Virus record (IMG/VR): IMGVR_UViG_3300045911_000143
Span: 1-64,000 of that record
Source of the DNA: a virus
Strand: one strand, 5' to 3'
Length of the DNA stretch: 64,000 nt
Shown: piece by piece, positions 1 through 64,000 of the stretch
How the letters are laid out: each line of letters starts with the position of its first letter
Numbering within the stretch: position 1 is the stretch's first letter
Program-made: the position numbers and the translations under genes
Notes under the pieces: generated by a model
What the model saw: only the letters and a program-made list of their open reading frames with translations
What the model was told of the DNA's origin: nothing
The model's database searches: none

Positions 1-1066
1 ATGGGGTTACACTAGGTGTAATACTCGGAGTTATACTTGGTGTTATACTTGGTGTAATTGATGGAGTTACACTGATAGTTGGTGTACGTGTAGGTGTAAT
101 ACTTGGTGTAATTGATGGAGTTACACTGATAGTTGGTGTACGTGTAGGTGTAATACTTGGTGTAATACTTGGAGTTACACTTATTGTTGGTGTTATTGAT
201 GGAGTAATACTTGGGGTTACACTTACGCTAGGTGTTATTGATGGAGTAATGCTTGGTGTTACACTAATTGTAGGTGTTATAGATGGAGTAATACTTGGTG
301 TTATGCTTGGTGTAACACTTATTGTTGGTGTAATAGATGGTGTAATACTTGGTGTGACGCTTACACTAGGTGTAATACTTGGTGTTATGCTTGGTGTTAT
401 ACTGATTGTTGGTGTTATACTTGGTGTAATGCTTGGTGTAACACTTACGCTAGGTGTAATAGATGGTGTAATACTTGGTGTGACGCTTACACTAGGTGTA
501 ATACTTGGTGTTATGCTTGGTGTTATACTGATTGTTGGTGTTATACTTGGTGTAATTGATGGTGTAATACTTGGGGTTACACTTATTGTTGGTGTAATAC
601 TTGGTGTGACGCTTACACTAGGTGTAATAGATGGTGTAATACTTGGTGTAATACTTGGGGTTACACTTATTGTTGGTGTAATAGATGGTGTAATACTTGG
701 GGTTACACTTATTGTTGGTGTAATAGATGGTGTAATACTTGGTGTAATACTTGGTGTAATACTTGGTGTTATACTTACACTAGGTGTTATGCTTGGTGTT
801 ATGCTTGGTGTTATGCTTGGTGTTATGCTTGGTGTAATGCTTGGTGTAATGCTTGGTGTAATGCTTACACTAGGTGTAACACTTGGTGAAATGCTAACTG
901 ATGGAGTTAAAGTTATAGTTGGAGTTGGAGTACGTGTTACTGATGGTGTTAATGATGGTGATGGTGTTTTTGATGGGGTTCGAGATGGTGTAATTGTTAT
1001 TGTTGGTGTAATACTTGGTGTAGTAGATGGTGTTATCGATATTGTCGGTGTTACTGAAGGCATAGG
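1..1066. repeat. 12-bp minisatellite encoding (I/V)TPS tetrapeptides
   Basis: A degenerate tandem array of about 88 units of 12 bp (plus-strand form ggtgtaatactt and variants) occupies the first 1.07 kb and continues past the window edge. Read on the minus strand each unit gives Ile/Val-Thr-Pro-Ser/Thr. Longer blocks of several units are repeated almost identically (for example around 330-420 and 440-530), which points to recent expansion by slippage or unequal recombination. The array encodes the stalk of the fibre gene. Confidence 0.9.
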
Positions 1067-2008
1067 GGTGGGGGTTAATATGTTTACATATATCGGTTCT
1101 TTCGGTTTAAACAATATGCTAGTTTTATTTAAAATTATACCCACCTGCTGAATGAAACCCACCAATGGGGGGATTGTTGAAAAACTACCAGTCGTACTCA
1201 AATAAATTGGTGTACCAAAAGAGTCTGTAAAATTCCAATTAGAATTGGTAACTATACCATCAGTTTCATATTTTATAACTTGGCCGGTTGTAGCAGTATT
1301 CAGAGCTATACCAAAAACAGGTTTGTCTGTAGTTCTATCTGCAAGACCTATACCATCAGCGTAAAAACTTAAAAGATTACCATATGTAATATTTTCTCTA
1401 GCGACAGATAACTTAGACAAATCTGATATTTTTATTTGATTTTTGAATTCAATGTTAGATTCAGTCTCAGTGACAAAATAAATTACATCATCTATTCCTC
1501 TGACTAATCTTGGATTATTAAGACTATCCATTTTGATTTTATCAACAAATACTTTTTCGTTCTCTGAAACTTGTGTATTTGTGTGGATAATGTTTAACTT
1601 ATTATTGCTAATTTTAGCTAGGACGCAACCAATCTTTTCTATCCATGCATAACCGTTCCATTGTGTTAATATTTTTTTCTTATTGTCAAAGAAGAACTGT
1701 CCTATCTGTGGGTTACTTGGATATATTACGCCATTGATAAGTGGATTTAACGAAGTTAATACAAATTCTTTTTGTGCAGTTACGCGATCTAAAATAACTA
1801 AAAGCCAGTATTCTGAATCATCGGGAACAATGGCGACGTTTTTAATATCGTCGTTTATTTCCACGAGATAATTTTTAGAATAAAAACATAGATTTAGTAT
1901 TATAGGCGCAGTGGAACCTTTTATACTAATCTTACCATCTTTAATTACAATTGACGGTAAAGGCTCTTCTCCAATTTGTACCACTCCCTGTCTAAAATTC
2001 AATATCAT
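1..2008 (-). CDS. Virion fibre/structural protein with long Thr-Pro-Ser stalk (partial)
   Basis: The minus-strand frame opens at ATG 2008, overlaps the stop of the upstream structural gene (ATGA), and stays open to the window edge, so the C-terminus is missing. Residues 1 to about 310 form a mixed, probably globular region typical of phage baseplate or fibre proteins. From about residue 312 the chain becomes an uninterrupted series of tetrapeptides of the type I/V-T-P-S/T for more than 350 residues. No catalytic motif is seen. The overlap with the upstream gene implies co-translation. The stalk is mucin-like and a plausible target for the glycosyltransferases at 18.6-21.7 kb (inference). The assignment as virion protein is inferred from composition and neighbours. 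Confidence 0.75.
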   Translation of the reverse strand, partial: MILNFRQGVVQIGEEPLPSIVIKDGKISIKGSTAPIILNLCFYSKNYLVEINDDIKNVAIVPDDSEYWLLVILDRVTAQKEFVLTSLNPLINGVIYPSNPQIGQFFFDNKKKILTQWNGYAWIEKIGCVLAKISNNKLNIIHTNTQVSENEKVFVDKIKMDSLNNPRLVRGIDDVIYFVTETESNIEFKNQIKISDLSKLSVARENITYGNLLSFYADGIGLADRTTDKPVFGIALNTATTGQVIKYETDGIVTNSNWNFTDSFGTPIYLSTTGSFSTIPPLVGFIQQVGIILNKTSILFKPKEPIYVNILTPTPMPSVTPTISITPSTTPSITPTITITPSRTPSKTPSPSLTPSVTRTPTPTITLTPSVSISPSVTPSVSITPSITPSITPSITPSITPSITPSITPSVSITPSITPSITPSITPSITPTISVTPSITPSITPTISVTPSITPSITPSITPSVSVTPSITPTISVTPSITPSITPSITPTISITPSITPSITPSVSVTPSITPSITPSVSVTPSITPSITPTISITPSITPSITPSVSVTPSITPSITPTISVTPSITPSITPSITPTISVTPSITPSITPSVSVTPSITPSITPTISVTPSITPSITPTRTPTISVTPSITPSITPTRTPTISVTPSITPSITPSITPSITPSVTP

Positions 2009-3174
2009 GATTTAACAATTTCTGGATATACGTTTTCTATAATAGATTCACTAGAATATATGTCTGAATTTTTATATACTAGAAAATCAACATCATTTAA
2101 AACAATTTCGCCTAGATCAATTATTTTATCTTTTATTTTATCAATAAAAGAATATGGCGATTTAGATAATAACAATATTAAACCCTTTTGTTGTAAAGGT
2201 TCTAATACACCAGTTCCATAATCTATTCTAGTAAATTTTATTGTAGTTCCTTCTGGTATATCATCAAATTTTAATTCGGCGTTATCAAAAGTATCGAAGT
2301 CCAAAATGCTTTTTGTTCTAATATAGTAACTTTTTCTTTTATTAAGTAGTATCTCGTCCCAATCTGACCAAGGCGATCCTTGGTTTTTTGGAAACAATGT
2401 TTCCAAACATATAATCGGTTGATCATTTGGTTTCTGTATAATAACTTCTAAACGTATTTCAGCATTCTTTAAGTCGTATGGTAAAGATGGCATTTCAAAC
2501 CAAAATTCCGTACTCGGTGGTGAATTATTTAAATCGCTGGTATGTTGTTTTTGACAACTATATCTTTTACCTTGATAGGTAATAACTTTACTTAATGTAT
2601 AAGATACCCCGGTTTGCCATTCTTGTATTGTATAATCAACAAAGTTGAGTTTCGTCAAAAACTTAGGTATTGCAAAAGTAAATATTCCATTATTTGTGAT
2701 TTTAAACAAGTTTTCTTGAGCCTGTACTCTATCAACAAACTTTTCAGTAGAGCTTCTAGATAAGCAATGTATTTTTCCTCTTCTAGCAGTTAAAAATATA
2801 ATTTTTAAAGTATTGTTATCTATTATCTGTACATTATAATTTGAAGTTTTAAGTTGAGTATATACCCCTTCTTGATTTAAATCATAAATGGTTATAGATG
2901 GAAAACAGTTCAGATTGTGTTCAACTGTCCATTCAGAAGACGGAGATTTAATTTCTGTTTGAAAAAAGTTCAATCTTTGAGAGTAGTCTTCTAGACTACT
3001 AACAAATGGTGGTACTGTTTCTCTTAGATTGTCTGGATTTCTGGATATTTTATATAACTTTCCACGACATCCATCTGTTATAATACATTTAGAAAATACG
3101 GTCAACCCTCGTAAATTCTCAACCTTTTCAATTTCTCGCAGACAGGTGTCACATTTATATTTTATAGTAGCCAT
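2005..3174 (-). CDS. Virion structural protein with zinc-ribbon-like N-terminus and CBM5/12-like module
   Basis: 389 aa. The N-terminus has paired cysteines (CDTC at 8-11, further Cys at about 30 and 36) that look like a zinc ribbon. At about 180-235 the pattern W-x-G-x-x-Y, then V-x-Y-x-G-K-x-Y-x-C, then a terminal F-W resembles chitin-binding modules of the CBM5/12 type, which occur in phage adsorption proteins. It precedes the Thr-Pro fibre gene and its stop overlaps that start, so the two are probably one late operon. Role inferred: baseplate or tail-fibre component contacting a surface polysaccharide. Confidence 0.6.
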   Translation of the reverse strand: MATIKYKCDTCLREIEKVENLRGLTVFSKCIITDGCRGKLYKISRNPDNLRETVPPFVSSLEDYSQRLNFFQTEIKSPSSEWTVEHNLNCFPSITIYDLNQEGVYTQLKTSNYNVQIIDNNTLKIIFLTARRGKIHCLSRSSTEKFVDRVQAQENLFKITNNGIFTFAIPKFLTKLNFVDYTIQEWQTGVSYTLSKVITYQGKRYSCQKQHTSDLNNSPPSTEFWFEMPSLPYDLKNAEIRLEVIIQKPNDQPIICLETLFPKNQGSPWSDWDEILLNKRKSYYIRTKSILDFDTFDNAELKFDDIPEGTTIKFTRIDYGTGVLEPLQQKGLILLLSKSPYSFIDKIKDKIIDLGEIVLNDVDFLVYKNSDIYSSESIIENVYPEIVKS

Positions 3175-3330
3175 AATACTTTTTTTAAGTATTTATTGCC
3201 AGTGTTTCTGGATTAAATTATCATTATAGTTTTTAGGTTTAAGTTGGCCGTGAAAACATAATATACACAATTATTCATTATTCTTTTATAATCTCTAATG
3301 TATTATAGTTTAATACTAATAAATCGTATT

Positions 3331-3969
3331 TTATATGAAATCTTCTATGTTCTTAAATTGGAAACATTTCAAACTACTTTCTTTATTAAGATTGTATACA
3401 TTTATTCCAATTCTTGACAGCCCATCAGCCATAGATTTTATTGAAGGTATGAACTTTTCTTTATAAATTTCATTTGTACCGTGGCATATATGCTTATCAT
3501 GATAATTAGCTTTACCGGTTGGTGAAACATGCATATCAAAACCTAATAGAAGAATTTCTCTAGCTTTACAACTATATGCTAAATGTATTGCGTTTGCACC
3601 CGAATTATTTCCTCTTATTTTATATTCTTGCGGGTCAAGGCCGAAGTCACCTGTTTTATGCAAAATTTGACAATTTCCATACCCTAGCTTTTTACCTCTA
3701 TCGTAAAGACTGTTACAAAATGGTTTTGGATGAAATCTTAATCTTATTTGACTTTCTTCAAGCAACCTGTGATTATTAGCAGCCCACGGTTCGTCGGCCC
3801 AAATCCATGCTGTTGCTTCTGGTAACAACTCTGCTGCGTTGTTTGTAACAATTACTTGCTTTCCATTTAAAAAGCTTAAATCCATGTTTTTTAAACTTGG
3901 ACCGCCACCAATAATAAATACTTTTCTACCGGCTATTTTAGATTTTAATTCTTGAAAAAAGTCTGGCAT
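3331..3969 (-). CDS. DUF115 / MptE-like Rossmann-fold protein
   Basis: 212 aa. A nucleotide-binding loop GGGPSLKN sits near residue 22, followed by an N-S-G-A-N-A motif and LLLGFDM in the second half. This order is characteristic of the DUF115 family, which includes the Maf motility accessory factors that glycosylate flagellin and 6-hydroxymethylpterin pyrophosphokinase-like proteins. Phage members are common but their reaction is unproven. A TATAAATA late promoter lies 32 bp upstream. Lying next to the Thr-Pro fibre gene, it may act in fibre modification (inference). Confidence 0.6.
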   Translation of the reverse strand: MPDFFQELKSKIAGRKVFIIGGGPSLKNMDLSFLNGKQVIVTNNAAELLPEATAWIWADEPWAANNHRLLEESQIRLRFHPKPFCNSLYDRGKKLGYGNCQILHKTGDFGLDPQEYKIRGNNSGANAIHLAYSCKAREILLLGFDMHVSPTGKANYHDKHICHGTNEIYKEKFIPSIKSMADGLSRIGINVYNLNKESSLKCFQFKNIEDFI

Positions 3970-4000
3970 CTATGTTAAAATTCATGAAATGAGTATCAAA

Positions 4001-4008
4001 TATTTATA
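4001..4008 (-). promoter_or_regulatory. T4-like late promoter
   Basis: Minus-strand TATAAATA, the gp55-type late -10 element, 32 bp before the start codon of the DUF115-like gene. The same octamer precedes several other genes in the window. Confidence 0.55.
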
Positions 4009-4016
4009 CGTATATT

Positions 4017-4556
4017 ATGTTAAAAACTTTATCTGAAGAGTGTGATCAATATATTAAAACTATGGATGGGTTGAGTTTAGTGAAACTTCTACCCAAAAAT
4101 GGAGAAGGATTTAGAAAAGTTAAAGTCAGACACAAAAAAGATGATTCTCTACTCGCTAAATCTTTTAATCTTAGCATTCATGATTACTCAAAATTTATTA
4201 ACAGATGTGTTAACTGTTACAATTTCCCACAGAATAACACCGATCCTAATTTAGAAGAGTTTTACGTATTTCCTATCAACGATTATAAAATCATATTTAA
4301 TAAAGAAATAAAAAACAGTAAGACTGAACTAGGAAATACTCTAAAGATTTTGGAAAGCCAAATATCACAAGATGTTTGTGTCAAAACTTTAGCTGAAATG
4401 ATCAAACTTACATATTCTACACCTAGTATTCAAGATTTTACAGACTCTCAATGTGAATTTTTGATTTATAATATTGATTATTTTTACGCAATACGTAAGT
4501 CATTGATCAAAAATTATGAAGATATGTTCAAGAAAAATTATGCTATTGATATTTAA
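4017..4556 (+). CDS. Hypothetical protein
   Basis: 179 aa, divergent from the DUF115-like gene and just upstream of nrdA. Composition is soluble, Lys/Asn-rich, with no signal peptide or membrane segment. There is one C-x-x-C pair (CVNC, about residues 63-66). No family recognised. The start is ATG with only a weak ribosome-binding site. Confidence 0.6.
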   Translation: MLKTLSEECDQYIKTMDGLSLVKLLPKNGEGFRKVKVRHKKDDSLLAKSFNLSIHDYSKFINRCVNCYNFPQNNTDPNLEEFYVFPINDYKIIFNKEIKNSKTELGNTLKILESQISQDVCVKTLAEMIKLTYSTPSIQDFTDSQCEFLIYNIDYFYAIRKSLIKNYEDMFKKNYAIDI

Positions 4557-4618
4557 ATGAAAATTTTTTGGATAGTATAGTAAAAATAAATAAAAAACTA
4601 AAATTACGGGAGATTTAA

Positions 4619-6922
4619 ATGGACAAGTGTTTAAATATAAACAACATCTCTATAAAAAAGAGAAATGGTCAAAGTGAAACATTCAATATTGACAAAATAC
4701 ACAGGATGGTTGCTAGAGCATGTGAAGATTTGACTGGTGTTTCAGTGTCAGATGTTGTGATGGAAGCCAAATTGAACTTTTTTGATGGTATGTCTTCTGT
4801 GGATATTCACAGATCACTAACAAGAGCAGCAACCCAACTCATTACAGAACACACACCTAATTATCAATATGTTGCAGGAAGACTATTAAACTACGACATA
4901 CGTAAAACAGCTTGGGGCGGTATGGAACCACCGCGTTTATATGACCATATTGTAAAAATGGTTAATAATGGTTTCTATACTAAAGATTTATTGGATTTCT
5001 ACTCCGAAGAGCAATGGGATAAGATAGAAACATTCATAGACCATGATAGAGATTTAAAAATTCCGCATATTGGTGTCTCTGAATATATGACAAAGTATGC
5101 AATCAGAGATAGAAGTTTAGACGAAATCGTTCCATTAGAAACGCCACAAATAACATATATTTTGATTGCTGCTTTAGTGTGTTCGGATACTAAATCTTTA
5201 AAAGATATTAAATCTTATTATAATCATATTTCTCAATATAATATAAGTTTACCAACACCCATCATGGCTGGCCTCAGATCACCAGAAAAACAATTTAGTA
5301 GTTGTACATTAATCGAGACGGAAGATAATCTTGATAGTATATACGCAACCTCACATGCTATAGGAAAATATATTTCAAAGAGAGCAGGAATAGGCATTTG
5401 TGCCTCTGCTATAAGAGCAGAAGGTTCTAAAATCAGAAATGGTGAAATCAAACATACGGGGGTCATTCCATTTTTTAGATTATTTGAAAGTTCCGTCAAA
5501 TCTTGTTCACAGGGAGGTGTCAGAGGCGGGGCAGCTACATTGTATACAATGCTTTGGCATTTAGATATAGAAGATATATTGGTTTTGAAGAATAACAAAG
5601 GAACTCCAGAAACCAGAGTCCGCAAAATAGACTATGCTATACAGATAAACAATTACTTATACAGAAGGCTCATTCAGGGTCAGGATATTACATTATTCTC
5701 ACCTCATGATGTTAGAGACTTGTATGATGCTTTCTTTTCCGACCAAGAAAAGTTTGCAGAACTTTATGAAAAGTATGAAAAAGATGATTCAATAAGAAAA
5801 AAGAAAGTTCCAGCTTCTGAATTATTCACTAAGTTGATGATAGAAAGAAAAGACACTGGTAGAATTTATATTATGAATGTTGATAATGCTAATAACAGTT
5901 CACCATTCTCTGTACCCATAAAGATGAGTAATTTGTGCCTTGAAATATTACTTCCTACGGCACCATTTACTAATATATTAGATGAAAATGGAAGAATTGC
6001 ATTATGTACATTGTCTGCTATAAATATCGCTAATTTGAAGAGTATTGATGATTTAGAAGATTTAATGTATTGGGCTGTTAGAGGTTTAGACAATATCCTA
6101 TCCTATCAAGATTACCCAGTTATCGCAGCCCAAAAAGCCACAGAAGACTTTAGACCATTAGGTATAGGTACGATCAACCTAGCGTACTACTTGGCTAAAA
6201 ACGGCTTTAAATACGGCGATTCTCAAGCATTAAATGCCCTTCATGAAATATATGAGGCTATGGAATTTTATGGATTAAAAGCTTCAGTGAAATTAGCTAA
6301 AGAGCGTGGTCCATGTAGGATGTATGAACAAACTAAGTATGCTAAAGGTCTTCTTCCGATTGATTGGTATAATAAGAATGTTGATGAGTTAGTCAAACCA
6401 AACTATAAACTTCCTTGGGAGTGGCTAAGAGAAGAGATTAAGAAGTATGGTGTTAGAAACGCTACAATAACAGCCCATATGCCAGCAGAATCAAGCTGCA
6501 AACCTGCTAATGCTACTAACGGTGTTGAACCTGTAAGAGCATTAATTACTACCAAAGGTAATAAGTCTAATATCAGCAAGCAAGTTGTTCCAGAAATCAA
6601 TAGATTAAAAAACAAATATGATCTTCTTTGGGATATGAAATCTATGGAAGGTGTTATTAAGACTATGGCTGTTATACAAAAATTCTGTTCGCAGTCCATA
6701 TCTACTAATCTTTCATACAATCCGGCGCATTATGAAAATGGTGAAATTCCAATGAGCACTCTAGTTAGAGATTTATTACTCTGCAATAAATTGGGCATTA
6801 AAACTTTGTATTACCACAATACAAACGATCAGAGAGATGTTGAGATGTTAGAAAAAAATGTTAAGATAGAAGAACAAGAAGTAAAGGCTGAAAATGAAGT
6901 TTGTGATTCTTGCGTAATTTAA
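4619..6922 (+). CDS. nrdA: Ribonucleoside-diphosphate reductase, large (alpha) subunit, class Ia
   Basis: 767 aa, close to E. coli NrdA length. It reduces NDPs to dNDPs together with NrdB, supplying DNA precursors. An N-terminal ATP-cone (residues about 10-100) suggests dATP/ATP activity control. Active-site elements are intact: C229 (in SSCTLIE) and C463 (in ALCTLSAIN) as the redox pair, N438-L-C440-L-E442 with the thiyl cysteine and partners, the radical-transfer tyrosines in YYHN near the C-terminus, and a terminal C-x-x-C (CDSCVI) for re-reduction. A good GGGAGA site precedes the ATG. It is followed by a 91-aa gene and nrdB. Confidence 0.97.
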   Translation: MDKCLNINNISIKKRNGQSETFNIDKIHRMVARACEDLTGVSVSDVVMEAKLNFFDGMSSVDIHRSLTRAATQLITEHTPNYQYVAGRLLNYDIRKTAWGGMEPPRLYDHIVKMVNNGFYTKDLLDFYSEEQWDKIETFIDHDRDLKIPHIGVSEYMTKYAIRDRSLDEIVPLETPQITYILIAALVCSDTKSLKDIKSYYNHISQYNISLPTPIMAGLRSPEKQFSSCTLIETEDNLDSIYATSHAIGKYISKRAGIGICASAIRAEGSKIRNGEIKHTGVIPFFRLFESSVKSCSQGGVRGGAATLYTMLWHLDIEDILVLKNNKGTPETRVRKIDYAIQINNYLYRRLIQGQDITLFSPHDVRDLYDAFFSDQEKFAELYEKYEKDDSIRKKKVPASELFTKLMIERKDTGRIYIMNVDNANNSSPFSVPIKMSNLCLEILLPTAPFTNILDENGRIALCTLSAINIANLKSIDDLEDLMYWAVRGLDNILSYQDYPVIAAQKATEDFRPLGIGTINLAYYLAKNGFKYGDSQALNALHEIYEAMEFYGLKASVKLAKERGPCRMYEQTKYAKGLLPIDWYNKNVDELVKPNYKLPWEWLREEIKKYGVRNATITAHMPAESSCKPANATNGVEPVRALITTKGNKSNISKQVVPEINRLKNKYDLLWDMKSMEGVIKTMAVIQKFCSQSISTNLSYNPAHYENGEIPMSTLVRDLLLCNKLGIKTLYYHNTNDQRDVEMLEKNVKIEEQEVKAENEVCDSCVI

Positions 6923-6931
6923 GGAGAAAAC

Positions 6932-7207
6932 ATGAAAGAAAAATTATCTACACTTTTAGATGTATTGGTTTATGAAAAGTCAAAAGAAATTGCTGAAAAT
7001 TTTTTAAATAAACCCTTTAATTTTGAAAATTTAGAAAATGCTAAGTCTTATTTTAAGAATAATGGAATTGAATTTTATAATTCTTCTGTCATATATTCTC
7101 TAGACAGAAAGATTACTGAAGGTTTTGCTTTCTTTTATAAAGAAGAACAGTATAGACGTATGTTAACAATAGACAGTAAAAAAGGAGTGGTTTTAAGTTT
7201 ATGGTAA
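6932..7207 (+). CDS. Hypothetical protein between nrdA and nrdB
   Basis: 91 aa, starting after AAGGAGAAAAC, an excellent ribosome-binding site. It ends inside the nrdB start region with a 7-bp overlap, so it is translated with the reductase genes. No recognisable domain. The sequence is charged and aromatic-rich. A reductase-associated accessory role is possible from position only. Confidence 0.75.
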   Translation: MKEKLSTLLDVLVYEKSKEIAENFLNKPFNFENLENAKSYFKNNGIEFYNSSVIYSLDRKITEGFAFFYKEEQYRRMLTIDSKKGVVLSLW

Positions 7208-8325
7208 AATCATTTAATAAGAATAATGTAGACTTTACAAAAGAATACATGTTTTTTGGAGAACAACCGAACGTTAGTAGATTTGACGTTCAGAGATTTC
7301 CAATCTTTAAAGAATTGTATATCAAGCAATTAGGATTCTTCTGGAAACCTGATGAGATAGATTTAAGTAAAGATTCTAGAGATTTCAAGATGTTATCTGA
7401 ATCTGAACAACATATATTTGTTAAGAATCTTTTGTTTCAAACATTTCTTGATTCTGTACAATCAAGAAGTCCCCAATTGGCTTTCTTGCCACATGTTTCT
7501 AATCCAGAACTTGAAAGTATGATTGAATTATGGGCCATGTTTGAATCACTTCACAGTTTCAGTTATTCATGGATTATCCAAAATGTATTTTCTGATCCAA
7601 CAAAAGTTTTAAATGAACTTATGATAGATGAACATATATTGAATCGTGCTGACCCAGTGACAAAATATTATGATGATTTCATGAAATATTCGAAATATTT
7701 CCAAGTTTTAGGTGGAGGTAAGCATGAAATTGACGGTGAAGAATATAATTTGTCTTTAAGAGAATTAAAGAGAAAATTATTGCGATGTGTAGCATCTGTA
7801 AATGTGTTAGAGGGGATTAGATTCTATGCATCCTTTGCTTGTTCATTCTCTTTCGCAGAAAGAGGATTAATGGAAGGAAACGCAAAAATAATTTCTTTAA
7901 TTGCTAGAGATGAAAATTTACATTTAGCTGTTACACAAAATATACTTAAGAAGTGGGCTAATGGAGATGATGACCCAGAAATGGCTGAACTCTTCAAAGA
8001 GGAAGAGCAAACAATTCGTCAGATGTATATCGATTGTGTAGAACAAGAAAAAGAATGGTCGGCTTACTTATTCAAACACGGTGCCATGTTGGGTCTAACA
8101 GAGGAAATATTAAACGAATATGTAGCATACATTGCAGGTAAAAGAATGCGCGCTATAGGTTTAAAAAATGAATTTTCTTCTAGAAACCCGTTATCTTGGA
8201 CTGACAAATATTTAATAGGGTCTTCGCAACAAGTTGCACCCCAAGAAGTGGAAATTTCTTCTTATATTATAGGTGGTGTTAAACATGATATTGAGAAAGA
8301 TACTTTTAAAGATTTTAGCTTTTGA
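7201..8325 (+). CDS. nrdB: Ribonucleoside-diphosphate reductase, small (beta) subunit, class Ia
   Basis: 374 aa. It supplies the diferric-tyrosyl radical to NrdA. Ligands fall at the same numbers as in E. coli NrdB: D84 (LDSVQ), E115 and H118 (FESLHSFSY) with radical tyrosine Y122, then a Glu in NVLEGIRF and the E and H of ARDENLHL. All are present, so the enzyme should be active and of class Ia. The start codon overlaps the preceding 91-aa gene. Confidence 0.97.
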   Translation: MVKSFNKNNVDFTKEYMFFGEQPNVSRFDVQRFPIFKELYIKQLGFFWKPDEIDLSKDSRDFKMLSESEQHIFVKNLLFQTFLDSVQSRSPQLAFLPHVSNPELESMIELWAMFESLHSFSYSWIIQNVFSDPTKVLNELMIDEHILNRADPVTKYYDDFMKYSKYFQVLGGGKHEIDGEEYNLSLRELKRKLLRCVASVNVLEGIRFYASFACSFSFAERGLMEGNAKIISLIARDENLHLAVTQNILKKWANGDDDPEMAELFKEEEQTIRQMYIDCVEQEKEWSAYLFKHGAMLGLTEEILNEYVAYIAGKRMRAIGLKNEFSSRNPLSWTDKYLIGSSQQVAPQEVEISSYIIGGVKHDIEKDTFKDFSF

Positions 8326-8342
8326 AATTTAATTTATAGAAA

Positions 8343-8375
8343 ACACACTATATTTCTTCCAAAAATATAGTGTGT
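8343..8375 (+). terminator. Stable hairpin after nrdB
   Basis: Perfect 13-bp stem (ACACACTATATTT paired with its complement at 8363-8375) and a 7-nt loop, 18 bp after the nrdB stop. There is no U-run, so it may protect the 3' end or act as a processing site rather than a classical terminator. Confidence 0.5.
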
Positions 8376-8538
8376 CTCTAAAAGAATTGCTACAGTAAAA
8401 AATTATTTCATATAAAAAGTTAAATACACTTAATGTAAATAAAAAATTATGATTAATTACTTAAATGTATTAATTTATAATATTAAAAAATATATTTCTG
8501 GATATAATAAATATTTAAACCCATATAAGGAATACAAT

Positions 8539-8730
8539 ATGAAACGAATAGAAGTCGATGGTATTGAATATAAAATTGGTGATAAAGTTAAAATCTTATC
8601 AGGTATAGACGCTAGAAGAGTTGGTAAGATATTCAAATTCTATAAAGCTGGCGATGAAGTATCTGTTGCCGTACAATTTTCTGATACGGACTATGGTATG
8701 TATCAAGTACAAATTATTGAAAAGGTATAA
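8539..8730 (+). CDS. Small KOW/SH3-like protein
   Basis: 63 aa from ATG 8539, chosen because AAGGA lies at the right distance; the open frame extends further upstream without a ribosome-binding site. The pattern I-G-D-K-V-K-I, G..a-r-V-G-K-I, V-x-V-x-F resembles a KOW or SH3-like beta barrel. A second protein with similar layout lies at 63644-63856. Function unknown. A terminator follows immediately. Confidence 0.7.
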   Translation: MKRIEVDGIEYKIGDKVKILSGIDARRVGKIFKFYKAGDEVSVAVQFSDTDYGMYQVQIIEKV

Positions 8731-8733
8731 AAA

Positions 8734-8753
8734 TCCCCCTCACGGGGGTTTTC
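8734..8753 (+). terminator. Intrinsic terminator
   Basis: CCCCC-TCA-CGGGGG stem followed by TTTTCT directly after the small KOW-like gene. Confidence 0.85.
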
Positions 8754-8806
8754 TCATAATAACAATATCATCTACATAAATATAATTATAAATTTAGGAT
8801 TATAAG

Positions 8807-9124
8807 ATGATTCAAGATAAGATTTCATTTAAAGATTTTTACCTTTTAGAAAGTGCAGTTTATCAAGGTAAAAAAGTAAAATTAAATAAACCTTTTAGAA
8901 CTCCATCTGGACCTAAGAAATTTGGTGTTTATGTAAGAAATGATAAAGGTAATATAATATTGGTCAGATTTGGTGACCCTGAACTTTCAATAAAAAGAGA
9001 TGACCCTGAACGTAGAAAGAACTTTAGAGCAAGACACGGGTGTGATGACGCTGGTCCAAAATGGAAGGCAAAATACTGGTCTTGCAAATTTTGGTCTTCA
9101 AAAAATGTAAGTGATATGGTTTAA
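8807..9124 (+). CDS. Conserved phage protein, DUF5872-like
   Basis: 105 aa. The C-terminal half has the pattern R-F-G-D-P, D-P-E-R-R-K-x-F-R-A-R-H, then K-Y-W-S-C-x-F-W, which I recall from a small family widespread in T4-like and cyanophage genomes (probably DUF5872). The N-terminus (MIQDKISFKDFYLLES) ends in L-L-E before Ser, matching a T4-type prohead-protease site. Its role is unknown; a head-associated role is possible. Confidence 0.6.
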   Translation: MIQDKISFKDFYLLESAVYQGKKVKLNKPFRTPSGPKKFGVYVRNDKGNIILVRFGDPELSIKRDDPERRKNFRARHGCDDAGPKWKAKYWSCKFWSSKNVSDMV

Positions 9125-9133
9125 GGATTAATA

Positions 9134-10111
9134 ATGGCAATTATTACACATCTTTATGATGTTGACCAACAAATATGGTTCATAAATTCTTTGAATCAGA
9201 TATTCGCTGGAAAAATAAAGCAATTTAAAGGTAAAATTTTCTCTGATATAAATCAAAATATTATAGAAGAGAAAACATATGTTGTTGAATATAAAGATTA
9301 CAATCAAAAATTACATTCTATTTTTGTTTTAGAGGAAGATATATTTGCGTCATTAGAAGATGCAGTGTATTTCTTACAATCACGATTAATAACTGGAACT
9401 CCATTACCGTCAATAACTGCCACTCCTGTTCTAACTGTAACTCCTACTATGTCGATTACACCATCGACTACAATAACACCAACTGTAACACCTTCTGTCA
9501 CACCTACTATTACACCTACAGTATCGGAAACTTCTGGAGTGACACCTACGCCTTCTGTTACTCCTACTATTACGCCTACTGTGTCAATCACACCATCACC
9601 TACACCGACCGTGACTCCATCTGCAACGCTTAATGGGCTTTCAATATTTGGGGATGATAGTGCTGGCACATCCAGCAACCCCGGTGGTAGTGATAAGGGT
9701 ATTGTATCACAGTTTATTATGCCAGTAAATGGTAATATACAATCTTATTATGCACACTTCGCAGCCAGTAGTTTAAGCGGCGCATCTGCAAAAATTATTA
9801 TATATTCTTCAGTTGCAAATATGCCTGATACTTTAGTTCTAGTCAGTGACGCAAATACAATACCGGACGGAGGAGGTTGGGTACAATTTAGTGGAAATGG
9901 TTCTCTACCCGCTGGAACCTATTTTATGGGTGTTGTTTATAATAGTTTCGAAGCTAACATATCATGCGATAATGACGGTGGAACCTATATAACTAAAATG
10001 ACTAACGGGAATTTAAGTTATACGTCGCCACCAACAACATTTCCTACAGATTCAATAGTAGACTACACTGATATACAAGTCAATGTGTATGCTGAATACT
10101 TACCGAGTTAA
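9134..10111 (+). CDS. Thr/Pro-rich structural protein with C-terminal beta-rich domain
   Basis: 325 aa. Residues 1 to about 85 are homologous to the whole of the next gene (10115-10381). Residues about 90-170 are Thr/Pro repeats (TPSVTPT, ITPT) like the fibre stalk at 1-1066. Residues about 175-325 are Gly/Ser/Thr-rich and probably beta-structured. The three-part layout resembles a fibre or head decoration: anchor, stalk, knob. AAGGATTAATA precedes the start. Confidence 0.65.
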   Translation: MAIITHLYDVDQQIWFINSLNQIFAGKIKQFKGKIFSDINQNIIEEKTYVVEYKDYNQKLHSIFVLEEDIFASLEDAVYFLQSRLITGTPLPSITATPVLTVTPTMSITPSTTITPTVTPSVTPTITPTVSETSGVTPTPSVTPTITPTVSITPSPTPTVTPSATLNGLSIFGDDSAGTSSNPGGSDKGIVSQFIMPVNGNIQSYYAHFAASSLSGASAKIIIYSSVANMPDTLVLVSDANTIPDGGGWVQFSGNGSLPAGTYFMGVVYNSFEANISCDNDGGTYITKMTNGNLSYTSPPTTFPTDSIVDYTDIQVNVYAEYLPS

Positions 10112-10114
10112 ATC

Positions 10115-10381
10115 ATGACAGACATAAATTATAACTTTTCACCTAATCAACAGGTTTGGGTTGTCAATGAAAATCGACAAATAAAATTTGGCTCTATAAC
10201 ATCTGTACATTTCGATGTTTACAAAAATATTAATTCAAATTTGATACAGAATTTATATTATAAAGTTTCTATTGATGATACAGATAATAAACAACTAAAG
10301 TTTACTGAAGATAAAATTTTTGAAACAATACAAGATGCTTTAGATTACTTATATAACATTTTAATACCTTACACTGAATAA
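10115..10381 (+). CDS. Paralogue of the anchor domain of the preceding gene
   Basis: 88 aa, beginning 3 bp after the preceding stop. It aligns over its full length to residues 8-85 of the 325-aa protein (shared features: Q-Q-x-W, N-x-x-Q-I, aromatic Y-x-V, E-D-x-I/D-x-F..L/I-x-D-A). It looks like a tandem duplication that kept only the anchor domain. Function unknown. Confidence 0.65.
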   Translation: MTDINYNFSPNQQVWVVNENRQIKFGSITSVHFDVYKNINSNLIQNLYYKVSIDDTDNKQLKFTEDKIFETIQDALDYLYNILIPYTE

Positions 10382-10526
10382 CACACCGTCTGCAATGAGA
10401 TTTCAGACAGCAGTAAATACTAGAGATGCTGGCGTGAGTTATTAAAACACACAATCTGTGTCTATAATTACATCTTGACATTTTCAAATAATTTGATATT
10501 CTGTTTCTAATACTAGAGAATATTAG
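10382..10526. other. Intergenic stretch with small inverted repeat
   Basis: No coding potential recognised. It holds a GTCTG/CAGAC inverted repeat just after the preceding stop and two copies of a TAATACTAGAGA-like sequence. Confidence 0.3.
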
Positions 10527-10649
10527 ATGAAAATTCAAAAAATATTATATAATGGTGCTGAATTTAAAATTGTTTTTGCACCAATACATTACCACACTAA
10601 TAATGTAGTATCGCTTTCTGAATGGAAAAATAAAAATGTTAAAAAGTAA
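10527..10649 (+). CDS. Small hypothetical protein
   Basis: 40 aa (starts MKIQKILYNGAEF), ATG preceded by AGAGAATATTAG. It overlaps the next start by 14 bp in another frame, suggesting translational coupling. Its opening residues resemble the leaders of the genes at 14783 and 15456. No domain. Confidence 0.45.
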   Translation: MKIQKILYNGAEFKIVFAPIHYHTNNVVSLSEWKNKNVKK

Positions 10650-11007
10650 GTTTTCTATTTTTACGGATTCGGTTTTAAATTTTCTCGTTTACACGTTAAT
10701 AAAAACCATAATTTTATGGGGTTGCTATGCTCTTTTGGTCCCCTCCCCATTTACATTTTTACCAACAGTTTCTTTCTTCGAAATGATTATTGTCGTATTA
10801 TTTTTTGAATCCTTTTTTACCACATCTACACAAGCAAAAATGTTGTATTATATAGAAAATATTAATTTTGTCGCCAATATGCTTTATTATAAAGAAAAGG
10901 CCATACAAAATATGGTTAATGCTTTGATGAAAAACAAAGAAAATGTGTCTATAACTGAAATTAAGTCAAAGAACGAGAAAGACGATATTGACAAACCGGA
11001 AGATTGA
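10636..11007 (+). CDS. Putative inner-membrane protein
   Basis: 123 aa with two hydrophobic segments (about residues 15-38 and 45-65) followed by a charged, Lys/Glu-rich cytoplasmic-type tail. There is no signal peptidase site. It precedes a hairpin region and tRNA-Arg. Confidence 0.6.
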   Translation: MLKSKFSIFTDSVLNFLVYTLIKTIILWGCYALLVPSPFTFLPTVSFFEMIIVVLFFESFFTTSTQAKMLYYIENINFVANMLYYKEKAIQNMVNALMKNKENVSITEIKSKNEKDDIDKPED

Positions 11008-11032
11008 TATATACTAAGGCACATAGACGCTC

Positions 11033-11120
11033 CTTCTACTACTTTCGTGGTGGTTAGTAGTAGGAAGAACAGATATAAAACGTTGTTAGGTGTTAGATGG
11101 TGTTGTGGGGCAACGTTTTA
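11033..11120 (+). other. Two hairpins between membrane gene and tRNA-Arg
   Basis: Hairpin 1 pairs 11033-11043 (CTTCTACTACT) with 11056-11067, one bulge. Hairpin 2 is a perfect 10-bp stem, TAAAACGTTG (11076-11085) with CAACGTTTTA (11111-11120), and a 25-nt G/T-rich loop. They could form a small RNA, a processing signal for the tRNA, or a transcription attenuator. No open frame here. Confidence 0.45.
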
Positions 11121-11149
11121 GGACTGCTAACGTCATTTTATTTTTAATC

Positions 11150-11227
11150 GCCCTTGTAGCTCATTTGGAACAGAGCGGTTGGCTACGGACCAGCAGGTGG
11201 TGGGTTCGAATCCTACCAAGGGCACCA
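11150..11227 (+). tRNA. tRNA-Arg (ACG)
   Basis: Complete cloverleaf: acceptor GCCCTTG/CAAGGGC, D-stem GCTC/GAGC, anticodon stem GTTGG/CCAGC with loop CTACGGA (anticodon ACG), T-arm GTGGG-TTCGAAT-CCTAC, discriminator A and encoded CCA. An A34 anticodon requires host TadA deamination to read CGN fully. Confidence 0.95.
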
Positions 11228-11244
11228 TTTCATAGGTGAGAAAA

Positions 11245-11628
11245 ATGTACTCATGGGCTAGAAAACACATAAATGGCTATGAAGTATCATCTAGAGGTGA
11301 TATAAACTATTCAGCATTTAATGCTACCATGCAAGACGGTAGAACAATAGAAATTCATTATCAATGTGATGTGAAAGGTTACGATCCCGGTGGGACTAAC
11401 TGGAGATTAGGCAAGGGTAAACCGCCATTAAATAATCTTTCTAAGCAGGCCTTATGGGCGGCATACCTAGGTTTATGGTCAATATGGTTCAGTGACAATC
11501 CAAATAGATTATTGATCTTAAAAGATAAATTGGAAAAAGCAAATACATTTGTCTTGACTGATATGTTTGCAACAACAGAGATAAATCAAGCTAATGCTAT
11601 TAGCACAATATTAAATTTAACCTTATGA
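11245..11628 (+). CDS. Conserved phage hypothetical protein
   Basis: 127 aa from ATG 11245 (AGGTGAG upstream); an in-frame GTG at 11236 is less likely. The stretch Y-D-P-G-G-T-N-W-R-L-G-K-G-K-P-P-L is a motif I recall from phage and plasmid proteins of unknown function. Its last codons overlap the next gene by 4 bp. Confidence 0.7.
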   Translation: MYSWARKHINGYEVSSRGDINYSAFNATMQDGRTIEIHYQCDVKGYDPGGTNWRLGKGKPPLNNLSKQALWAAYLGLWSIWFSDNPNRLLILKDKLEKANTFVLTDMFATTEINQANAISTILNLTL

Positions 11629-11957
11629 AAAAAGTATGGCTTTTACCTAAAAAACTAGATAGAAAATATTCTTTCTTTGAAAAATTTCGTCACTATTTTT
11701 TGAATATTAAAAACGTTTATGACGAAGATTTACAAGACTACATACCAACTGAATTTACTCTTTATAAAAGATTTAATAAGGAAGGATATACTTATCAAAA
11801 TCCATATCAATCCATTGGGTACTTTGGTGGTAGGACGATCCACTTTGATCTAGAATCTAGATACTCTGGCGGCGGCATTTCAACAAAAGTTTCTAACACA
11901 GCAGTAAAGTTATTATATGATTATTGCATACATAAAATTAAAATTAAAAACATATGA
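11625..11957 (+). CDS. Hypothetical protein
   Basis: 110 aa, ATGA overlaps at both ends, so it is part of an operon with its neighbours. Basic and aromatic-rich, no membrane segment, no domain recognised. Confidence 0.65.
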   Translation: MKKVWLLPKKLDRKYSFFEKFRHYFLNIKNVYDEDLQDYIPTEFTLYKRFNKEGYTYQNPYQSIGYFGGRTIHFDLESRYSGGGISTKVSNTAVKLLYDYCIHKIKIKNI

Positions 11958-12247
11958 TATTAAATAAAGATGAAAATGGTTGTTTATTGGGGTATAGAGA
12001 AACTGATACTTGGATCATGTTGGTTAACGAATGTGAAGATTTGATCGGACACATATTCGTTGATGAAACAACAGGTGAAGAATATCGATTTTTTGGATTA
12101 GTACATTCTGATGATGATTTTTACTACGGGATGCATGGAAAATCCGGGTTAAGGCTGTTATCATGTGTTGGCAATCTTGAAGTTCACAAATATAGGAAGT
12201 TAACAAATGATAAACCAAATAAACGAAGATTTGATAGCAAATTATAA
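11954..12247 (+). CDS. Hypothetical protein
   Basis: 97 aa, acidic in the first two thirds and basic at the C-terminus. It overlaps the methyltransferase gene by 41 bp in another frame, indicating coupling. Unknown function. Confidence 0.6.
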   Translation: MILNKDENGCLLGYRETDTWIMLVNECEDLIGHIFVDETTGEEYRFFGLVHSDDDFYYGMHGKSGLRLLSCVGNLEVHKYRKLTNDKPNKRRFDSKL

Positions 12248-12785
12248 TGTATTAGATGGATATAAGTTTCTTTCACTAGAAGAAGTTAAAGAGATACAGC
12301 AAAAAGATAGTTTACCGTTTGCCGTTTGTGGATTTAACATTGCTGGTTCTCTTAATATTGGTATGATGATTAGAACTGCACTTCTGATGGGTGCTGAAAA
12401 ATTTATTGTCTTTGGTCGCAGAGCATATGATAGAAGAAGCTGCGTTGGTGCCCAAAATTATTTACCAATAGAAAGAATCGAAGGTTATGATGAGGATGGT
12501 AATTTCTCTAAGACTAAGTTTGACCAAGCGATGGATACTCTTGGATATATGCCAGTTTTCATCGAAACTGGCGGCATCGATATTAGAAATTTAGATTATA
12601 TAAAGACATTTAATAAAAAGCCCTGTTTAGTTTTTGGTACAGAATCTGAAGGAATTCCAGAGAACATAATTGGTGATGGTATTAAAATGTCTATACCCCA
12701 GTTAGGAGTTCTTCGCTCTCTGAACGTCGCTAGTGCAGCCTCTATTGCTATGTGGGAATTTAGTAAATTCTATCGTAACATATAA
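12207..12785 (+). CDS. SPOUT (TrmH/SpoU-type) RNA 2'-O-methyltransferase
   Basis: 192 aa. It shows the three SpoU motifs in order: N-I-G-M-M-I-R-T-A (about 48-58), V-F-G-T-E-S-E-G-I-P (about 140-150), and I-P-Q-L-G-V-L-R-S-L-N-V-A-S-A-A (about 160-176). These build the trefoil-knot SAM site and contain the catalytic Arg and Asn. The substrate should be tRNA or rRNA. It follows tRNA-Arg in the same direction. AGGAAG precedes the ATG. Confidence 0.85.
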   Translation: MINQINEDLIANYNVLDGYKFLSLEEVKEIQQKDSLPFAVCGFNIAGSLNIGMMIRTALLMGAEKFIVFGRRAYDRRSCVGAQNYLPIERIEGYDEDGNFSKTKFDQAMDTLGYMPVFIETGGIDIRNLDYIKTFNKKPCLVFGTESEGIPENIIGDGIKMSIPQLGVLRSLNVASAASIAMWEFSKFYRNI

Positions 12786-12849
12786 AGTACTATTTGCTGA
12801 TTTTCTTAAATTGAAAAAAATGATTGAACTTTAATTACTTAATATAGTT

Positions 12850-13545
12850 ATGGACCATATTACTTTTTTGAATTCAAAAAATAGATGTCACAGGGATGGT
12901 GATGAGCCTGCCGTGATTTTGGCAAGTGGTACTCAGTATTGGTACAAGGATGGCAAACTTCACAGAGATGGCGATGGGCCTGCTGTGGTTTGGGCAGATG
13001 GTAAAAGGGAATGGTGGAAGGATGATAAACTTCACAGAGATGGCGATGGGCCTGCTGTGGTTTGGGCAGATGGTAAAAGGGAATGGTGGAAGGATGGCAA
13101 AATTCACAGAGATGGAGACAAGCCTGCTATGATTTATGCAGATGGTACTCAATATTGGTATAAGGATGACAAAATTCATAGGGGCGGAGATAAACCTGCT
13201 ATCATTTCGGCAGATAGTTCTAGGGTATGGGTTAAAGATGGCAAACGTCACAGGGATGGGGACAAGCCTGCTGCGATTTATGCAAATGGTAGTCAGTATT
13301 GGTACAAGGATGGCAAACGTCACAGAGATGGAGATAAGCCTGCTGTGATTTATGCAGATAATAGTAAGTATTGGTACAAGGATGGCCAAATTCATAGAGA
13401 TGGAGACAAGCCTTCTATCATTCGTGCAGATGGTACTCAGGAATGGTGGAAGGATGACAAACGTCACAGAGATGGAGACAAGCCTGCTGTGATTCATCCA
13501 GATGGTAGAAAGGAATTTTGGGTTAATGGAAGACGAATCAAATGA
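12850..13545 (+). CDS. Nine-unit HRDGD tandem-repeat protein
   Basis: 231 aa built almost wholly of nine 23-residue repeats of the form H-R-D-G-D-x-P-A-V-I-x-A-D-G-x-x-x-W-x-K-D-G-x. Units 2 and 3 are nearly identical at DNA level, indicating recent duplication. The layout recalls MORN-like beta-hairpin repeats. Related proteins occur at 42977-43357, 63208-63660 and, as fragments, at 13542-13766 and 53527-53646. The open frame on the opposite strand is a by-product of the repeats. Function unknown. Confidence 0.8.
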   Translation: MDHITFLNSKNRCHRDGDEPAVILASGTQYWYKDGKLHRDGDGPAVVWADGKREWWKDDKLHRDGDGPAVVWADGKREWWKDGKIHRDGDKPAMIYADGTQYWYKDDKIHRGGDKPAIISADSSRVWVKDGKRHRDGDKPAAIYANGSQYWYKDGKRHRDGDKPAVIYADNSKYWYKDGQIHRDGDKPSIIRADGTQEWWKDDKRHRDGDKPAVIHPDGRKEFWVNGRRIK

Positions 13546-13766
13546 ACTTATACAAATTACATACAAATCCTGAAAAACTAAAATATTATGACAAGTTATC
13601 GTCTAAGTTAGATAGTACTGGTTCTTTCTTTTTTAGAAATGCTAAAGGTAAACTCCACAGAAATGGAGACAAACCTACAATTATTTGAGTAGATGGTTAA
13701 AAAGAATTTTGGATTGATGGAATGCTTATAAGAATAAAATATAATACAAATAGAGATATATTATGA
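13542..13766 (+). pseudogene. Decayed HRDGD-repeat gene
   Basis: The frame starts ATG 13542 (overlapping the previous stop), gives 48 residues ending in L-H-R-N-G-D-K-P-T-I-I, hits TGA at 13686-13688 where the repeat expects a coding residue, continues V-D-G, hits TAA at 13698-13700 where Lys is expected, then reads K-E-F-W-I-D-G up to a TGA at 13764 that overlaps the next start. Two point changes would restore a two-repeat protein. A truncated 48-aa product is still possible. Confidence 0.7.
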
Positions 13767-13999
13767 ACAAAATTGAAATCTTTGTAAAGAAAAAACCGAA
13801 AATAAAATGTTGGTTATATAAATCTGATTTCAAATTTGATGAAATGCATAATAAAATATTTTTATTTTACGTTCAAGATTTAGAAGAACAAAATTCGGGG
13901 GTCAAATTCACACACTTAGGTAACATTAGTGAACAAATAATTAAAATTATTAAGATTTCTGTAAACAATAAAATAATTGAAAGTATATTAAAATTATGA
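13763..13999 (+). CDS. Hypothetical protein
   Basis: 78 aa, start overlapping the end of the pseudogene frame. Lys/Ile-rich. Unknown function. Confidence 0.5.
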   Translation: MNKIEIFVKKKPKIKCWLYKSDFKFDEMHNKIFLFYVQDLEEQNSGVKFTHLGNISEQIIKIIKISVNNKIIESILKL

Positions 14000-14186
14000 T
14001 GATATGTTTATATAACTGTAAAACATAAATTTACTTCATAGAACTAGTAAGTTTATGGTTGAAGGCTATATTATAACATATTGTTTGTATTATAAATTTT
14101 GAAAAATAATTTTTCTTATAATCTTATTATAAGAAATGTGGCAATATGGATAATGAGTTTTTAAAAGTTTTAGTAAATTTTAACAT
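14000..14186 (+). other. Non-coding stretch with two hairpins
   Basis: Hairpin CATAAATTTACT (14024-14035) with 14046-14057, and a perfect 11-bp hairpin TTTCTTATAAT (14112-14122) with 14126-14136. A 14-codon frame starting at ATG 14145 overlaps the next gene (ATGA) and could be a leader peptide. Nothing else seen. Confidence 0.4.
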
Positions 14187-14414
14187 ATGAATGGCGAAAA
14201 AATTAAAACTATTTTTATTAATCAGGAAGGGAGAACAAGGTTCATTACTTTGACTAATTCCTTCTATATTCATAGCTATAATAGTTATGTTTGCTTTAGC
14301 GATTTAATTATAGATATGAAACATATAGAGATTGAAAAATACTCAGAAACATGGTATTTTGAAAATGCAGTTAAATATATGAAATTTATTTATGACTCTA
14401 TAGGTGCCGTTTAG
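14187..14414 (+). CDS. Hypothetical protein
   Basis: 75 aa, mixed alpha/beta composition, no motif. Overlapping ATGA with a 14-codon leader frame upstream. Confidence 0.5.
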   Translation: MNGEKIKTIFINQEGRTRFITLTNSFYIHSYNSYVCFSDLIIDMKHIEIEKYSETWYFENAVKYMKFIYDSIGAV

Positions 14415-14418
14415 AAAT

Positions 14419-14586
14419 ATGCGAAAATATTATTTTTCCTTTTATTATGACCCAGATTATGACATTCAGGATAGAATTTATGCATATCTGGGATTTGTTT
14501 CACCGCCATTATCGAAACGTACAATGAAGGATACCATTAATTTTGTCATTAGTAATCAGATTTTTAAAACAGTGGAGAAGATATGA
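14419..14586 (+). CDS. Small hypothetical protein
   Basis: 55 aa from ATG 14419; an in-frame GTG at 14404 would overlap the previous gene. Aromatic N-terminus (MRKYYFSFYYDPD). It ends in an ATGA overlap with the next gene. Confidence 0.5.
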   Translation: MRKYYFSFYYDPDYDIQDRIYAYLGFVSPPLSKRTMKDTINFVISNQIFKTVEKI

Positions 14587-14774
14587 AACAAGTTGCAGAT
14601 ATAAAATTTATAAAATTCTCTAAAGGAAAATACAAATCCTATAGATTGAGATTTATGAACAAGTATGGTGTATCGAGAGGATTCACTCAATCTTTAATGA
14701 AATCTACTAGAATCAATAAACCATTACTAATTAAAAAGCTCTTAGAATATAGTTTAAAAATATCTAGCATATAA
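14583..14774 (+). CDS. Small basic hypothetical protein
   Basis: 63 aa, strongly basic (many Lys), which may indicate nucleic-acid contact. GGAGAAG precedes the start. Confidence 0.5.
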   Translation: MKQVADIKFIKFSKGKYKSYRLRFMNKYGVSRGFTQSLMKSTRINKPLLIKKLLEYSLKISSI

Positions 14775-14777
14775 ATA
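14770..14777 (+). promoter_or_regulatory. T4-like late promoter
   Basis: TATAAATA ending 5 bp before the start codon of the first kinase-fold-like gene. If transcription starts at the usual distance, the mRNA would have almost no leader. Confidence 0.4.
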
Positions 14778-14782
14778 TATGC

Positions 14783-15454
14783 ATGAAGATACAAACTATA
14801 CTAGAAGACTTAATTAGTACAAAAGTGAAAGACATTGATCTTTCTAATAAAAATGTTAATTTGCCATTAAAATCTAAAGATTCTACACGCAGGGTTACGG
14901 GTTCTTCTGGATATTACTCACATGGAATAGAAGATAAAGATCAACATTTATACAAAAAAATTGCAAGAAGTCATAGTAGGCAAGCAGATGACCCTTATTG
15001 GGGATATGTTGAACTCTGTATTAAATATCAGGATTCTAATCCATTTTTCCCTAGGATATATGAATTTAAAAAATACAGAGATAAAAATGGCAACGTGATT
15101 CCAAAGGTAAAACTAGAAAGATTAAACTCATTTCCTCCATTTGAAGGGAATGAAAAACTGTTTGTTGCCGCGATTAATAATGTTAAAGGTACTTATGAAT
15201 ATACAGAAGAAGATGTTTGGGGTAGTCCACATTTATCATCCATTGTACAAAATATTATAGAAGGACGTGAGTATTCTGAAAATGAACATATTATAGAATT
15301 TTCTAAGATATTAAAAAAATTCATGACAGAACAAACATCTTATCCCAAAGTTCAATTAGATTTACATCTCGCTAATATCATGTATAGAACTTCCAATCAT
15401 GGAATACAGGTTGTAATTACAGACCCATTTGCTGGAGTAATTAATAAAACTTAA
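14783..15454 (+). CDS. Putative kinase-fold protein 1 with capsid-targeting-like leader
   Basis: 223 aa. The order of features fits the protein-kinase/aminoglycoside-phosphotransferase fold: a small-residue loop V-T-G-S-S-G-Y-Y-S (about 39-47), a Lys pair in L-Y-K-K-I, a Glu in W-G-Y-V-E-L, a catalytic-loop-like L-D-L-H-L-A-N-I-M-Y-R near 193-203, and a D-P metal-binding-like motif at about 216. It is a tandem paralogue of the next gene. Its N-terminus MKIQTILE-DL carries an I-L-E cleavage-like site. Function inferred from motifs only; the ATP loop is poorly conserved, so it may be inactive. Confidence 0.5.
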   Translation: MKIQTILEDLISTKVKDIDLSNKNVNLPLKSKDSTRRVTGSSGYYSHGIEDKDQHLYKKIARSHSRQADDPYWGYVELCIKYQDSNPFFPRIYEFKKYRDKNGNVIPKVKLERLNSFPPFEGNEKLFVAAINNVKGTYEYTEEDVWGSPHLSSIVQNIIEGREYSENEHIIEFSKILKKFMTEQTSYPKVQLDLHLANIMYRTSNHGIQVVITDPFAGVINKT

Positions 15455-15455
15455 T

Positions 15456-16106
15456 ATGAGAATACAAAAAATTTTAGAAAATCTCATTAGTGTAAACTAT
15501 GGAAAAAGAGAAGTTAAAGACTTTCCAAAAGGATATGAATCTAAAAAAAGTTTTTCCGGTGGATCGTTTTCCTCAGTCAGAAACGATAAAGACCCACATT
15601 TAGTAATAAAATACCCCTATGGGGAAGGCACAGACGGGTTTTGGAAATTCATCGAACATGTAGTTATACCCAATCAAGATTCTAATATATTCTTACCAAA
15701 AGTATACAATTATAATATTTTACAAAAAAGAATTAGTGAAGAAGGTTACAGCTTTAAGCCTTATTTAAAAATGGAGAAATTACACACTGTTCATGATGTT
15801 GACCATGAGAATGGTATACATAAAAAGATCAGCAATGAATCTTTGATAGAATTATATAAAAGATTATTTATCACCACTGAAAAGGACATTAAAGAAATGT
15901 CTTGGATGACAGCTAGTGAAATCCACGAAAAAATAGCAGAAAGTTTAAGACATAAAGTAAAAGATGAAGATTTAAAAGCAACCCTGAACATGATATATAA
16001 TTTTTGTGAAAAATATAAGTATAACGTAGACTTACATCCCGGCAATATCATGTATAGGTTAACCCCCCAAGGACCTCAATTAGTCTTGGTTGACCCTGTA
16101 TATTAA
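15456..16106 (+). CDS. Putative kinase-fold protein 2 with capsid-targeting-like leader
   Basis: 216 aa, starting 1 bp after its paralogue. Motifs are clearer here: S-F-S-G-G-S-F-S-S-V as P-loop (about 32-41), H-L-V-I-K-Y with the candidate catalytic Lys (about 51), E in F-I-E-H, hinge M-E-K-L-H, catalytic loop V-D-L-H-P-G-N-I-M-Y-R (about 193-203) and L-V-D-P at the end. Leader MRIQKILE-NL. A phage kinase acting on host proteins or small molecules is the hypothesis. Confidence 0.5.
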   Translation: MRIQKILENLISVNYGKREVKDFPKGYESKKSFSGGSFSSVRNDKDPHLVIKYPYGEGTDGFWKFIEHVVIPNQDSNIFLPKVYNYNILQKRISEEGYSFKPYLKMEKLHTVHDVDHENGIHKKISNESLIELYKRLFITTEKDIKEMSWMTASEIHEKIAESLRHKVKDEDLKATLNMIYNFCEKYKYNVDLHPGNIMYRLTPQGPQLVLVDPVY

Positions 16107-16123
16107 CTTTTTTATAATTTTTA

Positions 16124-16402
16124 ATGGTTATACAATTTGAAATTCCAAAGTCTTTTTATTTTGGTATAATAATACCAAGATACTGTTTTGATATTATACT
16201 GAACTTAGAACAAAAGTCTGATCTCTTATTGTTTACCTGTTGCAAATGGTTATATGAAAATTTAGCACGGATCAATGGTAAAAAATATAAGATATCTGAA
16301 AGTATATTCTTTCCACAACAAGAATATGTGGATCAAATTATGCTAAAATATACTCAAAAATTTTATTATGATTTCATAGTGCATCAGGTGTTAAATGTCT
16401 AA
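16124..16402 (+). CDS. Hypothetical protein
   Basis: 92 aa, aromatic-rich, two adjacent Cys (TCCKW). It overlaps the next gene by 8 bp. No family recognised. Confidence 0.5.
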   Translation: MVIQFEIPKSFYFGIIIPRYCFDIILNLEQKSDLLLFTCCKWLYENLARINGKKYKISESIFFPQQEYVDQIMLKYTQKFYYDFIVHQVLNV

Positions 16403-16622
16403 ACCATTGATAAAGTCTATTTCTTTACAAAAGTTTGAAGAAAAATATATTATTAAGTATAAGTATGAATGTACAGATTATACTAAAATTATAGGTGGGT
16501 TGACATTCGACAATGTTATCTCAAAAGGAATATCCAAAGAAGCTCTCGTATTAAAAATTAACATAGAGGCAGATGCCCCGATCATCTTAAATCTTGCTAA
16601 CACTATATTAAGTTTACTATAA
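16395..16622 (+). CDS. Hypothetical protein
   Basis: 75 aa, translationally overlapped with the preceding gene, mixed alpha/beta. Unknown. Confidence 0.5.
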   Translation: MSKPLIKSISLQKFEEKYIIKYKYECTDYTKIIGGLTFDNVISKGISKEALVLKINIEADAPIILNLANTILSLL

Positions 16623-16625
16623 ATA
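16618..16625 (+). promoter_or_regulatory. T4-like late promoter
   Basis: TATAAATA 17 bp before the ATG of the 185-aa gene, with an AAAAGGA ribosome-binding site between them. Confidence 0.55.
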
Positions 16626-16642
16626 TTTAAAAGGATTAAATC

Positions 16643-17200
16643 ATGACAACGAAAAAATTACTAATTGAATTAACTCAAGCTTTACATAAAAAAGATACTG
16701 CACTTGCTGAACAGTTAATGTCTAAAATTTTGACTTCAAAAAGTGCTAAAATTGTAAATGAAATTTATAACAGAGAATCTGACTATCATACAAAAGTTGA
16801 AAATGATTATTTCTCAAAAGAAATTACAATTGATGGAAAACCATACAGTATTGATGTTATAGTCAGTATTGAAAAAGTCTATAGGTATGATAATGGTGGC
16901 ATGGATTCTCCGAGTGGATATGATTTGGCAGGATATGGTAAAGTTGTAGATATTAGAGAGGTAAAAATTGTTGATTTAAAGAATAACCTTAAAGCAACTT
17001 TAGTTGTAGATGGTACTACAGATGTTAGTGTTCGCGGAATCTTAAATGCTCTTATTGCAGATGTTAAAGAAATATTACCGGATCATTATCCTGAATTTTA
17101 TCAAGCAAATAAATCAAATCTACACAATGGTGCGTTCTTACAAAAGCTTGCACAAGAAATTTATAGTGTTGTTTCTGATTTGGAAGATTCCGAAGCTTAA
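16643..17200 (+). CDS. Hypothetical phage protein
   Basis: 185 aa. N-terminal helical part, then a beta-rich middle (I-D-G-K-P-Y-S-I-D-V-I-V) and an acidic C-terminus. Similar proteins seem common in T4-like phages but no function is known to me. Own late promoter upstream. Confidence 0.6.
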   Translation: MTTKKLLIELTQALHKKDTALAEQLMSKILTSKSAKIVNEIYNRESDYHTKVENDYFSKEITIDGKPYSIDVIVSIEKVYRYDNGGMDSPSGYDLAGYGKVVDIREVKIVDLKNNLKATLVVDGTTDVSVRGILNALIADVKEILPDHYPEFYQANKSNLHNGAFLQKLAQEIYSVVSDLEDSEA

Positions 17201-17202
17201 TA

Positions 17203-17994
17203 TTATTGGAGTATTTGCATAGGGTGTTTTACTTGATATGTACCAATTAAATCACCTATATCTCCCCAATAAACTCCACTGTTAAGATTAAGTATACCTA
17301 CAATTTTAGTAGCCCCAGAAAATCCTATCTGTTTATCTATTCTAACAGACTTAGAAGGATTTTCACCATAATTTAAGGTTCTTAGTCGTCTTGTCAATTT
17401 ATCTTGTTCTCGTTTTATATCTGCGGGCTGTTGTTCTATTGCGGAATCGACAATAACAGTAATGTATTCTTTCAAATCTTTTTCAAGATATGGTTTTAAC
17501 TTTTCATAATGTTTCTTATTACTTGATGTAACCATTTTCTCTTCGATTATTTTAAGACACATTTTTACTTGTTCTTTTACAAAATCATAGAAAACATCAT
17601 CTGAAATTTCATAATCATGCTCATTTAATAATTTCTTCAAATTTACGTCAATGGTATGGTGAATACTTGCTGAAACATAATCTTCATCTATGATTGTCTC
17701 TCTTTCTTGAGCCTTAATCACAACTATTATTTCAGGACTTTTGGTTTTAAAACTAATTTCTTTGGCCGCCGTGATTGCAGCTTGTTTGTCTTTAGACATA
17801 TAAACGCCATAAAGTGGAGTTTGTGGTATGTGAAAATAAGCTTCTATTTCATCACTTCCGTAGCCATCTTCACTTTTATTTGGAATAAGGCCATGTTTTA
17901 GTATAGAACGGAGATATGCTCCTCCTGTTCCATGATAAAAATATTTCTTTTCCTTAGAAAATTTTGCTTCTTTTAAAATATCAAAAATAAACAT
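17203..17994 (-). CDS. ADP-ribosyltransferase/PARP-fold-like protein with capsid-targeting-like leader
   Basis: 263 aa. After the leader MFIFDILKE-A (L-K-E cleavage-like site) comes Y-F-Y-H-G-T-G-G-A-Y-L-R-S-I-L-K-H-G-L (about 18-36), the usual NAD-binding His strand and following helix of ART/PARP/KptA folds, then G-V-Y-M-S-K-D (about 63-69), the second signature. The third catalytic position is not obvious. Long helical insert about 110-210. T4 packages the ADP-ribosyltransferase Alt behind a comparable leader, which is why this is notable. An RNA 2'-phosphotransferase-like role is an alternative. Confidence 0.5.
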   Translation of the reverse strand: MFIFDILKEAKFSKEKKYFYHGTGGAYLRSILKHGLIPNKSEDGYGSDEIEAYFHIPQTPLYGVYMSKDKQAAITAAKEISFKTKSPEIIVVIKAQERETIIDEDYVSASIHHTIDVNLKKLLNEHDYEISDDVFYDFVKEQVKMCLKIIEEKMVTSSNKKHYEKLKPYLEKDLKEYITVIVDSAIEQQPADIKREQDKLTRRLRTLNYGENPSKSVRIDKQIGFSGATKIVGILNLNSGVYWGDIGDLIGTYQVKHPMQILQ

Positions 17995-18047
17995 TTCTCA
18001 ATCAACTGTTTTTAGTATTTATTAAATAGTAATGGGAGATATAAAAT

Positions 18048-18581
18048 ATGATAGATATACCAGTTATTCGAAATCCTTTAACATATGAATCTAGATCATT
18101 TACATTATTATTGATGGATATAATTTTTAGCGAATGTGAAATATACTCAGATATTAGATATCCCGGTTCGTACTATATAGATGCTGTAGAAAAATTAAGA
18201 GAAGGTTTTTTTAAAGTCAATTCTTCCGATGAAGAATGGTCAAAATTTGAAAGATACGAAAATGCTTTATCAAACGAAAAAATTCAAATAACCAGAGAAA
18301 TGGATTATAATCTTTGTAAGAGATTCTATGAGCTATACAATCCATTCGGCAGCATCACGGATAGAGTCAAAAGTTTATTTACAAGTATAAAGATTCTACA
18401 TGATGAATTTCCATTTGTAAGAGAAATGATGATTTATGGTTTGATAAAATGTATTCAAAACTTTGACTACATAAGAACACAGAGAATTTATAGACACTAT
18501 AAAGATATATTTGGTAAATCATATAGTGAAATTACAGTTGATGATTATAGTAATTTAAAAAATATAAAAATAAATATTTAA
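18048..18581 (+). CDS. Hypothetical protein
   Basis: 177 aa, GGGAGAT before the ATG. Mostly helical and rich in Tyr and Arg. First gene of the run that leads into the glycan cluster. No family recognised. Confidence 0.6.
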   Translation: MIDIPVIRNPLTYESRSFTLLLMDIIFSECEIYSDIRYPGSYYIDAVEKLREGFFKVNSSDEEWSKFERYENALSNEKIQITREMDYNLCKRFYELYNPFGSITDRVKSLFTSIKILHDEFPFVREMMIYGLIKCIQNFDYIRTQRIYRHYKDIFGKSYSEITVDDYSNLKNIKINI

Positions 18582-18594
18582 AATATGGAAATAT

Positions 18595-19239
18595 ATGAAA
18601 GTTGACTTTGGTAATAGAAAATGGAACGGTAATGGTAGCATATGGTATAAAGACCAAGTGATGATGCAAAGCGAACTGATATATCCAGTTTTTGAAGAAT
18701 TTTTTAAGATTAATAAGTTTGATAAAATGATAGAGATAGGCACGGCATATGCAGGATTTTCTTTATTCTTGGAAGATTTAACAAAAAAAGATGGAACAAA
18801 AATAATAAGTTATGATATTATGCCTATAGAAAATATGCCGTTTCATGAAGCGTCACCAAACAAAAGAATTGAAAAATCAAAATATGTATTAGAGTCATCC
18901 ATTGACTTTAGGATAAAAAATACATACACTCAAGAAGTTCAGCAAGAAATCAAAGATATTATCCATTCATCTGGTCGATGTGCAGTATTCTGTGATGGCG
19001 GAAATAAGCCTAAAGAGTTAAATATTTTTGCTAATATTATAAAGTCAGGAGACTTTATTTTTGCACATGATTATGCACAATCGCCTGAATACTATTCAGA
19101 AAATATTTTAAATAAATATTGGCGTTGGTCTGATTGTTTTTATAGTGATATAAAAGACTCTGTTGAAAGCAATAATATAAAATTATATTATCCAGAATAT
19201 TTTGAAAAAGTTGCATGGTTTTGTGGAATTAAAGAATGA
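18595..19239 (+). CDS. Class I SAM-dependent methyltransferase-like protein
   Basis: 214 aa. Motif I reads M-I-E-I-G-T-A-Y-A-G-F (about 45-55), a post-I acidic S-Y-D follows (about 74), and C-D-G-G-N-K-P-K-E-L (about 135-144) resembles the Methyltransf_24/cephalosporin-hydroxylase-like group, which often acts on sugars. The stop overlaps the GT10-like start. Its place at the head of three glycosyltransferases suggests sugar O-methylation (inference). Confidence 0.65.
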   Translation: MKVDFGNRKWNGNGSIWYKDQVMMQSELIYPVFEEFFKINKFDKMIEIGTAYAGFSLFLEDLTKKDGTKIISYDIMPIENMPFHEASPNKRIEKSKYVLESSIDFRIKNTYTQEVQQEIKDIIHSSGRCAVFCDGGNKPKELNIFANIIKSGDFIFAHDYAQSPEYYSENILNKYWRWSDCFYSDIKDSVESNNIKLYYPEYFEKVAWFCGIKE

Positions 19240-20231
19240 AAACAATAAGAATAACAAGAGCAAATTTTCCAGAAAATGGAATGTTTTCATGGATGAATTA
19301 TTTTAAATGGATATTAGAAAAGAAATATAATGTAATAATTGATTCAAAAACCCCTGATATTGTTTTTTGGACTAACTTCCATAATGAGGGGAAGAATATA
19401 GATCATTATACAAAAGACTTAAATCACACTATAGATAAGTTCCCAAATGCAAAAAAAATCTTTATAACTGGTGAATATTTTAATCATAGTGCATACTCAA
19501 ATGTTTTAGCTTCAGGCGAAGATCATTATGCGCTTGGATTCTGTGATGCAATGGAACATGAGTCTAGATATTTGAGATTTCCAACTTATGTACTTGATAC
19601 TTGGGTGCTTTATGATGAGTCTAGAATATTTGATGAACCTTTCTCTTGGTTGACTAAACCAAAAGACCCCGAGAAAATGTTCAATAAATTTAAGCGTTTC
19701 TGCTCTATTGTTCAAGCCAGTGATAATCCAGTGCGTGGTAAGCTGTTTGATTTACTTATAAAATACAAACCTATTAAAAGTTCTGGCCCTTGGCGACCAA
19801 CTGTAGAACCAAACGAGTTGCCAGAAAAATATTTGTACTTACAACCGGAATACATTGGTCGTGTAGATGGATTAACATATAGAAGTAAAATTGAATTCTT
19901 CAAAGATTGTAAATTTAATATAGCGTTTCAATTCACTGATACTCCATGTTTAACACAAGAGAAGATTGTACATGCATTTGCAGCAGGAACTATTCCTATA
20001 TTTCATGGTAATAATAGAATATCTGAAGACTTTAATCCTGAAAGTTTTATCAATGCTCACAGTTTTAATTCTTTTGAAGAGTTGACGGAGTATGTTATAA
20101 AAGTAGATCAGGATGATAATTTATGTAAGAAAATATTGGCAGCCCCATATTGTCATAATAATACTTTACCTGAATACTATTCTTCTGAAAGATTGCTATC
20201 ATTTTTCGAAAAGGTGATAAATGCAATATAA
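19236..20231 (+). CDS. GT10 family alpha-1,3-fucosyltransferase-like glycosyltransferase
   Basis: 331 aa. The GT10 signature runs from about 225 to 285: C-K-F-N-I-A-F-Q-F, T-Q-E-K-I-V-H-A-F-A-A-G-T-I-P-I, H-G-N, D-F-N-P-E-S-F-I-N-A-H-S-F. These bind the GDP-sugar in bacterial and animal fucosyltransferases. No membrane anchor, as in bacterial and viral members. Overlaps both neighbours (ATGA and 11 bp), so it is one operon. Confidence 0.85.
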   Translation: MKTIRITRANFPENGMFSWMNYFKWILEKKYNVIIDSKTPDIVFWTNFHNEGKNIDHYTKDLNHTIDKFPNAKKIFITGEYFNHSAYSNVLASGEDHYALGFCDAMEHESRYLRFPTYVLDTWVLYDESRIFDEPFSWLTKPKDPEKMFNKFKRFCSIVQASDNPVRGKLFDLLIKYKPIKSSGPWRPTVEPNELPEKYLYLQPEYIGRVDGLTYRSKIEFFKDCKFNIAFQFTDTPCLTQEKIVHAFAAGTIPIFHGNNRISEDFNPESFINAHSFNSFEELTEYVIKVDQDDNLCKKILAAPYCHNNTLPEYYSSERLLSFFEKVINAI

Positions 20232-20958
20232 TATATTATTCTGTACTTTAGCAGTTGGTAAAGAATATAATGGCTATGCACAAAGATTATATCACACATT
20301 ACAAAAAGTCCTCGGTTGTCCATTATTAATAGTAACTGATAACATAGAATATTTTAAAAATACACCTAAGAATAATTTAATTCTTCGAGAATTAACAAAA
20401 AATTATAAAACAGAAATAAATTGGGCTAATAATTATGCCCCCTTTAACTATAATTTAAAATTTCTTCCTATAAAATTCGCTAGAAAAGATTCAAAAGAAA
20501 ATAAAAAATTTGATTTCATTTTCTTTGTGGATTGTGATTGGTTTTTAAGACAATCTCATTCTAAGCATAAATTTAATTTAGAGTTGCAAGGGCTTGGCGA
20601 ATACGATGCTTTAGCTGGAAGAGATTTGAGATTATTTCATGAGAAGCAAAATAGACAACTAATCCCTATACAAAAGTTAGAACTTTACAACTTATATAAT
20701 ACAACTAAGTATGATCAAGCTCAAATCGTCAATGAACAATATCTTTTATTTCGAAATAGTGATAAATTAGATGTGTTTATTGAATCATGGGAAAAATTAG
20801 AAAAGATATGCTCCGATAATAATGGAATTGCATATGCTGAAGGTTTAGAGATAGGAATGTCTGCAATAGATGCTAATATTAAATTTAAGATATCTAATAT
20901 TGTAGGAGATTTATTTTGGTTTTATAGTAATAAACAATTAACATATTTCGGAGCATAA
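20221..20958 (+). CDS. GT-A-type glycosyltransferase-like protein
   Basis: 245 aa. F-F-V-D-C-D-W-F (about 100-107) provides a D-x-D metal/nucleotide-sugar motif and I-V-N-E-Q-Y-L-L-F-R marks a conserved downstream strand. Family not assigned. It lies between the GT10 and PLOD-like genes with tight spacing. Confidence 0.6.
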   Translation: MQYNILFCTLAVGKEYNGYAQRLYHTLQKVLGCPLLIVTDNIEYFKNTPKNNLILRELTKNYKTEINWANNYAPFNYNLKFLPIKFARKDSKENKKFDFIFFVDCDWFLRQSHSKHKFNLELQGLGEYDALAGRDLRLFHEKQNRQLIPIQKLELYNLYNTTKYDQAQIVNEQYLLFRNSDKLDVFIESWEKLEKICSDNNGIAYAEGLEIGMSAIDANIKFKISNIVGDLFWFYSNKQLTYFGA

Positions 20959-20959
20959 A

Positions 20960-21694
20960 ATGAAAGATTTAATAGTGGTAACTGTATTATATAACTATCC
21001 AACTTTTGCTTTACCTATTTTTTACAATAGAGCTTTACAATATTTTGAACCAACAGACATACATACATTTAGATTTGAAAGTTTTAATGATGAAGAGTAT
21101 ATAAAATTCTCTAACGGAGAAAATGATTACTACTCAAAACTGTTCTTTTATAAAACAGTAAAGTTGGTGCGAGAACTACGGAATATTCAGAACGAATCTG
21201 AGCATATCTTGTTTTTGGACGCGCTAGACACTGCAATTATAAAAGATAAAAACACAATACTTGAAAGGTTTAAATCATTTGATTGCGACATTGTTTTAGG
21301 TGCTGAAAAGGGATTGTGGCCTGTTACGGAGTTTACCGACCAGTATAATAAAATTCCTTCTTCACATGAAACTAAATACTTGAACTCTGGTACTTATATT
21401 GGTAAAACATATAAGGTTATAGAGGCTTTAAATAAAATTGTTACTTTTGGTAGAGAAAAAGTTTTAGAAGACCAAGGTGCTTGGACTCGCCTTTTTTTAT
21501 CAAATGAAATGAATATAAAAATAGACTATGATAGAAAATTATTTTTTTCTACACATGAGTCAAAGGAAAAACTCATTATAGAGAATGGTGAATTTAAAGG
21601 ATTTCTAGATACTGATCCTTGTGTTATTCATGATAACGGTCCATACAATGATCAATTGACTTTTAAACTAGCTGAATACTATAAAATAGGTTAA
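20960..21694 (+). CDS. PLOD/collagen-type glycosyltransferase-like protein
   Basis: 244 aa. The pattern I-L-F-L-D-A-L-D-T-A-I (about 83-93), D-I-V-L-G-A-E, Y-L-N-S-G-T-Y-I-G, E-D-Q-G-A-W-T and C-V-I-H-D-N-G-P follows the glycosyltransferase domain of lysyl hydroxylase/PLOD and procollagen galactosyltransferases. Such domains transfer Gal or Glc to hydroxylated repeat proteins. Together with the Thr-Pro stalk genes this supports a protein-glycosylation role (inference). Confidence 0.7.
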   Translation: MKDLIVVTVLYNYPTFALPIFYNRALQYFEPTDIHTFRFESFNDEEYIKFSNGENDYYSKLFFYKTVKLVRELRNIQNESEHILFLDALDTAIIKDKNTILERFKSFDCDIVLGAEKGLWPVTEFTDQYNKIPSSHETKYLNSGTYIGKTYKVIEALNKIVTFGREKVLEDQGAWTRLFLSNEMNIKIDYDRKLFFSTHESKEKLIIENGEFKGFLDTDPCVIHDNGPYNDQLTFKLAEYYKIG

Positions 21695-21697
21695 TTT

Positions 21698-21820
21698 ATG
21701 AAAATATCACAAAAAATAGGTGACATATTGATTAGGTTTTCGATTGCCTGTATAATTGGCTTAATATTTGGCTTATTATTTATTTTAGGATTTTCTTTAG
21801 CATTTTTTCTGTTGAGTTAA
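21698..21820 (+). CDS. Small single-pass membrane protein
   Basis: 40 aa, ATG 21698, 3 bp after the PLOD-like stop. A basic N-terminus is followed by about 25 hydrophobic residues (IACIIGLIFGLLFILGF). Function unknown. Confidence 0.55.
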   Translation: MKISQKIGDILIRFSIACIIGLIFGLLFILGFSLAFFLLS

Positions 21821-21823
21821 TAT

Positions 21824-22198
21824 ATGAACATTATCAAAGATTTAAACAAGACAGAAAATAAATTATTTCACATCGGGGAACAATTTATACTAAAAGTTGA
21901 AAAAGTTGAAAAACATGCAGATTGTTTTATCATAAAAACTGATCTTTATGAAAAAGATTTTTCAGATAGTCCAATATGCAATATTAATTTTAACATTCCA
22001 ATTTTAACAGTAGAATACGATAATTCAGTATATGAAAATGAGAACAATATACAAAAACAAAAAATTATTGCTTTTAATAAAGTATTAATAGAAAATAATT
22101 CATCCTTTTTATCAAAAAAGATGTTGTTTCAAATTAATGAACAATCTTTGAATATTATTCAAACTAATTTTAAGGAAATAGTTAATTATGAATGCTGA
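21824..22198 (+). CDS. Hypothetical protein
   Basis: 124 aa, 3 bp after the small membrane protein. Predicted beta-rich. Overlaps the next gene by 11 bp. Unknown. Confidence 0.55.
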   Translation: MNIIKDLNKTENKLFHIGEQFILKVEKVEKHADCFIIKTDLYEKDFSDSPICNINFNIPILTVEYDNSVYENENNIQKQKIIAFNKVLIENNSSFLSKKMLFQINEQSLNIIQTNFKEIVNYEC

Positions 22199-22664
22199 TT
22201 CGGTTGTCGAAGTTAACTTAGAAGAAGAAATATTGTTTAACGTTCTAGGGTTATTTTCTAGAATTGATTGTAATGAAATTATATTTCAGTCTAAGAAGGT
22301 TAACTTTAATGAAGGCATTCTTTATCTTTGTTATGAAATGAATGGAGAACGTCAAATAAGCATAGATATTTATTCTTCCAAAAATAATATCTTTATTTTA
22401 ATAAATGAATTGGATTTTAGATTCAACAAAAATGATCCATATTTTTCATCTTATGCAATTATAGGTTCTTATAGTAAGAAAAATGAAGCATTAATCTTAA
22501 ATGCTGCTCTTCAAAGTGTAGACGTAACTAAAATATTTGAATTTATGCACCAAAATAAAAATAAAGAAACATCTCAATTCTTTGAAGATGCGGTCAGCGC
22601 ACATATTGATGACATAAATTCTATTCATATTCTTAAAAAATATAATTTAAAAATTCAAAAATGA
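22188..22664 (+). CDS. Hypothetical protein
   Basis: 158 aa, acidic, coupled to both neighbours by overlaps. No recognised motif. Confidence 0.55.
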   Translation: MNADSVVEVNLEEEILFNVLGLFSRIDCNEIIFQSKKVNFNEGILYLCYEMNGERQISIDIYSSKNNIFILINELDFRFNKNDPYFSSYAIIGSYSKKNEALILNAALQSVDVTKIFEFMHQNKNKETSQFFEDAVSAHIDDINSIHILKKYNLKIQK

Positions 22665-23137
22665 TATTAGAATCTAATTTTGAAAAGGAATTTTCAAAAC
22701 ACCTTTCTTACTGCAGGGATGAATTTTATGAAAATGTAAGGAATGATGTTAATGTAGCATTGAAGAGTGGTATAAAAATCAATAACTTAAATATCCAAAA
22801 AGCTATTATAGCTGAAGCACTGTTTAAAGATACATACGAAAAGTTTGCAATTAATGTCAAAAGATTAATTATTGAAAAGTTTAAAACACACAAAATAGAA
22901 CAGCGTTTAAATAGTATAAACTCTTTTTTCTCAGAAATGTGGAAGATAGGGTTTTCTTGGAAAAATGACATAGAAGAAATAATTATATTCTTTACATTTG
23001 ATCAAAATGATAATATTTTATATCAATGTAATAAATTAGATTATTCCTATTTTATAAAGGAAAAATATTCAACACCACTAAGCAAAATTGAGAAACCATT
23101 TCCAGATTGGTTTGTAAATTCACTTAAATTAAACTGA
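22661..23137 (+). CDS. Hypothetical protein
   Basis: 158 aa, ATGA overlap with the previous gene, mostly helical in the first two thirds. Last gene of the operon that starts with the methyltransferase. Unknown. Confidence 0.55.
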   Translation: MILESNFEKEFSKHLSYCRDEFYENVRNDVNVALKSGIKINNLNIQKAIIAEALFKDTYEKFAINVKRLIIEKFKTHKIEQRLNSINSFFSEMWKIGFSWKNDIEEIIIFFTFDQNDNILYQCNKLDYSYFIKEKYSTPLSKIEKPFPDWFVNSLKLN

Positions 23138-23165
23138 TATATAGAAACAAATATGAGGACAAAAC

Positions 23166-23417
23166 ATGATAAAAATGACTGATGTTGTATTTAATAAAGA
23201 AAGAAAATTCGGCTCTGCTGATTCATATATTCATACACACGTACAATTAGATGACGGAAAAGTTACACCCGCTCTTTTCACACCTAATGAAATTAGTAAA
23301 GGTATAAAGCGAGCTTCTGAAAACCCAGAAGACGTAAAAGACTTTACTGAACCAAGTCTTTGGAATTTTTTCATTTATAAATTGAAAAAGTGGTATAAAT
23401 TTATGTTCAGCTATTAA
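23166..23417 (+). CDS. Hypothetical protein
   Basis: 83 aa with GAGGAC upstream. The C-terminus S-L-W-N-F-F-I-Y-K-L-K-K-W-Y-K-F is amphipathic and aromatic, possibly membrane-active. It runs convergently into the lysozyme gene with a 4-bp overlap of ends. Confidence 0.6.
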   Translation: MIKMTDVVFNKERKFGSADSYIHTHVQLDDGKVTPALFTPNEISKGIKRASENPEDVKDFTEPSLWNFFIYKLKKWYKFMFSY

Positions 23418-23842
23418 CCTTTTAATAATTCTGCTGTACGTTTTGCTCTATTTGGCAACTGATTTGCCCATTTACTTTTAAGTACTTGGGCAGAAGCTTC
23501 TTGTAATTTACCAGCATTTAAAAATGTTAAAGTTTGTTTAAATTTAGAAAATCTAACATAACCTAAATTGAATGCCATATCCACTATACCCAATTTAGTC
23601 TTATATGGAAGAGAATCAAAATTTTTTACTAATAGTCTTGCAATCTTAACTGCTTCATTGAAATCTTCTTTCAGTTGCTGAATAGCCTTTTGTTTTGTCC
23701 ATCTTATATTTTTGAATTTTTCATCTTTTCCTAGCATATGACCAACACCGATGGTCCAGTAACCGAATATATCAGGATAACTTTTTAATCTTAGTCCTTC
23801 TTCAAAAATGAAGTGATTTTCAATCTGTTTTGAATATTCCAT
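23414..23842 (-). CDS. T4-type lysozyme (GH24 endolysin)
   Basis: 142 aa. The catalytic region E15-G-L-R-L-K, D24, G-Y-W-T30-I-G-V-G-H matches T4 lysozyme E11-D20-T26, and the C-terminal W-x-x-Q-x-P-N-R-A-K-R matches as well. It cleaves the MurNAc-GlcNAc bond of peptidoglycan. No signal sequence, so release would depend on a holin. It is shorter than T4 lysozyme (164 aa), mainly from a missing loop. Confidence 0.95.
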   Translation of the reverse strand: MEYSKQIENHFIFEEGLRLKSYPDIFGYWTIGVGHMLGKDEKFKNIRWTKQKAIQQLKEDFNEAVKIARLLVKNFDSLPYKTKLGIVDMAFNLGYVRFSKFKQTLTFLNAGKLQEASAQVLKSKWANQLPNRAKRTAELLKG

Positions 23843-23866
23843 AATAATCCCTTATAGTGCATCTAT

Positions 23867-24559
23867 TTAAATTTCATGTATGATAAATTCAATTTCTTCA
23901 TCATTACGAATATGTGGGAGCGCAACAGCGCATAACCGTTGTCTAAATCCACACCCTATATCTATGTTTATAACATTATTGTACTTATAAGGTTTTAAAT
24001 CTTTTGGGGGCGTATGACCGTGTACAACCATTTTAGTGTGTGTATCATAATATTGTGGTTCCATTCTACCCCATATTACAAAGTCTTCCTTTTGTTTGTT
24101 AACAGGTAATTGCTTATTAAATGCGCCATGCACAAAGGTGTAATCAACATCATTATATAACAACACAGTTTTGGTTTGTATAAATTTTTTTATATAATTA
24201 TATTCTTTTGTAGTAAATACATGTTGGGGATTATTAAAATTAATTCTAATTTCTTTAAGAAATGTTTCACCGCCATTTTCTAACCACATTTGCATAACTT
24301 TTTTATCAGTTTCTGCTTCAATAAACATTTTCTCGTGGTTGCCATATAAAAATATATGTTGAATATCATTTCTATCTTTGAGTTTATTTAAAAAATCTAT
24401 GACTTTAAAATTTTCTTTTCCTCTATCAATATAATCACCCAAAAAAATTATTTTTGCACCGAATGGGTCATTTTTAGTTTCAATATGTTTTAAGATTTTG
24501 TCATAGATTCTACATAAAAGTGTGAAATTCCCATGAATGTCACCGACTGCATATATCAT
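23867..24559 (-). CDS. PPP-family serine/threonine protein phosphatase-like metallophosphatase
   Basis: 230 aa. Metal-site motifs in order: G-D7-I-H9-G, G-D42-Y-I-D45-R-G, G-N74-H75-E, then V-H-G-A and V-H-G-H-T-P. This is the arrangement of lambda phosphatase and bacterial PrpA/B enzymes. It probably dephosphorylates proteins or is an ApaH-like hydrolase. AAGGATTAAAT precedes the start. Confidence 0.85.
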   Translation of the reverse strand: MIYAVGDIHGNFTLLCRIYDKILKHIETKNDPFGAKIIFLGDYIDRGKENFKVIDFLNKLKDRNDIQHIFLYGNHEKMFIEAETDKKVMQMWLENGGETFLKEIRINFNNPQHVFTTKEYNYIKKFIQTKTVLLYNDVDYTFVHGAFNKQLPVNKQKEDFVIWGRMEPQYYDTHTKMVVHGHTPPKDLKPYKYNNVINIDIGCGFRQRLCAVALPHIRNDEEIEFIIHEI

Positions 24560-24602
24560 ATTTAATCCTTTTTATATTATAACAAATAATTTTTTCAAAC
24601 AT

Positions 24603-24610
24603 TATAAATA
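24603..24610 (+). promoter_or_regulatory. T4-like late promoter
   Basis: TATAAATA 31 bp upstream of the secreted-protein gene, followed by AAGGAGAAATAAA as ribosome-binding site. Confidence 0.6.
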
Positions 24611-24641
24611 GAGTAGGGGATTATATTCAAGGAGAAATAAA

Positions 24642-25136
24642 ATGTTTAAGTATATATTAGGTCTAATCATGATCTTAGTTGCTGGAAGTGTAAATGCTGG
24701 TCTACCGGTGTGTACGTCTGGTGCTTTTTTTGAACCTGAAAGAGCAGGTGAAGGAGTTTTATTGACTGTTTCTAATGAACTCATCACTGGAGGTCTTTTT
24801 ACATATGACTACGTAAATGGATTTGTTACAAACACAGTACCAGTAAAAACTTGGTATAGTTTGGGTCCAGTGGTCAATGATGGTACCGTAAATACAGTGG
24901 TTTTACCAGTTTATGAAACCAAAGCTTTAGGACCAGCAAGCGGACCATTAGTTGTAGAGACTCGTGAAGTTGGTTTTGCTGAATTTACTTTTGTTGATAC
25001 ACAAACATTAAGATTTAGCTATAATATTGGTCAATTCTTATATCCAACTTGTGATTTCGGTCCACTGCCATTCTGGTGCCAGAGACGAGATGTTATTCTT
25101 AAGAGAGCTTCTGCAGTTCTTCCACAGTGCTTGTGA
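24642..25136 (+). CDS. Secreted or periplasmic protein with Sec signal peptide
   Basis: 164 aa. MFKYILGLIMILVAGSVNA is a textbook signal peptide with A-x-A-type cleavage near residue 19. The mature part has several Cys pairs suited to disulphides (C24 and later C-x-x-x-x-x-x-x-x-x-C near the end) and F-F-E-P-E-R-A-G-E-G, which resembles a repeat in bacterial exported proteins. A phage gene exporting a product from the infected cell is unusual. Monocistronic: own late promoter and terminator. Confidence 0.7.
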   Translation: MFKYILGLIMILVAGSVNAGLPVCTSGAFFEPERAGEGVLLTVSNELITGGLFTYDYVNGFVTNTVPVKTWYSLGPVVNDGTVNTVVLPVYETKALGPASGPLVVETREVGFAEFTFVDTQTLRFSYNIGQFLYPTCDFGPLPFWCQRRDVILKRASAVLPQCL

Positions 25137-25163
25137 TTGACATATCTGTTATTTTTGTGATAT

Positions 25164-25191
25164 AAAAACCCCTCAACCCGAGGGGTTTTTT
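25164..25191 (+). terminator. Intrinsic terminator
   Basis: AAAAACCCCTC-AACC-CGAGGGGTTTTTT: perfect GC stem with U-run, after the secreted-protein gene. Confidence 0.9.
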
Positions 25192-25195
25192 ATTC

Positions 25196-25549
25196 ATGGC
25201 AGGAATTATAAAACTATTTGAATCTTCTAACTTTATACAAAAATATGTCGTAGAAAATACGATAAGAATTAACAACTATATCGGAACTCCATCATATGAA
25301 GTAAGCATCGATATAAATGATATTGAAGAAAAATGCATTTACAATATCATCCTAGATCATACTAGAATAAATGGTAAAATATATCTTACTTGTTACTTGC
25401 ATATTGCTAATACTGTCATACTTCTTTATAATGACAATCCAAAGCATTGGGTTGATCCTATCTTGAATGAAAAATTTAAAAATTTAGAATTTGTTATTCA
25501 ACAATTCAACCGCTTTAACATCACTAAGAAAGGATTAAGCAATGTTTAA
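25196..25549 (+). CDS. Hypothetical protein with capsid-targeting-like leader
   Basis: 117 aa. N-terminus MAGIIKLFE-SSNF ends in L-F-E before Ser. The rest is beta-rich with N-P-K-H-W. It overlaps the Pth2-like gene by 8 bp. Unknown function. Confidence 0.5.
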   Translation: MAGIIKLFESSNFIQKYVVENTIRINNYIGTPSYEVSIDINDIEEKCIYNIILDHTRINGKIYLTCYLHIANTVILLYNDNPKHWVDPILNEKFKNLEFVIQQFNRFNITKKGLSNV

Positions 25550-25994
25550 CAACTATAGGATGTATTTTTTAGGAAATATGTATATCTCCCAAATACAACA
25601 TGGTATACAGGCCGCACATGTAATTGCGGAAATGTTTACAAAATACAAAAATACATCTTCTATAGAATCGGAAATACTTGATGATTGGGCTAGAAAATAT
25701 AAAACTATAATTGTATTAAATGGTGGTTATCAATCGGAATTGGAATCTGCCTTAATTAAAATACAAAATTCTTCAGTACTCCGTAAGCTTCCTTATGCTT
25801 ATTTTAGAGAGGAACAAACTGCCCTGAACGGAGCATTAACCTGTGTAGGTATTGTATTACCAGAGATATTCTATCAAGTTGATTCTGAAAAGATTAATGA
25901 GTTTCAATTTAATATGCACAAGATGTTTGGAACAGAAGAATCAGAAAAAATTACAAATTTTGTAAAATTTATACAATCTAAGAGGTTAGCATGA
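25542..25994 (+). CDS. Peptidyl-tRNA hydrolase 2-like protein
   Basis: 150 aa. [12 protein letters not shown] (about 18-29), [26 protein letters not shown] and the closing V-G-I-V-L-P follow the Pth2 fold order (K-x-A-A-Q-x-x-H-A; D-A-G-x-T; A-I-G-P). The usual first Lys is replaced, so activity is uncertain. If active it would release tRNA from stalled peptidyl-tRNA, fitting the tRNA theme of this phage. Confidence 0.6.
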
Positions 25995-27037
25995 GAATAG
26001 AAGAAGATGTAAAGTTAGATTTTAGTGATGTTTTAATTAGGCCAAAGAGAAGTTCACTTTCTTCAAGAAAAGATGTTTCATTGAATAGAACTTTTAAGAT
26101 GAAACATAGACCTGATAAGTCTATTACCGGAGTTCCTATCATAGCCGCTAACATGGATGGTGTTGGTACATTCGAGATGGCTGATGCTTTTATGAAGCAC
26201 GAAGCATTTGTCGCAGTTACTAAACATTACTCATTATCAGATTTGACATCATTTTATAATCGTGATCTTGTTACCGTGGATAGGGTCTTCTATTCTGTCG
26301 GCTTGAATGATCTTGACTTACAGAAACTCGATCTATTCTTGAATGATAATAATTTACAGCCATATGTAAGAGATAATATAATGCTTTGTTTAGATGTTGC
26401 TAATGGTTATTCTCAAAAATTTATTGATTTTATTTTGAGAATACGTGAAAAATATAATCCTCGTGCGATCATGGCTGGAAATGTTGTTACTGCTGAAATG
26501 ACAGAAGAATTGATTCTTTCCGGTGCCGATATTGTAAAAATTGGTATTGGTCCCGGTTCAGCATGTACCACCAGAAGAGTTGCAGGTGTTGGTTACCCGC
26601 AATTATCGGCGATTATAGAATGCGCTGATGCGGCACATGGTTTGGGTGGGCTTGTATGTTCAGACGGTGGTTGTACGGTCCCCGGTGACTTCTCGAAGGC
26701 TTTTGGGGCTGGTGCAGACTTCATCATGGCTGGAGGAATATTTGCTGGTCACGATCAAGGTGGCGGTGAAGTTATAGATGGTAAAGTTCAATTCTATGGT
26801 ATGAGTTCTGACACTGCCATGAAAAAACATCATGGTGGAGTTGCTGAATATCGTGCTTCGGAAGGAAGAACTGTTTTTGTCCCCTATAAGGGTGATGTTA
26901 ATAACACTCTTAGTGAAATTCTAGGAGGTGTTCGTAGTTGTATGACATACATCGGTGCTGCATCTTTAAAGGAGATTTCTAAGAGATGTACATTTGTAAG
27001 GGTTAATAGACAATTAAATACAATTTTTGATAAATGA
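25991..27037 (+). CDS. guaC: GMP reductase
   Basis: 348 aa, the length of E. coli GuaC (347). It converts GMP to IMP with NADPH. Signature G-I-G-P-G-S-A-C193-T-T-R with the catalytic cysteine, [13 protein letters not shown] and Y-G-M-S-S are all present. No CBS domains, which separates it from IMP dehydrogenase. ATGA overlap with the Pth2-like gene. It would shift guanine nucleotides back toward adenine, in keeping with an AT-rich genome (inference). Confidence 0.9.
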
Positions 27038-27044
27038 GGATTAT

Positions 27045-27392
27045 ATGAATACAGAAAATATTTTTTGTTATAGATTATTGAATGGGCAAGATATTATTGG
27101 TAAATTTAATAGAGAGCAAGATGGTAAGATATACCTAGACAATGCGTTAGCGTATGTTATTAGTGAAGGGAAGACCGATAATGGACAACCAGCTTTGTCC
27201 TTTGCTTTTGTCCCACTATCATTTGCATCTACTAGAAATCCAGAAGAAGTTAGATATGGAATTTCTATTGAGTTAGAAAAGACTGCCATATGTTTTAAGT
27301 ATGATTTAGCAAAAGATTATATTGAAGCTTATCTTCAACAAATTTCTATAGTTCAAAAAATCTCTAAACCCGGACTTATAATTCCCGGATAA
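27045..27392 (+). CDS. Sm/LSm-like small protein
   Basis: 115 aa from ATG 27045 (TGAGGATTAT upstream). Y-R-L-L-N-G-Q-D-I-I-G-K-F, D-G-K-I-Y-L-D-N-A-L and a C-terminal helical tail ending in a Pro motif fit the Sm-like (Hfq-type) proteins reported from cyanophages. RNA binding is possible but unproven. Confidence 0.5.
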   Translation: MNTENIFCYRLLNGQDIIGKFNREQDGKIYLDNALAYVISEGKTDNGQPALSFAFVPLSFASTRNPEEVRYGISIELEKTAICFKYDLAKDYIEAYLQQISIVQKISKPGLIIPG

Positions 27393-27443
27393 TTTGACAA
27401 CATGCAAAAATCAGGTAAGATAACTAGAACAACAGGAGAAAAT

Positions 27444-27722
27444 ATGTATTATTCAGTTTATTTCAAAGATGAAGAATCCGCATGGATGGGCCAAATAAAT
27501 GATAATGGTGAAATCGATACCTTTATCCCTTTAGATATCAATAATGAATCTGTGGTTCCCTATACTTTATATTATAGTATCGTTGAAGAGAATGGTGACG
27601 ATTTTACGATCACAAATATAGATTTTAAGCCAATTGATCCAGAGTTTATAGGAAATGATGCTGAGATTTTTGAATTGGCTAATTCGATGCTAAATTATTT
27701 TAAATCTAAAAAATTGCACTGA
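27444..27722 (+). CDS. Hypothetical protein
   Basis: 92 aa from ATG 27444, preceded by ACAGGAGAAAAT; the frame opens earlier at 27402 without a good site. Acidic. Ends convergently with the next minus gene, overlapping 17 bp. Confidence 0.55.
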   Translation: MYYSVYFKDEESAWMGQINDNGEIDTFIPLDINNESVVPYTLYYSIVEENGDDFTITNIDFKPIDPEFIGNDAEIFELANSMLNYFKSKKLH

Positions 27723-27987
27723 ATTCAAGTTTGTGTCTTTGCTGTTTAAAATCTGATATTAATAATTCAAGATCACCCCAGTTTTTTGGGTGTCTTGTGT
27801 AACATAAAAATGGCTGGTTTGTGTTTTCGTCATAATGAATCCAAAAGCCTACAGTACCAAAATATGACATGTTATTATAATCTGATTTACGCTTGTTTAT
27901 TTTTGCTTTCAATATTAAAAAATCATATATCTCATCAAGCAATGGTTGAAGATTTTCACTTCTATTCTGAATTTTAATTTGACCCAT
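27706..27987 (-). CDS. Hypothetical protein
   Basis: 93 aa, overlaps the upstream minus gene by 14 bp. Contains H-P-K-N-W-G-D, similar to N-P-K-H-W in the 117-aa protein at 25196. Unknown. Confidence 0.5.
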   Translation of the reverse strand: MGQIKIQNRSENLQPLLDEIYDFLILKAKINKRKSDYNNMSYFGTVGFWIHYDENTNQPFLCYTRHPKNWGDLELLISDFKQQRHKLEFSAIF

Positions 27988-28246
27988 ACATCACCTTCAT
28001 TTTATGAGCATTTTTATTTAGCCATGCACTTAGGAGCATGAAATTATAATCTAACATATACCGAATTACAAAATCTTTGATTTGCTCATAATAACAAAAG
28101 TTTTTATGCCTTTTAAACTTAAAAGTTAAAGGTATTCTCTTATCTGTATAATCAATAAAAATATAATCGAAAATCTCCCCATCTTCTTCATTATTGAAAC
28201 AATACCAGTAATTGATCTTAGATGTCTCTATATTTTTTTCGATCAT
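27974..28246 (-). CDS. Hypothetical protein
   Basis: 90 aa, aromatic-rich. First gene of a two-gene minus operon. Unknown. Confidence 0.5.
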   Translation of the reverse strand: MIEKNIETSKINYWYCFNNEEDGEIFDYIFIDYTDKRIPLTFKFKRHKNFCYYEQIKDFVIRYMLDYNFMLLSAWLNKNAHKMKVMYGSN

Positions 28247-28286
28247 TTTAACTATACATAAATAGTAATAATATTTATAATAAAAT

Positions 28287-28895
28287 ATGGAACTTTTTAA
28301 GAGAATTTTAATTGAGGAAGGCGAAAGGGCAGCAGACGCTCAAGTTAAACATGCCATTTCTGTTATTAACAAAATATATAATGAATGGAAAAAAACAAAG
28401 AGAAGAATTAACGCTGTTGATATTATAACAACATCGATCAATAAAATTTCTAATATATCTCCAGCACTATTACCTTTCATTCACGATGCTGCAAAATTGA
28501 AATTAGTAATAATTATAACTAGATGTATGGATTCACCACCTTGGGAAGATATATCAAGACTAGAAAAAAGATATAAAAAACTATTCCCATTAATAAAATT
28601 ACTACAGAACATAACTTCTACATCTGAAAGTGGCGGTAGTTTGAGAGAAGTTATAATGACAAGACTTAGTGCCAATATTTGTTATAATGACAAGACTTGT
28701 AAAACTTTTGTTGGATATGAACCGATAATATCAAAAAATTATTTGAAGTATCTGTTAGGAACAAAACAGGTAGAGAAAGCATATAGAATGCAATCTCTAC
28801 CATTACCCGATGATTTTGAAAGATTGATTGAAACTTTAAAAATAAATCACGAAAAGGCAAAATCAAAGTTCGAAAAACAAACTTCCGTTGAATAG
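28287..28895 (+). CDS. Hypothetical helical protein with capsid-targeting-like leader
   Basis: 202 aa, mostly helical and basic. Leader MELFKRILIE-EGE contains an L-I-E site. Preceded by CATAAATA, a late-promoter variant, at about 28257. Overlaps convergently with the metallophosphoesterase gene by 33 bp. Function unknown. Confidence 0.5.
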   Translation: MELFKRILIEEGERAADAQVKHAISVINKIYNEWKKTKRRINAVDIITTSINKISNISPALLPFIHDAAKLKLVIIITRCMDSPPWEDISRLEKRYKKLFPLIKLLQNITSTSESGGSLREVIMTRLSANICYNDKTCKTFVGYEPIISKNYLKYLLGTKQVEKAYRMQSLPLPDDFERLIETLKINHEKAKSKFEKQTSVE

Positions 28896-29651
28896 TGGAT
28901 TTTCACTACCATTGGAAGAATTTGAATAACCTCTTGGATTACAAATAATTCTCGTTTCACCAATAGTGTAGTCAAAACTGTCATGGGTGTGACCATGCAA
29001 CCAGTAGTCAGGCCCATTCTCTTCAATCAGATAATCATATTCATTGCAGAATCCATATGAAACATCGTCCGTTTTATAAATGTCTGCAATCGATTGCCAA
29101 GAAGGGCCATGATGCGTGACCACCACAGTTTTCAGTCCCTGTTTTTTATACTCCCTAAATGTTTTAAAAATATAATCCTTTGATTTTTTGTTTAATCCAA
29201 CGGTATGAATAGCTCTGAGTTTATACTTATAAGGTTCAGAGTCTGTACCAATTCTTATGTTCCTATAATCATTCAAAGAATTTTCTACCTTCCAAGAAAC
29301 TAAGGGGCAGTTATTTTTCAAATCAGTCCATAGTGTAGCTCCTATAAAGGCCACTCCATTCTTTACGAATGACGAGTCATTCAAGTAATGGAAGTTTTTA
29401 AAGCCAAGGCTATTAAAAGTATTATGCACCTTATGGATGCAAGAGCCATAGAACTCGTGGTTTCCTGCAACTAGAATAACATCTTCAAATCTAGAACAAG
29501 TTTCTTCCAAGAAAGGAATATAACTAGATGGTTTTTCGATCACACAGATATCACCCGCCAACACAAGCGTGGAAGAGGAATCTTCTAAAGTTTGCGGGAT
29601 ATTAAAAATGCAAAACTCATTATGTAGATCACTAAGAAGTCTTATTTTCAT
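28863..29651 (-). CDS. Calcineurin-like metallophosphoesterase
   Basis: 262 aa from ATG 29651 (MKIRLLSDLHNEF); an in-frame ATG lies 33 bp upstream. Motifs: S-D-L-H, L-A-G-D-I, V-A-G-N-H-E-F, T-H-H-G-P-S, H-G-H-T-H. This is the bacterial metallophosphoesterase type rather than the PPP type. Substrate unknown. Confidence 0.85.
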   Translation of the reverse strand: MKIRLLSDLHNEFCIFNIPQTLEDSSSTLVLAGDICVIEKPSSYIPFLEETCSRFEDVILVAGNHEFYGSCIHKVHNTFNSLGFKNFHYLNDSSFVKNGVAFIGATLWTDLKNNCPLVSWKVENSLNDYRNIRIGTDSEPYKYKLRAIHTVGLNKKSKDYIFKTFREYKKQGLKTVVVTHHGPSWQSIADIYKTDDVSYGFCNEYDYLIEENGPDYWLHGHTHDSFDYTIGETRIICNPRGYSNSSNGSENPLFNGSLFFEL

Positions 29652-29697
29652 AAACTTAAATAAATATTTACATACTGTTATCATACGAGGTATTTAA

Positions 29698-30417
29698 ATG
29701 GAAGTCAATAGAAAGTTTGGTAGAATAGAAGTTTTAGACAGCAGGGATTCACTATATCCAGTTTCTACCATGTTACCACAGCAAAATTTTATCGAAGAAA
29801 AATATTGGTGGGCTGATGGATGGTGGGGTGACCAAAGAGATACATCGGAATGTGTTGCTTATTCTTGGATACATTGGTTAGAAGATGGCCCTGTTGTACA
29901 AGATGGAATTGAAAACCGTGCAAAACCTATCTTCAATCCAACTTCCTTTTATAAGGAAGCACAATTGAGAGATGGATTTCCCGGAAATAATTACAATGGT
30001 TCTTCTGTAAGAGCAGGTGCCAAAATTCTTAAAGAATTAGGTATTATAAAAGAATATAGATGGGCTTTTAGTTTATCCGATGTGGTTGGATGTTTACTAA
30101 ATTTAGGCCCCGTAGTGGTAGGCACGAAATGGTATGGCGACATGTATAAGCCAAATAGCCGTGGGTTTGTTAAACTATCTGGGGCTGATATGGGCGGCCA
30201 TGCATATTTACTGAATGGTGTGAACACCAAAGAGCAAGTGATTAGATTTAAAAACTCTTGGGGTAGAAAATGGGGGGATGATGGCCACGGTTATATCAGT
30301 TTTAAAGATTTTGCTGAATTACTGACTAGAAATGGTGATGCATGTATTGCATTTGAAGTCAAATTAGATAAACTACCATTACTAGAGAATTTAAGCCCAG
30401 CAGTTGATCAAATGTAA
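29698..30417 (+). CDS. Papain-like (C1A) cysteine peptidase
   Basis: 239 aa. Active-site pattern: Q-R-D-T-S-E-C52-V-A-Y-S-W, G-G-H168-A-Y-L-L-N-G-V, F-K-N186-S-W-G-R-K-W-G-D-D-G-H-G-Y-I. No signal peptide and no clear pro-domain, so it would act inside the cell or in the virion. Targets unknown; processing of host or phage proteins is possible. Rare in T4-like phages. Confidence 0.85.
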   Translation: MEVNRKFGRIEVLDSRDSLYPVSTMLPQQNFIEEKYWWADGWWGDQRDTSECVAYSWIHWLEDGPVVQDGIENRAKPIFNPTSFYKEAQLRDGFPGNNYNGSSVRAGAKILKELGIIKEYRWAFSLSDVVGCLLNLGPVVVGTKWYGDMYKPNSRGFVKLSGADMGGHAYLLNGVNTKEQVIRFKNSWGRKWGDDGHGYISFKDFAELLTRNGDACIAFEVKLDKLPLLENLSPAVDQM

Positions 30418-30487
30418 CAAAGATCAAAAGTTCTTTCGTATATTCTTCTAGTAATTCATCCCAATATTAATTTTGAAATTTACATTT

Positions 30488-30931
30488 TTAAATTTTGCTT
30501 TTGAAGAGTCTAACATAATTTTCTATTGTTGTTGAATCTCCATTAAAGGTTTTCATTGCTAACTTAATTAATTTAGACTCTTTTTCTAATTTATTTTGCT
30601 CTACAAATTCTTTTATTTGCTCTTTCAATGTTTTTACAGTTGGTGCAAAATCTTTCTTAATTTCTTTTTCTTTCAATAACTTACGATAATTTTCTGGGTT
30701 TTTCTTATATCGATCCCAATTCGTCGGCTTTTCTTCGGTTTTATACAGATCATTCTTGTCCACAATAAAACCAAAGAAACCTTCAGGACAATCTATCTCT
30801 ATGGTGTTGGTGAAATCGTTTTTTGATAAAACTTCACCAATGTATTCTATTTTGCCCTTTTTGTCTTTATCGACAAACTTAACAAAGTCACCAATATTGA
30901 CTTCTTCTAATTTATTAAACTTAGATTCCAT
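30488..30931 (-). CDS. Hypothetical charged protein
   Basis: 147 aa from ATG 30931, with a CATAAATA late-promoter variant just upstream. N-terminal part (I-G-D-F-V-K-F, G-x-V-L) looks like a small beta barrel; the C-terminal half is Lys/Glu-rich and helical. Unknown function. Confidence 0.6.
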   Translation of the reverse strand: MESKFNKLEEVNIGDFVKFVDKDKKGKIEYIGEVLSKNDFTNTIEIDCPEGFFGFIVDKNDLYKTEEKPTNWDRYKKNPENYRKLLKEKEIKKDFAPTVKTLKEQIKEFVEQNKLEKESKLIKLAMKTFNGDSTTIENYVRLFKSKI

Positions 30932-30950
30932 GCGCCTATTTATGTGAAAA

Positions 30951-30970
30951 AAGCCGGATTGCACCGGCTT
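30951..30970 (-). terminator. Terminator of the tRNA transcript
   Basis: AAGCCGG-TGCAAT-CCGGCTT stem with a U-run on the minus strand, 11 bp after the tRNA CCA. Confidence 0.8.
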
Positions 30971-30980
30971 CCTATGGATT

Positions 30981-31067
30981 TGGTGCTGGCGGTGAGATTC
31001 GAACTCACGAAGGCTTTACGCCGCCTACTTACAAGGCAGGTCCAATTGGCCGCTATGGGACACCAGC
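30981..31067 (-). tRNA. Class II tRNA with UGU anticodon (nominal tRNA-Thr)
   Basis: 87 nt, CCA encoded. Acceptor GCTGGTG/CGCCAGC (one T-G pair), anticodon stem CCTGC/GTAGG with loop CTTGTAA (anticodon UGU, reads ACA), T-arm GTGAG-TTCGAAT-CTCAC, discriminator A. The variable region is 15 nt with its own GGC/GCC stem, a feature of Leu, Ser and Tyr tRNAs, and the D-arm sequence AGCGGCCAA also resembles tRNA-Tyr. The anticodon and body therefore disagree about identity. Confidence 0.85.
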
Positions 31068-31142
31068 ATTTTACATATTTAGTCTACTCAAAATTAATCT
31101 GAGTGTCAACCTCATCAATAAATAATAAAAAAAATAAAATTT

Positions 31143-32000
31143 ATGAAAATTGATGACATTTTATATGAATCTGTAAGTTTCTTCGTTGACAGTAATACAG
31201 ATGATAAAAGCGAGAACTACAAAGACTTATTATCGCTGGCAAACTTCATGTCGAATCAGTTGTTTTATAACCATATAAAACCTGACACATTTTTTTATAA
31301 ATTCTTACAAAGCAAAAAAGATGAAGATGGGCGTGTACGCTGGTGGCGAATGGAACCAGACGGTGACGATCATTTTGAAAAAACCGGCACAATAAACCTG
31401 TATCTGCCAAATGGTTTCATAAACGATAAATGGTGGCCCACATTCAAGAAACATCTATACGACATGATCCAAAGTTTAGATGAGCGAGTCACTGTTGGTA
31501 AAATAAAAATAGAAGGACACTGGAACAATCGTTCCAATTGGTCAGAAAAAAACTCTTGGGAAAATAGAAAAAGATTGCCTTATAACGAGGGAGAACCTGT
31601 TGCCAACATTGGAGTGATTAGAATTCCAATCTTAAAGAATGAAGTCACAGTAGAAGATAAACCAGAGATGACAATTGCAAATACAAATGTTGCTTCGCTA
31701 TTGAGAATTTTGGGATTGGATTCTAACACTCTAATGGGTACTATTAGAAATAAAGACATTCCAAAGTTATTGCTTCGAATTAAAAACATTTCAGAAGACA
31801 GGCTGAAGCAAGAGCAAAGGCCAACGACAAGCTCTCAGGAGGCTAGGATAGGCGATGTAGATGGTAGGCGAGGGATCATAAGAGGTCCAATGGTGATCGA
31901 CATGGGACTCGATGTAGATCGAATCAGGGGGTATTTAAACCGTTTGCAAGAGATATTGATTTACGCTCATAAAAATGGAAAAGATGTCAGCTACAATTAA
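31143..32000 (+). CDS. Hypothetical protein with capsid-targeting-like leader
   Basis: 285 aa. Leader MKIDDILYE-SVSF carries an L-Y-E site. Middle part Trp-rich and beta-like, C-terminus helical and basic. No clear ribosome-binding site. No family recognised. Confidence 0.6.
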   Translation: MKIDDILYESVSFFVDSNTDDKSENYKDLLSLANFMSNQLFYNHIKPDTFFYKFLQSKKDEDGRVRWWRMEPDGDDHFEKTGTINLYLPNGFINDKWWPTFKKHLYDMIQSLDERVTVGKIKIEGHWNNRSNWSEKNSWENRKRLPYNEGEPVANIGVIRIPILKNEVTVEDKPEMTIANTNVASLLRILGLDSNTLMGTIRNKDIPKLLLRIKNISEDRLKQEQRPTTSSQEARIGDVDGRRGIIRGPMVIDMGLDVDRIRGYLNRLQEILIYAHKNGKDVSYN

Positions 32001-32066
32001 ATGCTATATCTATTGATTCAACTTTCATTCATTGATAAAATATAAACTACCAATAGGAAATAAATC

Positions 32067-32474
32067 ATGAAGTCCTTCAGAAACATGCGCCACAATGATT
32101 TTGTAATTTCAATCGCGGTTTTAATCGTATCAGCCATAATGCTCATTGGAACCCTATTTGTGAATGCAAAAATAAATGAATCATCACAACAAGTCTCACA
32201 TCAAACCAACCCTGAACATGTCGCCAAATGTTCCCTGCTCTACATAATGACAGGAGATGAAGCAGCGTCCCTGACAATATTATCCTTGCATGATGGCAAA
32301 GAAGAAGCTATTAGACATCTAGAATTTGAAGTAGGATTAATAACGCAAATAGAAACAAGACCCGATTTACTAAAAAGGGTAGTCAATTCTTATATCAAGT
32401 CTTGCAATATTATAGGTGAAAAATTACCCACGGTATTCATCGATCAAAAAAGACATAGTTATAAAAATCTTTAA
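32067..32474 (+). CDS. Membrane-anchored protein
   Basis: 135 aa: basic N-terminus, one membrane segment at about residues 13-33, then a soluble, probably periplasmic domain with two Cys (about 51 and 111). AGGAAATAAATC precedes the start. It ends directly against the alternative oxidase gene on the other strand. Confidence 0.6.
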   Translation: MKSFRNMRHNDFVISIAVLIVSAIMLIGTLFVNAKINESSQQVSHQTNPEHVAKCSLLYIMTGDEAASLTILSLHDGKEEAIRHLEFEVGLITQIETRPDLLKRVVNSYIKSCNIIGEKLPTVFIDQKRHSYKNL

Positions 32475-33075
32475 TCACCGCAAATCGTACCCATTAGCAA
32501 ATTCGTGATTCACATCTCGATGCTTCATCTCATCATTCCTAACTGCAATCACCACATCTCTCAAGGTTGCAGATGCATCAAGATTCCAATACTTAATGGC
32601 AATCAAAGGTGCAGGAGTATTAGGAATAGAACCAGAATCAATCTCTTTTAAAAACTCCGTATAGCTATAAACTGCCTCTTCCTCAAAGTACCCAACAATT
32701 CTATGTGCAGTCTTAGGAGCAATAATGTATATAATAAGGTAAACATGCCAGAATATACCTTGAGCCAATAGTACCAATAACCTCTCAAACCACGTAGGCT
32801 TTGCAATCTCTATGAAAGTCATCAAGTGCATTCTTTCATTCTCAGCCTCATCCAACAGAGTATGGATTATAGGACCATAGCCTGTTTTCATCTGTCTAAG
32901 ACTCTTAAGATGAATCCACATACCAGCAACCATCCCCGGAACCGCTGCTACAGTTTCCAAAACAACTGCTCTATGACCATATCTCTTTTTAAAGAATGTA
33001 TCAGCAAGGAAACGTAAAGATTTGGTAAAGAGTTTTGCAAACTTATCAGAAAGAGTAATAGGGGGTGTGTGTCAT
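32475..33075 (-). CDS. aox: Alternative oxidase, needing a one-base frameshift
   Basis: The di-iron ubiquinol oxidase signature is complete: [37 protein letters not shown], the six ligands of AOX. It transfers electrons from quinol to oxygen without proton pumping, as a monotopic membrane protein. The good frame is open only from about 33059 and has no ATG; it begins inside a run of five C (33061-33065, minus strand). Starting at ATG 33075 and dropping one C gives [12 protein letters not shown] joined to the oxidase, 199 aa in all. So this is a homopolymer error, a frameshifted gene or a very recent pseudogene. A TTG at 32960 would remove the N-terminal helix. Confidence 0.85.
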
Positions 33076-33096
33076 ATGAATAAGAATTTTCAAGTC

Positions 33097-33104
33097 TATT
33101 TATG
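33097..33104 (-). promoter_or_regulatory. Late-promoter variant before the oxidase
   Basis: Minus-strand CATAAATA 21 bp before the candidate start codon at 33075, like the variants before the genes at 28287 and 30931. Confidence 0.4.
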
Positions 33105-33540
33105 GGGTGTTACCAAAAATTTCCTAGGCCGAAAAAATTTTCTGGGAAAAATTTTTTGAGGTTTGAAATTTCAAAAATATTCGAAAAATGGCTGTGGAAA
33201 TATCGGCAAACTTGTTTTTAAGATTCAGGAATGTGGTAATACCGTGATATAATATTGTAAGAGGTTTAACAAAATTTGTAAGGAATATTGTAAGGAATAT
33301 TGTAAGGAATATTGTAAGGAATATTGTAAGGAATATTGTAAGGAATATTGTAAGGAATATTGTAAAAAGGTTTTAACAAAATTTGTAATTTATATTGTTT
33401 TCGGTCGAGCAACCCCCATACCCTCTATTTTATCACGAAAAAAAAGTAAGTCAATATTTTCCCAAACTTGTTTTTTGCTTTTACGATTGTACTACATAGT
33501 ATCCCCTACAGTATAACATAGCGTTATACTGTAGATCAAG
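33105..33540. other. AT-rich non-coding junction
   Basis: About 430 bp without a gene. It contains oligo-A/T tracts (33115-33185), the iteron array, and at 33506-33534 a perfect 12-bp hairpin CTACAGTATAAC with 5-nt loop that would follow the gene at 33543 on the minus strand. Base composition changes here from strongly AT-rich to mixed. Confidence 0.6.
33262..33392. repeat. 12-bp iteron array flanked by direct repeats
   Basis: Seven exact head-to-tail copies of GGAATATTGTAA (33282-33365) with an eighth partial copy (AATATTGTAAG) at about 33251. The array is bracketed by a near-identical 20-bp sequence (GGTTTAACAAAATTTGTAA on the left, GGTTTTAACAAAATTTGTAA on the right). The layout resembles iterons of replication origins or partition sites. 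Confidence 0.85.
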
Positions 33541-33542
33541 CC

Positions 33543-33719
33543 TTACTCATAGTCCAACTGAATGGTATTATCGGAGTCGCAATAATTAACTGAGGTTATC
33601 GCCGTCCATCCACCCAACGGGGGATAAGGATTTTCATCAGGATCATACACTTGAAAAACTTGAACTTCGGCGTCACTCGGCAACTTTTGCAATTTGGCAA
33701 TTAATTCTGCCACCTTCAT
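33543..33719 (-). CDS. Small hypothetical protein
   Basis: 58 aa from ATG 33719 (AGGGAGAATAAA upstream). M-K-V-A-E-L-I-A-K-L-Q-K-L-P-S-D-A-E-V is a helix-turn opening common in small phage proteins. It directly follows the 42-aa membrane protein. Confidence 0.75.
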   Translation of the reverse strand: MKVAELIAKLQKLPSDAEVQVFQVYDPDENPYPPLGGWTAITSVNYCDSDNTIQLDYE

Positions 33720-33720
33720 T

Positions 33721-33849
33721 TTATTCTCCCTTGATGATTGCTGGAACAAATTGAACCAGCAATTTGATACTACACCAAACGAGGCCAATGATGCAAGCAG
33801 CCTGCGCAAACGGGAGAATGATTACGGAATACCAGAATGATTCAGTCAT
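33721..33849 (-). CDS. Small membrane protein
   Basis: 42 aa from ATG 33849, largely hydrophobic (residues 8-38). Its stop is 1 bp from the next start. Transcribed from the palindromic promoter at 33893-33929. Confidence 0.6.
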   Translation of the reverse strand: MTESFWYSVIILPFAQAACIIGLVWCSIKLLVQFVPAIIKGE

Positions 33850-33892
33850 GCTACTATCTCGTAATCATTCTCATCTTCATGATGGGAAACCC

Positions 33893-33929
33893 TTGACAAT
33901 AGTATTGCATATTGGCATACCGTTGTCAA
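33893..33929 (-). promoter_or_regulatory. Sigma-70 promoter inside a palindrome (copy 1)
   Basis: TTGACA (33929-33924), 17 bp, AATACT (33906-33901). The -35 and the sequence beyond the -10 are arms of an imperfect inverted repeat (TTGACAATAGTAT and its complement with two mismatches). It is the weakest copy of the set of three. Confidence 0.65.
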
Positions 33930-33942
33930 GGGTTATATTACA

Positions 33943-34143
33943 TTAACCGGTGGTCACTGCACTTCCACGGATAAGGCCACCGAAGCCAGCCTTTTCCATC
34001 GCTTCGTTCCACTGGTGCCCGGAGAGTCGCACCACGTGATCCATCTTACCATTGAGGCGAGGCGTGGTGACATTCGGAAGATTGACAAATATGGACTTGC
34101 GGCGACCTTCGACCATGAAGGAAATCAGCGTCAGTTTGTTCAT
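33943..34143 (-). CDS. Small hypothetical protein
   Basis: 66 aa from ATG 34143; a longer open frame upstream is not genic. Basic. GGAGAAAGACA upstream. Own promoter at 34172-34206. Confidence 0.7.
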   Translation of the reverse strand: MNKLTLISFMVEGRRKSIFVNLPNVTTPRLNGKMDHVVRLSGHQWNEAMEKAGFGGLIRGSAVTTG

Positions 34144-34171
34144 TGTCTTTCTCCGGTGAGTGGTGGCGAGT

Positions 34172-34206
34172 GACAACAGTATCGCATATTGGGATACTGT
34201 TGTCAA
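34172..34206 (-). promoter_or_regulatory. Sigma-70 promoter inside a palindrome (copy 2)
   Basis: TTGACA-17-GATACT on the minus strand. GACAACAGTATC (34172-34183) and its exact complement (34193-34204) flank a 9-bp spacer, covering -35 to past the -10. This is the expected shape of a repressor operator. Confidence 0.75.
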
Positions 34207-34211
34207 GGTTC

Positions 34212-34409
34212 TTAGTAATAGTCCTCGGAGTAATAGTCCTCGCGGTAAGGCTTCCTGATGAAGAATCCCATACTGCGGGCACGGTAGATAATCATGCTGG
34301 CCACAACAATCGCCACGGTTGCCGACAGCCACAGCGGGGCAAAGTATGCCACAACCCAAACAGTCAGCACGTCGAGGGACAGCAGAATGGCGGCGGTAAG
34401 GTTGCTCAT
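34212..34409 (-). CDS. Small membrane protein
   Basis: 65 aa from ATG 34409 (GGGAGAAAAAC). Two hydrophobic segments (about 4-22 and 26-40), then a basic/acidic tail ending in a repeated D/E-D-Y-Y. Promoter at 34435-34469. Confidence 0.7.
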   Translation of the reverse strand: MSNLTAAILLSLDVLTVWVVAYFAPLWLSATVAIVVASMIIYRARSMGFFIRKPYREDYYSEDYY

Positions 34410-34434
34410 GTTTTTCTCCCGTCGGTTGACCAGT

Positions 34435-34469
34435 GACAACAGTATCGCATGATGCGTTACTGTTGTCAA
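34435..34469 (-). promoter_or_regulatory. Sigma-70 promoter inside a palindrome (copy 3)
   Basis: TTGACA-17-GATACT. Arms GACAACAGTATC (34435-34446) and GTTACTGTTGTC (34456-34467), one mismatch, 9-bp spacer GCATGATGC that is itself palindromic. Confidence 0.75.
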
Positions 34470-34474
34470 GGGTT

Positions 34475-34684
34475 TTAGTAAGTATCTCGGTTATATACCG
34501 CTTCGTCGAATCTCGCAGATTCAAAGAAACGCCATTCCTGTTCGGCCTTTTCTCCCGTGAAGATTTTCTTGGTGCGAGGATAGTAAAGGATCATGGTGCC
34601 AGCGTTGAAGGGGTTGCCGTAAAAGTCCCGACCAGCATACTTGGCCTTGATCCAGCGGGGGTCATCACGGTAGGAAGTCGCCAT
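34475..34684 (-). CDS. Small hypothetical protein
   Basis: 69 aa, start preceded by GGAGATATGACCA. Own promoter TTGACT-17-TATAAT about 30-60 bp upstream. Charged and aromatic, unknown. Confidence 0.7.
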   Translation of the reverse strand: MATSYRDDPRWIKAKYAGRDFYGNPFNAGTMILYYPRTKKIFTGEKAEQEWRFFESARFDEAVYNRDTY

Positions 34685-34752
34685 TGGTCATATCTCCACT
34701 TGGTGAAAGCATTATACTACAGCGGATGGTACGAGTCAAGAAAAATATTCTA

Positions 34753-34781
34753 TTGCATTGTATTCCATTCTATGATAAAAT
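34753..34781 (+). promoter_or_regulatory. Promoter with G-rich start (copy 1)
   Basis: TTGCAT-17-TAAAAT, then GGGATGGTAGGACGGGGATG at the expected start. It points away from the gene on its left and fires into a non-coding region. Confidence 0.65.
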
Positions 34782-34787
34782 GGGATG

Positions 34788-34945
34788 GTAGGACGGGGAT
34801 GGTGACAATATCCCCCTGTACCACACTTCCACTCCAATCTCCAAGATTGGAGAATCGCAGTCTGCAACACTGGAGGACAATGTTGCAGACTGTAGATTCT
34901 GAATCAGGCACTCGGGGCTGTCAACCCCTGTTCCCTTTCCTTCAT
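34788..34945 (+). ncRNA. Candidate structured small RNA
   Basis: Downstream of the copy-1 promoter, four hairpins in a row: GGGGAT/ATCCCC, CCAATCT/AGATTGG (34834-34850), an 18-bp stem with one bulge built on CAGTCTGCAACA (34858-34869 with 34881-34892), and GGGG/CCCC. The minus-strand 62-aa open frame across it looks incidental. The RNA would run antisense into the end of the next minus gene. Confidence 0.5.
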
Positions 34946-34950
34946 TTCGA

Positions 34951-35226
34951 TTAGACAACGGTGGGGGAGAATCTAGTCTTGCGTCGGATGCTGGAATATC
35001 TGTTGCAGTTGCTTTCCTTGATATGGGGCCTTGCCTTTTCGTAGGTTCCCCATTTCGTTAAGATGAAAGTGTCGGCGTCCACATCCTCCTCCAGATAAGC
35101 ATACTTCCCATCCTTTGACATATAGGAATAGAAAGTAATCTTATCCATGATGCCAAGGTCACGGAGTTCCTGCATCTTGACACGGAGCCAGCCATGACCG
35201 GGATCGCTGTAGAAAATGTATTGCAT
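34951..35226 (-). CDS. Hypothetical protein
   Basis: 91 aa, strong AGGAGGAAG site. Promoter TTGACT-16-TATAAT about 20-50 bp upstream. Basic C-terminus. Unknown. Confidence 0.75.
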   Translation of the reverse strand: MQYIFYSDPGHGWLRVKMQELRDLGIMDKITFYSYMSKDGKYAYLEEDVDADTFILTKWGTYEKARPHIKESNCNRYSSIRRKTRFSPTVV

Positions 35227-35280
35227 GTGACTTCCTCCTAACGAGGATGTATTATATCACGAATGTATTACAAGTCAAGC

Positions 35281-35481
35281 CTACCAGCGGCTTTGATTCC
35301 TAGGGATCAAGCCAAAGACAACAAGTAGGGTTACAAAGGCACCGATCAGGATGATTAGGATTGTGCTTACAATCCACGGAAGCCAGAGCGGCGACAGAAT
35401 CCAAACCCACGACCAAGTGACAACGCCGGCCAGTTTCAGGACGATGAAGATTGTGGTTAGTATGATGTAAAATCGTACCAT
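35281..35481 (-). CDS. Two-pass membrane protein
   Basis: 66 aa: two hydrophobic helices (about 4-24 and 30-58) with short polar ends. Start follows the previous stop almost directly (TAGGAATGTAGC). Confidence 0.7.
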   Translation of the reverse strand: MVRFYIILTTIFIVLKLAGVVTWSWVWILSPLWLPWIVSTILIILIGAFVTLLVVFGLIPRNQSRW

Positions 35482-35482
35482 G

Positions 35483-35854
35483 CTACATTCCTAGTTGTCT
35501 TGACAGAATCGTCACGGCGTCATCAACATCCTGCTTTGTATAAGGCTTGAGTTCGCCTCGCATCACTTGCTCGTCAATCCATTCACCATCGACTTCCCAG
35601 ACTTCACTATTGTCCAGACTGTCCCCGAAATGATCGAGATGACCAGTTGCATCAATCCATTCGCCGCTAGGCTTACGGACAGCCAGATGATTCACGTGGA
35701 AGTCATCATCACTTTCTGCGTCATCATTGAAGAAAACGTCCGCCACGATGGTTCCGCCATAGAGTTTCTGGAGGGCAATTGAAGCAACATGGCACCAGCC
35801 ATTGGTGTAGGCTTTGACGGCGAGACGATTCAGGGCTGCTTCGACATTGTTCAT
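35483..35854 (-). CDS. Cys-His-Asp triad-like protein, leaderless
   Basis: 123 aa from ATG 35854. N-G-W-C-H-V-A-S-I-A-L, later V-N-H-L-A-V and G-E-W-I-D-A-T-G give the order C...H...D seen in papain/transglutaminase-type folds. The same order appears in the protein at 47988-48497. The -10 TATAAT (35862-35867) is 7 bp from the ATG and no ribosome-binding site exists, so the mRNA should be leaderless. Confidence 0.65.
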   Translation of the reverse strand: MNNVEAALNRLAVKAYTNGWCHVASIALQKLYGGTIVADVFFNDDAESDDDFHVNHLAVRKPSGEWIDATGHLDHFGDSLDNSEVWEVDGEWIDEQVMRGELKPYTKQDVDDAVTILSRQLGM

Positions 35855-35861
35855 GAAATAG

Positions 35862-35890
35862 ATTATACCACGGTTTTTAGAGTTTGTAAA
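35862..35890 (-). promoter_or_regulatory. Sigma-70 promoter giving a leaderless mRNA
   Basis: TTTACA-17-TATAAT; 7 bp between the -10 and the start codon. Confidence 0.75.
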
Positions 35891-35903
35891 TGAGTGAGAG
35901 AGT

Positions 35904-36323
35904 TTAGGGTTGAACGCTTGGAGGACTGCCATAATTAGGGCAACCTCGTTCTGCATCAACATCCGTGGCGTGGCAGGCGCAGGTTATGCTCTCGAAAGAA
36001 TCACTGAGAAGATCAGTGTCGATGGTATAGATTACTGTCGTGCCGTTGACAGCACCACGAGAATCAAACTTGAAAGAAAGTACCAGTTCCGCCTCCCTAT
36101 CCTTGGTATGGACCCCATTCTGGCGGGACAGGAAATACACTACACCGGGTCCGGGGTTCTGGGTGCCTGTGTTGATATGCAGCGGCACCGTAGGATCGCC
36201 AGAATATGCACATTCATAAACAACATTTACGGGCATATTCGGGTTTTGCAGCAAGCAAAGTTGCTGTCCATCAGGATCAATGATGCAGAAGTTTGTCACG
36301 ATCATCAAGATGGCGTAGAGCAT
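35904..36323 (-). CDS. Exported Cys-rich protein
   Basis: 139 aa from ATG 36323 (AGAGGAAAAAATT upstream). Hydrophobic N-terminus MLYAILMIVTNFC looks like a short signal peptide or anchor. Several cysteines in the mature part, C-A-C near the end. Promoter TTTACT-17-TATAAT at 36346-36374. Confidence 0.65.
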   Translation of the reverse strand: MLYAILMIVTNFCIIDPDGQQLCLLQNPNMPVNVVYECAYSGDPTVPLHINTGTQNPGPGVVYFLSRQNGVHTKDREAELVLSFKFDSRGAVNGTTVIYTIDTDLLSDSFESITCACHATDVDAERGCPNYGSPPSVQP

Positions 36324-36417
36324 AATTTTTTCCTCTTGGACGAATATTATACCACATGATATGGCAGTAGTAAAGTCAAATATTTTGTGCAGTGGAGTAC
36401 CTCCGTCCGACCATCCC

Positions 36418-36446
36418 ATTTTATCATATAATGGAATAGAATGCAA
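36418..36446 (-). promoter_or_regulatory. Promoter with G-rich start (copy 2)
   Basis: TTGCAT-17-TAAAAT then GGGATGGTCGGACGGAGG, located between a tRNA terminator and the next gene's promoter, same direction as that gene. Confidence 0.65.
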
Positions 36447-36448
36447 GA

Positions 36449-36471
36449 AAAAGGCGGTAGAAACCGCCCTT
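36449..36471 (-). terminator. Intrinsic terminator after tRNA
   Basis: GGCGGT-TTCT-ACCGCC followed by TTTTT on the minus strand. Confidence 0.85.
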
Positions 36472-36487
36472 AAATGAATCCGCGATT

Positions 36488-36562
36488 TGGTGCCGCCTGA
36501 GCGACTTGCGCGCTCCTGATCTGCTTACAAGGCAGTTGCCTCGCTATCTAGGCTTAGGCGGC
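36488..36562 (-). tRNA. Atypical tRNA-Thr (UGU)
   Basis: 75 nt, CCA encoded. Acceptor GCCGCCT/AGGCGGC is perfect, D-stem GCCT/AGGC, anticodon loop CTTGTAA (UGU). The D-loop has no adjacent GG and the T-loop is CGCAAGT in place of TTCRANY, so the usual D-loop/T-loop contacts are missing. First anticodon-stem pair is A-A. Either a decaying tRNA or a tRNA-like element. Its own terminator follows. Confidence 0.65.
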
Positions 36563-36563
36563 T

Positions 36564-36650
36564 TTAATCGTAATGATCCAGCAAAATCCAGCATCCTGCA
36601 ACGAGGATTGCTGCCACAGTGATCCAGAACATTCGGGAGATTCGATGCAT
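36564..36650 (-). CDS. Possible 28-aa membrane peptide
   Basis: ATG 36650, hydrophobic centre (F-W-I-T-V-A-A-I-L-V-A-G). No good ribosome-binding site. Lies between the small RNA and the tRNA on the same strand. Confidence 0.35.
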   Translation of the reverse strand: MHRISRMFWITVAAILVAGCWILLDHYD

Positions 36651-36674
36651 TGGATTCAATCTTGAGTTAAGGGA

Positions 36675-36808
36675 ATGGTGGCGGAAACGTATTAGCGCCT
36701 TATTGATTCTCTTAGCCGGTCATCGACCAAAGGTTTCCGGCGCTAATCGGAAATCCTTTGCTGACCCATCCTAGCCATCCGCCTCAAGTGCGTTAGCAGG
36801 ACCACCAT
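36675..36808 (-). ncRNA. Two-copy structured small RNA, copy A
   Basis: The first 41 nt (36808-36768) are identical to copy B at 41467-41427. The 5' end ATGGTGG pairs with CCACCAT at the 3' end; inside, ATTAGCGCC pairs with GGCGCTAAT (9 bp) around a GGTC/GACC hairpin. The promoter places the start at the first base of the conserved block. The block also reads as a start codon and a short peptide (MVVLLTHLRRMAR...), so it may be a leaderless leader peptide, an RNA, or both. Confidence 0.65.
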
Positions 36809-36815
36809 ATGAAGC

Positions 36816-36844
36816 ATTATACTACCATTGGATCAGGATTGCAA
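36816..36844 (-). promoter_or_regulatory. Sigma-70 promoter of small RNA copy A
   Basis: TTGCAA-17-TATAAT, with 7 bp to the first base of the conserved RNA block. Confidence 0.75.
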
Positions 36845-36861
36845 GGACTTTACTATCTGGA

Positions 36862-37086
36862 TTAGTAATCGTCCCCGAAGTATCCATAATCTTCATCGGT
36901 TCCCATCCCAGCAGATGCCAGCGCCCAGCCGTCATCGGAATCATCGCAGTCGATTTCAGGCTCCTCATCAGGGTCTTCATAGGCCAGCATGGGATCGAAA
37001 ACTTCCCGGCAATCCATGCAAGTCCAATTGTCATCGTGCGTTTCCTGAGTGTTGAGGGAACCGCAGGCGGGGCAATGATAGTTCAT
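36862..37086 (-). CDS. Small zinc-ribbon, acidic protein
   Basis: 74 aa from ATG 37086 (GGAGAACCCCAA). C-P-A-C (about 5-8) and C-M-D-C (about 24-27) form a zinc ribbon; the rest is strongly Asp/Glu-rich. Could mimic DNA or bind RNA polymerase (inference). Promoter TTGCAC-17-TATAAT. Confidence 0.75.
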   Translation of the reverse strand: MNYHCPACGSLNTQETHDDNWTCMDCREVFDPMLAYEDPDEEPEIDCDDSDDGWALASAGMGTDEDYGYFGDDY

Positions 37087-37188
37087 TTGGGGTTCTCCGG
37101 TTGAGGAAAACATTATACTATGTTTGGTTGCAGGGTGCAAGCGATTACCTTGCTTTCCACCCTGCGCCTTCCACGAAAAGCGATTATC

Positions 37189-37392
37189 TTACTGATGCGA
37201 GATTTTTGCAATTCGCATCAAGTAGTTAGCCGCGTTGATGATGTATTCTTCATTCGTGATTGCGCGCTGCCAATACCATTGCTGGCGGGCCACGTATTCC
37301 CCCTTTCTTTCGTAAGGCATACGCTTTTCCCTTGCCTTCTCCCGATAGTGAAGAATACGCTTGGCGAAAACTTCGAGGATTTCAGGATTCAT
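37189..37392 (-). CDS. Small basic hypothetical protein
   Basis: 67 aa, helical, Arg/Glu-rich. Starts 4 bp after the preceding gene's stop, so it is coupled to it. Confidence 0.7.
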   Translation of the reverse strand: MNPEILEVFAKRILHYREKAREKRMPYERKGEYVARQQWYWQRAITNEEYIINAANYLMRIAKISHQ

Positions 37393-37396
37393 AGTA

Positions 37397-37624
37397 TCAT
37401 GCCTTATACTTTTTCACCAGTCCAGCCAAATTTTCTTCTGCCCCTTCAAGGCTTGTACGTTGCGAGCATGGCCGCCATTTGGTCTTAAAAGTGGGGCAAA
37501 TGGCGGTATCAAAATTGTTGTAACAGAATGTTTCCAGCACAATATGCGAATCATCCTCAAGCCGGACGATTGCATATTTCTTTTCTGCGCTGACCGTTAC
37601 AACCCTGATCGCTTGCACTAACAT
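37397..37624 (-). CDS. Hypothetical protein
   Basis: 75 aa; AGGAG sits too close to ATG 37624, and GTG 37618 has better spacing. Predicted beta barrel then helical tail. Unknown. Confidence 0.65.
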   Translation of the reverse strand: MLVQAIRVVTVSAEKKYAIVRLEDDSHIVLETFCYNNFDTAICPTFKTKWRPCSQRTSLEGAEENLAGLVKKYKA

Positions 37625-37652
37625 TCTCCTGATCGATTATGCTGCTATTGTA

Positions 37653-37865
37653 TCAGCCTTCCGCCCCAAGTTCAGCATAGGCAAGACTGATCGCAGCCGA
37701 ATCTGATTCGGTGTAAAAAAGTTCCGGCCACGACTTGTCGGGGTTGCCGTGGCGGTTCCAAATGAATTGGCCCAACCGCAGATGGGTGCCCTTGCGCGCA
37801 CCAACCTTGAAATACTCGTTAATCGTGGCGCTGAGGGTTTCGATGTTGCAGTTCAGGCGATCCAT
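37653..37865 (-). CDS. Small hypothetical protein
   Basis: 70 aa, AGGGAGAACACT site. Promoter TTGACT-16-TATAAT directly upstream. Unknown. Confidence 0.7.
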   Translation of the reverse strand: MDRLNCNIETLSATINEYFKVGARKGTHLRLGQFIWNRHGNPDKSWPELFYTESDSAAISLAYAELGAEG

Positions 37866-37931
37866 AGTGTTCTCCCTTGATATGGATTGTATTATATCAC
37901 AAAATGGATACCAGTCAACCCCCTTGATAGA

Positions 37932-37966
37932 AAAAGGGCCGCCAGTTTTTTGGCGGCCCTTTTTTG
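37932..37966 (-). terminator. Bidirectional intrinsic terminator
   Basis: AAAAAGGGCCGCCA and its near-complement with A and T runs on both sides, directly after the AT-hook gene stop. Confidence 0.9.
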
Positions 37967-38206
37967 TCAGATCAGCCCTTCCCTTTTGGCCTTACTCACA
38001 TATACCGCCGCGCTGGATTTCTTAATCCCAGACGCCACGACAGCATCCACGCGAGCCTTGTTCTCCGCATCGGCGGGGAGGGCCTTCAGAATCGCAACTG
38101 CGCGGTCATATGCGGTTTCGGCCAACTTGGGCCGTCCACGGCCACGCTTGGCTTGGATCACAGGGGCAGTGTTCTCGGGGTTTGTGACTTCGGTGTTATC
38201 ATTCAT
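37967..38206 (-). CDS. AT-hook DNA-binding protein (short paralogue)
   Basis: 79 aa. K-R-G-R-G-R-P-K (about 20-27) is an AT-hook that grips the minor groove. It is followed by L-A-E-T-A-Y-D-R-A-V and I-K-K-S-S-A-A-V-Y. The region is almost identical, also at DNA level, to the C-terminus of the protein at 46333-46950. Promoter TTGAAA-17-TATAAT. Probable nucleoid or transcription modulator. Confidence 0.8.
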   Translation of the reverse strand: MNDNTEVTNPENTAPVIQAKRGRGRPKLAETAYDRAVAILKALPADAENKARVDAVVASGIKKSSAAVYVSKAKREGLI

Positions 38207-38364
38207 GTTTCAGTTCCTATTTTGGTGGTGGAGGCTGTATTATACAACGATTAGATTAGACTTTCAAGCACCCCGTTGACGCATTCCAGTGACCGGGGTG
38301 GTGCAGGACCATTTGTTTTCAAGTGAGACTTACTATAGCACGCATCTTCTATCAAATACAAGTA

Positions 38365-38393
38365 TTGTAATGTAAGATATTTCGTGCTAAAAT
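38365..38393 (+). promoter_or_regulatory. Promoter with G-rich start (copy 3)
   Basis: TTGTAA-17-TAAAAT with TG extension, then GGGATGGTGGACGGGGATGG; about 35 nt later comes a strong hairpin. Confidence 0.65.
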
Positions 38394-38426
38394 GGGATGG
38401 TGGACGGGGATGGTATAAAAGAGAAA

Positions 38427-38454
38427 AAGGCGGGTGCCCTAGGACACCCGCCTT
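38427..38454 (-). terminator. Terminator of the ArdC-like gene
   Basis: AAGGCGGGTG/CACCCGCCTT perfect 10-bp stem, TTTTTCTCTTTT on the minus side. It may also stop the plus-strand RNA from copy 3. Confidence 0.85.
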
Positions 38455-38535
38455 GTCTTGTCACCAGCCACCACGGCTGGTTTCTCGCTTCGCCCTCTCA
38501 AGGTGTAACTATTATCTCACAAATGGGGGAGGGTG

Positions 38536-39402
38536 TCAACCCTCCCCTTCCCCCGCGTCAGGCTTGCGGTTCAGGATGTAGTCTGCCGCCTTTTGCGCCC
38601 TTGCCGCTGCGGTGGCGAACAAATGCGGATCGCTTCGCAGCGCGCGGGACCATCCGTCAAGGTACGCCGCAGTATTCTCAATCACCTTGGGGGCAATCCC
38701 GGCTTCGGCACTCAGGAAACATGCTGCCAGTTCCGCCACAAGTTCCTCGCGGCTGTATTCGTGGGAACCGAAATAGGAAGGCTGATCGATTTCTTTTCGG
38801 TTCAAGCGAGACTTGTGGCCGGTGCTATGGGCAAGTTCATGGAACAGAGTAGCATAGAAACTTTCCGCAGAATCGAAAGTCTCACGATGCGGTATATTGA
38901 TTTTGTCAATCGTTGGGATGTAACATGCACGCTCCCCGCCGTAGCGGATTTCGGGGCGGTTCGGCATACCATTGACAATGGCCTCACATGCGTCCAGAAC
39001 CGGGACAGCCTCGCGGGCCTCATGGGGCGGAAGTTCGATCCCGTCAACTTGCGCAATGTTGTAAACGAGGAAAAATCTGAAAATGGGGAAGGTTGATTCC
39101 TCGCCACTTTCATCGGTACGCTTCACCCAGTTCCAAAAATAGACCGGAGTATGCGCCTTTTCCTCGCCAGCCTTGATTGTTCCCCCGGCAGCCTTGATCT
39201 GATTGTAGGTCAGCCAGACCGATTCGGGATAACCCTTCATGACTTGTACCATGTTAAGCATGAAGGTGTTGATTCCCCGGTAGGTCCGTCCGCTGATGTT
39301 ACGCGGGGGGTCCGATGCCTTCCACGGCTTCAACCACGGGGCCGTACCATTTTCGATCATCTTAAGAATCTGATCGGTCAGAATCTGATAGACTTTCGAC
39401 AT
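38536..39402 (-). CDS. ArdC-like antirestriction protein with zincin domain
   Basis: 288 aa from ATG 39402 (CGGAGACGACGCT). N-terminal ssDNA-binding ArdC domain (I-E-x-G-T-A-P-W-L-K-P-W, Y-R-G-I-N-x-F) followed by a zinc metallopeptidase motif H-E-L-A-H-S-T-G-H and a conserved E-L-V-A-E-L. ArdC proteins of plasmids protect entering DNA from restriction enzymes. Promoter TTGACA-17-GATAAT just upstream. Fits an early defence-evasion role. Confidence 0.9.
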   Translation of the reverse strand: MSKVYQILTDQILKMIENGTAPWLKPWKASDPPRNISGRTYRGINTFMLNMVQVMKGYPESVWLTYNQIKAAGGTIKAGEEKAHTPVYFWNWVKRTDESGEESTFPIFRFFLVYNIAQVDGIELPPHEAREAVPVLDACEAIVNGMPNRPEIRYGGERACYIPTIDKINIPHRETFDSAESFYATLFHELAHSTGHKSRLNRKEIDQPSYFGSHEYSREELVAELAACFLSAEAGIAPKVIENTAAYLDGWSRALRSDPHLFATAAARAQKAADYILNRKPDAGEGEG

Positions 39403-39492
39403 AGCGTCGTCTCCGTTGATGGTGAAATCATTATCCGATATTAGCCTTTGGTTGTCAAGTGTCAATCGGCTATTTTTTGATCGTTTAAAGGC

Positions 39493-39520
39493 TTGACTAT
39501 CAGATTGGATGATGTATAAT
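39493..39520 (+). promoter_or_regulatory. Plus-strand sigma-70 promoter
   Basis: TTGACT-16-TATAAT, 7 bp before ATG 39528; divergent from the ArdC-like gene. Confidence 0.75.
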
Positions 39521-39527
39521 GCTTTAC

Positions 39528-39632
39528 ATGGTTAGGGCGGTAACGACAGCCCCGATCACAGCCCCGAAACGGGAACTTTGGCAACCTAGATTAATTGAGG
39601 GTAGGATGGTTTACCCCCGCGACGGCCCGTAA
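39528..39632 (+). CDS. Leaderless 34-aa protein or small RNA
   Basis: ATG 39528 to TAA 39632 encodes a Pro/Arg-rich 34-aa peptide (starts MVRAVTTAPITAP). The ATG is 7 bp from the -10. The transcript ends at the terminator at 39663-39698, about 170 nt in all, so it could be a noncoding RNA instead. One of very few plus-strand units in this region. Confidence 0.5.
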   Translation: MVRAVTTAPITAPKRELWQPRLIEGRMVYPRDGP

Positions 39633-39662
39633 GAAAAATTGATGGTTGTAAACCAAACGAGC

Positions 39663-39698
39663 AAAAAATCCAGACCAAAGTTATGGTCTGGATTTTTT
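39663..39698. terminator. Bidirectional intrinsic terminator
   Basis: AAAAAATCCAGACC / GGTCTGGATTTTTT, 14-bp stem. It serves the plus-strand unit at 39528 and the short minus RNA from copy 4. Confidence 0.9.
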
Positions 39699-39726
39699 AA
39701 TTTACAGCATCCCGTCCGACCATCCC

Positions 39727-39755
39727 ATTTTATCATATAATGGAATAGAATGCAA
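39727..39755 (-). promoter_or_regulatory. Promoter with G-rich start (copy 4)
   Basis: TTGCAT-17-TAAAAT then GGGATGGTCGGACGGGATG. With the terminator at 39663-39698 it would give an RNA of only about 60 nt and no coding content. Confidence 0.7.
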
Positions 39756-39756
39756 C

Positions 39757-39784
39757 AAAAAAGGGAGGCTTTTGCCTCCCTTTT
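39757..39784 (-). terminator. Intrinsic terminator
   Basis: AAGGGAGGC-AAAA-GCCTCCCTT with TTTT, after the 39-aa gene. Confidence 0.9.
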
Positions 39785-39791
39785 GAGTTTG

Positions 39792-39911
39792 TTAGAATCC
39801 TTCCCCGTAAACGAACGCATCCTGATCCGCTGCACGCTCGGCGGCCAACCGATCCAGCCATTCGTGGTAGGCAATGTCGGATTCTAACATTTCAAGTTCT
39901 TCGTCGTTCAT
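39792..39911 (-). CDS. Small acidic protein
   Basis: 39 aa (starts MNDEELEMLESD), acidic, ATG 39911. Promoter TTGACT with TATAAT about 20-50 bp upstream, own terminator. Too short for standard calling but well framed by signals. Confidence 0.65.
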   Translation of the reverse strand: MNDEELEMLESDIAYHEWLDRLAAERAADQDAFVYGEGF

Positions 39912-39959
39912 GGCTTCCTCCAGTTGGTGAAATCATTATATTACATCAACGCAGTTGAG

Positions 39960-40346
39960 TCAAGCGAAAACTTCGGAAATTTTCTGACGCCATTTTAGTT
40001 TTGCAGATTCTTTCACGAAAGCAATTTGCGTGCCGGACACCCCCATTTTCCAACACTCAACACCATCGTTATTTGCAGGGCCGAGATTGTAACAGGAAAC
40101 CAAGAAACCGGCTTCATGAAGGTGAAGGTCTAAGTATAGGGGGAACCACTGGCGCAGTTTTCTGACTGAAGGTGCGCCATAATACACTGTTCCGGGGTGT
40201 TGTCCCTTTAGTTTGTGGATGCCATCATTATATGGTGATGGATAACTTTCCCCAATGATTTCTCGGATAAGATCAGCCTGTCCGTCCCATTCATCGCAAC
40301 GGAATGGTCCCAAACCTTTCTCGTTTTCAACTCTATAGGCCAGCAT
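39960..40346 (-). CDS. Hypothetical protein, leaderless
   Basis: 128 aa. Promoter TTGAGA-17-TATGAT (40353-40381) ends 6 bp from the ATG and there is no ribosome-binding site. Contains several Trp and Tyr, unknown fold. Confidence 0.7.
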   Translation of the reverse strand: MLAYRVENEKGLGPFRCDEWDGQADLIREIIGESYPSPYNDGIHKLKGQHPGTVYYGAPSVRKLRQWFPLYLDLHLHEAGFLVSCYNLGPANNDGVECWKMGVSGTQIAFVKESAKLKWRQKISEVFA

Positions 40347-40384
40347 TGTAGTATCATACCATATATTATTTTATTTCTCAAGTG

Positions 40385-40413
40385 TTGTATTCTATTCCAT
40401 TCTATGATAAAAT
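40385..40413 (+). promoter_or_regulatory. Promoter with G-rich start (copy 5)
   Basis: TTGTAT-17-TAAAAT then GGGATGGTCGGACGGGG. The RNA would run antisense into the 3' end of the next minus gene. Confidence 0.65.
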
Positions 40414-40465
40414 GGGATGGTCGGACGGGGTTGGTAATAAGTGATTAAAACCTCCCTATATCTTT

Positions 40466-40738
40466 TCACGTTGGGTATTCCAAACGATGCTTTTTCAGTG
40501 CATCGGCACGATCCCATGCACGATAATAACACTCGACCTCACCATCCGCATCATAGACGCAATAGAGGGGGATATAAGAACCCCAATAGGTACCGCTCGG
40601 ATCATATCCGCCACGATCCAATCGAACCTTGCGGCAGTAGAGTTTGGCCGAACGATTGGCGTTGTAGTTGCGCCGACCCAAGGGAGCGCCACGAGAGCAG
40701 TTGACGGGGTTGGCTTTCAGACGTGCGTTAATGTCCAT
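40466..40738 (-). CDS. Conserved hypothetical protein, leaderless
   Basis: 90 aa from ATG 40738. G-A-P-L-G-R-R, C-R-K-V-R-L-D-R-G-G-Y-D-x-x-G-x-Y-W-G and L-Y-C-V-Y-D form a motif set I recall from phage and plasmid proteins of unknown role. TAGAAT is 7 bp from the ATG (-35 TTGATT); no ribosome-binding site. Confidence 0.75.
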   Translation of the reverse strand: MDINARLKANPVNCSRGAPLGRRNYNANRSAKLYCRKVRLDRGGYDPSGTYWGSYIPLYCVYDADGEVECYYRAWDRADALKKHRLEYPT

Positions 40739-40776
40739 GACCATCATTCTACACTGATTGGAATAGAAATCAAGTC

Positions 40777-40805
40777 TTGTAATGTAATTGATTTCGTGCT
40801 AAAAT
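40777..40805 (+). promoter_or_regulatory. Promoter with G-rich start (copy 6) and hairpin
   Basis: TTGTAA-17-TAAAAT then GGGATGGTGGTCGGTG; a perfect 8-bp hairpin GAAGTGAG/CTCACTTC follows at 40833-40852, just beyond the convergent gene's stop. Confidence 0.65.
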
Positions 40806-40861
40806 GGGATGGTGGTCGGTGATAGTGGTGAAGAAGTGAGTTGCCTCACTTCGGTCATACT

Positions 40862-41242
40862 CTAGTCGAGGAAAGAATACAAGGCTTCAACATTCAGCGA
40901 GCGATCATTATAGGCTGCCTCCCTCATCGCATAGAATCGCTCGCTCAATTCTTCGGTACATTTCTCAACATACTTCCACAGGGAAACATTGTAAAGCAAC
41001 AGGGTTAGGGCAACCCCGAAGGTGCGGTGATTCATCGTACCTTCATAGTAGTTGTTATCATTTACCACATTGTAAAGGCCCTCCGGGGCGATGACAAAAT
41101 CAAAGCCGCCGATGTTCTCGACAGTCCATTGACCGCCAGTGTAATCCTCAGAATGGTTCCGCGCAAGATTATACAGGCCATTCTCAGCCACGTGCGGGGG
41201 AAGTAGCGGAAAGATGCGAGCAAGATCATTCCAATTCATTGC
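40862..41242 (-). CDS. Hypothetical protein
   Basis: 126 aa from ATG 41242 (GAAAGAAAGAAA region). Promoter TTGACA-17-TATAAT between 41250 and 41300. Unknown function. Confidence 0.7.
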   Translation of the reverse strand, partial: AMNWNDLARIFPLLPPHVAENGLYNLARNHSEDYTGGQWTVENIGGFDFVIAPEGLYNVVNDNNYYEGTMNHRTFGVALTLLLYNVSLWKYVEKCTEELSERFYAMREAAYNDRSLNVEALYSFLD

Positions 41243-41355
41243 CATCAGATTTCTTTCTTTCAGTGTTGGGGTATTATATTCCATTATAGGATGGTTGTCA
41301 AGCGTTTTGGTTAGTCAACCCGCAAACATCCCTTGTCCAGTTCACTTAGGTTGGT

Positions 41356-41467
41356 TGGTGGCGTGGTCTAATCGACATTAACCCTCTTGTTGACACTACG
41401 CAGTCGATATTCGCGTTATACGTCTTATCCTAGCCATCCGCCTCAAGTGCGTTAGCAGGACCACCAT
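41356..41467 (-). ncRNA. Two-copy structured small RNA, copy B
   Basis: 41-nt identity with copy A from the first base. Terminal helix TGGTGG/CCACCA and GTGGTC/GACCAC alternatives, internal helix ATCGAC/GTCGAT in the place of copy A's 9-bp stem. Sequence between the helices differs while pairing is kept, which supports RNA structure. The short frame reads MVVLLTHLRRMAR then diverges. Confidence 0.65.
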
Positions 41468-41474
41468 GCAAAAC

Positions 41475-41502
41475 ATTATACAGTGTTTTCTTCCGTTGTC
41501 AA
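41475..41502 (-). promoter_or_regulatory. Sigma-70 promoter of small RNA copy B
   Basis: TTGACA-16-TATAAT, 7 bp before the conserved block. Confidence 0.8.
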
Positions 41503-41560
41503 TAGTGGAGTTATCAGATTGGTGACTTTAAAGATGCATTCCCCCCGTCCTCCTGTCACC

Positions 41561-41589
41561 ATTTTAGCATGGAATGTAATACAATGCAA
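41561..41589 (-). promoter_or_regulatory. Promoter with G-rich start (copy 7)
   Basis: TTGCAT-17-TAAAAT then GGTGACAGGAGGACGGGGGG; GGTGAC pairs with GTCACC about 30 nt on. Confidence 0.6.
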
Positions 41590-41708
41590 GTCTTGACAAA
41601 CGATTTTTTTTATGGGAGACTAATCGCAAGGCATCCTCTTGTCACAAAAGATTCATAAGATATTTTTCAAAAAACGCTTGACAGTAACATTTCATTATGT
41701 TACACTAA

Positions 41709-42134
41709 TCAGTTGGCCAGTTTCAGTGCCAGCACTTCAATATTACCAAACGATTCAAAGTAATTGCTCCAAGGGTTATCCAATTTAACCTGTTTACCAT
41801 CGGATGATGTGTATACAAGGTATTGATTTTTCTGACAATTATTCAATTCAGATTCAGCCCTTCTAGCATCACATTCTGTTTCATATACGTCAAAAAATTT
41901 TATATTTGCATCCATGTTCCATCCGAGTGAGTCGTCAGTATCATAGATTGCAACAAGGGCGTAATAGAGTTGGCCCACCTTTGGTGTGAAGCCAACATCA
42001 ACAAATTCGTTGCCGTATGTCAACGATAGTTGACCAAACTTCCATTCAGTAATGGTGTTGGGATGTGAATGATCTTGCGATCCAAAACCGTCTTCATAAG
42101 ACAATTTTGAATATTGCAAATAGATTCTAGGCAT
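41709..42134 (-). CDS. Hypothetical protein
   Basis: 141 aa, beta-rich. Preceded by the promoter/hairpin element at 42154-42183, so probably regulated with the genes at 55758 and downstream of 49163. Unknown function. Confidence 0.7.
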   Translation of the reverse strand: MPRIYLQYSKLSYEDGFGSQDHSHPNTITEWKFGQLSLTYGNEFVDVGFTPKVGQLYYALVAIYDTDDSLGWNMDANIKFFDVYETECDARRAESELNNCQKNQYLVYTSSDGKQVKLDNPWSNYFESFGNIEVLALKLAN

Positions 42135-42153
42135 CTGGATGACCTATTAAGTC

Positions 42154-42183
42154 CTAACGCATACGTTAGTAGGGTCCAGTATA
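42154..42183 (-). promoter_or_regulatory. Promoter plus 5' hairpin element (copy 1)
   Basis: -10 TATACT (42183-42178), conserved upstream CCACAACTA, then an RNA beginning near GGACC and folding CTAACG-TATG-CGTTAG (42169-42154) with AGGAC directly after the stem. Confidence 0.65.
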
Positions 42184-42256
42184 CACTAGTTGTGGGAAAA
42201 TTAAAAGCTTACAGTTTAACAAAGTGATAGTCAGTTTTTCGACCTTCTTTGTCCTG

Positions 42257-42445
42257 TTATTCTGAGACGTAGGAAACCTTGACTTCAACACCATTAATGG
42301 TGAAAACCTTGTCCTTCTTTTGGGGAAGGTCAGCAAAGAATAGATCAACGCTCTCTGTGGTGAATCGTCTGGAAAGTACCTCTGCCAATTCTTTGCTGGT
42401 CATGATAAGATCATTTTTTCCGATGGCGCTAACTTTGACAATCAT
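42257..42445 (-). CDS. Small hypothetical protein
   Basis: 62 aa from ATG 42445 with GGAGAAAGTC upstream (the TTG four codons earlier is part of that site). Small alpha/beta layout. Unknown. Confidence 0.7.
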   Translation of the reverse strand: MIVKVSAIGKNDLIMTSKELAEVLSRRFTTESVDLFFADLPQKKDKVFTINGVEVKVSYVSE

Positions 42446-42474
42446 GACTTTCTCCAACCTACGAGGATATCATA

Positions 42475-42717
42475 TCAGTCCTTTTTGTAGAATTCAAACT
42501 TTGCGCCATTTTTACAAGTGGCAATAATCAAACCTTTTCTATTGTAGGACAATTCCTTGAGTCCGCTATTATTATCACACTTTTTGGCAGCCAACTCGTA
42601 GGTTTCGGGAGCAAGGGGTGAGGACATAATCAAGGGATCGAAAACAAGTGCCTCCAGCATCAGAGTGATGGCCACGCCAAGAAGAGCAGAAATCAGATTC
42701 GTGAAAAAATCAGTCAT
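42475..42717 (-). CDS. Membrane-anchored small protein
   Basis: 80 aa, hydrophobic segment about 4-27, then a soluble part with two Cys suited to a disulphide. AGAGGAAAGGGTAAC upstream. Confidence 0.7.
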   Translation of the reverse strand: MTDFFTNLISALLGVAITLMLEALVFDPLIMSSPLAPETYELAAKKCDNNSGLKELSYNRKGLIIATCKNGAKFEFYKKD

Positions 42718-42718
42718 G

Positions 42719-42901
42719 TTACCCTTTCCTCTTGTGAATGTCTTTACAATACTTTACCACAATGTCGGGTGGGAGTCCATCATGGTTAATCAAAGAAAGG
42801 CGAACAGTTTCGGCGTCAGGTGCATCCATGTAAACAGTGTCATGGGGGATCAAGTCGCCATTCCGATTCTTACGATATACTGTCCATGCTCGCAGCGTCA
42901 T
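42719..42901 (-). CDS. Small hypothetical protein
   Basis: 60 aa from ATG 42901 (AAGGAGATTCCA). Lies 1 bp upstream of the membrane-anchored gene, one operon. Unknown. Confidence 0.7.
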   Translation of the reverse strand: MTLRAWTVYRKNRNGDLIPHDTVYMDAPDAETVRLSLINHDGLPPDIVVKYCKDIHKRKG

Positions 42902-42976
42902 TGGAATCTCCTTCATTTGATGAAACCATTATACCGCAATGGAAAGGAAATTGCAAGAGTGGGGATTATCATCCAT

Positions 42977-43357
42977 TTAGGGGTTATACTGTTCTCCATT
43001 TACCCACCACTCTTGTGTTCCGTCAGAACGGATTACAGCGGGTTGGCCATTGTCGCGGTGACGTACTCCGTTAACCCACCACTCTTGTGTTCCGTCAGAA
43101 CGGATTACAGCGGGTTGGCCATTGTCGCGGTGACGTTCTCCATTAACCCACCACTCTTGTGACCCATCGGGGTGAATTACAGCAGGTTGGTCTCCAAGGC
43201 GGTGCTTTACTCCGTCCTTCCACCAGCCTTGATACCCATTAGTTAGAATTAAAGCCGGTAAATCATCTCCTCGATGCCGAACACCATACTGATTTTGGTA
43301 CTCAGTCCGTATTAGCCTGCCGTCATCATCAAAAGTTTCTAGCCTATTGATCGTCAT
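42977..43357 (-). CDS. HRDGD-type repeat protein
   Basis: 126 aa from ATG 43357 (TTGGAGATAATA). Unique N-terminus L-I-R-T-E-Y-Q-N-Q-Y-G-V-R-H, then four 23-aa repeats of H-R-x-x-x-x-P-A-V-I. The last two units are almost identical at DNA level. TATAAATA late promoter at 43379-43386. Same family as 12850-13545 and 63208-63660. Confidence 0.8.
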   Translation of the reverse strand: MTINRLETFDDDGRLIRTEYQNQYGVRHRGDDLPALILTNGYQGWWKDGVKHRLGDQPAVIHPDGSQEWWVNGERHRDNGQPAVIRSDGTQEWWVNGVRHRDNGQPAVIRSDGTQEWWVNGEQYNP

Positions 43358-43445
43358 TATTATCTCCAATTTTTGGGATATTTATAATAGTATTTCATGA
43401 TGGAAATCTAGGATTCCATCATCTCCCAAAAATGTTTTCACACTT

Positions 43446-43631
43446 TCAACGAGGATTGAGGGTGTCAACAATCCTCGTTGAAAACTCACCGTCAAACTGG
43501 GTTTTCTGCAAAACCACAATTTTACGATTTTGTTCCTTTGCCAAAGCCTGTGCCAGTGCAATAGCAAACTTGTAATGCTTTTCAGGGAAAACCAAACCTT
43601 CAACCAGATATTCACCGACATTCGCACTCAT
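43446..43631 (-). CDS. Small hypothetical protein
   Basis: 61 aa from ATG 43631 (AAGGGAAAAAATA), overlapping the upstream small basic gene by 20 bp. Alpha/beta with a helix-rich middle. Unknown. Confidence 0.7.
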   Translation of the reverse strand: MSANVGEYLVEGLVFPEKHYKFAIALAQALAKEQNRKIVVLQKTQFDGEFSTRIVDTLNPR

Positions 43632-43737
43632 TATTTTTTCCCTTATGTTTTGGGTTGCGTTGGTAGTCGTTCTTGCGGTCCTTATGCTTTGCCGCTTTGT
43701 TGAATTTTCGGAAATGTTTGGCAACAGGATTCTTCAC
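43612..43737 (-). CDS. Small Lys/Arg-rich protein, GTG start
   Basis: 41 aa from GTG 43737. K-N-P-V-A-K-H-F-R-K-F-N-K, K-H-K-D-R-K resembles a small very basic protein common in phages. AGAGAATAGGGAC upstream. Promoter with TATAAT near 43765. Possibly nucleic-acid binding. Confidence 0.65.
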   Translation of the reverse strand: MKNPVAKHFRKFNKAAKHKDRKNDYQRNPKHKGKNNECECR

Positions 43738-43770
43738 GTCCCTATTCTCTAAATTGATTGAAGCATTATA

Positions 43771-44250
43771 CTATGGATTGATTGTGCTGTCAATCATGAT
43801 TTGTTCATTTGTCGTTTGGGGTGAGGCCGGAGTGAATGAAAAAATACATGATGACTGACCGAATTGGTCAAGTTCCTCGAAACTATCAATCAATTCTGCA
43901 CTTAATTTAATTAATCCAGTGACAACGGCTACACCGTTTTCATTACGTACCACTTCTTTACGGTGGGCGTAACCAGAAATCTCATATGGTGGCAGACACC
44001 ATCCCAAAGGCCCTACGAATTCTTCTGGGCATTGATCCGTTAAAAGAACGTACCGGAAGGGATTTAAAAATTCTGTGAAGATTCCTCCGGGTGTTACCCC
44101 TTCTTTCTCTGAACAAAATCTTCTGCCTCTATAGACGTTTGTGTCATAGCACACAATGTCTGTGAAAACTTGAGGTTCAGATTCAATTACTGTGCAGATC
44201 GGATAACCCGCTGAAATAATTGATGATATTAGTAGAACATTTGTCAACAT
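43771..44250 (-). CDS. Exported Cys-rich protein
   Basis: 159 aa. Short hydrophobic N-terminus MLTNVLLISSIISAG resembles a signal peptide lacking a basic n-region. Mature part has at least seven Cys. Similar in style to the exported proteins at 24642 and 35904. Confidence 0.6.
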   Translation of the reverse strand: MLTNVLLISSIISAGYPICTVIESEPQVFTDIVCYDTNVYRGRRFCSEKEGVTPGGIFTEFLNPFRYVLLTDQCPEEFVGPLGWCLPPYEISGYAHRKEVVRNENGVAVVTGLIKLSAELIDSFEELDQFGQSSCIFSFTPASPQTTNEQIMIDSTINP

Positions 44251-44318
44251 TTTTCAATTCCAATAGGAAATCAATCCAAAAAGGATTGATTCCATGATAC
44301 TATGGAATTTGTAAAATG

Positions 44319-44603
44319 TCAATCAAGATTTGCTTCTACAAGAATCGTAATCTGTGATTCATGACCTTCATGGTCGATCAAGAACATTGACGATCCAGAC
44401 ACTTCAATTTCTTGGTTTTCCCCTTCCATGAACTTGGTACTGTATTCACAACCATCTGCACTATACCAAGTGACATACATGAATTCATTTTCATCCTTGC
44501 CGGTAAGAATGCCCAGCGATGGAAACGTCACTACACCATCCAAAACGATTCCGGCAGCGTTTTGGATAATCTTAAGAGCCTCGGGAAGTGTGATCTTTTT
44601 CAT
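44319..44603 (-). CDS. Hypothetical protein with long structured 5' leader
   Basis: 94 aa, N-terminal helix then beta-rich. The promoter lies about 155 bp upstream, leaving a long leader. No good ribosome-binding site at the ATG. Unknown function. Confidence 0.65.
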   Translation of the reverse strand: MKKITLPEALKIIQNAAGIVLDGVVTFPSLGILTGKDENEFMYVTWYSADGCEYSTKFMEGENQEIEVSGSSMFLIDHEGHESQITILVEANLD

Positions 44604-44765
44604 AGTATGACTTACCTGCTGTATGACTTACGTGCTGGAAAACTTGCGGGTGAACCACATCCCCGCTACCCGGTGGTATTGCCACAAATATTTCCTATCT
44701 ACATCATCGGTGGGTTGTGGCACCCGGTTTGTTTAATGATTTTTGCTATGCTTCCATTATAGCAT
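44604..44765 (-). promoter_or_regulatory. Structured 5' leader and promoter
   Basis: Promoter TTGACA-16-TATAAT (44757-44784) followed by roughly 150 nt with GGGT/ACCC, GCGGG/CCCGC and GTGG/CCAC hairpins, a 10-codon frame, and a direct repeat GTAAGTCATAC in the last 30 nt before the ATG. It has the size of a riboswitch or attenuator; no known class recognised. Confidence 0.5.
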
Positions 44766-44779
44766 GTTTTTCAAGATTG

Positions 44780-44968
44780 TCAAACTGGCTCGCCTTCATC
44801 ATCCACGGTCAGGCGTGTAATATGCCTCAAATCTTCCACACTTACATATTCATATGTATTCATGTCGAGCAATGCTTGCCAATCCCATCGAGATGGATCG
44901 TCATTCTCAGATGAAGTCTGAATCTTAAGTGTGATTACATATTGATCTACACTAAACTGACGACTCAT
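44780..44968 (-). CDS. Small acidic hypothetical protein
   Basis: 62 aa, acidic C-terminus. Lies between tRNA-Lys and the previous gene's promoter. Unknown. Confidence 0.65.
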   Translation of the reverse strand: MSRQFSVDQYVITLKIQTSSENDDPSRWDWQALLDMNTYEYVSVEDLRHITRLTVDDEGEPV

Positions 44969-44991
44969 ACTATTTTCTCAGTGAGGTTGGA

Positions 44992-45067
44992 TGGTGGAAC
45001 CGGTGGGACTCGAACCCACAACCAATAGATTAAAAGTCTACTGCGCTACCAATTGCGCCACGGTTCC
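44992..45067 (-). tRNA. tRNA-Lys (UUU)
   Basis: 76 nt cloverleaf: acceptor GGAACCG/CGGTTCC, anticodon loop CTTTTAA, T-arm GTGGG-TTCGAGT-CCCAC, CCA encoded. Confidence 0.96.
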
Positions 45068-45079
45068 AATATACTTACA

Positions 45080-45259
45080 TTATACTTTGTTTTTCGACTT
45101 TGTCAACCCATCTTGCTTCAACAAACCCGAAAGGATAATTCTGGCTCGGATGATAGCATTGAATTCAGCCGTTGACAACGGCTTTCCGCTACCTTTTACA
45201 ATGATGCGAGAAAGATCAGTGATTGCCTGCTGAACCTGTTCCTTGTTGATTACTTTCAC
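45080..45259 (-). CDS. Small hypothetical protein, GTG start
   Basis: 59 aa from GTG 45259 (TTGGAGAATCTGC). Helical and basic. Overlaps the preceding gene by 44 bp in another frame. Unknown. Confidence 0.6.
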   Translation of the reverse strand: MKVINKEQVQQAITDLSRIIVKGSGKPLSTAEFNAIIRARIILSGLLKQDGLTKSKNKV

Positions 45260-45440
45260 GCAGATTCTCCAAGTAGGTTAGTCTTTCTCTCGCAGCATCA
45301 GCCAATCGTTGGACATGCTCAATTTGAGCCCTGAAATACTCTAGGCGGCTATTATACCATCCCACCCCTTGTCGTGTCAAGGAAATTGCCCATTCGATTT
45401 CCTCATTGGTTTGAGGATTGTTGAGATTGAGCATGTTCAT
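45216..45440 (-). CDS. Small hypothetical protein
   Basis: 74 aa, mostly helical (R-A-Q-I-E-H-V-Q-R-L-A-D-A-A-R-E-R), likely a coiled coil. Unknown. Confidence 0.65.
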   Translation of the reverse strand: MNMLNLNNPQTNEEIEWAISLTRQGVGWYNSRLEYFRAQIEHVQRLADAARERLTYLENLRESNQQGTGSAGNH

Positions 45441-45444
45441 GGCT

Positions 45445-45609
45445 TCACTTATTCTTGAGAAATTCCATTAATATCAGCGGCCAAAAAAGACCGACTACAA
45501 TGTATTCAATTATACTCCATTCTTTGTGTTCGTCAACCAAGTTAGAATTCAGCATCAGGGTTAAGGCCATAGCAACGGCAGCAGTCAGATAGAAGTCCCA
45601 GAAATTCAT
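45445..45609 (-). CDS. Small two-pass membrane protein
   Basis: 54 aa from ATG 45609 with AGCCGGA upstream and ATGA overlap with the previous stop. Hydrophobic at about 5-20 and 33-50. Confidence 0.65.
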   Translation of the reverse strand: MNFWDFYLTAAVAMALTLMLNSNLVDEHKEWSIIEYIVVGLFWPLILMEFLKNK

Positions 45610-45797
45610 TCCGGCTCCACATCAATGACTACATCCTTCAACGATGCACCGGTGATGTTGGCAAACGCTTGACGCAGTACCGCAATGGAATACTCACGGT
45701 GCTCGTCATCAATAAACTCAAGATGCTGAATTTCGTAGCGTTCATTTGGGAGACCAACCGAAGGATCGTTACGGACCAGAATGTTAACGGTGTGCAT
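45606..45797 (-). CDS. Small hypothetical protein
   Basis: 63 aa from ATG 45797 (GGAGAACACC). Promoter TTGACA-17-TATAAT overlapped by the 12-bp inverted repeat at 45831-45863. Unknown. Confidence 0.7.
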   Translation of the reverse strand: MHTVNILVRNDPSVGLPNERYEIQHLEFIDDEHREYSIAVLRQAFANITGASLKDVVIDVEPE

Positions 45798-45830
45798 GGT
45801 GTTCTCCAACCGATGAAATCATTATATTTC

Positions 45831-45863
45831 AACATGGGAGGCTTGTCAATAGCCTCCCATGTT
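45831..45863 (-). promoter_or_regulatory. Promoter overlapped by inverted repeat
   Basis: AACATGGGAGGC and its exact complement, 9-bp spacer containing the TTGACA -35. Could be an operator or a terminator of the upstream gene. Confidence 0.55.
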
Positions 45864-45865
45864 TT

Positions 45866-46192
45866 TCAAGAACAAGACTTGATAACGTTGATAACATCCT
45901 GAACGCGGGTCGAAACTTTCGTCAAAATGTCACGCTCACGCTCACTACGCTGAATCCCACATTCATCAAAAATCTTCCGAATGCTGCGAGCAGCGTTACG
46001 GGCAGCATCGCGGGTTTTCATCCCGCCGATTCGCTTTCCACTGTTAGGGTCGGTTACGGCCCAACCAGTGAGATTTTTCACCGCACCGGACGGTACTACT
46101 TGCACGTTACGATGGATATAAAAACCAGCAACAGTTTCACCGTTGACCGGCTTGAACCCGTAATCATTGAAGTAAACCTTAACATTACGCAT
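45866..46192 (-). CDS. Hypothetical protein
   Basis: 108 aa, CGGAGAAATTAA upstream. Basic helical C-terminal half (T-R-D-A-A-R-N-A-A-R). Unknown; possible nucleic-acid binder. Confidence 0.7.
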   Translation of the reverse strand: MRNVKVYFNDYGFKPVNGETVAGFYIHRNVQVVPSGAVKNLTGWAVTDPNSGKRIGGMKTRDAARNAARSIRKIFDECGIQRSERERDILTKVSTRVQDVINVIKSCS

Positions 46193-46214
46193 TTAATTTC
46201 TCCGGTGCGTTAGA

Positions 46215-46240
46215 ATGGGAGCATTGTAATATGCTCCCAT
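46215..46240 (-). promoter_or_regulatory. Promoter with palindromic -10 region
   Basis: TTGACT-17-TACAAT; ATGGGAGCAT and its exact complement flank a 6-bp centre that contains the -10 start. Likely operator. Confidence 0.55.
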
Positions 46241-46332
46241 CCTTCAGTCAAGTGTTAGGTGGCTGTTAAACTTCCAGTATCGTAAGGACAGGGAAAATTA
46301 TAAACCCTGAACTCAGGCAATACCGGAAACCG

Positions 46333-46950
46333 TCAAACTCGCGGAATCACGCCCGCCTGCCGTGCGTTGCACAGATAAACGTGGGCACTCGACTTCTTAA
46401 TACCAGCGGCTTCCAGCGCAGAGATAACCGTCTTGGTATCATACTTGTCGAGGCTTCGCATGATCTTAACGGCGCGGTCATATGCGGTTTCGGCCAGTTT
46501 GGGACGACCACGGCCACGCTTGGCTTGGATCACTTCGGGGACGGCCACGATAGGTGCAGCATCTACAGCGGGCGTTGGGGCCTCCACCGTGGTTTCCGGG
46601 GCATCATCGACCGTCACCGTCACTTCCGGCTCAGGCGCGACTTCCACGACCACAGGGGCGGAATAGACAACCGGCACGAGGTCAGCCGGGACTTCCTTCA
46701 CGACGGCGGCAGAAAGAGCCTTAACCCGGCTCGAAACATATGCCTTAACCCTGTTTAGGTCATTCTCACCCTTGAGGACGGCATTGCAGATATACTTGGC
46801 GATCAGATTTGGGTTGTCGCCACCATGAATGTCAAACAGGGACGTAAACAGGGACGCATCTTCACTCGGCATGGCATCCACGAAAGCCGTGGCATCCACG
46901 ACCGAGGTCAGGGGGATATCAAACTTTTCCAGATACGATGTCAGGTTCAT
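46333..46950 (-). CDS. AT-hook DNA-binding protein (long paralogue)
   Basis: 205 aa from ATG 46950 (AAAGGAAAGCAA). An in-frame ATG at 46989 lies 7 bp from the -10 TATAAT and could give a 218-aa leaderless form. N-terminal unknown domain, a long Val/Pro/Ala-rich linker (about 95-150), then K-R-G-R-G-R-P-K AT-hook and the I-K-K-S-S-A-x-V-Y domain shared with 37967-38206. Probable DNA-architecture or transcription factor. Confidence 0.8.
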   Translation of the reverse strand: MNLTSYLEKFDIPLTSVVDATAFVDAMPSEDASLFTSLFDIHGGDNPNLIAKYICNAVLKGENDLNRVKAYVSSRVKALSAAVVKEVPADLVPVVYSAPVVVEVAPEPEVTVTVDDAPETTVEAPTPAVDAAPIVAVPEVIQAKRGRGRPKLAETAYDRAVKIMRSLDKYDTKTVISALEAAGIKKSSAHVYLCNARQAGVIPRV

Positions 46951-47036
46951 TTGCTTTCCTTTGTTAGTGCCGGGACCATCCCCGACCATGTGAAGCATTA
47001 TACACCGTTTCAGTTGAATTGCAATATCCCGATGTG

Positions 47037-47075
47037 TTGTATTTTTACCACAACTCTTGTTGTATTTTTACCACA
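47037..47075. repeat. Repeated 16-mer TTGTATTTTTACCACA
   Basis: Two copies (47037-47052 and 47060-47075) just upstream of the copy-8 promoter; a third at 48545-48560 upstream of the gene at 47988. The first and third share 21 bp. Candidate protein-binding site. Confidence 0.6.
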
Positions 47076-47079
47076 TCGC

Positions 47080-47108
47080 TTGACAATCTTTACATTACAT
47101 GTTAAAAT
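47080..47108 (+). promoter_or_regulatory. Promoter with G-rich start (copy 8)
   Basis: TTGACA-17-TAAAAT then AGGTTGGTGGTTG, the best -35 of the set. Confidence 0.7.
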
Positions 47109-47129
47109 AGGTTGGTGGTTGAGATGATA

Positions 47130-47165
47130 ACAAATAACCCCAAGCCCATTGTGGCGGGCTTGGGG
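47130..47165 (-). terminator. Intrinsic terminator
   Basis: CCCCAAGCCC/GGGCTTGGGG 10-bp stem with TTATTTGTT on the minus side, after the 254-aa gene. It would also be the first hairpin of the plus RNA from copy 8. Confidence 0.8.
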
Positions 47166-47174
47166 CGGAAGCCC

Positions 47175-47939
47175 TTAGAAATCAAGGGCTTCGAGCAGCA
47201 ACGTGGCTTGAGGAGAGGCAGCAATATCATCCGGGGTGATATTCTCCCGATTGATTGTAATACTTTCAAAGTTATCAGCCTTGAGGCTGAAAGTCTTGAT
47301 CCCCACACTACGCTTGTTTAAGCAGCGTTCAATACAATTCTTCATGCGGACACTCGCACCAGAATTGACCACCTTCCGCTCACCCTCTACAACTGTCGTC
47401 GATGAAAGTTCCAGATAAAAGAGCATGATGGTTTCCGCTACCGGCAAACCATTGAATAGAACAGGCTCCATGATGCCATTTTCCTTTCGGCAGTCAAGGT
47501 TGACCTTAACACCATCAGCCACCGTGACATAACAACGATCATGCCCTTTCCGGTATCCATCGCTACGGTCGCCGTCATTGGTCTTAATCAGGGACTCCAA
47601 TTCCTGAGCCTTACGACCAGCGAACAGGGTCTTGAGAGTAGTATGGTCCATCACGGACAAAACCGGATCATTCTTGACGTACTCTGCCACATCGTCGAAC
47701 GCGATGGCTTCCAGTGCCTTGATCTTGCGATCATACAAATTCCGAATGGAAAACCGGGTGATGAAATTGATATTCTTGGACGGGGGCTTAGTGTATCCAG
47801 TGGAAGGCTTGTAACCGTGAATGGTTCCAATGCCGCCCTTCTGAATGGTAATGAGACGATCCAGCGTTTCGGCCTGAGCCGGGGTGCAAAGGAAAGGGCG
47901 GCTACCCTTGGTATATGTGACCAGCGATTCAGTATTCAT
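47175..47939 (-). CDS. Hypothetical protein
   Basis: 254 aa, AGAGGATAACACTGCT upstream, promoter TTGACA with TATACT at about 47970. Largest unknown in the early region. Mixed alpha/beta, no motif recognised. Confidence 0.75.
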   Translation of the reverse strand: MNTESLVTYTKGSRPFLCTPAQAETLDRLITIQKGGIGTIHGYKPSTGYTKPPSKNINFITRFSIRNLYDRKIKALEAIAFDDVAEYVKNDPVLSVMDHTTLKTLFAGRKAQELESLIKTNDGDRSDGYRKGHDRCYVTVADGVKVNLDCRKENGIMEPVLFNGLPVAETIMLFYLELSSTTVVEGERKVVNSGASVRMKNCIERCLNKRSVGIKTFSLKADNFESITINRENITPDDIAASPQATLLLEALDF

Positions 47940-47987
47940 AGCAGTGTTATCCTCTCTGCGAGCGTGAGAACAGTATAGCAGGATTTT

Positions 47988-48497
47988 TCAATCTGTCAAT
48001 GTACGACGAAAAACATCTTCAATATATGCTCGCATAGTGGGGATTTGTGCTCGGTTGAATTCAGAATTCCAATTATCTTCTGTTTCCACAATAGCCTCAA
48101 GCGCCTCTAGCGAAAGTTCACCGTCAAGCAGATAGTAGGCATATTCATAATTATACCCATCTACACGATCAACGGGACCATCAACGGCGTCCCAAAAGAA
48201 TCCGTCAAACTCCAATCGAATATGATTGAAGTAAACATTATTAGCGTTCCATAGGTCAGCGTCATTTGGGACGCAACCCTCTTGTGCAATCAAGGTTTTT
48301 TCTACTTCTGAAACATCAACAGGGTCATCGTGGGACCACACACGAATTTTATAATTAAACACCCCATATCGTTCCAGAATCTTTGCTAATTCAAGAGCAA
48401 AGATGCCGCAACCACCTCGATTAATACGGTGAACGCAGTCGCAGATATGACCACAAATCTTATCCAAAGCGTTGCAGATGGATTCGTTAGTGTGCAT
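47988..48497 (-). CDS. Cys-His-Asp triad-like protein, leaderless
   Basis: 169 aa from ATG 48497. R-G-G-C-G-I-F-A-L-E-L, then F-N-H-I-R-L-E and F-W-D-A-V-D-G give C...H...D in the order found at 35483-35854. A C-G-H-I-C-D-C cluster lies at the N-terminus. Promoter TTGACA-16-TATACT (48505-48532) ends 7 bp from the ATG. Confidence 0.65.
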   Translation of the reverse strand: MHTNESICNALDKICGHICDCVHRINRGGCGIFALELAKILERYGVFNYKIRVWSHDDPVDVSEVEKTLIAQEGCVPNDADLWNANNVYFNHIRLEFDGFFWDAVDGPVDRVDGYNYEYAYYLLDGELSLEALEAIVETEDNWNSEFNRAQIPTMRAYIEDVFRRTLTD

Positions 48498-48581
48498 GAC
48501 AAGTAGTATAACACAATTAAATAACTTGTCAATCATTTCAAGTGTTGTATTTTTACCACAACAAATCTATGTATTACTATC

Positions 48582-48691
48582 CTCCCTCCACCATCCTATT
48601 TTAGCACAAGCATCCTGAACAGAAGCTGAATATTCAGGAAATTATTTGCTTGACACATACAAATTATTATTGTATACTAATCCTGCCGGGG
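48582..48691. repeat. Duplicated divergent promoter, copy 1
   Basis: About 110 bp nearly identical to 55639-55747. Minus side: TAAAAT with AGGATGGTGGAGGGAG (ninth G-rich copy). Plus side: TTGACA (48650)-17-TATACT (48673). Between them CCTGAA...TTCAGG inverted repeat. Confidence 0.8.
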
Positions 48692-48710
48692 CGTTCATGT
48701 TTGTAAAAGG

Positions 48711-48839
48711 ATGAGCACCTGTGGAACCGCCTTCGCATTTATAATAATAAATTACACAGATCGATTTTACATAGAAAGATTGGTAGACTCGCCATCTGTG
48801 GGTTATGATGGTGGACACATAAAAAACATTTACAGATAG
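48711..48839 (+). CDS. Possible 42-aa protein with mini-ORF
   Basis: Downstream of the plus promoter: a five-codon frame (MFVKG, ATG 48697) whose TGA overlaps ATG 48711 of a 42-aa frame. Spacing and overlap suggest coupled translation. Protein unknown; not supported by homology. Confidence 0.35.
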   Translation: MSTCGTAFAFIIINYTDRFYIERLVDSPSVGYDGGHIKNIYR

Positions 48840-49200
48840 ATAAAGATTGGCTTCTAGTTGTAAATTCACAAGAATATTATTTTGAAGAGTGTAGCCGATT
48901 TGTTATCTTATAATCCTACACCGTCTTTCACTCTTTCTAATAATCAATCTTAGTACCTATCAATTGTATGATTGTAATAATTCTAAATGACAGGTTTCAA
49001 CAATTCATTTAATGATGCAAAGACAGTGGTCTCTGATACGTAAATTAGATTGATTTCAGTGAAATTATTAGTTTTCTGATATAAGTATTATCTTTTAAAG
49101 ATAGAATTTGAAATATACCAGCCACATTTAAATAACATGTGGTGGGTAATACCCACTAAATCCTAACGCATACGTTAGTAGTGTCCAGTATACTTTAGCT
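48840..49200. other. Non-coding stretch
   Basis: No open frame of note. On the minus strand, after the promoter at 49187-49192, the hairpins GTGGGTA/TACCCAC and CCACAT/ATGTGG occur within 50 nt, so a structured RNA may be made. GTGTAG/CTACAC pairs lie near 48885-48925. Confidence 0.45.
49163..49192 (-). promoter_or_regulatory. Promoter plus 5' hairpin element (copy 2)
   Basis: Same block as 42154-42183: CCACAGCTA, TATACT, then CTAACG-TATG-CGTTAG. No gene follows within 250 bp. Confidence 0.65.
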
Positions 49201-49209
49201 GTGGGTTTA

Positions 49210-49431
49210 TCAACTACGAGCAAAGATATACCACATGATGTACGCAAAACTTGCACTAGCAATAATAATCAAATTTAAGACTTTGGAAAACTCGACATTT
49301 TCTGTTTTACCATTAATGATTAGAATAACCTTGCAAATGTCATAAATTTTTGCATTAATAAATGCAACTGTATTGACGAAAAACAGATAACTAGCAAAAA
49401 CGAACAGACCAACCAAGATTGGATCGAGCAT
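49210..49431 (-). CDS. Small two-pass membrane protein
   Basis: 73 aa, CTGGAGATAAAA upstream. Hydrophobic at about 5-25 and 48-70. Confidence 0.7.
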   Translation of the reverse strand: MLDPILVGLFVFASYLFFVNTVAFINAKIYDICKVILIINGKTENVEFSKVLNLIIIASASFAYIMWYIFARS

Positions 49432-49433
49432 TT

Positions 49434-49802
49434 TTATCTCCAGTGTCGTGATAAAATGTTGATGTTCTGACTATATTCCTGATTGGAATAGTATTGCCAG
49501 TGTTCTGCATTGTTGTTATGGATCGCTGCGAGGAAAAGAGCGACTGCCGGTTCAGACTTGGCGGCCACACTAAAGTGTCCAACCGGGTTAATATCATACT
49601 GATATACAGTCACAGGGCCTTCTTCAGTTTCCAGAACCCAGTGCTCTCCAACCTTACCATCTGCCGATGGTTTTGCGTTCGGCGGCCCTAGCATGTTCAG
49701 CAGGGTGTTATTATTGGTCATCAGCACTCCAAGACGGAATGAACCTTCCGTTTTTTGTGTAGGAGTGCTTGGGACGACACAATAATTAGAAAGGATTTTC
49801 AT
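49434..49802 (-). CDS. Hypothetical protein
   Basis: 122 aa; a Met at residue 28 is an alternative start. Beta-rich middle (G-E-H-W-V-L-E-T-E-E-G-P-V-T-V-Y). Unknown. Confidence 0.65.
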   Translation of the reverse strand: MKILSNYCVVPSTPTQKTEGSFRLGVLMTNNNTLLNMLGPPNAKPSADGKVGEHWVLETEEGPVTVYQYDINPVGHFSVAAKSEPAVALFLAAIHNNNAEHWQYYSNQEYSQNINILSRHWR

Positions 49803-49822
49803 GGCTATTCTAGATATAAGTG

Positions 49823-49924
49823 TTATTCAACATCTTCATACTTGGAATTCCAAATTGCAGCAATTGCTGATACAAGGATGATAAGTCCTACAGCAATCGC
49901 ACCGGTCACAAGCATCTGCATCAT
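49823..49924 (-). CDS. Small single-pass membrane protein
   Basis: 33 aa from ATG 49924 (or 49921), hydrophobic about 4-24 and short acidic tail. Precedes the 122-aa gene. Confidence 0.5.
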   Translation of the reverse strand: MMQMLVTGAIAVGLIILVSAIAAIWNSKYEDVE

Positions 49925-49988
49925 TTATGAATTCTCTTGGTAATTTGTCTACAATTTGTCAGCATTATATCATTAATGGGGAGGGGTG

Positions 49989-50180
49989 TCAAGACAATCT
50001 AGTGACTTTCAAAGTCACCGGGTCAACATCGAGAATGACAGGCTTATGGTGAGATTCCTTAATCTCGAATACCGTTGCAGTAGACGTAGGATCGCGCTGA
50101 ATCGAAAATGCTTCCAGAACAGCATCTTCCGGTGTTTCAGCATCAATGTTTATAGCCCAAGTGACAGTAAATTCTCTCAT
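49989..50180 (-). CDS. Small hypothetical protein
   Basis: 63 aa from ATG 50180 (AAGGTAGGAATAAA). The pattern W-x-I-x-I-x-A-E-T-P-E-D-A-V-x-x-A is common in small phage proteins. Unknown. Confidence 0.7.
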   Translation of the reverse strand: MREFTVTWAINIDAETPEDAVLEAFSIQRDPTSTATVFEIKESHHKPVILDVDPVTLKVTRLS

Positions 50181-50193
50181 TTTATTCCTACCT

Positions 50194-50523
50194 TTAAGGA
50201 AGTGTGATAGTTGCAATAAACTCACGACCCATTTGTTGATAAATTTCCCAAGCCCGAACGATTTCTTGCACGGTGGGGAAACGATTTTCTTTCTTCTCGT
50301 TGCACTTTCTACATGCTAGCACAATGTTTCCGGTCTTGCCATATCCTTTAGAACGCGGGAATAGATGGTCTACAGTGTAGCCTTTCTTACGAGAATCATT
50401 GTAAGTAATATACTCCATAAAACTATCGCAATAAAAACAGCGGCAGTTCTGATGGGAGTAAAGCAACGAGACAGGAACATGACGAGGCCGTAGAGCCTTA
50501 ATTTCCACGATTGCCGGTTGCAT
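50194..50523 (-). CDS. HNH endonuclease-like protein
   Basis: 109 aa. C-F-Y-C (about 30-33), V-D-H-L-F-P-R-S (about 50-57), N-I-V-L-A-C-R-K-C-N-E-K-K (about 66-78) form a zinc-supported HNH fold. May be a homing or host-DNA nuclease. Confidence 0.9.
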   Translation of the reverse strand: MQPAIVEIKALRPRHVPVSLLYSHQNCRCFYCDSFMEYITYNDSRKKGYTVDHLFPRSKGYGKTGNIVLACRKCNEKKENRFPTVQEIVRAWEIYQQMGREFIATITLP

Positions 50524-50537
50524 GACACGGAGATTGG

Positions 50538-50768
50538 TTATTTGTAAAGTTGATTGTGGATTAGCGAACTACACTCAGGACTACAGTATACTTGACTTCC
50601 ATCTTCTTTCCAATACCTTGAGATTGGATAATTTACACCATCATTGATGCCTAGCCCGGTCGGTGCAGACTCAACTAGAACAAGTGTACCACAAACATGA
50701 CACTTATAGTGAAATGTTCTCGGTACAGGCTTTACCAACCATTTATAGTTCAGGTTCACCATCTTCAT
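50538..50768 (-). CDS. Zinc-ribbon protein
   Basis: 76 aa; ATG 50768 or 50762. C-H-V-C and C-S-P-E-C supply four zinc ligands. Overlaps the preceding 37-aa gene. Role unknown. Confidence 0.65.
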   Translation of the reverse strand: MKMVNLNYKWLVKPVPRTFHYKCHVCGTLVLVESAPTGLGINDGVNYPISRYWKEDGSQVYCSPECSSLIHNQLYK

Positions 50769-50856
50769 CAAGATTAGGTGTAGTTTTAGACGGGATATAA
50801 ACCCACTTAATTATTAGTGGAATTTCGTACCCTAGTTCTTCGGCTCGTTCAAGCAT
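50743..50856 (-). CDS. Small acidic protein
   Basis: 37 aa from ATG 50856, GCGAGAAATAAA upstream. Located between two coupled genes. Unknown. Confidence 0.5.
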   Translation of the reverse strand: MLERAEELGYEIPLIIKWVYIPSKTTPNLDEDGEPEL

Positions 50857-50857
50857 T

Positions 50858-51103
50858 TTATTTCTCGCAATAAAAATCACCAATATTTAGATCATTCCAT
50901 ATTTCTTTTTCAACATGATAATATTTTTCACGTATTCTAACCTGATACGTACTATCACCGTCAAATTCACCGTGATACTTTTTTTGTATCATACCACACG
51001 GAAGATCAGATTGGAATGCTTCGTTTATTAAAGCCCCTAAAATAAGACAGATAGCCATAACTCCTATGGCTATCTGTCCACTCGTTTTGCTATTTTTATC
51101 CAT
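50858..51103 (-). CDS. Membrane-anchored small protein
   Basis: 81 aa, hydrophobic segment about 9-28, then a soluble domain. Starts inside the last codons of the RNA ligase gene. Confidence 0.65.
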   Translation of the reverse strand: MDKNSKTSGQIAIGVMAICLILGALINEAFQSDLPCGMIQKKYHGEFDGDSTYQVRIREKYYHVEKEIWNDLNIGDFYCEK

Positions 51104-52091
51104 TCAATGCAGCATCCTGAACCGCTTTGATGAAGTATGCACGGGCTTTGGTGGAAACGTAACTATTAACCTGCTTCCATTCATAACCATTGGCTGCAAT
51201 CTCTTCCGTACATTCTTTCAAAATGTCCTTATGAATCCATTTAATATACTCACCAGTGAATTTGGAATTCACTTCCATCCCATTTTCCTTCAGGTAAGAG
51301 ATGCCCTGCTCCAGCCTCCATTCAGGCAAGATGTTATCAACCAGATTATTGATACCCTCAACAATGGTTGGGTCAACGGTAATTTTCTTACCTTCCTTAT
51401 TCGGTTTCTTATGCTTCAGCCCCTTTGTCTTGAACCAAAGTGAGGTATCTTGGGCCAGTGTATTGATGACTGGCATCCAGACAATTCCCTCACCAGTGCC
51501 AACCACACCATGCAACTTACCCCAAGGACATTCCGTTTCGACCATATTGGTCAGTTTTTCAATGTCATTGAGAACATCGGTGTTGTCAGCATTTTCCGAA
51601 AAATCAAGCGTAATACCAAAAATTGGAGCCTCCGCCACCCAACGGAACGGCGAATTATCATACGCTCCCGGAAAGAAAAACTTTCCGTCAAAATGAATCA
51701 TAAAACAAACGAAATGCTTTTCCAATTCAGAAACAGCAACTCCCTTCTGGATTCCCTTACCAATCCATTCACCATAGAATCGCACGACACCGTTGTTAAA
51801 ATACTTCTTAGCAAATTCAAGAATGGCCTGACTATTGGCAGCAACCCAAAAGGCAAACCCGTAATTATCAGATTCGACGGTAAGCGGACGCTCACGAGAG
51901 AACGCTTCAACTTCACCCGTTTCAGTATTCACGGCAATAGAGCCGTTGGTACCATGCAACTTGACCGAGCCAATATAATCTACAGTCCTGATAAACTTCT
52001 CAGGCTGATTGTTACCAAGGCACCAGTTATTGTGCTTGTGAACATGCTTGAAAACGTGATGAATAGAATCAATCGAAGGGAACTTCAACAT
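51096..52091 (-). CDS. RNA ligase, Rnl2 family
   Basis: 331 aa, close to T4 Rnl2 (334). Nucleotidyl-lysine K44 in S-V-K-L-H-G-T-N, F-Y-G-E-W-I-G-K-G, G-E-G-I-V-W and closing W-F-K-T-K-G carry motifs I, III, IV and V. Seals nicks in double-stranded RNA with ATP. Promoter TTGACA-18-TATAAT. Confidence 0.93.
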   Translation of the reverse strand: MLKFPSIDSIHHVFKHVHKHNNWCLGNNQPEKFIRTVDYIGSVKLHGTNGSIAVNTETGEVEAFSRERPLTVESDNYGFAFWVAANSQAILEFAKKYFNNGVVRFYGEWIGKGIQKGVAVSELEKHFVCFMIHFDGKFFFPGAYDNSPFRWVAEAPIFGITLDFSENADNTDVLNDIEKLTNMVETECPWGKLHGVVGTGEGIVWMPVINTLAQDTSLWFKTKGLKHKKPNKEGKKITVDPTIVEGINNLVDNILPEWRLEQGISYLKENGMEVNSKFTGEYIKWIHKDILKECTEEIAANGYEWKQVNSYVSTKARAYFIKAVQDAALNG

Positions 52092-52118
52092 GTTAATTCT
52101 CCAACGCGAGAGGAAGAA

Positions 52119-52382
52119 TTATACAGCAATGGTTATTGGACTGTCAACTCGTTTGAGGACAATTCCAGTGTGTGGGCTTCCATTCTTCTTGACCCAGATG
52201 TTTCTGTCTATCTTCCAGACACCCCATTTGCTATGAATCATAGCATAATAAATTCCTTGACCACCGTAATCAGCAAATTCAATGCTACCCGAGTACCAAT
52301 AATCTCCGAATTGGTCTTTGAAAATTGTACCACTCTTTGGATACGTAACCTTCGTTAGAAAACGTCTAATCAAAGTTTCCAT
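52119..52382 (-). CDS. Hypothetical protein
   Basis: 87 aa from ATG 52382, inside the end of the preceding gene. Trp/Tyr-rich beta-type. Unknown. Confidence 0.6.
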   Translation of the reverse strand: METLIRRFLTKVTYPKSGTIFKDQFGDYWYSGSIEFADYGGQGIYYAMIHSKWGVWKIDRNIWVKKNGSPHTGIVLKRVDSPITIAV

Positions 52383-52593
52383 TAAAATCTTGAACTTTCT
52401 GCATTGCAATGAAGTTATCATACTTGCTAATCTTTTCCATTTCAATATCGACTAGCTTGCTAATATGATTAGCAGCTTCTGTTAGCCCACGTTCCTCAAA
52501 CTCAAAGGCTTTGTTCATCAGACTGTTTACTTTCCGAAACTTCCGAGAGGAAAGGCAGTGTAGCGTTTCCAGCATGTTGATAACATTGCTCAT
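52366..52593 (-). CDS. Hypothetical helical protein
   Basis: 75 aa from ATG 52593 (AGGGCTGAATCAA). Overlaps the preceding gene by 92 bp in another frame, which is long for this genome. Confidence 0.55.
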   Translation of the reverse strand: MSNVINMLETLHCLSSRKFRKVNSLMNKAFEFEERGLTEAANHISKLVDIEMEKISKYDNFIAMQKVQDFNGNFD

Positions 52594-52810
52594 TTGATTC
52601 AGCCCTCGAAAATGGTTTAAAATCAACAACTTGAATATCTTCTGCGTATGGTTTAAAGACCAATTTGTTGTTTTTTTGCAACAAAGTGCCTATGTCACCA
52701 TCTTTCCAGAATTTTAAAACTGATTCATCAGCTTTTGCTATAGTACCATCTTCAAGATAGATGTAGGTATACTTTCTGTGAAGGGGTGTAAATCGTAACG
52801 CAGCCTTCAT
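52502..52810 (-). CDS. Hypothetical protein
   Basis: 102 aa; residues 1-70 look genuine (beta-rich). The last 30 residues overlap the next gene and are low-complexity, so a frameshift near 52590 is possible. Confidence 0.55.
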   Translation of the reverse strand: MKAALRFTPLHRKYTYIYLEDGTIAKADESVLKFWKDGDIGTLLQKNNKLVFKPYAEDIQVVDFKPFSRAESNEQCYQHAGNATLPFLSEVSESKQSDEQSL

Positions 52811-52831
52811 GGAAGGTAATTAACTTCCGTA

Positions 52832-53044
52832 TTAATCACCATCATAGGTATAATCAAGGACAGCCTTAGCGGCTTCCATCCGAGCATCGACCTTGCCACG
52901 AGTGTATGCGGCTTCAAGTGCATTTTTAATAAGCGATACATGAAGTTCGTGGAAATCCAGAGAATCTGAATTCTGAGTCTTAAGGGTACGAATGCCTAGA
53001 ATTCGATTTGCGATGCCTTCGTAAATATCATTAATTTGGTTCAT
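52832..53044 (-). CDS. Small helical protein
   Basis: 70 aa from ATG 53044. Helical, acidic C-terminus. Unknown. Confidence 0.65.
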   Translation of the reverse strand: MNQINDIYEGIANRILGIRTLKTQNSDSLDFHELHVSLIKNALEAAYTRGKVDARMEAAKAVLDYTYDGD

Positions 53045-53098
53045 GTTCAATTTATCCTTTATTTTCAATATGTTACATCAAGTTTTTGACAAATTAGA

Positions 53099-53123
53099 TT
53101 ATTCCTCCAACAAGGAGGAATAA
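53099..53123 (-). terminator. Hairpin after tRNA genes
   Basis: Perfect 10-bp stem TTATTCCTCC with 5-nt loop between the tRNA pair and the next gene. No U-run on the minus strand, so terminator or processing signal. Confidence 0.5.
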
Positions 53124-53204
53124 AATAACAATTATGCCTCCCTCTGTCAATAGAGGTCAAATTTGTAAATGTCGAGACTTATTTATTTACTATATAAGGT
53201 TAAT

Positions 53205-53299
53205 GTTCACTGGTGGGACTCGAACCCACATCGGAAGACTTTGTTCTCCCATGACATAACCTAAACTAAGGTTATCGCTTACCTTTTGCTACAGTGAAC
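53205..53299 (-). tRNA. Non-canonical tRNA-like RNA with long variable arm
   Basis: Acceptor-like helix TTCACTG/CAGTGAA (extendable to 9 bp), T-arm GTGGG-TTCGAGT-CCCAC, long variable arm GGGAGA/TCTTCC, and an anticodon stem ATAACC/GGTTAT whose loop is 8 nt (TTAGTTTA). No CCA encoded. Isotype cannot be set. May be a tRNA with expanded loop, a decayed tRNA, or a tRNA-like regulator. Confidence 0.5.
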
Positions 53300-53311
53300 A
53301 CGTTTAAAATT

Positions 53312-53387
53312 TGGTAGGGCCACCCGGACTCGAACCGAGACTCAAGCGATTATGAGTCGCTGGCTTTAACCATTAAGCTATAGCCCT
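53312..53387 (-). tRNA. tRNA-Met/Ile2 (CAU)
   Basis: 76 nt: acceptor AGGGCTA/TGGCCCT, anticodon stem AGCGA/TCGCT with loop CTCATAA, T-arm CTCGG-TTCGAGT-CCGGG, CCA encoded. CAU could be elongator Met or lysidine-modified Ile; not initiator by its A1-T72 pair alone. Promoter TTTACA-16-TATAAT at 53445-53472. Confidence 0.92.
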
Positions 53388-53444
53388 AATATTCAGATTA
53401 CACGCAAAACCCTTATTTCATTCTTACAACATCAAGCGAAAGTC

Positions 53445-53472
53445 ATTATACCATGTTTCTTCCGCTTGTAAA
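53445..53472 (-). promoter_or_regulatory. Sigma-70 promoter for the tRNA pair
   Basis: TTTACA-16-TATAAT, about 60 bp upstream of tRNA-Met. Confidence 0.65.
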
Positions 53473-53526
53473 TTTTTATTTATATATCCTGTATTTCAGG
53501 TAGCAGTCTGTGTCGTTATCCGTACA

Positions 53527-53646
53527 TCATAGCATAGTTTGTGGAGCAGAAATGATGGCAGGATTATCATCATCCCGATGAAATACACCATTTTTATAGT
53601 ACTCAATAGAACTATCAAGGTGTTTGAATAAATAAATGTCATTCAT
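53527..53646 (-). CDS. Short HRDxD-repeat protein
   Basis: 39 aa from ATG 53646 (AAGGAATAAAT). Y-Y-K-N-G-V-F-H-R-D-D-D-N-P-A-I-I is one unit of the repeat family at 12850, 42977 and 63208. Probably a truncated relic that still has a good start. Confidence 0.6.
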   Translation of the reverse strand: MNDIYLFKHLDSSIEYYKNGVFHRDDDNPAIISAPQTML

Positions 53647-53697
53647 ATTTATTCCTTAATCTCAGCCAAGATTTTATCAATCAAATCCATTTTTTCC

Positions 53698-54351
53698 TCA
53701 GTCCATTTCAGCCTTTGTCTTTCCATAAATGATAACATACAGACGCTCAATTGCTTTGTCAATTTCAAGAGATGCGTCATAAATGTCTTTAGGCCAGTGG
53801 CTACGATATTCTTCTTTTTTCTTTTCGTTACTAACGCCATATTCCATATTCAAACTGACCAGCCAGTAACGCAAGAAATCATAAAGTAGGATGGCCCATT
53901 CTTTGTTAATATTGTCAGGAAAGTTAAGACCCCTAGCATATTTTGTGCTAATACCCTTAGTGACATAAGGGCCGGAAGGTGCAGAACAAACGGAGCCTGC
54001 ATTAAAATCATAAGTATACTTAGAATTAACAATTTCCTCAATATTCTCAATAACGAAATTCCATCTAATTTGTTCCCATTTAGATTGAAGTCTACGACTT
54101 GTATTGAAGGCTTCCATACTAGGATTTTCAGGGAATTCATTTTTGAATTCCATAGGTTCGTGAATTTCGCTTTCAAACTCACTGTGATGCTTCAGTTTAC
54201 CATCCTCTTCATCCCATTTCATCCCATTGCCACTAACGGCAAACCAATGAAACAAAACATAGTTCGGAGATGGGAAAATTTCGTGACAAGTTAGCAGAGC
54301 ATGACGCATCATGCTCTTAATGTCACCGTTGGTAAACGTAATGTTAGTCAC
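53698..54351 (-). CDS. Hypothetical protein
   Basis: 217 aa, helical, Trp-rich. It starts 2 bp after the Rnl1 stop. A 25-codon frame (53649-53726) overlaps its end in another frame. Function unknown; position suggests a partner of Rnl1. Confidence 0.7.
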   Translation of the reverse strand: MTNITFTNGDIKSMMRHALLTCHEIFPSPNYVLFHWFAVSGNGMKWDEEDGKLKHHSEFESEIHEPMEFKNEFPENPSMEAFNTSRRLQSKWEQIRWNFVIENIEEIVNSKYTYDFNAGSVCSAPSGPYVTKGISTKYARGLNFPDNINKEWAILLYDFLRYWLVSLNMEYGVSNEKKKEEYRSHWPKDIYDASLEIDKAIERLYVIIYGKTKAEMD

Positions 54352-54353
54352 TG

Positions 54354-55481
54354 TTATTCTCCAAATTCTACGGGATCATCCTTGATCCCGTAGTCTTTAT
54401 AATGCTTAATCATGAATTCCTTAAGGTTGACTTCCTTACCAACATAAAGATTCATTGCCAAACCAAAAATTCCATCCTTCGACAATTCCTGTTGACCAAG
54501 GATAGCATAAGACTTGCGATCAAGTCCACGATTAGCATCATAGAATTCATACAAAGTCTTATGGAGATGATTATAAATCTTTGCAACCTTCTCCTCCATT
54601 TCATTAATTTGCGAGATTGCAACAACATCACCATGCAACATGCCGCGAAGATCATCGGCACCTTCATTCACGCAAGCCTCAAACAAGCGACGTGGCGAGG
54701 AAATGCTATCCTTAGTTTTATGCAGCGAGCAATACTTATCAGTCTTGACCTTCACCCACTTACCGTCACGGAACTTAAAGATAAAACCTTCAATATTATC
54801 CTGTGATTCGTATACGGACTTTACGAAGGTTTCAACATCAGCCGGGATAGGCAGTGAATCAACCCAATACTTTTGCAAGATGGTAGTCTGCTCCAGCGGG
54901 ATGTATTCGCCAGTTGCATTGTCCCGCACGTTCAGAACAACAAGCGAAGGCTTTTCATACCCAATAACAATTCGATTGTCTGGTGAAACATATTCCATAT
55001 TGACAGTCCAATTGTTTTGGACACAATTGATAATTCCAAAAAGCAAGTCTTCAAATTCCTCAGTGTGCAAAAGCGACTCCGCAGCCTTAGCCTGCTCAGA
55101 ATGAAAAGAACCCTTGGTCTTAAGGCAAAAACTACCACCATCGCCTAGAATCACTGTAGAAACCAGCGAGCCATCCATCTTATTTTGAATTTCGACTACG
55201 TTGGAAAAATCCAACGACATGACATACGGATTTTCACCGTTGTTGAAAAACTTCTGCATAGGAAGCGATGCAAGTTCTACCGGCTCGCCGTCAACCATAC
55301 GGAAGGTGTGTCCACGGCACTCCATAGCGTTAGGGAGCATGAAGTCAGTATAGGATGCCAGTCGGTACAGGAAGATGCGGAACGAGGCTCCTAGAGCTTC
55401 CTGATCGACGTAATAAAACGCCTCCGAGGATGCACAGAGAGTCATCAAATCATTATAGAGGGTGCGCTGGAAGTCGTTCAT
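54354..55481 (-). CDS. rnlA: RNA ligase 1 (T4 RnlA-like)
   Basis: 375 aa, T4 Rnl1 is 374. Lysine K101 in N-K-M-D-G-S-L matches T4 K99; M-E-Y-V-S-P, E-G-F-I-F-K-F and K-W-V-K-V-K-T-D-K-Y supply motifs III to V. In T4 it re-joins tRNA cut by the host PrrC nuclease. With Rnl2 and the tRNA genes it forms an RNA-repair set; no polynucleotide kinase is in this window. Confidence 0.95.
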   Translation of the reverse strand: MNDFQRTLYNDLMTLCASSEAFYYVDQEALGASFRIFLYRLASYTDFMLPNAMECRGHTFRMVDGEPVELASLPMQKFFNNGENPYVMSLDFSNVVEIQNKMDGSLVSTVILGDGGSFCLKTKGSFHSEQAKAAESLLHTEEFEDLLFGIINCVQNNWTVNMEYVSPDNRIVIGYEKPSLVVLNVRDNATGEYIPLEQTTILQKYWVDSLPIPADVETFVKSVYESQDNIEGFIFKFRDGKWVKVKTDKYCSLHKTKDSISSPRRLFEACVNEGADDLRGMLHGDVVAISQINEMEEKVAKIYNHLHKTLYEFYDANRGLDRKSYAILGQQELSKDGIFGLAMNLYVGKEVNLKEFMIKHYKDYGIKDDPVEFGE

Positions 55482-55757
55482 GGGATTCTCTATGATGTTG
55501 GAACATCATAACAGTAGTTTCAGGAAGATGCAAGGCAATCCACATTTATACCCTCGGGGGGGGGCGTTTTAATCGCGTCTTTATAGTACTAAAGATGGTT
55601 TTCCTTGTAAAGCCCCCTCAAAAATGAAAGATGCCGTTCTCCCTCCACCATCCTATTTTAGCACAAGCAACCTGAATGGAAGCTGAATATTCAGGAAATT
55701 ATTTGCTTGACACGGGCTAATTATTAATGTATACTATTCCTGCGGGGTTATGTTTTG
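55482..55757. other. Regulatory intergenic region
   Basis: Promoter region of rnlA with a run of 7 G (about 55557-55563), then the duplicated divergent promoter. No gene. Confidence 0.6.
55639..55747. repeat. Duplicated divergent promoter, copy 2
   Basis: Minus: TAAAAT (55660-55655) with AGGATGGTGGAGGGAG, tenth G-rich copy, driving toward rnlA. Plus: TTGACA with TATACT, running into the convergent gene at 55758 with a possible 15-codon frame. Confidence 0.8.
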
Positions 55758-56207
55758 TCAAAAATCTGATCCTGCTGTGGCCATGCTGTTTTTGTAACTT
55801 TGCACGACACCGACGTTTTCAAAATGGTAAGAACGCTTGATTGAAAGGTGGATTTCCTGAGAGGAATTCAGTGCGGTAACATACAAGTCACGATATTCTT
55901 GTTTAGGTGTATTGAAAGCGTCCTCAAACGCGGTAGGATGATAAAAGATAGTCAAATCACCATAATCCAAATTCAATTGAATATTGGAAATTGATTCCAT
56001 GCTGATAGTAATGGGGGGAATAGCTTCATCGTTCTGATCCTTACCGAGTAAGATTAGACTGTTGGTTTTATCTACGGCAAAGTGGAAATCAGACCACAAA
56101 CCCTGAATATTATTCCAAGTCACACAGTATATGCCGTTGGTGTCTGAAATCTTTTTCAGGGTTTCAGCAATATGCTGCTTTTCAGTAATTTTAACAATAT
56201 CGGTCAT
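55758..56207 (-). CDS. Hypothetical protein
   Basis: 149 aa. Its start codon sits 8 nt after a CTAACG/CGTTAG hairpin whose 3' side contains the AGGA ribosome-binding site, so translation may be gated. Unknown fold. Confidence 0.7.
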   Translation of the reverse strand: MTDIVKITEKQHIAETLKKISDTNGIYCVTWNNIQGLWSDFHFAVDKTNSLILLGKDQNDEAIPPITISMESISNIQLNLDYGDLTIFYHPTAFEDAFNTPKQEYRDLYVTALNSSQEIHLSIKRSYHFENVGVVQSYKNSMATAGSDF

Positions 56208-56215
56208 ATTAAGTC

Positions 56216-56245
56216 CTAACGCATACGTTAGAAGGGTCTAGTATA
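56216..56245 (-). promoter_or_regulatory. Promoter plus 5' hairpin element (copy 3)
   Basis: CCACAACTA, TATACT (56245-56240), then CTAACG-TATG-CGTTAG overlapping AGGAC. Third copy of the element at 42154 and 49163. Confidence 0.7.
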
Positions 56246-56259
56246 CTCTAGTTGTGGAG

Positions 56260-57015
56260 TTAAGGGAAGAGAAGTTTGTCAGGAATCTGTGAGATGAATT
56301 CCATGTCATTCTTATCAATCTTCAATGTCCTATACATTTCTCTCAGAACATCTGTGGACTTGGGAACATTCCTAACCTTTTCAAGAAACCAAACAGGTGG
56401 CTTTTCTTCCATAGCCACTTGGATGGGAACACCCTTGGCAGTTTCATGCTTAAGAGTTTGACCGTCTTCCCTGTAATGAAAATACAGATTCATACGGCTG
56501 GCAATGTAATCGATATCATATCCAAAGGATAAACAATAGTTTTGCTTAGGCCAAGAATTGAAAAGATCAAACCAAGTAAAGAATCCCTTCCAAGTCGCAG
56601 CAGCAACGTCCATATCCTTATGGTTGCTACCAGTAGGATACGGATACATCAAATAATCAATGAAACCATGCTTGGTAGCATACTCATGAATCGTCTTATG
56701 ATGCAACTTCACGATTTCAATTTGACGAAGAAGACCATTAATGATCTTTTGATGGCCATTGAAAAGATCGGCCTCCCAGACTTCATTATGCAGTGCATCA
56801 TATTTGAAAGCAAGGTCATAATTCCTTTCGATCTCGCTAGAGGTTTCAGTTCTCATGAAATTTTTAATAGTTTCCATCAGGCTCATAGCCTTAACCTCAC
56901 TTACTTGATCGATGAGAGTCTCGAATCCCTGCTTACAATACATACCATTCAATTCCTTCCTTTCAGGTTGGAGACCTTGTGGAAGATCAACAATATGTTG
57001 ACGCAGAGGTTTCAT
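56260..57015 (-). CDS. Hypothetical protein
   Basis: 251 aa, largely helical, several His and Trp. Five bp after the preceding small gene. No motif recognised. Confidence 0.7.
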   Translation of the reverse strand: MKPLRQHIVDLPQGLQPERKELNGMYCKQGFETLIDQVSEVKAMSLMETIKNFMRTETSSEIERNYDLAFKYDALHNEVWEADLFNGHQKIINGLLRQIEIVKLHHKTIHEYATKHGFIDYLMYPYPTGSNHKDMDVAAATWKGFFTWFDLFNSWPKQNYCLSFGYDIDYIASRMNLYFHYREDGQTLKHETAKGVPIQVAMEEKPPVWFLEKVRNVPKSTDVLREMYRTLKIDKNDMEFISQIPDKLLFP

Positions 57016-57019
57016 ATTA

Positions 57020-57232
57020 TTATTCTGTAAAGTTGATTGTCAGACTCTTAGCATACTTCATTTCTGGTGTAATATCAATAGGGCGATTATGAATCGCAAT
57101 ACACTTTTTACCTTTCTCGTCCCGATAATTGATCACAAAAATTGTATGATCTCTGAGATCAACCATCTCAACATTGTTGTAAGTTTTAACTTCATCGGTG
57201 TTGAGAGTAACAACAACAGTTTTGTCATTCAT
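57020..57232 (-). CDS. Small hypothetical protein
   Basis: 70 aa, beta-rich; overlaps the end of the preceding gene by 8 bp. Unknown. Confidence 0.65.
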   Translation of the reverse strand: MNDKTVVVTLNTDEVKTYNNVEMVDLRDHTIFVINYRDEKGKKCIAIHNRPIDITPEMKYAKSLTINFTE

Positions 57233-57530
57233 TCAGATACACTCCGTCAGAAGGATTCAGCATACCATCTTCATATGCGATTTCAAGATGATGCTGGGGC
57301 TTGAAATTTTGATAGTAAACTTCGTCTACTCGAATGACGCCGCCACACTCATTGACATATTCTACAATGTCACGAACATTCTCAATTTTATCTACACCGC
57401 CACGATGTTCATTGTAATATGCATTAACTTCACAGTTTGTTTCGACATGTTTTGCCCCCAATGTATGCAAATGCTCTGCAACACTATTGTCACCATATTC
57501 TTTGGGAATAAATGCTTGAATTGTATACAT
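57225..57530 (-). CDS. Hypothetical protein
   Basis: 101 aa from ATG 57530 (AAGGAAAAAT). The longer upstream frame is not genic. Unknown. Confidence 0.7.
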   Translation of the reverse strand: MYTIQAFIPKEYGDNSVAEHLHTLGAKHVETNCEVNAYYNEHRGGVDKIENVRDIVEYVNECGGVIRVDEVYYQNFKPQHHLEIAYEDGMLNPSDGVYLNE

Positions 57531-57538
57531 ATTTTTCC

Positions 57539-57646
57539 TTAAATGAGAAAGTAAACTCGACCAAAGATCAATACTACAGAAACTAAAGCCCCGAGGCCGA
57601 GCAAAACGGGGAAAATTTCTTGTATAAGATTTTTCATATTTTTCAT
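57539..57646 (-). CDS. Small single-pass membrane protein
   Basis: 35 aa from ATG 57646 (GGAGAATAGCCACAA). Hydrophobic about 10-30. Confidence 0.55.
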   Translation of the reverse strand: MKNMKNLIQEIFPVLLGLGALVSVVLIFGRVYFLI

Positions 57647-57701
57647 TTGTGGCTATTCTCCATAAAGGCTTATTTAGCCACAATCCTCTAGAGTGATGTT
57701 A

Positions 57702-57878
57702 CTAGAATTTTTTCTTTCGTCTAAACAAATAGTCTATTAGAAGAAAAAACCAACCTAAACCGAAAATAAACAACGGAAGTACAGCAGGTAGAAGATTGGT
57801 CCACACATTAGCTATGGTGAAAACCAAGCCTCCAATAAAAATCATGGAGGCTATGGTTCGAAGCATATCACCTTTCAT
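57702..57878 (-). CDS. Small two-pass membrane protein
   Basis: 58 aa from ATG 57878, ATGA overlap with the preceding stop. Two hydrophobic helices and a basic C-terminus (R-R-K-K-K). Confidence 0.65.
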   Translation of the reverse strand: MKGDMLRTIASMIFIGGLVFTIANVWTNLLPAVLPLFIFGLGWFFLLIDYLFRRKKKF

Positions 57879-58063
57879 CCAAATACTCGAATGTTGGGAG
57901 TACCAGTCTCCACCTCACCTACAACAAGCTTGATATGATTATCAGACAGCATAATCTTACCAAAAGTCTTCTTAGTATCTGAGAGATAGACAGTACCTTT
58001 CGGAGTTACACTAATCATAGAGACATCAATATTAAATGCTTCAAGAATTGGATTTGAAATCAT
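57875..58063 (-). CDS. Small hypothetical protein
   Basis: 62 aa, beta-type, AGGAGTTAACT upstream. Unknown. Confidence 0.7.
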   Translation of the reverse strand: MISNPILEAFNIDVSMISVTPKGTVYLSDTKKTFGKIMLSDNHIKLVVGEVETGTPNIRVFG

Positions 58064-58092
58064 AGTTAACTCCTAGAGTAGACTATTATTTA

Positions 58093-58275
58093 TCAAACTT
58101 CAACCTCACGACCACGAGAATCTAGAATGAAGACTGTGGGGCTATTACGATGACGAACGAGTTCCTTGTGATATTCAAGACTAGTCACCGTAGGGCCTTC
58201 AGGGAGGTTAATCTCCTTCTTAGGGTTAAAGGAATAATAAGTGCCATCACTAGCAAAAGTATAGTTCTGATTCAT
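58093..58275 (-). CDS. Small hypothetical protein
   Basis: 60 aa, Tyr-rich N-terminus then charged. Unknown. Confidence 0.6.
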   Translation of the reverse strand: MNQNYTFASDGTYYSFNPKKEINLPEGPTVTSLEYHKELVRHRNSPTVFILDSRGREVEV

Positions 58276-58297
58276 AGATGTTTCACTCTTGTTAAGA

Positions 58298-58522
58298 TTA
58301 ATTAATGGTTTCTTGGAAGGTGCCTACCTTTTGTGTCATACGGCTGGTAGCGTGGTAGGTGAATGCAAAACAGGTAAAACCAGCATTTACCTTTTTGTCA
58401 ATAAAATCATCGAGTTGCGTTTCATCGACAAAAACTGTGTCACGATTAAGGAGCGGTTTACTGATCAAATCGCTCAAGGTCATTCCACTATCCTTAATGC
58501 TAAGAACTAGATACATCTTCAT
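58298..58522 (-). CDS. Small hypothetical protein
   Basis: 74 aa from ATG 58522 (MKMYLVLSIKDSG). The open frame upstream to 58777 is a shadow of the next gene. Unknown. Confidence 0.65.
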   Translation of the reverse strand: MKMYLVLSIKDSGMTLSDLISKPLLNRDTVFVDETQLDDFIDKKVNAGFTCFAFTYHATSRMTQKVGTFQETIN

Positions 58523-58577
58523 ATTTAAGCGAGAGTAGTTAAACAGGGTTTTAGTATAGGTGAGGATTGCGGAAGTG

Positions 58578-59738
58578 TCAAGCCTTCCCTTCCGCAATCT
58601 TAGACAATGCCATCTTACCAGCCCACGTACCGGGAGCCTGAATTTCTTCAATACTTTCAAAGACCATCGGACGACCACGGATGCGCGACATAAACTCACC
58701 AGTCTTACCCATCTTAGGCATACCAATATCAACCTTGGTACCGTATTCCGGCCACGATGCGCCTTCACGAGTACCAATCAGATAGGCAGGCTCACCCACC
58801 GGCTTGATAAGAACTGAATCTTGCCCATACATCTTACCAAGTTCGACAAGATCACGTTCTAGATTATTTTTAGTATCATTCGGCTTGCGAGCAACAAACA
58901 GCGAGCGTTCAGATACTTCTGCCATATCTTTAAACTGTGTTTCCTTATCAGTTACTTCAAGGGAAGGATTGGCCTTACGTTCCTTACGACGACGCAGAAC
59001 ATCCTCAATTTCAGAAGCATTATTCTTATCATATCCTTCAATGTAAGTTCCGGCAACTTCTGTAACATCGTAACCAAGTTTAATCAATTTGGCACGAAGT
59101 TGGCGATGGAGTCGCATGTTTTCATCAAAATTACGCTCGTTACGAAACGCAGAAATGATTCCAATATCATTACGAGCCATTTTGGCGTGAAGGCGTGCAA
59201 GACCCGATTCAACAAGATCGACTTCCATATTAGGAAGGGCAGCCATTTCAACAATACGTGCGATGCGGTTAGACATTGCATTCTCCGATTCATTCAAGTG
59301 ACCAGCGATGATATCATTGGCCTCGTAAGATTTCAAATCGTCAGTACTGACCACGTTTATCTTTATATCAGCATACTTATCCATTACACCACTCTTAACA
59401 AAGGAGCGAACACCAACTTGAATATTATTTTTTGTAAGATTATTTAATTGCCAGACTGTAAATGACCAATGGTTTCTATATGCACGGATTCTGATCCATC
59501 CACGCTTCAATGCATTCACAATAATTAATTCTCTAGCTTCACCTTCCTGACCAACCTTTTCACCATATTCCTTATGAATATCGTTAATGAACTGGCTTGT
59601 GGTTCCAAATTTTTCAGGATTAGAGATAATATCTTGAATATGGGTTGTGTTGACTCTTAAGATTTCACCAGTAGGAGCGATCCATGCTCCTGCTAGGAAT
59701 CCTCGTCCAAAGGTGTTCTTCAAATCTTGTAGCTTCAT
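58578..59738 (-). CDS. Conserved phage protein with DUF3293-like part
   Basis: 386 aa, AAGGATTATT upstream and TATAAATA late promoter at 59756-59763. The middle (I-I-S-A-F-R-N, E-N-M-R-L-H-R-Q-L-R, L-G-Y-D-V-T-E-V-A-G-T-Y) and the end (Y-G-Q-D-S-V-L-I-K-P) match a domain I recall from several phage proteins, close to DUF3293. The N-terminal third is separate. Function unknown. Confidence 0.65.
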   Translation of the reverse strand: MKLQDLKNTFGRGFLAGAWIAPTGEILRVNTTHIQDIISNPEKFGTTSQFINDIHKEYGEKVGQEGEARELIIVNALKRGWIRIRAYRNHWSFTVWQLNNLTKNNIQVGVRSFVKSGVMDKYADIKINVVSTDDLKSYEANDIIAGHLNESENAMSNRIARIVEMAALPNMEVDLVESGLARLHAKMARNDIGIISAFRNERNFDENMRLHRQLRAKLIKLGYDVTEVAGTYIEGYDKNNASEIEDVLRRRKERKANPSLEVTDKETQFKDMAEVSERSLFVARKPNDTKNNLERDLVELGKMYGQDSVLIKPVGEPAYLIGTREGASWPEYGTKVDIGMPKMGKTGEFMSRIRGRPMVFESIEEIQAPGTWAGKMALSKIAEGKA

Positions 59739-59782
59739 AATAATCCTTTTATTATTATTTATATGCCCCCTTTACGAAGCGA

Positions 59783-60436
59783 CTAGATTGTTTCCCTTTT
59801 GTCTTTGTAGAACACATGCCGCTGGATGGATGCCACTCTAACATACCGGCGAGCCTTGGACCAATTTGGACTCACATATGAAGCATGATAGTGAGTAACA
59901 TTTTTTCCGAGGAAGTTTTCGACATTGCCGCTCAAAACTTCTACTGCAATTGTGTGAGCAGTATTCCACGCAATCAATTCCTTTTTGTTTTTCAGAGATG
60001 GAATATCCGGCTTACCATCGCATGTCCAAGAAAACTGACACTGATTTTTAAGACGCTTTCCATCGCTCATGCGACCTTGGAAAACAACATCACAGATCGT
60101 ATCGGGATAAAATTTACTAGCAACACGATTCATTGTGACGAGGGCAACAGCCTGCATAGCCTCTACCGATTGATTCCGAGCCTCGAAAAAAATGTTCTGC
60201 TGCAAACAGAACAAATCATCTTCCGAATATTCTACAAAGTCAGTTTCTTCTGGAAGAATAGTTTCGATCCCTTCCGGTTGAAGAATAACCGGAGTTGGCA
60301 ACACATTTGCTTGATTGCTGTAAGCGATATAAAAACTGGAAGGGTTCACCCCCAAAAGAACAAGCGAAATCGCAGCCATCGTAATTACAGCAAAAACGCG
60401 GACTGCAAGGTGCATGAACCGATCAAGGGAATCCAT
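59783..60436 (-). CDS. SleB-type cell wall hydrolase with N-terminal anchor
   Basis: 217 aa. Hydrophobic segment about 10-35 (signal anchor), linker, then the Hydrolase_2 domain: F-E-A-R-N-Q-S-x-E-A-M-Q-A-V-A-L-V-x-x-N-R, C-D-V-V-F-Q, C-Q-F-S-W, T-H-Y-H-A. Cleaves peptidoglycan. The anchor suggests export to the periplasm, like SAR endolysins. It is a second lytic enzyme beside the T4-type lysozyme. Confidence 0.88.
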   Translation of the reverse strand: MDSLDRFMHLAVRVFAVITMAAISLVLLGVNPSSFYIAYSNQANVLPTPVILQPEGIETILPEETDFVEYSEDDLFCLQQNIFFEARNQSVEAMQAVALVTMNRVASKFYPDTICDVVFQGRMSDGKRLKNQCQFSWTCDGKPDIPSLKNKKELIAWNTAHTIAVEVLSGNVENFLGKNVTHYHASYVSPNWSKARRYVRVASIQRHVFYKDKRETI

Positions 60437-60492
60437 TTCAATCTACCGTGGTGGTTAAGGTGGGACTAGAATAGAACGGAACTGATCAGTTG

Positions 60493-60897
60493 TCAATAGA
60501 CCTTAAATTTGTTATGTTTCCAATATTTTATATTACCTTCTGTTATAGGATTTGAAAGGTGCATCTGTAAATTCAGGCGAAGTGCATTTTCGACACACTT
60601 CTTATTTAAGCCTTTGTTTCTAAAGGATTTTTGAGTGTATGAATGGATGTATCTATCTTTACCCATTTGCATGTCACCATCACCGTTGAAGAAATAACGG
60701 CTAAAGATGATAGTCCATGAACGAGCAACACCATCAATTTCAGCAATAGAAAGAATTAATTTAGACTCTGGATTGTTCTTATAATCCCTGAAACAGGGCC
60801 ACATCATACCATCTCTAAAATGAATCTTTTGTAATTGGGAGATGACACGCGGGGGGATGAACTGGCCGGGACGATAAACAACAAATTTGGTGTTCAT
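60493..60897 (-). CDS. GNAT-like protein
   Basis: 134 aa. I-H-S-Y-T-Q-K-S-F-R-N-K-G-L-N-K-K resembles the acetyl-CoA loop (R-x-x-G) of GNAT acetyltransferases. Fold prediction only. Starts just beyond the structured RNA region. Confidence 0.5.
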   Translation of the reverse strand: MNTKFVVYRPGQFIPPRVISQLQKIHFRDGMMWPCFRDYKNNPESKLILSIAEIDGVARSWTIIFSRYFFNGDGDMQMGKDRYIHSYTQKSFRNKGLNKKCVENALRLNLQMHLSNPITEGNIKYWKHNKFKVY

Positions 60898-61039
60898 GGA
60901 CAGTCCCCATTTTGATTGAGAGAAATGTAAGCCTGAGATTAAGACTTAACGCAGCAACCTTTCCGGTCATTATCCCACACTTGCAGGTGTAGGTTCTACC
61001 GTTATCCACGCACTCGTGTGCGTATTTGCCATACCTGCT
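60898..61039 (-). other. Region between GNAT-like gene and large RNA
   Basis: An open frame at 60815-61042 (C-K-C-G, start ATG 61042) covers it but lacks a ribosome-binding site and overlaps the GNAT-like gene. It may be a small zinc protein or part of the RNA's 3' region. Confidence 0.35.
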
Positions 61040-61783
61040 CATTTATTTAAAGCGCGCGAGCTTATTGCGCTTGTCACCAATGACACTACTCATGGTTCTG
61101 TCTACCGCTTGCCTTGCGGGCAATAAGAGGACGCTAATCCCCTACGTGCGACTTTCCCACAACAATCTATCACCTTGCGAGTTCTAGACTGGCTTGATTC
61201 AGTTGCCTGTCAAGCATTAAGGTACTTTTCATCATTGGCCGGTGACAACTTTGCTATGTACTTATATACCATTCAAAGTTTTAATACCGCCTGAACTTGC
61301 GTGCCACCGTTGCTTCATAACCTTTTGGGCTACAAAATACAACACAAGTTCGTATCCGTTCATTGGCATTACTAGGATTGTCATTTTCGATCAAGCTGTT
61401 AACTTGACCTATTGACTGGATTACGCACTTGCCTGCCAAGACTCGCACTAAAATCCTACACCTTAGATAGTAAACTATGAAAGTTGCATCTACTAGAGGT
61501 TTGCTGCCTCAACAATTTCAGTTTTACCCTCAATTGCTTTCGTAGCATTCAGTCGTTTACCCCCTCACCCAACTCGGTAAGTGGATACCCCCTCTTTTGG
61601 AGAGGAATACATCCGGTGCTTTCTTGAATAGACCATATTGCTATGGCGAACGGGTTGGCGACCCATCCTTTATGCATATCACTATGCACTATCCTTGCAC
61701 TTAAAGAGTTGCCCCTTTAAGTGTGTCAAGCCAGACCTTTCGGTTTCGTTCCTTTATGGTGGAACTCATCAGTGGCTACCGTT
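61040..61783 (-). ncRNA. Large structured noncoding RNA (GOLLD/ROOL-like candidate)
   Basis: About 740 nt without a credible gene on either strand, driven by a strong promoter. Many perfect helices: CACTTAAAG/CTTTAAGTG, TGCATA/TATGCA, CCATA-GCAA-TATGG, CCTCT/AGAGG, GAACTTG/CAAGTTC, TTGCC/GGCAA inside CTTATTG/CAATAAG (61071-61127). It ends in AGCGC/GCGCT followed by TTTAAATAAAT. Size, structure density, promoter and tRNA neighbours match the phage-borne ornate RNA classes GOLLD and ROOL, but I cannot align it to either. Function unknown. Confidence 0.65.
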
Positions 61784-61788
61784 TAAAC

Positions 61789-61816
61789 ATCTTAACACAA
61801 ATTTATCGCTTGTCAA
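61789..61816 (-). promoter_or_regulatory. Sigma-70 promoter of the large RNA
   Basis: TTGACA-16-TAAGAT on the minus strand. Confidence 0.75.
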
Positions 61817-62094
61817 CACTTATTAAAAAGAATTGGGATGGGCTACATCGTGATTATCAGCTTCATGGTTCGATGTTAGTTTCGCATTGTACCCCCATCC
61901 AGTACAAGCATAGCACATTCTCACTAGTGGACTACAGACAGGAACGTGCAACCATCTGTATATTTTTGAAACATGTAAAATTAACCTACATTTGATTCTA
62001 TTTATTCTAACATAAAGAGACAGTTTGTCAATTTTAATTAGAACAATTTTTCATAGAAAACAAAAAGAGACAATTCTGTGTTTTAAACGTAAAT
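61817..62094. other. AT-rich spacer
   Basis: Nothing recognised between the large-RNA promoter and tRNA-Gly; no gene on either strand with a start signal. Confidence 0.5.
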
Positions 62095-62168
62095 TGGAGC
62101 GTCCTGTCAGAATCGAACTGACACCTTAAGATTGGAAGTCTTTGATTCTACCATTAAACTAAGGACGC
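62095..62168 (-). tRNA. tRNA-Gly (UCC)
   Basis: 74 nt: acceptor GCGTCCT/AGGACGC, loop CTTCCAA, T-arm TCAG-TTCGATT-CTGA, discriminator T and CCA encoded. Similar to T4 tRNA-Gly in the anticodon arm. Confidence 0.94.
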
Positions 62169-62215
62169 ACAAAACTATATATCAATTCAACAAAATCAGT
62201 ATAAACTTTCCCCTA

Positions 62216-62434
62216 TCACTTGTCAATATCTGGCATCACGGGTGGATCAGGGTGCCACCAAGGCACATCGTGTATATCACAAAACCCGGACCTACCATGA
62301 AAAGTTTGGTACTCTGCATCATAAGTGCCAATATACCAAATTTTAAACGGCGCAAAATAATAAAGAACCCGCTGACCATCTTTCGGTGGATTCTCAAGTG
62401 TCTTTTGAGGATTCCAATCAAACAAAACAGTCAT
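62216..62434 (-). CDS. DUF551-like small protein
   Basis: 72 aa. P-P-K-D-G-Q-R-V-L-Y-Y and terminal V-P-W-W-H-P-D-P-P fit the DUF551 type found in many phages. Unknown role. Confidence 0.6.
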   Translation of the reverse strand: MTVLFDWNPQKTLENPPKDGQRVLYYFAPFKIWYIGTYDAEYQTFHGRSGFCDIHDVPWWHPDPPVMPDIDK

Positions 62435-62483
62435 TTGTATTCTCTTCTTGAACTAACCTTTAATAAAGGGCTTACGAAAGATG

Positions 62484-62822
62484 TTAAAGATTCTTATCAA
62501 TCCAGCCTGCAATATAAGAAAAAGATTTATGAGCAAAATCATTTAGAGAAATGAGCCTTTCCTCTATTGTGTCTCCACGATTATTAATTTTCCCCCACTT
62601 TATACAAGTCAATCCATTTGCTGCATACCATCTTGTAGATGGGGTGTCACCTGATTCAACTTTACCAGTCAAACACTTTTGCAAAACACCTAAGCAGCAA
62701 TAAGCATCGCTATCTTTATTGTATAAAGTACCAACGCGAGTCTGTTTATATTTACCGCTGCGCAATGCTTTGATCCACTTATTCTTAATCTTCTTGTCTA
62801 GTTTATTAGATGTATTTTTCAT
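62484..62822 (-). CDS. Conserved phage protein
   Basis: 112 aa. K-W-I-K-A-L-R-S-G-K-Y-K-Q, D-A-Y-C-C-L-G-V-L and L-I-S-L-N-D are a motif set common in small phage proteins of unknown function. AGGTTAACAC upstream. Confidence 0.75.
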   Translation of the reverse strand: MKNTSNKLDKKIKNKWIKALRSGKYKQTRVGTLYNKDSDAYCCLGVLQKCLTGKVESGDTPSTRWYAANGLTCIKWGKINNRGDTIEERLISLNDFAHKSFSYIAGWIDKNL

Positions 62823-62945
62823 GTGTTAACCTTAAGTTTGATTAAGTATAGACTATACTGAAATTATAGTCAAGTCAAGGTTGATGGAGTGTCACGGTAT
62901 CCAATATAGGGCTTGACCGTGCAATATTTTTATTGCAGTTTAATT

Positions 62946-63020
62946 TGGTCGGAGTGTGGTGAATCGAACACCAGAATTTCTCGCCCCAAACGAGACCCCG
63001 TACCACTCGGGAACACTCCG
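62946..63020 (-). tRNA. tRNA-Pro (UGG)
   Basis: 75 nt: C1-G72 acceptor CGGAGTG/CACTCCG, anticodon stem TCTCG/CGAGA, loop TTTGGGG, CCA encoded. TATAAATA sits 10 bp upstream (63030-63037). Confidence 0.94.
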
Positions 63021-63050
63021 ATTTATCTTTATTTATACTTACAGATATTT

Positions 63051-63127
63051 TGGTACAACCGACGAGATTCGAACTCGCAATCCCCAGATTGAAAGTCTGG
63101 TGGCTTAACCTGTTTGCCTACGGTTGT
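63051..63127 (-). tRNA. tRNA-Glu (UUC)
   Basis: 77 nt: acceptor ACAACCG/CGGTTGT, anticodon stem CCAGA/TCTGG, loop CTTTCAA, T-arm GCGAG-TTCGAAT-CTCGT, CCA encoded. A1 is unusual for tRNA-Glu. Confidence 0.93.
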
Positions 63128-63207
63128 ACTGTATGTGTACAGTATATATACATCTTTCATATTTGTCAAGGATGATGAAACTTTTCATTCTTGACGACTA
63201 ATTATCC

Positions 63208-63660
63208 TCAAATTTTTACAGTTTTATACTTTACTCCATTTTTATACCATGCTTTGCCACCATTAGGCCAAACTACGGCAGGTTCATCACCATCTCGGTG
63301 CAATACTCCGTATCTGTACCAACATTGTTTGCCATTAATGCATATAGACGCAACCTGATTATTCTCTCTATGCCGCAACCCAAATTTGTACCAGTGCATT
63401 TCTCCATTTGGAAATATAATGGAGGGTTCATCACTGTCACGATGGAGAACACCGTTATAGTAGTAGTACAGCCTGCCGTCAAAGTATTCTAATGCAGGTA
63501 AGTCATTGTTTCTATGGAACAATCCATCCTTAAACCAAGCCTTACTACCATTACTCCAGACTATTGCAGGTTCATCATCGTCACGATGAATTACGCCAAA
63601 TTCGTTACGGTATTCTACTCTTGAAAATTTACCGTCTTTGATTTCAACTTTCGTTAGCAT
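63208..63660 (-). CDS. HRDxD-type repeat protein
   Basis: 150 aa with five diverged 23-aa repeats (H-R-D-D-D-E-P-A-I, H-R-N-N-D-L-P-A-L, H-R-D-S-D-E-P-S-I, H-R-E-N-N-Q-V-A, H-R-D-G-D-E-P-A-V) and an N-terminus with the same Y-x-N-x-x-G-V layout as 42977-43357. It overlaps the gene upstream by 17 bp. Repeats here are old compared with those at 12850. Confidence 0.75.
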   Translation of the reverse strand: MLTKVEIKDGKFSRVEYRNEFGVIHRDDDEPAIVWSNGSKAWFKDGLFHRNNDLPALEYFDGRLYYYYNGVLHRDSDEPSIIFPNGEMHWYKFGLRHRENNQVASICINGKQCWYRYGVLHRDGDEPAVVWPNGGKAWYKNGVKYKTVKI

Positions 63661-63856
63661 CTTCGTCTATAACTCTGATCTGCCAGTCATTATGAACCAC
63701 TTTGTCACCAGCATCAAGAGTTACATAGATTTCATTATAATCGTATTGCCCCCTGAATCCCTTCTTGGCTTCAACGGCAGTCACGATACCCTGACGTTTA
63801 GAGCCATCTAGTATCTGAACTCTCTGTCCTTTTTTAATAGTCCAAGACTGTTTCAA
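63644..63856 (-). CDS. KOW/SH3-like small protein, TTG start
   Basis: 70 aa from TTG 63856 (AGGAGCCGGAA), overlapping the previous stop. K-G-Q-R-V-Q-I-L-D-G, G-I-V-T-A-V and I-Y-V-T-L-D resemble the 63-aa protein at 8539. Confidence 0.65.
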   Translation of the reverse strand: MKQSWTIKKGQRVQILDGSKRQGIVTAVEAKKGFRGQYDYNEIYVTLDAGDKVVHNDWQIRVIDEDANES

Positions 63857-64000
63857 TTCCGGCTCCTAATCATAGAGGCACAGTTTTTCGCTACAGAAAT
63901 TGCAATCTGTGCGTTTTTACCTCTACTCGCACAAGATGCGGATACAGCCACGGCTTCACAAATCGAAGCACAGATTTCTCTCTCAGACTTTGATCCTGCA
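63853..64000 (-). CDS. Hypothetical protein, C-terminal end only
   Basis: The frame enters from the right edge and stops at 63853. The visible 48 residues are Ala/Ser/Cys-rich (I-C-A-S-I-C-E-A-V-A-V-S). Start outside the window. Confidence 0.5.
   Translation of the reverse strand, partial: AGSKSEREICASICEAVAVSASCASRGKNAQIAISVAKNCASMIRSRN

What the first reader, a model, noticed from the sequence alone, without database searches (positions are those of the whole stretch)
18595..21694. Glycosylation cluster that may decorate Thr/Ser-Pro fibre stalks
A methyltransferase, GT10 fucosyltransferase-like enzyme, GT-A enzyme and PLOD/collagen-type glycosyltransferase form one operon. The same genome has two proteins with mucin-like Thr-Pro-Ser stretches (1-2008 and 9134-10111) and a DUF115/Maf-like protein next to one of them. 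Collagen-type glycosyltransferases act on repetitive Pro-rich proteins, which makes the fibre stalk a natural substrate. A phage O-glycosylation system of this make-up would be new to me.
Basis: inference. Interest (0 to 1): 0.75.

Follow-up and report, generated by a model that had tools for sequence, protein, structure and literature searches.

The report
Phage sugar-coating operon for mucin-like stalks
This phage carries four sugar-adding and sugar-capping genes which, in related large phages, form a conserved operon placed beside genes for mucin-like Thr/Ser-Pro proteins and led by a protist-mucin-type initiating enzyme, suggesting that these viruses sugar-coat their own fibres.

Summary
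Genes 18595-21694 encode a CmcI-type methyltransferase, a GT10 fucosyltransferase relative, a GT6-fold enzyme and a PLOD-type glucosyltransferase with its catalytic residues kept. Both Thr/Ser-Pro (TP) proteins are real.

The substrate guess gains independent support. Homologues of all four genes recur together in 20 viral loci (12 non-redundant clusters), usually led by a GT60 relative, the family that starts mucin O-glycans on Thr in Trypanosoma cruzi. A TP-rich ORF lies within two genes in 8 of 12 clusters, against 1 of 679 control ORFs. One such locus was found by TP sequence alone. Cultured phage XacN1 carries the GT60 and HtrL/GT2 genes about 3 kb from a giant TP-tract protein, and published proteomics found glycoproteins.

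Corrections: collagen glycosyltransferases modify hydroxylysine, not Pro-rich chains, and no PF13640 hydroxylase was found; PLOD-GT and GT10 probably extend the glycan. The initiating GT60 is not on this 78-kb fragment, and the cluster is 8-17 kb from its TP genes. No glycan has been observed. Verdict: probable mucin-type virion glycosylation, a new variant of phage virion glycosylation.

The parts
18595..19239 (+). CmcI/rhamnosyl-O-methyltransferase-like methyltransferase, 214 aa; proposed O-methyl cap of the glycan
   Evidence: Pfam PF04989 7.9e-4, below cut-off; homologues with the same neighbours in 20 viral loci, e.g. L009 and L109
19236..20231 (+). GT10 alpha-fucosyltransferase-like enzyme, 331 aa
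   Evidence: PF00852 4.3e-9, FucT_N 6.3e-6; PDB 5zoi 9.2e-18; 66% identity to L285, 44-53% to the others
20221..20958 (+). GT-A glycosyltransferase of GT6-like (ABO/alpha-1,3-Gal(NAc) transferase) fold, 245 aa; invariant D104-x-D106-W107
   Evidence: Alignment A11, AlphaFold2 pLDDT 77.4, pTM 0.82, Foldseek 3e-9 and VIA-align Z 14.4 over 215 residues
20960..21694 (+). PLOD/collagen-glucosyltransferase-type GT domain, 244 aa, no hydroxylase domain; proposed glucosyl extension
   Evidence: PF25342 1.6e-23; LH3 1.4e-8; D87, D90, E116, W120, N142, D171, Q172, H224, N226 invariant in 10 phage sequences
1..2008 (-). mucin-like protein, 669 aa visible: 311-aa N-terminal part, then TPSI/TPTI/TPSV tract of 358 aa cut by the contig end; proposed acceptor
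   Evidence: N-terminal part hits phrog_20787 'virion structural protein' 8.3e-7; syntenic TP ORF in G133
9134..10111 (+). second mucin-like protein, 325 aa, TP-rich tract of roughly 80 aa between N- and C-terminal domains; proposed acceptor
   Evidence: phrog_15511 4.6e-7
2005..3174 (-). 389-aa protein with CBM5/12 domain, overlapping the start of the TP gene by 4 bp; putative fibre or adhesin part
   Evidence: PF02839 1.4e-7; 35% homologue at the same place in G133
3331..3969 (-). MptE/DUF115-like, PHROG sialyltransferase-like protein near the TP gene; possible further transferase
   Evidence: phrog_4603 4.3e-30, PF01973 7.5e-7 below cut-off; 36% homologue in G133

Best explanation
The four genes are the extension-and-capping part of a phage-encoded mucin-type O-glycosylation system. 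A GT60-family polypeptide alpha-GlcNAc-transferase (present in relatives, not on this fragment) puts the first sugar on Thr/Ser of the TP[ST][IV] repeats of virion fibre or decoration proteins. The GT6-fold enzyme, the PLOD-type glucosyltransferase and the GT10 fucosyltransferase then build a short branched glycan, and CmcI/FkbM-type methyltransferases cap it. The product would be stiff, sugar-coated stalks on the virion. Shown here: gene identities, active-site conservation, operon conservation, adjacency to TP-rich ORFs in relatives. Inferred: acceptor, sugar identities, order of steps, presence on the virion of this phage.
For: (1) The operon GT60-[MT]-GT_PLOD-GT10-GT6like-CmcI-HtrL/GT2 recurs with local reshuffling; a TP-rich ORF lies within 2 genes in 8 of 12 non-redundant clusters against 1 of 679 ORFs in chance-selected viral loci (chance 7e-16; 1e-7 with the most liberal background used). 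(2) L109 was fetched by TP-repeat DNA alone and holds homologues of all four genes. (3) In the 21 GT60 loci closest to L009's, a TP ORF lies one gene upstream in 14 (31-57 bp gap) and two genes upstream in 4. (4) GT60 is the family of T. cruzi and Dictyostelium polypeptide alpha-GlcNAc-transferases that start mucin-type O-glycans on Thr (PMC3769586, PMC6939170; Pfam 1.7e-72 and 3e-79). (5) G133, a 315-kb relative syntenic with the window, has GT60-CmcI-GT10-GT6like-PLOD-HtrL/GT2 in the window's gene order, about 5 kb from its TP ORF. (6) Four of 8 cluster-bearing records tested encode a GDP-mannose 4,6-dehydratase-like enzyme, the first step to GDP-fucose. (7) XacN1 has the GT60 and HtrL/GT2 genes about 3 kb from a 3313-aa protein with a TP tract and at least two glycoproteins in its proteomic analysis (PMC5852040). 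(8) None of the enzymes tested has a transmembrane segment by hydropathy, fitting a cytoplasmic protein acceptor.
Against: No GT60 or HtrL/GT2 gene on the 78-kb contig. The window cluster is 8.5 kb and 16.6 kb from its TP genes. Two full clusters (L286, L287) have no TP ORF within about 5-7 kb. Most TP-rich phage records (56 of 79) have no GT60, and GT60 genes more distant from L009's are mostly not next to TP ORFs. No glycan has been seen on any TP tract, and which XacN1 proteins are glycosylated could not be read. Virion location of the window's TP proteins rests on weak profile hits.
Confidence: 0.62

Rival explanations
1. The enzymes remodel the host's surface polysaccharide (LPS or capsule) during infection, for example to block superinfection; the TP proteins are neighbours only because they are receptor-binding genes in the same variable region.
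For: GT10 in phage S-SKS1 sits in a large carbohydrate cluster with nucleotide-sugar epimerases; HtrL/YibB is named from an E. coli gene near LPS-core genes (own knowledge); WaaZ-like weak hit of 3331-3969; uncultured phage LR756508 has GT10 among sugar-nucleotide and other glycosyltransferase genes.
Against: The leading enzyme in relatives belongs to a polypeptide-acceptor family; no flippase-type or membrane gene was recognised in the operons and no transmembrane segment in the enzymes tested; direct 31-57 bp coupling of the TP gene to GT60.
Confidence: 0.17
2. The cluster decorates another virion protein (capsid, tail tube, or the 389-aa CBM protein), not the TP tracts.
For: Mycobacteriophage capsid and tail-tube proteins carry C-terminal glycans (as cited in PMC12619734); some clusters have no TP ORF nearby (L286, L287).
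Against: Repeated adjacency to TP ORFs rather than to recognised capsid genes.
Confidence: 0.13
3. The cluster modifies phage DNA (glycosylated hypermodified bases).
For: Phage glycosyltransferases often act on DNA; G133 has a thymidylate-synthase-family gene about 3 kb from the cluster.
Against: That gene scores as ordinary thymidylate synthase above its curated cut-off (TIGR03284), and the family was not found in the other 7 records tested; the families here act on sugars or polypeptides in all characterised members known to me.
Confidence: 0.04
4. A collagen-like route: hydroxylation of Pro or Lys in fibres followed by PLOD/GT60 glycosylation of hydroxy-residues, as suggested for cyanophages or known on Skp1.
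For: In S-CAM9 and S-PRM1 a GT25-GT_PLOD protein and two 2OG-Fe(II) oxygenases follow a tail-fibre gene, with collagen repeats confirmed in S-CAM9; GT60 Gnt1 modifies hydroxyproline (PMC6939170).
Against: PF13640 not found in G000, G133 or 12 further cluster-bearing records; no Gly-X-Y repeat ORF in the window. Other hydroxylase families or host enzymes were not tested.
Confidence: 0.04

Closest known systems
Mucin-type O-glycosylation of Trypanosoma cruzi and Dictyostelium (GT60 polypeptide alpha-GlcNAc-transferases)
   Same: Thr-rich, Pro-containing acceptor; GT60-family initiating enzyme in relatives; stepwise extension by separate transferases
   Different: Phage, cytoplasmic, encoded next to the acceptor gene; PLOD, GT10 and GT6-like extenders and methyl caps; GT60 not on this contig
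Virion glycosylation of mycobacteriophages (capsid and tail-tube C-termini; Freeman et al. 2023, known here only as cited in PMC12619734)
   Same: Phage-encoded glycosyltransferases modifying virion proteins
   Different: Different acceptors, not long TP repeat tracts; the enzyme families there were not compared here
Xanthomonas jumbo phage XacN1 (ORF334, ORF330; glycoproteins detected in its proteomic analysis, PMC5852040)
   Same: Same GT60 (47%) and HtrL/GT2 (43%) genes near a giant protein with a TP tract
   Different: No GT10, PLOD or GT6-like genes of this type found by tblastn; glycan site and structure unknown
Cyanophage S-CAM9/S-PRM1 GT25-GT_PLOD + 2OG-Fe(II) oxygenases beside a tail fibre; mimivirus L230/R699
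   Same: GT_PLOD domain with the same active-site residues; glycosyltransferase gene beside its likely fibre substrate in the cyanophages
   Different: Collagen Gly-X-Y acceptor with hydroxylases; the window has neither as far as tested

Membership tests
GT10 alpha-fucosyltransferase | GT10 C-terminal donor-binding domain | tested here: met
   PF00852 36.7 bits against cut-off 23.9; FucT 5zoi 9.2e-18
GT10 alpha-fucosyltransferase | transfers fucose from GDP-fucose | not testable with these tools
   only indirect: GDP-mannose dehydratase-like gene in 4 of 8 cluster-bearing records, not on G000
PLOD-type (collagen) glucosyltransferase | GT_PLOD domain with metal-binding DxxD/His and E141/W145/N165/D191/Q192/N255 (LH3 numbering) | tested here: met
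   PF25342 1.6e-23; equivalents D87, D90, E116, W120, N142, D171, Q172, H224, N226 invariant (roles from PMC10342707, PMC11838735). LH3 D190 is E170 here
PLOD-type (collagen) glucosyltransferase | collagen Gly-X-Y acceptor and a lysyl hydroxylase | tested here: not met
   no Gly-X-Y repeat ORF in the window; no PF13640 in G000 or 13 relatives; the record is a fragment
GT6-like GT-A transferase (gene 3) | GT-A fold with DxD | tested here: met
   Z 14.4, 215 residues, 3.7 A to BoGT6a; D104/D106 invariant. Membership of GT6 itself is not claimed: 8-12% identity, no sequence hit
CmcI-type O-methyltransferase | RMNT_CmcI profile above cut-off | tested here: inconclusive
   19.6 bits against cut-off 23.2; the L285 homologue is above cut-off, 25.2
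GT60-initiated mucin-type O-glycosylation system | GT60 polypeptide alpha-GlcNAc-transferase encoded | tested here: inconclusive
   absent from the 78-kb fragment; present in G133 and nearly all cluster relatives with intact flanks
GT60-initiated mucin-type O-glycosylation system | long Thr/Ser-Pro acceptor tracts | tested here: met
   358-aa tract, 78 TP; adjacency in relatives
GT60-initiated mucin-type O-glycosylation system | O-glycans on the acceptor | not testable with these tools
   needs glycoproteomics
Phage virion-protein glycosylation (mycobacteriophage type) | same enzyme families and capsid/tail-tube acceptor | not tested
   primary paper not held

The most novel reading that the evidence does not exclude
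A lineage-spanning, phage-borne mucin-type O-glycosylation pathway: a GT60 initiator plus PLOD, GT10 and GT6-like extenders and methyltransferase caps, dedicated to mucin-like Thr/Ser-Pro virion stalks of large phages and encoded next to them. It would be the first complete mucin-like O-glycan system I know of in viruses of bacteria.
Probability: 0.5. Interest if true: 0.88.

Novelty: new variant of a known kind. Interest (0 to 1): 0.74.

Why it matters
A dedicated glycosylation operon would explain at least part of them as mucin-like stalks, stiff and perhaps shielded from proteases or host recognition. It would show that mucin-type O-glycosylation, known from eukaryotes, also evolved or was recruited in phages. 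The hypothesis is directly testable in cultured phages such as XacN1 and RAS14.

Tried and rejected
Single-protein search of IMG/VR with the window PLOD protein found nothing; blastn of the cluster against phages found nothing; tblastn of the GT6-like and methyltransferase proteins against phages found nothing. A chimeric contig was considered because GC jumps from about 30% to 45% near 34 kb, and rejected: window genes at 47-52 kb also have homologues in the syntenic 315-kb relative G133. A bacterial source of the GT10 subfamily was looked for in 84,980 genomes: no relative (a pattern search of limited reach). The reversed-pattern control for TP repeats turned out to be partly contaminated with TP-repeat contigs, so 23/79 against 3/50 (p 9e-4) is conservative; the three control hits look like one phage. 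For GT60 genes more distant from L009's, TP motifs in the record (12/43) are not clearly commoner than in controls (7/41). A closer relative of the window's own clade was sought: only L285/G133. VIA-align lists mostly GT6 entries for gene 3; other GT-A families were not excluded.
Full report
What is there. The four genes at 18595-21694 are real, on one strand, and overlap or abut. Gene 1 is a CmcI-like methyltransferase (Pfam below cut-off). Gene 2 is a GT10 protein, related to H. pylori FucT. Gene 3 has no sequence family; an AlphaFold2 model (pLDDT 77) has the GT6 fold of ABO-type transferases (Z 14.4) and an invariant DxD. Gene 4 is a stand-alone PLOD glycosyltransferase domain (1.6e-23). 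Residues shown to be needed or placed in the active site of LH3 and mimivirus R699 (PMC10342707, PMC11838735) are invariant: D87, D90, E116, W120, N142, D171, Q172, H224, N226.

The Thr/Ser-Pro proteins. ORF 1-2008(-) ends in a 358-residue tract with 78 TP dipeptides, cut by the contig end; third codon positions vary while the first two positions of Thr and Pro codons never do, so the peptide, not the DNA repeat, is kept. Its N-terminal part has a weak hit to a virion structural PHROG. ORF 9134-10111(+) has a shorter tract between two domains. In 115 TP loci from IMG/VR, sampled neighbours include portal, sheath, baseplate and head-morphogenesis proteins besides glycosyltransferases, so TP proteins as a class often sit in virion-gene regions.

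The module in relatives. L009, found with GT10, has homologues of all four genes inside an 8-gene block flanked on both sides by TP-rich ORFs. L109, found with TP-repeat DNA only, holds all four homologues plus an HtrL/GT2 gene beside a TP ORF; its GT10 is identical to that of L293, so the two are probably one phage. A GT10 profile found 20 loci, one of them a fragment; with L109, 20 loci hold homologues of all four window genes. The usual order is GT60-[MT]-PLOD-GT10-GT6like-CmcI-HtrL/GT2. After removing GT10s above 90% identity, 12 clusters remain; 8 have a TP ORF within two genes, one (L285) at six genes, one (L288) lacks upstream sequence, and two (L286, L287) have none. The control rate is 1 of 679 ORFs; chance of 8 or more in 12 is 7e-16, or 1e-7 with the most liberal background rate used. 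Loci share ancestry, so these are not strictly independent.

The initiating enzyme. The leading gene of the block is PF11397 (1.7e-72 in L009, 3e-79 in L285), CAZy GT60. Its characterised members put alpha-GlcNAc on Thr of T. cruzi mucins (PMC3769586) and on hydroxyproline of Skp1 (PMC6939170). In the 21 loci closest to L009's, a TP ORF lies one gene upstream in 14 (31-57 bp gap) and two genes upstream in 4; among the other loci such adjacency is rare. Of 79 TP-selected viral records 23 carry GT60, against 3 of 50 controls (p 9e-4). GT60 is not on the window's contig.

Where the window stands. G133 (315 kb) is syntenic with the window: TP ORF, CBM protein gene, MptE-like gene, NrdA, NrdB, the cluster, genes at 28-30 kb, and genes at 47 and 51 kb. 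So the contig is one genome despite its GC jump. In G133 the cluster is complete (GT60 to HtrL/GT2) and lies about 5 kb beyond the TP ORF, that is, in the direction where the window's contig is cut. In the window the four middle genes lie instead at 18.6 kb. The missing GT60 may therefore be just off the contig, or lost; this cannot be decided here.

Donors and hydroxylases. GDP-mannose 4,6-dehydratase-like genes are in 4 of 8 cluster-bearing records (for the two checked the best model is gmd, slightly below its strict cut-off), fitting fucose as the GT10 donor. PF13640 hydroxylases were found in none of 14 records, against a hydroxylysine or hydroxyproline route, though other hydroxylase families were not tested. 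The thymidylate-synthase gene near the G133 cluster is an ordinary thymidylate synthase by profile, which gives no support to DNA hypermodification. None of the enzymes tested has a transmembrane segment by hydropathy.

Cultured phages. XacN1, RAS14 and CM1 carry GT60 (43-47%) and HtrL/GT2 (39-43%). In XacN1 the operon ends about 3 kb from ORF325, a 3313-aa protein with a PTPTPTTTP tract, downstream of baseplate-wedge genes. RAS14 has a comparable large TP-tract ORF near its operon. The XacN1 paper reports at least two glycoproteins by proteomic analysis and suggests phage enzymes made them (PMC5852040). Which proteins they are could not be read here.

Mechanism proposed. GT60 starts on Thr/Ser of the tract; the GT6-fold enzyme and PLOD-GT add hexoses; GT10 adds fucose; methyltransferases cap. 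Mimivirus R699, of the PLOD-GT type, can glucosylate glucose itself (PMC11838735), so a sugar acceptor is reasonable for gene 4. The order and the sugars are inference.

Assessment. The argument from collagen enzymes was weak, but wider evidence points the same way. Membership: gene 2 is GT10 and gene 4 is GT_PLOD by profile; gene 3 is GT6-like by fold only; the system works like mucin-type O-glycosylation, but this contig lacks the initiating enzyme, so membership in a GT60-initiated system is open. Phage virion glycosylation is known (mycobacteriophages, as cited in PMC12619734; XacN1), and PMC12619734 also notes four core glycosyltransferase groups in large aquatic phages without an assigned acceptor. 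I found no description of this operon or of its link to TP-rich proteins in the papers searched, a library that lacks most subscription journals.

Noticed in passing
window 33000-34500: GC rises from about 30% to about 45% and stays higher to the window end; homologues in one syntenic 315-kb phage lie on both sides, so a chimera is unlikely, but the cause is unexplained.
   Followed up: partly
window 12850-13545(+), 42977-43369(-), 63208-63660(-); L002 15542-18273: A family of proteins made of HRDGDKPAVIYADGSQYWYKDGK-type repeats, with about five paralogues in tandem at the far end of the contig; function unknown.
   Followed up: no
L004 1203-10062 (S-CAM9) and L007 (S-PRM1): A tail-fibre gene (collagen triple-helix repeats confirmed in S-CAM9) is followed closely by two 2OG-Fe(II) oxygenases and a GT25-GT_PLOD fusion: a candidate phage collagen hydroxylation and glycosylation operon.
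   Followed up: partly
window 29698-30417(+): Looks by eye like a C1A (papain-type) peptidase (Cys and NSWG motif); homologue in G133 at 59% identity.
   Followed up: no
window 249-1151(+): A 300-aa GV-repeat ORF is the antisense of the TP tract and an artefact of ORF calling.
   Followed up: yes
L153-L211 and L012-L131: GT60 genes (364 relatives in IMG/VR) and TP-rich ORFs both occur widely in environmental phages beyond the operon described here; the more distant GT60s often have a gene of HtrL/GT2 size directly upstream instead of a TP ORF.
   Followed up: partly

Follow-up and report, generated by a model that had tools for sequence, protein, structure and literature searches.

In the promoter-dense early regions of T4-like phages, many small genes lie behind strong host-type promoters, an arrangement that the gene cluster described here resembles. 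Translation of leaderless messages by 70S ribosomes fits mRNAs that begin with AUG and carry no Shine-Dalgarno (SD) sequence (PMC9031893), TA-like signals about 10-12 bp before the start are a marker of leaderless genes in bacteria (PMC3160421), and work on phage AR9 notes a frequent absence of leaders from phage transcripts (PMC5312081). A preliminary description of the phage DNA analysed here proposed eight leaderless units, each with a -10 box 6-7 bp before its start codon, as a distinct class whose translation could continue under an altered 30S or SD pathway. The results below support ordinary leaderless expression for a part of this set and call for a different reading of most of the remainder.

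Results

The window, that is, the whole 64,000-nucleotide stretch analysed, represents positions 1-64000 of a virus record of 78,354 bases, an uncultured phage fragment. Its G+C fraction stays near 0.30 over the first 33 kb, lies mostly at 0.42-0.50 between 34 and 48 kb, and is about 0.40 beyond; a 12-bp tandem repeat is located at 33255-33386, near the sharp rise. The window encodes ribonucleotide reductase subunits, two RNA ligases, several tRNAs and a GOLLD RNA (60930-61352, minus strand, above the Rfam cut-off). At the curated cut-off Rfam recognized tRNAs and GOLLD only, and sub-threshold Rfam matches at 34.4-42.2 kb were regarded as chance. The region at 34-50 kb is a cluster of small genes, most of them on the minus strand and some encoding ArdC-like and antirestriction proteins, with 69 sigma70-promoter-like sites vs. 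29 in shuffled sequence, and we infer that it is expressed early. No close relatives of the phage were found in the phage collection or in IMG/VR, including by IMG/VR protein searches with 40346, 48497, 47939 and the RNA ligase (genes are referred to by the position of their start); loci anchored on ArdC provided one distant relative, which also carries the 47939 protein. As further observations on the window, 72-nt repeats occur within coding sequence at two distant places (42991-43285 and 63235-63597), and the block IQAKRGRGRPKLAETAYDRAV is common to two minus-strand proteins (37967-38206 and 46333-46950), near the C-terminal half.

At all eight proposed sites, an ATG does follow a -10-like hexamer at 6-7 bp, the promoters being scored with a matrix that assumes an E. 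coli-like sigma70. Across 34 minus-strand starts at 34-51 kb, a list that we curated partly from signals, the -10-to-ATG distances were bimodal, i.e., either 6-7 bp without an SD or 22-46 bp, usually with one (three entries of the list, 37088, 43630 and 44970, sit a few bases off the start codon, and none of these is in the 6-7 bp class). The short-distance class consists of the values 6, 7 and 7, plus 7 for 40738, with no gene at 0-5 or 8-21 bp. When the upstream regions were shuffled, strong promoters at 6-7 bp averaged 0.015 vs. the three observed, and three were reached in 0 of 1000 shuffles. Most promoter-bearing genes of the cluster fall at 22-46 bp, usually with an SD, so that the normal leaders ascribed earlier to the neighbouring genes hold and the two geometries exist side by side.

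Four minus-strand protein genes, i.e., 35854, 40346, 40738 and 48497, carry the leaderless signature. All four start with ATG, none has an SD within the 18 nt upstream (in agreement with the reported lack of a ribosome-binding site), and the spacing places the predicted transcription start at most about 2 nt from the start codon. The base before the ATG is C in three of the four, while the initial sequences of the genes differ (ATGAAC, ATGCTG, ATGGAC and ATGCAC), and coding scores over their first 40 codons range from 0.08 to 0.21 with these genes excluded from the training set. The good -10 described for these genes applies to 35854, 40346 and 48497 (promoter scores 12.5-14.5), while the promoter of 40738 is weak (9.0). 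Based on these sequence features, leaderless expression is well supported for the former three genes and probable for the latter.

The gene at 35854 (35483-35890 with its promoter; 123 aa) is preceded by TTTACA (35885-35890) and TATAAT (35862-35867) in the arrangement TTTACA-17-TATAAT-7-ATG, which scores 14.3, and a homologue search with its protein found none. The gene at 40346 (39960-40381; 128 aa) has TTGAGA (40376-40381) and TATGAT (40353-40358), i.e., TTGAGA-17-TATGAT-6-ATG with a score of 12.5, and its ATG is the first possible start codon after the upstream stop. Its protein belongs to PHROG 1106 (unknown function); the whole protein has a coding score near zero (-0.02), yet homologues exist, and in a Desulfovibrio phage an ATG lies one residue earlier in the homologous frame. 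At 40738 (40466-40773; 90 aa), the promoter is TTGATT-16-TAGAAT-7-ATG (TTGATT at 40768-40773 and the weak TAGAAT at 40746-40751), and an Achromobacter phage homologue starts within about 6 residues of this ATG. The gene at 48497 (47988-48532; 169 aa) has the highest-scoring promoter of the four (14.5), TTGACA-16-TATACT-7-ATG (TTGACA at 48527-48532 and TATACT at 48505-48510). The ATG upstream of it at 48536 has no SD and the corresponding extension scores non-coding (-0.15); a Sphaerotilus phage homologue, aligned on a shared GGCG motif, starts within three residues of ATG 48497. No better in-frame start was found at 40346, 40738 or 48497, the comparative support being a single distant homologue for each. 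The homologues themselves seem leadered, with SD-like sequence before the Desulfovibrio and Achromobacter phage starts, and therefore the leaderless arrangement is not common to them.

Two observations made nearby or with the same signals are worth recording. The inverted-repeat motif GTTGTGGTAAAAATACAAC occurs in three copies (47034-47077 and 48542-48562), directly upstream of the -35 elements of the 46997 and 48505 promoters, and looks like a candidate regulator site. In the AT-rich arm, a plus-strand segment (16090-16402) has TTGACC-17-TATAAT with an ATG 5 bp downstream, no SD and a 92-codon ORF, and is possibly a further leaderless gene.

The other four of the eight units were less consistent with a leaderless gene. 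The unit at 46989 (46333-47024, minus strand; 205-aa protein) has a predicted RNA start at 46989, followed by a 39-nt leader with a GC hairpin and then by the in-frame ATG 46950, which has the SD AAGGA at 6 nt and is the better start. The 5' AUG at 46989 is in frame with ATG 46950 and the 13-codon extension between them is open with a positive coding score, so a leaderless form with 13 extra residues could also be made, judging from the reading frame. On the plus strand, the unit at 39528 (39493-39700; TTGACT 39493-39498, TATAAT 39515-39520, predicted RNA start 39528) contains a 34-codon ORF (39528-39632) followed by a terminator-like hairpin. The coding score of this ORF is ambiguous (-0.11, between 0.26 for coding and -0.24 for non-coding sequence), and the unit may represent either a short non-coding RNA or a 34-codon gene.

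The units at 36808 and 41467 (both minus strand; 36440-36844 and 41350-41502 with their promoters, the 3' end of the latter being approximate) share a 5' domain that is 93% identical over 55 nt, and are probably paralogous non-coding RNAs rather than leaderless genes. Their ORFs span only 21 and 23 codons with coding scores of -0.30 and -0.74, and the 5' AUGGUGG of each predicted RNA can pair with a downstream CCACCA. Neither fold is significantly stabilized relative to shuffled sequences (z -1.6 and -0.5), and a search of IMG/VR for exact DNA matches to the non-coding RNA core gave none. The predicted 36808 transcript extends into a sequence (36488-36562, minus strand) that resembles tRNA-Thr(TGT) and has an unusual T loop; this sequence was missed by standard ARAGORN, detected by its mitochondrial model, and has weak blastn matches to the tRNA-Thr of two phages. 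The geometry reported as common to 46989, 36808 and 41467 exists as a -10-to-ATG spacing, but probably does not mark the main start of a leaderless gene; what the two RNAs and the leader at 46989 have in common with the leaderless set is solely an AUGG at the predicted RNA 5' end. Taken together, the eight proposed units resolve into three firm candidates for leaderless genes (35854, 40346 and 48497), one probable (40738) and one ambiguous case (39528), with 36808 and 41467 set aside for their non-coding scores and 46989 read as probably leadered, given its SD-led ATG at 46950.

A second promoter type was also seen in the cluster, as a repeated element composed of TTGnAT, TTGTAA or TTGACA, 17 bp, TAAAAT, and then GGGATGGT or similar. 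Copies are found on both strands, at 34753-34808, 36403-36452, 38365-38420, 39712-39761, 40385-40440, 40777-40832 and 47080-47118; some precede stable hairpins and may give rise to short RNAs.

The same geometry was sought in IMG/VR with the pattern TTGACA-N16-18-TATAAT-N6-7-ATG and, as a control, with N12-13 before the ATG, and the two scans were compared by the fraction of matches opening ORFs among the matches listed. Among these, an ORF of at least 50 codons was opened at 94 of 151 sites with the 6-7 bp spacing (62%) vs. 30 of 120 sites at 12-13 bp (25%) and 21% for random ATGs. A pyrimidine preceded the ATG at 112 of the 151 and 38 of the 120 sites, respectively, and an SD-like word was present in only 1 of the 94 ORF-opening sites at 6-7 bp, again among the matches listed. 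With the pattern sites removed, distance 6 kept 26 starts vs. 0-11 at other distances below 13, a peak that derives from contigs chosen for having such a site among the matches listed; in 1.0 Mb of loci chosen irrespective of promoters, the number was small, with 3 starts at 6-7 bp that include two close homologues. The ORFs found in IMG/VR at this geometry encode, for instance, DNA polymerase, UvsY, primase, thymidylate synthase and a late-transcription coactivator. The geometry is thus found in other phages as well as in the present one, and the matches listed suggest that leaderless sigma70 promoters are a recurrent feature of phages that extends to core genes.

Discussion

We consider it probable, from promoter spacing and reading frames, that 35854, 40346, 48497 and likely 40738 are expressed as ordinary leaderless mRNAs from host sigma70-type promoters. 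Under this model, the host sigma70-type RNA polymerase would initiate on the A of the start codon or on the base preceding it, yielding an mRNA with a 5'-terminal AUG and no SD that would be translated mainly by 70S ribosomes that bind at this AUG. We infer the exact RNA 5' end, the use of the host polymerase and 70S initiation from the signals described above, and the polymerase may start one or two bases off, giving a leader of 1-2 nt.

Alternatively, some of these genes might start elsewhere or sit on longer transcripts, with the short spacing being incidental. The upstream ATG 35932, which has the weak SD GAGGT 10 nt before it, could be taken to offer such a start for 35854, and 40738, with a promoter score of only 9.0, is perhaps carried on an upstream transcript. 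Nonetheless, the extension from ATG 35932 crosses the promoter and scores non-coding (-0.24), 40738 would be without an SD whichever transcript carries it, and the spacing at the three other genes is far from chance; hence, we regard this alternative as unlikely. It is also conceivable that an ATG at the RNA 5' end is an unselected by-product of the initial sequence (CA or AUGG) of a promoter family, given that 36808, 41467, 46989 and 39528 share TATAATG(C/T)TT..-ATGG and are not clear genes. This idea has the least credence among those considered here, since the four protein genes combine differing initial sequences with long open frames and no SD, and ORFs are in excess at this spacing across IMG/VR, among the matches listed.

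A different proposal is that the leaderless set represents a dedicated class, translated while either the phage or a host defence interferes with the 30S or SD pathway. The adjacency of both geometries in the cluster is compatible with such a class, and work on E. coli (Vesper 2011, cited in PMC4631060) counts in its favour. However, SD leaders are kept by most of the neighbours, including the ArdC-like gene and 47939, and in other phages this spacing is found at a variety of genes for replication and metabolism; we regard a dedicated class as a very slim prospect. No ribosome-modifying family was matched among the proteins scanned (a subset of the ORFs), and a PADLOC scan gave no matches. An initiator tRNA was considered as a link to leaderless translation and rejected, as the tRNA-Met(CAT) lacks, in our reading, the GGG/CCC anticodon stem. 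The suggested benefit under an altered 30S or SD pathway thus finds no backing in the leaders of the neighbours, in the families matched by the proteins scanned or in the tRNA-Met, and the presence of the geometry in unrelated phage contigs means that no special translation state is needed as explanation. The broader version of this idea, i.e., that leaderless genes, including replication genes of other phages, are kept expressed under restricted SD initiation as a wider phage strategy, strikes us as only marginally less improbable.

Ordinary leaderless expression therefore remains our preferred reading of the four protein genes. Sorting the eight units in this way yields concrete candidates for leaderless phage genes, and the recurrence of the geometry matters for the annotation of gene starts and for the competition of phage messages for ribosomes.

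In conclusion, leaderless translation is an already known way of making protein, and the genes described here would be further instances of it. Like leaderless mRNAs of bacteria and phages (lambda cI type), they have an AUG at the predicted 5' end, no SD, and a sigma70 -10 element 6-7 bp upstream; unlike these, they are three to four small genes without an assigned function among SD-led neighbours, with 5' ends that are predicted. With TA-led bacterial genes (PMC3160421) they share the lack of an SD and a TAnnnT-type signal whose first T precedes the start by 12-13 bp, but they belong to a phage and have a near-consensus -35 as well as a -10. Finally, the cluster differs from T4-like early regions in that a subset of its genes would be without leaders.

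Follow-up and report, generated by a model that had tools for sequence, protein, structure and literature searches.

The put RNA of phage HK022 lies within a few nucleotides of the start of the PL transcript, adopts a bulged two-stem structure and occurs in two similar copies per phage (PMC9378689). It binds the beta' zinc-binding domain of RNA polymerase and suppresses termination in cis. The Racr RNA anti-CRISPRs are small phage RNAs which have their own strong promoters, are located among anti-defence genes and copy a CRISPR repeat (PMC10651486). Phage-encoded regulatory sRNAs are short phage transcripts for which a role in altering host or phage expression has been proposed (review PMC12197685). 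Finally, GOLLD RNA (RF02032) is a large structured phage RNA of about 420 nt. In this study, we describe a pair of putative small RNAs that shares some traits with each of these.

The window, i.e. the whole 64,000-nt stretch of DNA analysed, corresponds to bases 1-64000 of a virus record of 78,354 bases, the remainder of which was read as well. In protein comparisons, its proteins were found to be ~25-61% identical to those of Xanthomonas phage XacN1 and Stenotrophomonas phage RAS14, which places the virus, as judged from its proteins, as a jumbo phage distantly related to XacN1. The first 30 kb of the record correspond to the unique part of XacN1. Most of the conserved genes at ~47-73 kb, downstream of an anti-restriction neighbourhood, map to the XacN1 66-kb terminal repeat; this repeat includes tRNA genes, and a role in host takeover is presumed for it. 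Near 34 kb, the G+C content steps up from 36% to ~49%. At this sharp step, a 12-bp tandem repeat (TAAGGAATATTG, 33255-33386) is followed by three inverted-repeat elements (TGACAACAGTATCGCAT...TACTGTTGTCA, 33887-34481), which together possibly constitute a genome-end or replication element. Further along the record, two RNA ligase genes are found on the minus strand, at 51096-52091 and 54354-55481 (phrog_548 and phrog_562). Phage RNA ligases are often linked with tRNA repair. Between them, ARAGORN called a tRNA with an unreadable two-base anticodon, adjoining tRNA-Met (53204-53299, minus). The Rfam scan detected a GOLLD RNA at 60930-61352 (minus, 189.5 bits).

Two minus-strand stretches were found to be exactly identical over 41 nt (ATGGTGGTCCTGCTAACGCACTTGAGGCGGATGGCTAGGAT) from the predicted +1 onwards. 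Both sit in an early, anti-restriction, tRNA-rich region, in which 71 promoter-like sites were observed around the two copies vs 29 expected. A preliminary description of this DNA had reported the identity from the start of the two copies, their coordinates and near-consensus promoters 7 nt before the block. All of this was borne out, and the strand, which had been left unstated, is the minus strand. The promoters are sigma-70-like and match the consensus at 10/12 positions in copy 1 (TTGCAA-17-TATAAT) and at 12/12 in copy 2 (TTGACA-16-TATAAT). The features of the locus, with predicted helices named P1 to P4, are as follows.

38536-39402, minus: ArdC-like anti-restriction gene, the name being a reading of 'anti-restriction protein' families
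40862-41284, minus: ArdB-like anti-restriction gene, named in the same way
36839-36844, minus: copy 1, -35 element TTGCAA
36816-36821, minus: copy 1, -10 element TATAAT, 17-nt spacer, 7 nt before +1
36675-36808 (36808 to 36675), minus: copy 1 RNA, from +1 to the end of P1
36768-36808, minus: copy 1 invariant block, 41 nt (P1 5' arm, nt 1-6, and complete P2, nt 7-41)
36729-36759, minus: copy 1 hairpin P3, AAAGGaUUUCC[GAUUAGCGCC]GGAAACCUUU, loop being the P4 5' strand
36691-36699, minus: copy 1 P4 3' strand (GGCGCUAAU)
36676-36683, minus: copy 1 CGCCACCA, P1 3' arm
36661-36666, minus: CUCAAG of copy 1, tentative second pseudoknot with the complementary P2 loop
36488-36562, minus: atypical cloverleaf resembling tRNA-Thr(UGU), with ACCA as its end, predicted to lie on the copy 1 transcript
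36446-36468, minus: intrinsic terminator, GGCGGTTTCTACCGCC then TTTTTCTT, recognised by eye and absent from the terminator scan listing
41497-41502, minus: copy 2, -35 element TTGACA
41475-41480, minus: copy 2, -10 element TATAAT, 16-nt spacer, 7 nt before +1
41356-41467 (41467 to 41356), minus: copy 2 RNA, from +1 to the end of P1
41427-41467, minus: copy 2 invariant block, 41 nt (P1 5' arm and P2)
41398-41416, minus: copy 2 hairpin P3, ACGCG[AAUAUCGAC]UGCGU, loop being the P4 5' strand
41371-41376, minus: copy 2 P4 3' strand (GUCGAU)
41356-41363, minus: copy 2 CGCCACCA, P1 3' arm
41343-41348, minus: UAAGUG of copy 2, tentative second pseudoknot with the complementary P2 loop

With regard to the invariant block, nt 7-41 form hairpin P2, GUCCU GCUA a CGC[ACUUGAG]GCG ga UGGC u AGGAU, with the stems GUCCU/AGGAU, GCUA/UGGC and CGC/GCG, the loop ACUUGAG and the closing pair G7-U41. 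Folded alone, P2 reaches -13.2 kcal/mol (z -2.4), a value matched by 3 of 200 shuffles. Both copies carry CGCCACCA at their far 3' end, and the CCACCA common to the two 3' ends pairs with the 5' arm UGGUG(G) to form P1; folding thus upheld the terminal helix proposed earlier. As the block consists of the 5' arm of P1 and the complete P2, and as the identity between the copies stops exactly at the closing pair of P2, its extent is not arbitrary.

The identity itself, while far beyond chance, is not the only exact duplication in the record. A separate and unrelated 44-nt promoter module is exactly duplicated nearby, at 36403 and 39712, so that exact identity alone does not imply strong constraint. 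The two copies could be a duplicated promoter and leader module with no RNA-specific role, spread by recombination like other short modules, the 41-nt identity being merely recent. The promoter/start TATAATGCTTYAYATGGT, which recurs at 36821, 39515 and 47002 ahead of unrelated downstream sequences, and the ordinary folding energies of the whole RNAs are in line with this explanation. However, identity that halts just where a complete hairpin closes, CGCCACCA at both far ends, and a pseudoknot that recurs with no sequence similarity (see below) speak against it, and we consider it unlikely.

Other repeated modules were observed in the region. A promoter-like module, TAAAATGGGATGGT.GGACGGGGATGGT, is present at 34753-34808, 36403-36452, 38365-38420, 39712-39761, 40385-40440 and 40777-40832. 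Its counterpart in related phages is TAAAATGGGTGCGTGGTCGGGA, with TTCAG direct repeats upstream, and in XacN1 it is TAAAATGGATGGCAGGCCGGGA, present in many copies; it has the look of a phage promoter or intergenic element common to the whole family. On the minus strand, three promoter-leader segments of 51 nt that are nearly identical (42145-42195, 49154-49204 and 56207-56257) carry the hairpin CTAACG-TATG-CGTTAG, and two of the three are located just upstream of small genes.

Between the block and CGCCACCA, the copies are unalignable, their alignment score being equalled by 241 of 2000 shuffles. Nevertheless, in both copies the loop of hairpin P3 is complementary to the strand just upstream of the P1 3' arm, with different sequences in each. 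The internal long helix reported previously exists in copy 1 (GAUUAGCGCC with GGCGCUAAUAC), but in copy 2 it shrinks to 6 bp (AUCGAC with GUCGAU); its strands are better modelled, in either copy, as part of a pseudoknot, in which a hairpin loop would hold the 5' strand. The modelled geometry is that of a classical H-type pseudoknot, with a first loop of 3 nt and 0 nt between the stems, and we infer that P3 and P4 form one in each copy. When the variable parts were dinucleotide-shuffled, a pseudoknot obeying the same rule arose in 110/2000 cases (5.5%) for copy 1 and in 35/2000 (1.75%) for copy 2, which gives a joint chance of about 0.001 under a search rule written after the sequences had been seen. 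The evidence of compensatory type is limited to these two paralogues, whose P3/P4 pairs differ. The folding energy of the whole RNA is not significant for either copy (z -1.6 for copy 1 and z -0.5 for copy 2).

A second pseudoknot, in which the P2 loop would pair with CUCAAG or UAAGUG, is tentatively proposed. These 6-nt segments lie 7-9 nt behind CGCCACCA in each copy, and the chance of such a partner per copy is about 2.7% when windows of 16 nt are considered and 6% for windows of 30 nt.

The predicted copy 1 transcript continues past the RNA into a 28-codon hydrophobic frame, which by inspection has no clear ribosome-binding site, and then into the tRNA-Thr-like cloverleaf. The latter comprises a 7-bp acceptor stem, a UGU anticodon loop and non-canonical D- and T-loops, with CGCAAGT as T-loop; it was reported neither by ARAGORN nor by the Rfam tRNA model, and no comparable cloverleaf was obtained in 60 shuffles of the 15-kb region. 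A few more tRNA-like cloverleaves with odd T-loops were seen in related phages. Behind copy 2, the next promoter (41301-41273, 12/12) serves the following gene, with no gene in between. With this 12/12 promoter in front of the gene behind copy 2, and with a terminator closing the predicted copy 1 transcript ahead of the next gene, neither copy has the appearance of a usual mRNA leader. No terminator was found directly behind P1 in either copy; a discrete 3' end would therefore need processing.

These transcription units bear on a cis-acting alternative, in which P1/P2 would fold as it leaves the polymerase, as HK022 putL and putR do, and make the enzyme ignore pauses and terminators, the sequence beyond being free to diverge. 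The two copies stand exactly at the 5' ends of two predicted early transcripts, as put stands near the PL start, and copy 1 precedes an intrinsic terminator that could be suppressed. On the other hand, the constant part is one hairpin and one arm, as against the two bulged stems, about 70 nt long, of put, no clear terminator stands between copy 2 and the next promoter, and the recurring pseudoknot is left unexplained. Moreover, as nearly every gene of the region has its own near-consensus promoter, read-through is not needed there. We regard this alternative as unlikely.

The block also encodes MVVLLTHLRRMAR, as had been stated, in a frame that stays open for 21 and 23 codons in the two copies. 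The preliminary description had suggested a leaderless leader peptide, in which the AUG at +1 would be translated to give MVVLLTHLRRMAR followed by a copy-specific basic tail. In each copy, the AUG indeed coincides with the predicted start or lies no more than 2 nt from it, and the same AUGGU start is found at 39515 (plus, with a 34-codon frame, by eye) and at 47002 (minus, in frame with a gene). However, the 13 codons common to both frames have identical wobble positions throughout, with no synonymous change, the peptides diverge immediately past the block into unrelated tails, frames of 21-23 codons are not unusual, and no attenuator-like structure was found downstream of the frame in either copy. 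A leaderless peptide is thus a weak possibility that we do not favour and deem improbable.

A further small RNA is probable on the plus strand at 39527-39705, where an 11/12 promoter (39493-39520), an AUGGU start and a strong intrinsic terminator were found (z -3.1). The model built from the two copies gives no match to it, and it was rejected as a third member.

In agreement with the earlier statement that no known class could be recognised, Rfam 15 returned no family at either copy with gathering or permissive thresholds. No homologue of the RNA was retrieved by blastn against phages and plasmids, and exact, gapped and partial-block pattern scans of IMG/VR, as well as pattern scans of 84,980 prokaryote genomes, yielded chance or coding matches only. 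Kin were collected by protein guidance (XacN1, RAS14/CM1 and about 20 IMG/VR records), and the block is absent from the DNA of all those scanned, including XacN1, RAS14 and IMG/VR kin, with about 25 related jumbo-phage records covered. A covariance-model search, as the preliminary description had advised, found 0 relatives in 2.0 Mb of kin and 19 further records. Given that no homologue was found in these collections, which may omit records very near the window's own, the fold is backed by two paralogues only. One candidate adjoining ArdC (IMGVR 3300005683_000019, 57161, minus) was subjected to folding and rejected, being a weak promoter together with a gene terminator. Among the matches listed, promoter-proximal repeated blocks in kin were mostly promoter/leader motifs, coding repeats and terminal repeats.

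Two-copy structured small RNAs of no known class, as originally put forward, and made from sigma-70 promoters, represent the best reading of the sequence. As for their function, our best single reading, which we hold tentatively, is that they are paralogous early trans-acting small RNAs that make up an orphan family, each combining a constant hairpin for binding with a variable body. Its starting points, namely the identity, the predicted promoters, the P1/P2 foldings, a coding potential of at most 21-23 codons and the anti-restriction neighbourhood, are read from the DNA itself. It is consistent with an exact block that ends at the P2 closing pair, with CGCCACCA closing P1 at both 3' ends, with P3 loops that pair upstream of the P1 3' arm through different sequences, with sigma-70-like promoters exactly 7 nt upstream of RNAs that do not resemble ordinary mRNA leaders, and with the ArdC-like and ArdB-like genes nearby and the conserved downstream genes that map to the XacN1 terminal repeat. 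Against it stand the fold resting on two paralogues with no homologue in the collections searched, the ordinary whole-RNA energies, a pseudoknot found post hoc, the lack of a terminator right behind P1 and of an antisense target in the record, and the short exact duplications of plain promoter modules in the same region.

We infer that both copies are transcribed and act in trans, and what lies past the promoter, the block and P1/P2 is likewise proposed conditionally. Host sigma-70 RNA polymerase would begin each transcript with the block's first base. Folding would then produce the closing helix P1, the constant hairpin P2 stacked on it, and the copy-specific hairpin-type pseudoknot P3/P4. 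As the first bases are paired in P1, the 5' end should be protected. The variable pseudoknotted body may stabilise or tune each RNA, whereas the constant P2 would offer a common contact site for one partner. That partner might conjecturally be a protein or an RNA of the host, perhaps a component of its defence. Early in infection, the RNAs would most likely serve in trans as a decoy or scaffold, and their purpose, itself a conjecture, would most likely be to aid the virus in the first minutes of infection. A bolder version, which we find rather doubtful, is that they represent a new class of phage early RNA, in which a constant 5' hairpin is joined to a pseudoknotted body that can be exchanged. 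They would act in trans, as an RNA factor for counter-defence or host takeover, and one of the two would share its transcript with a tRNA-like decoy devoid of the usual elbow sequences of tRNA.

Jumbo phages have few known functional early RNAs, and a constant-plus-variable RNA pair in an anti-restriction region would be a concrete candidate, open to testing, for host takeover or counter-defence based on RNA. It would also serve as a warning that lineage-specific phage RNAs escape family libraries.

Compared with the systems described above, the pair resembles the phage-encoded regulatory sRNAs as a set of short predicted phage transcripts, but has no antisense target within the record. GOLLD is likewise a structured phage RNA and occurs in the same record, but differs in size, sequence and fold, and the Rfam models do not match the copies. 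The Racrs share the small size, the strong promoters and the anti-defence setting; they copy a CRISPR repeat, however, whereas the block core is unmatched in the 84,980 prokaryote genomes, the gapped core pattern giving 0 matches and a looser pattern three chance-like ones, with patterns that need exact core letters and would thus miss a diverged repeat. The put RNA of HK022 is similar in layout: each phage has two copies, located at the 5' ends of early sigma-70 transcripts or close to them, which are promoter predictions here, and the stems are bulged. Yet put comprises about 70 nt in two adjacent bulged stem-loops, its copies resemble each other from end to end, and it acts in cis; in our pair only P2 and the P1 arms are constant, the rest is a variable putative pseudoknot, and there is no sequence match. 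The analogy with put therefore appears to be one of arrangement and position, and not of membership.
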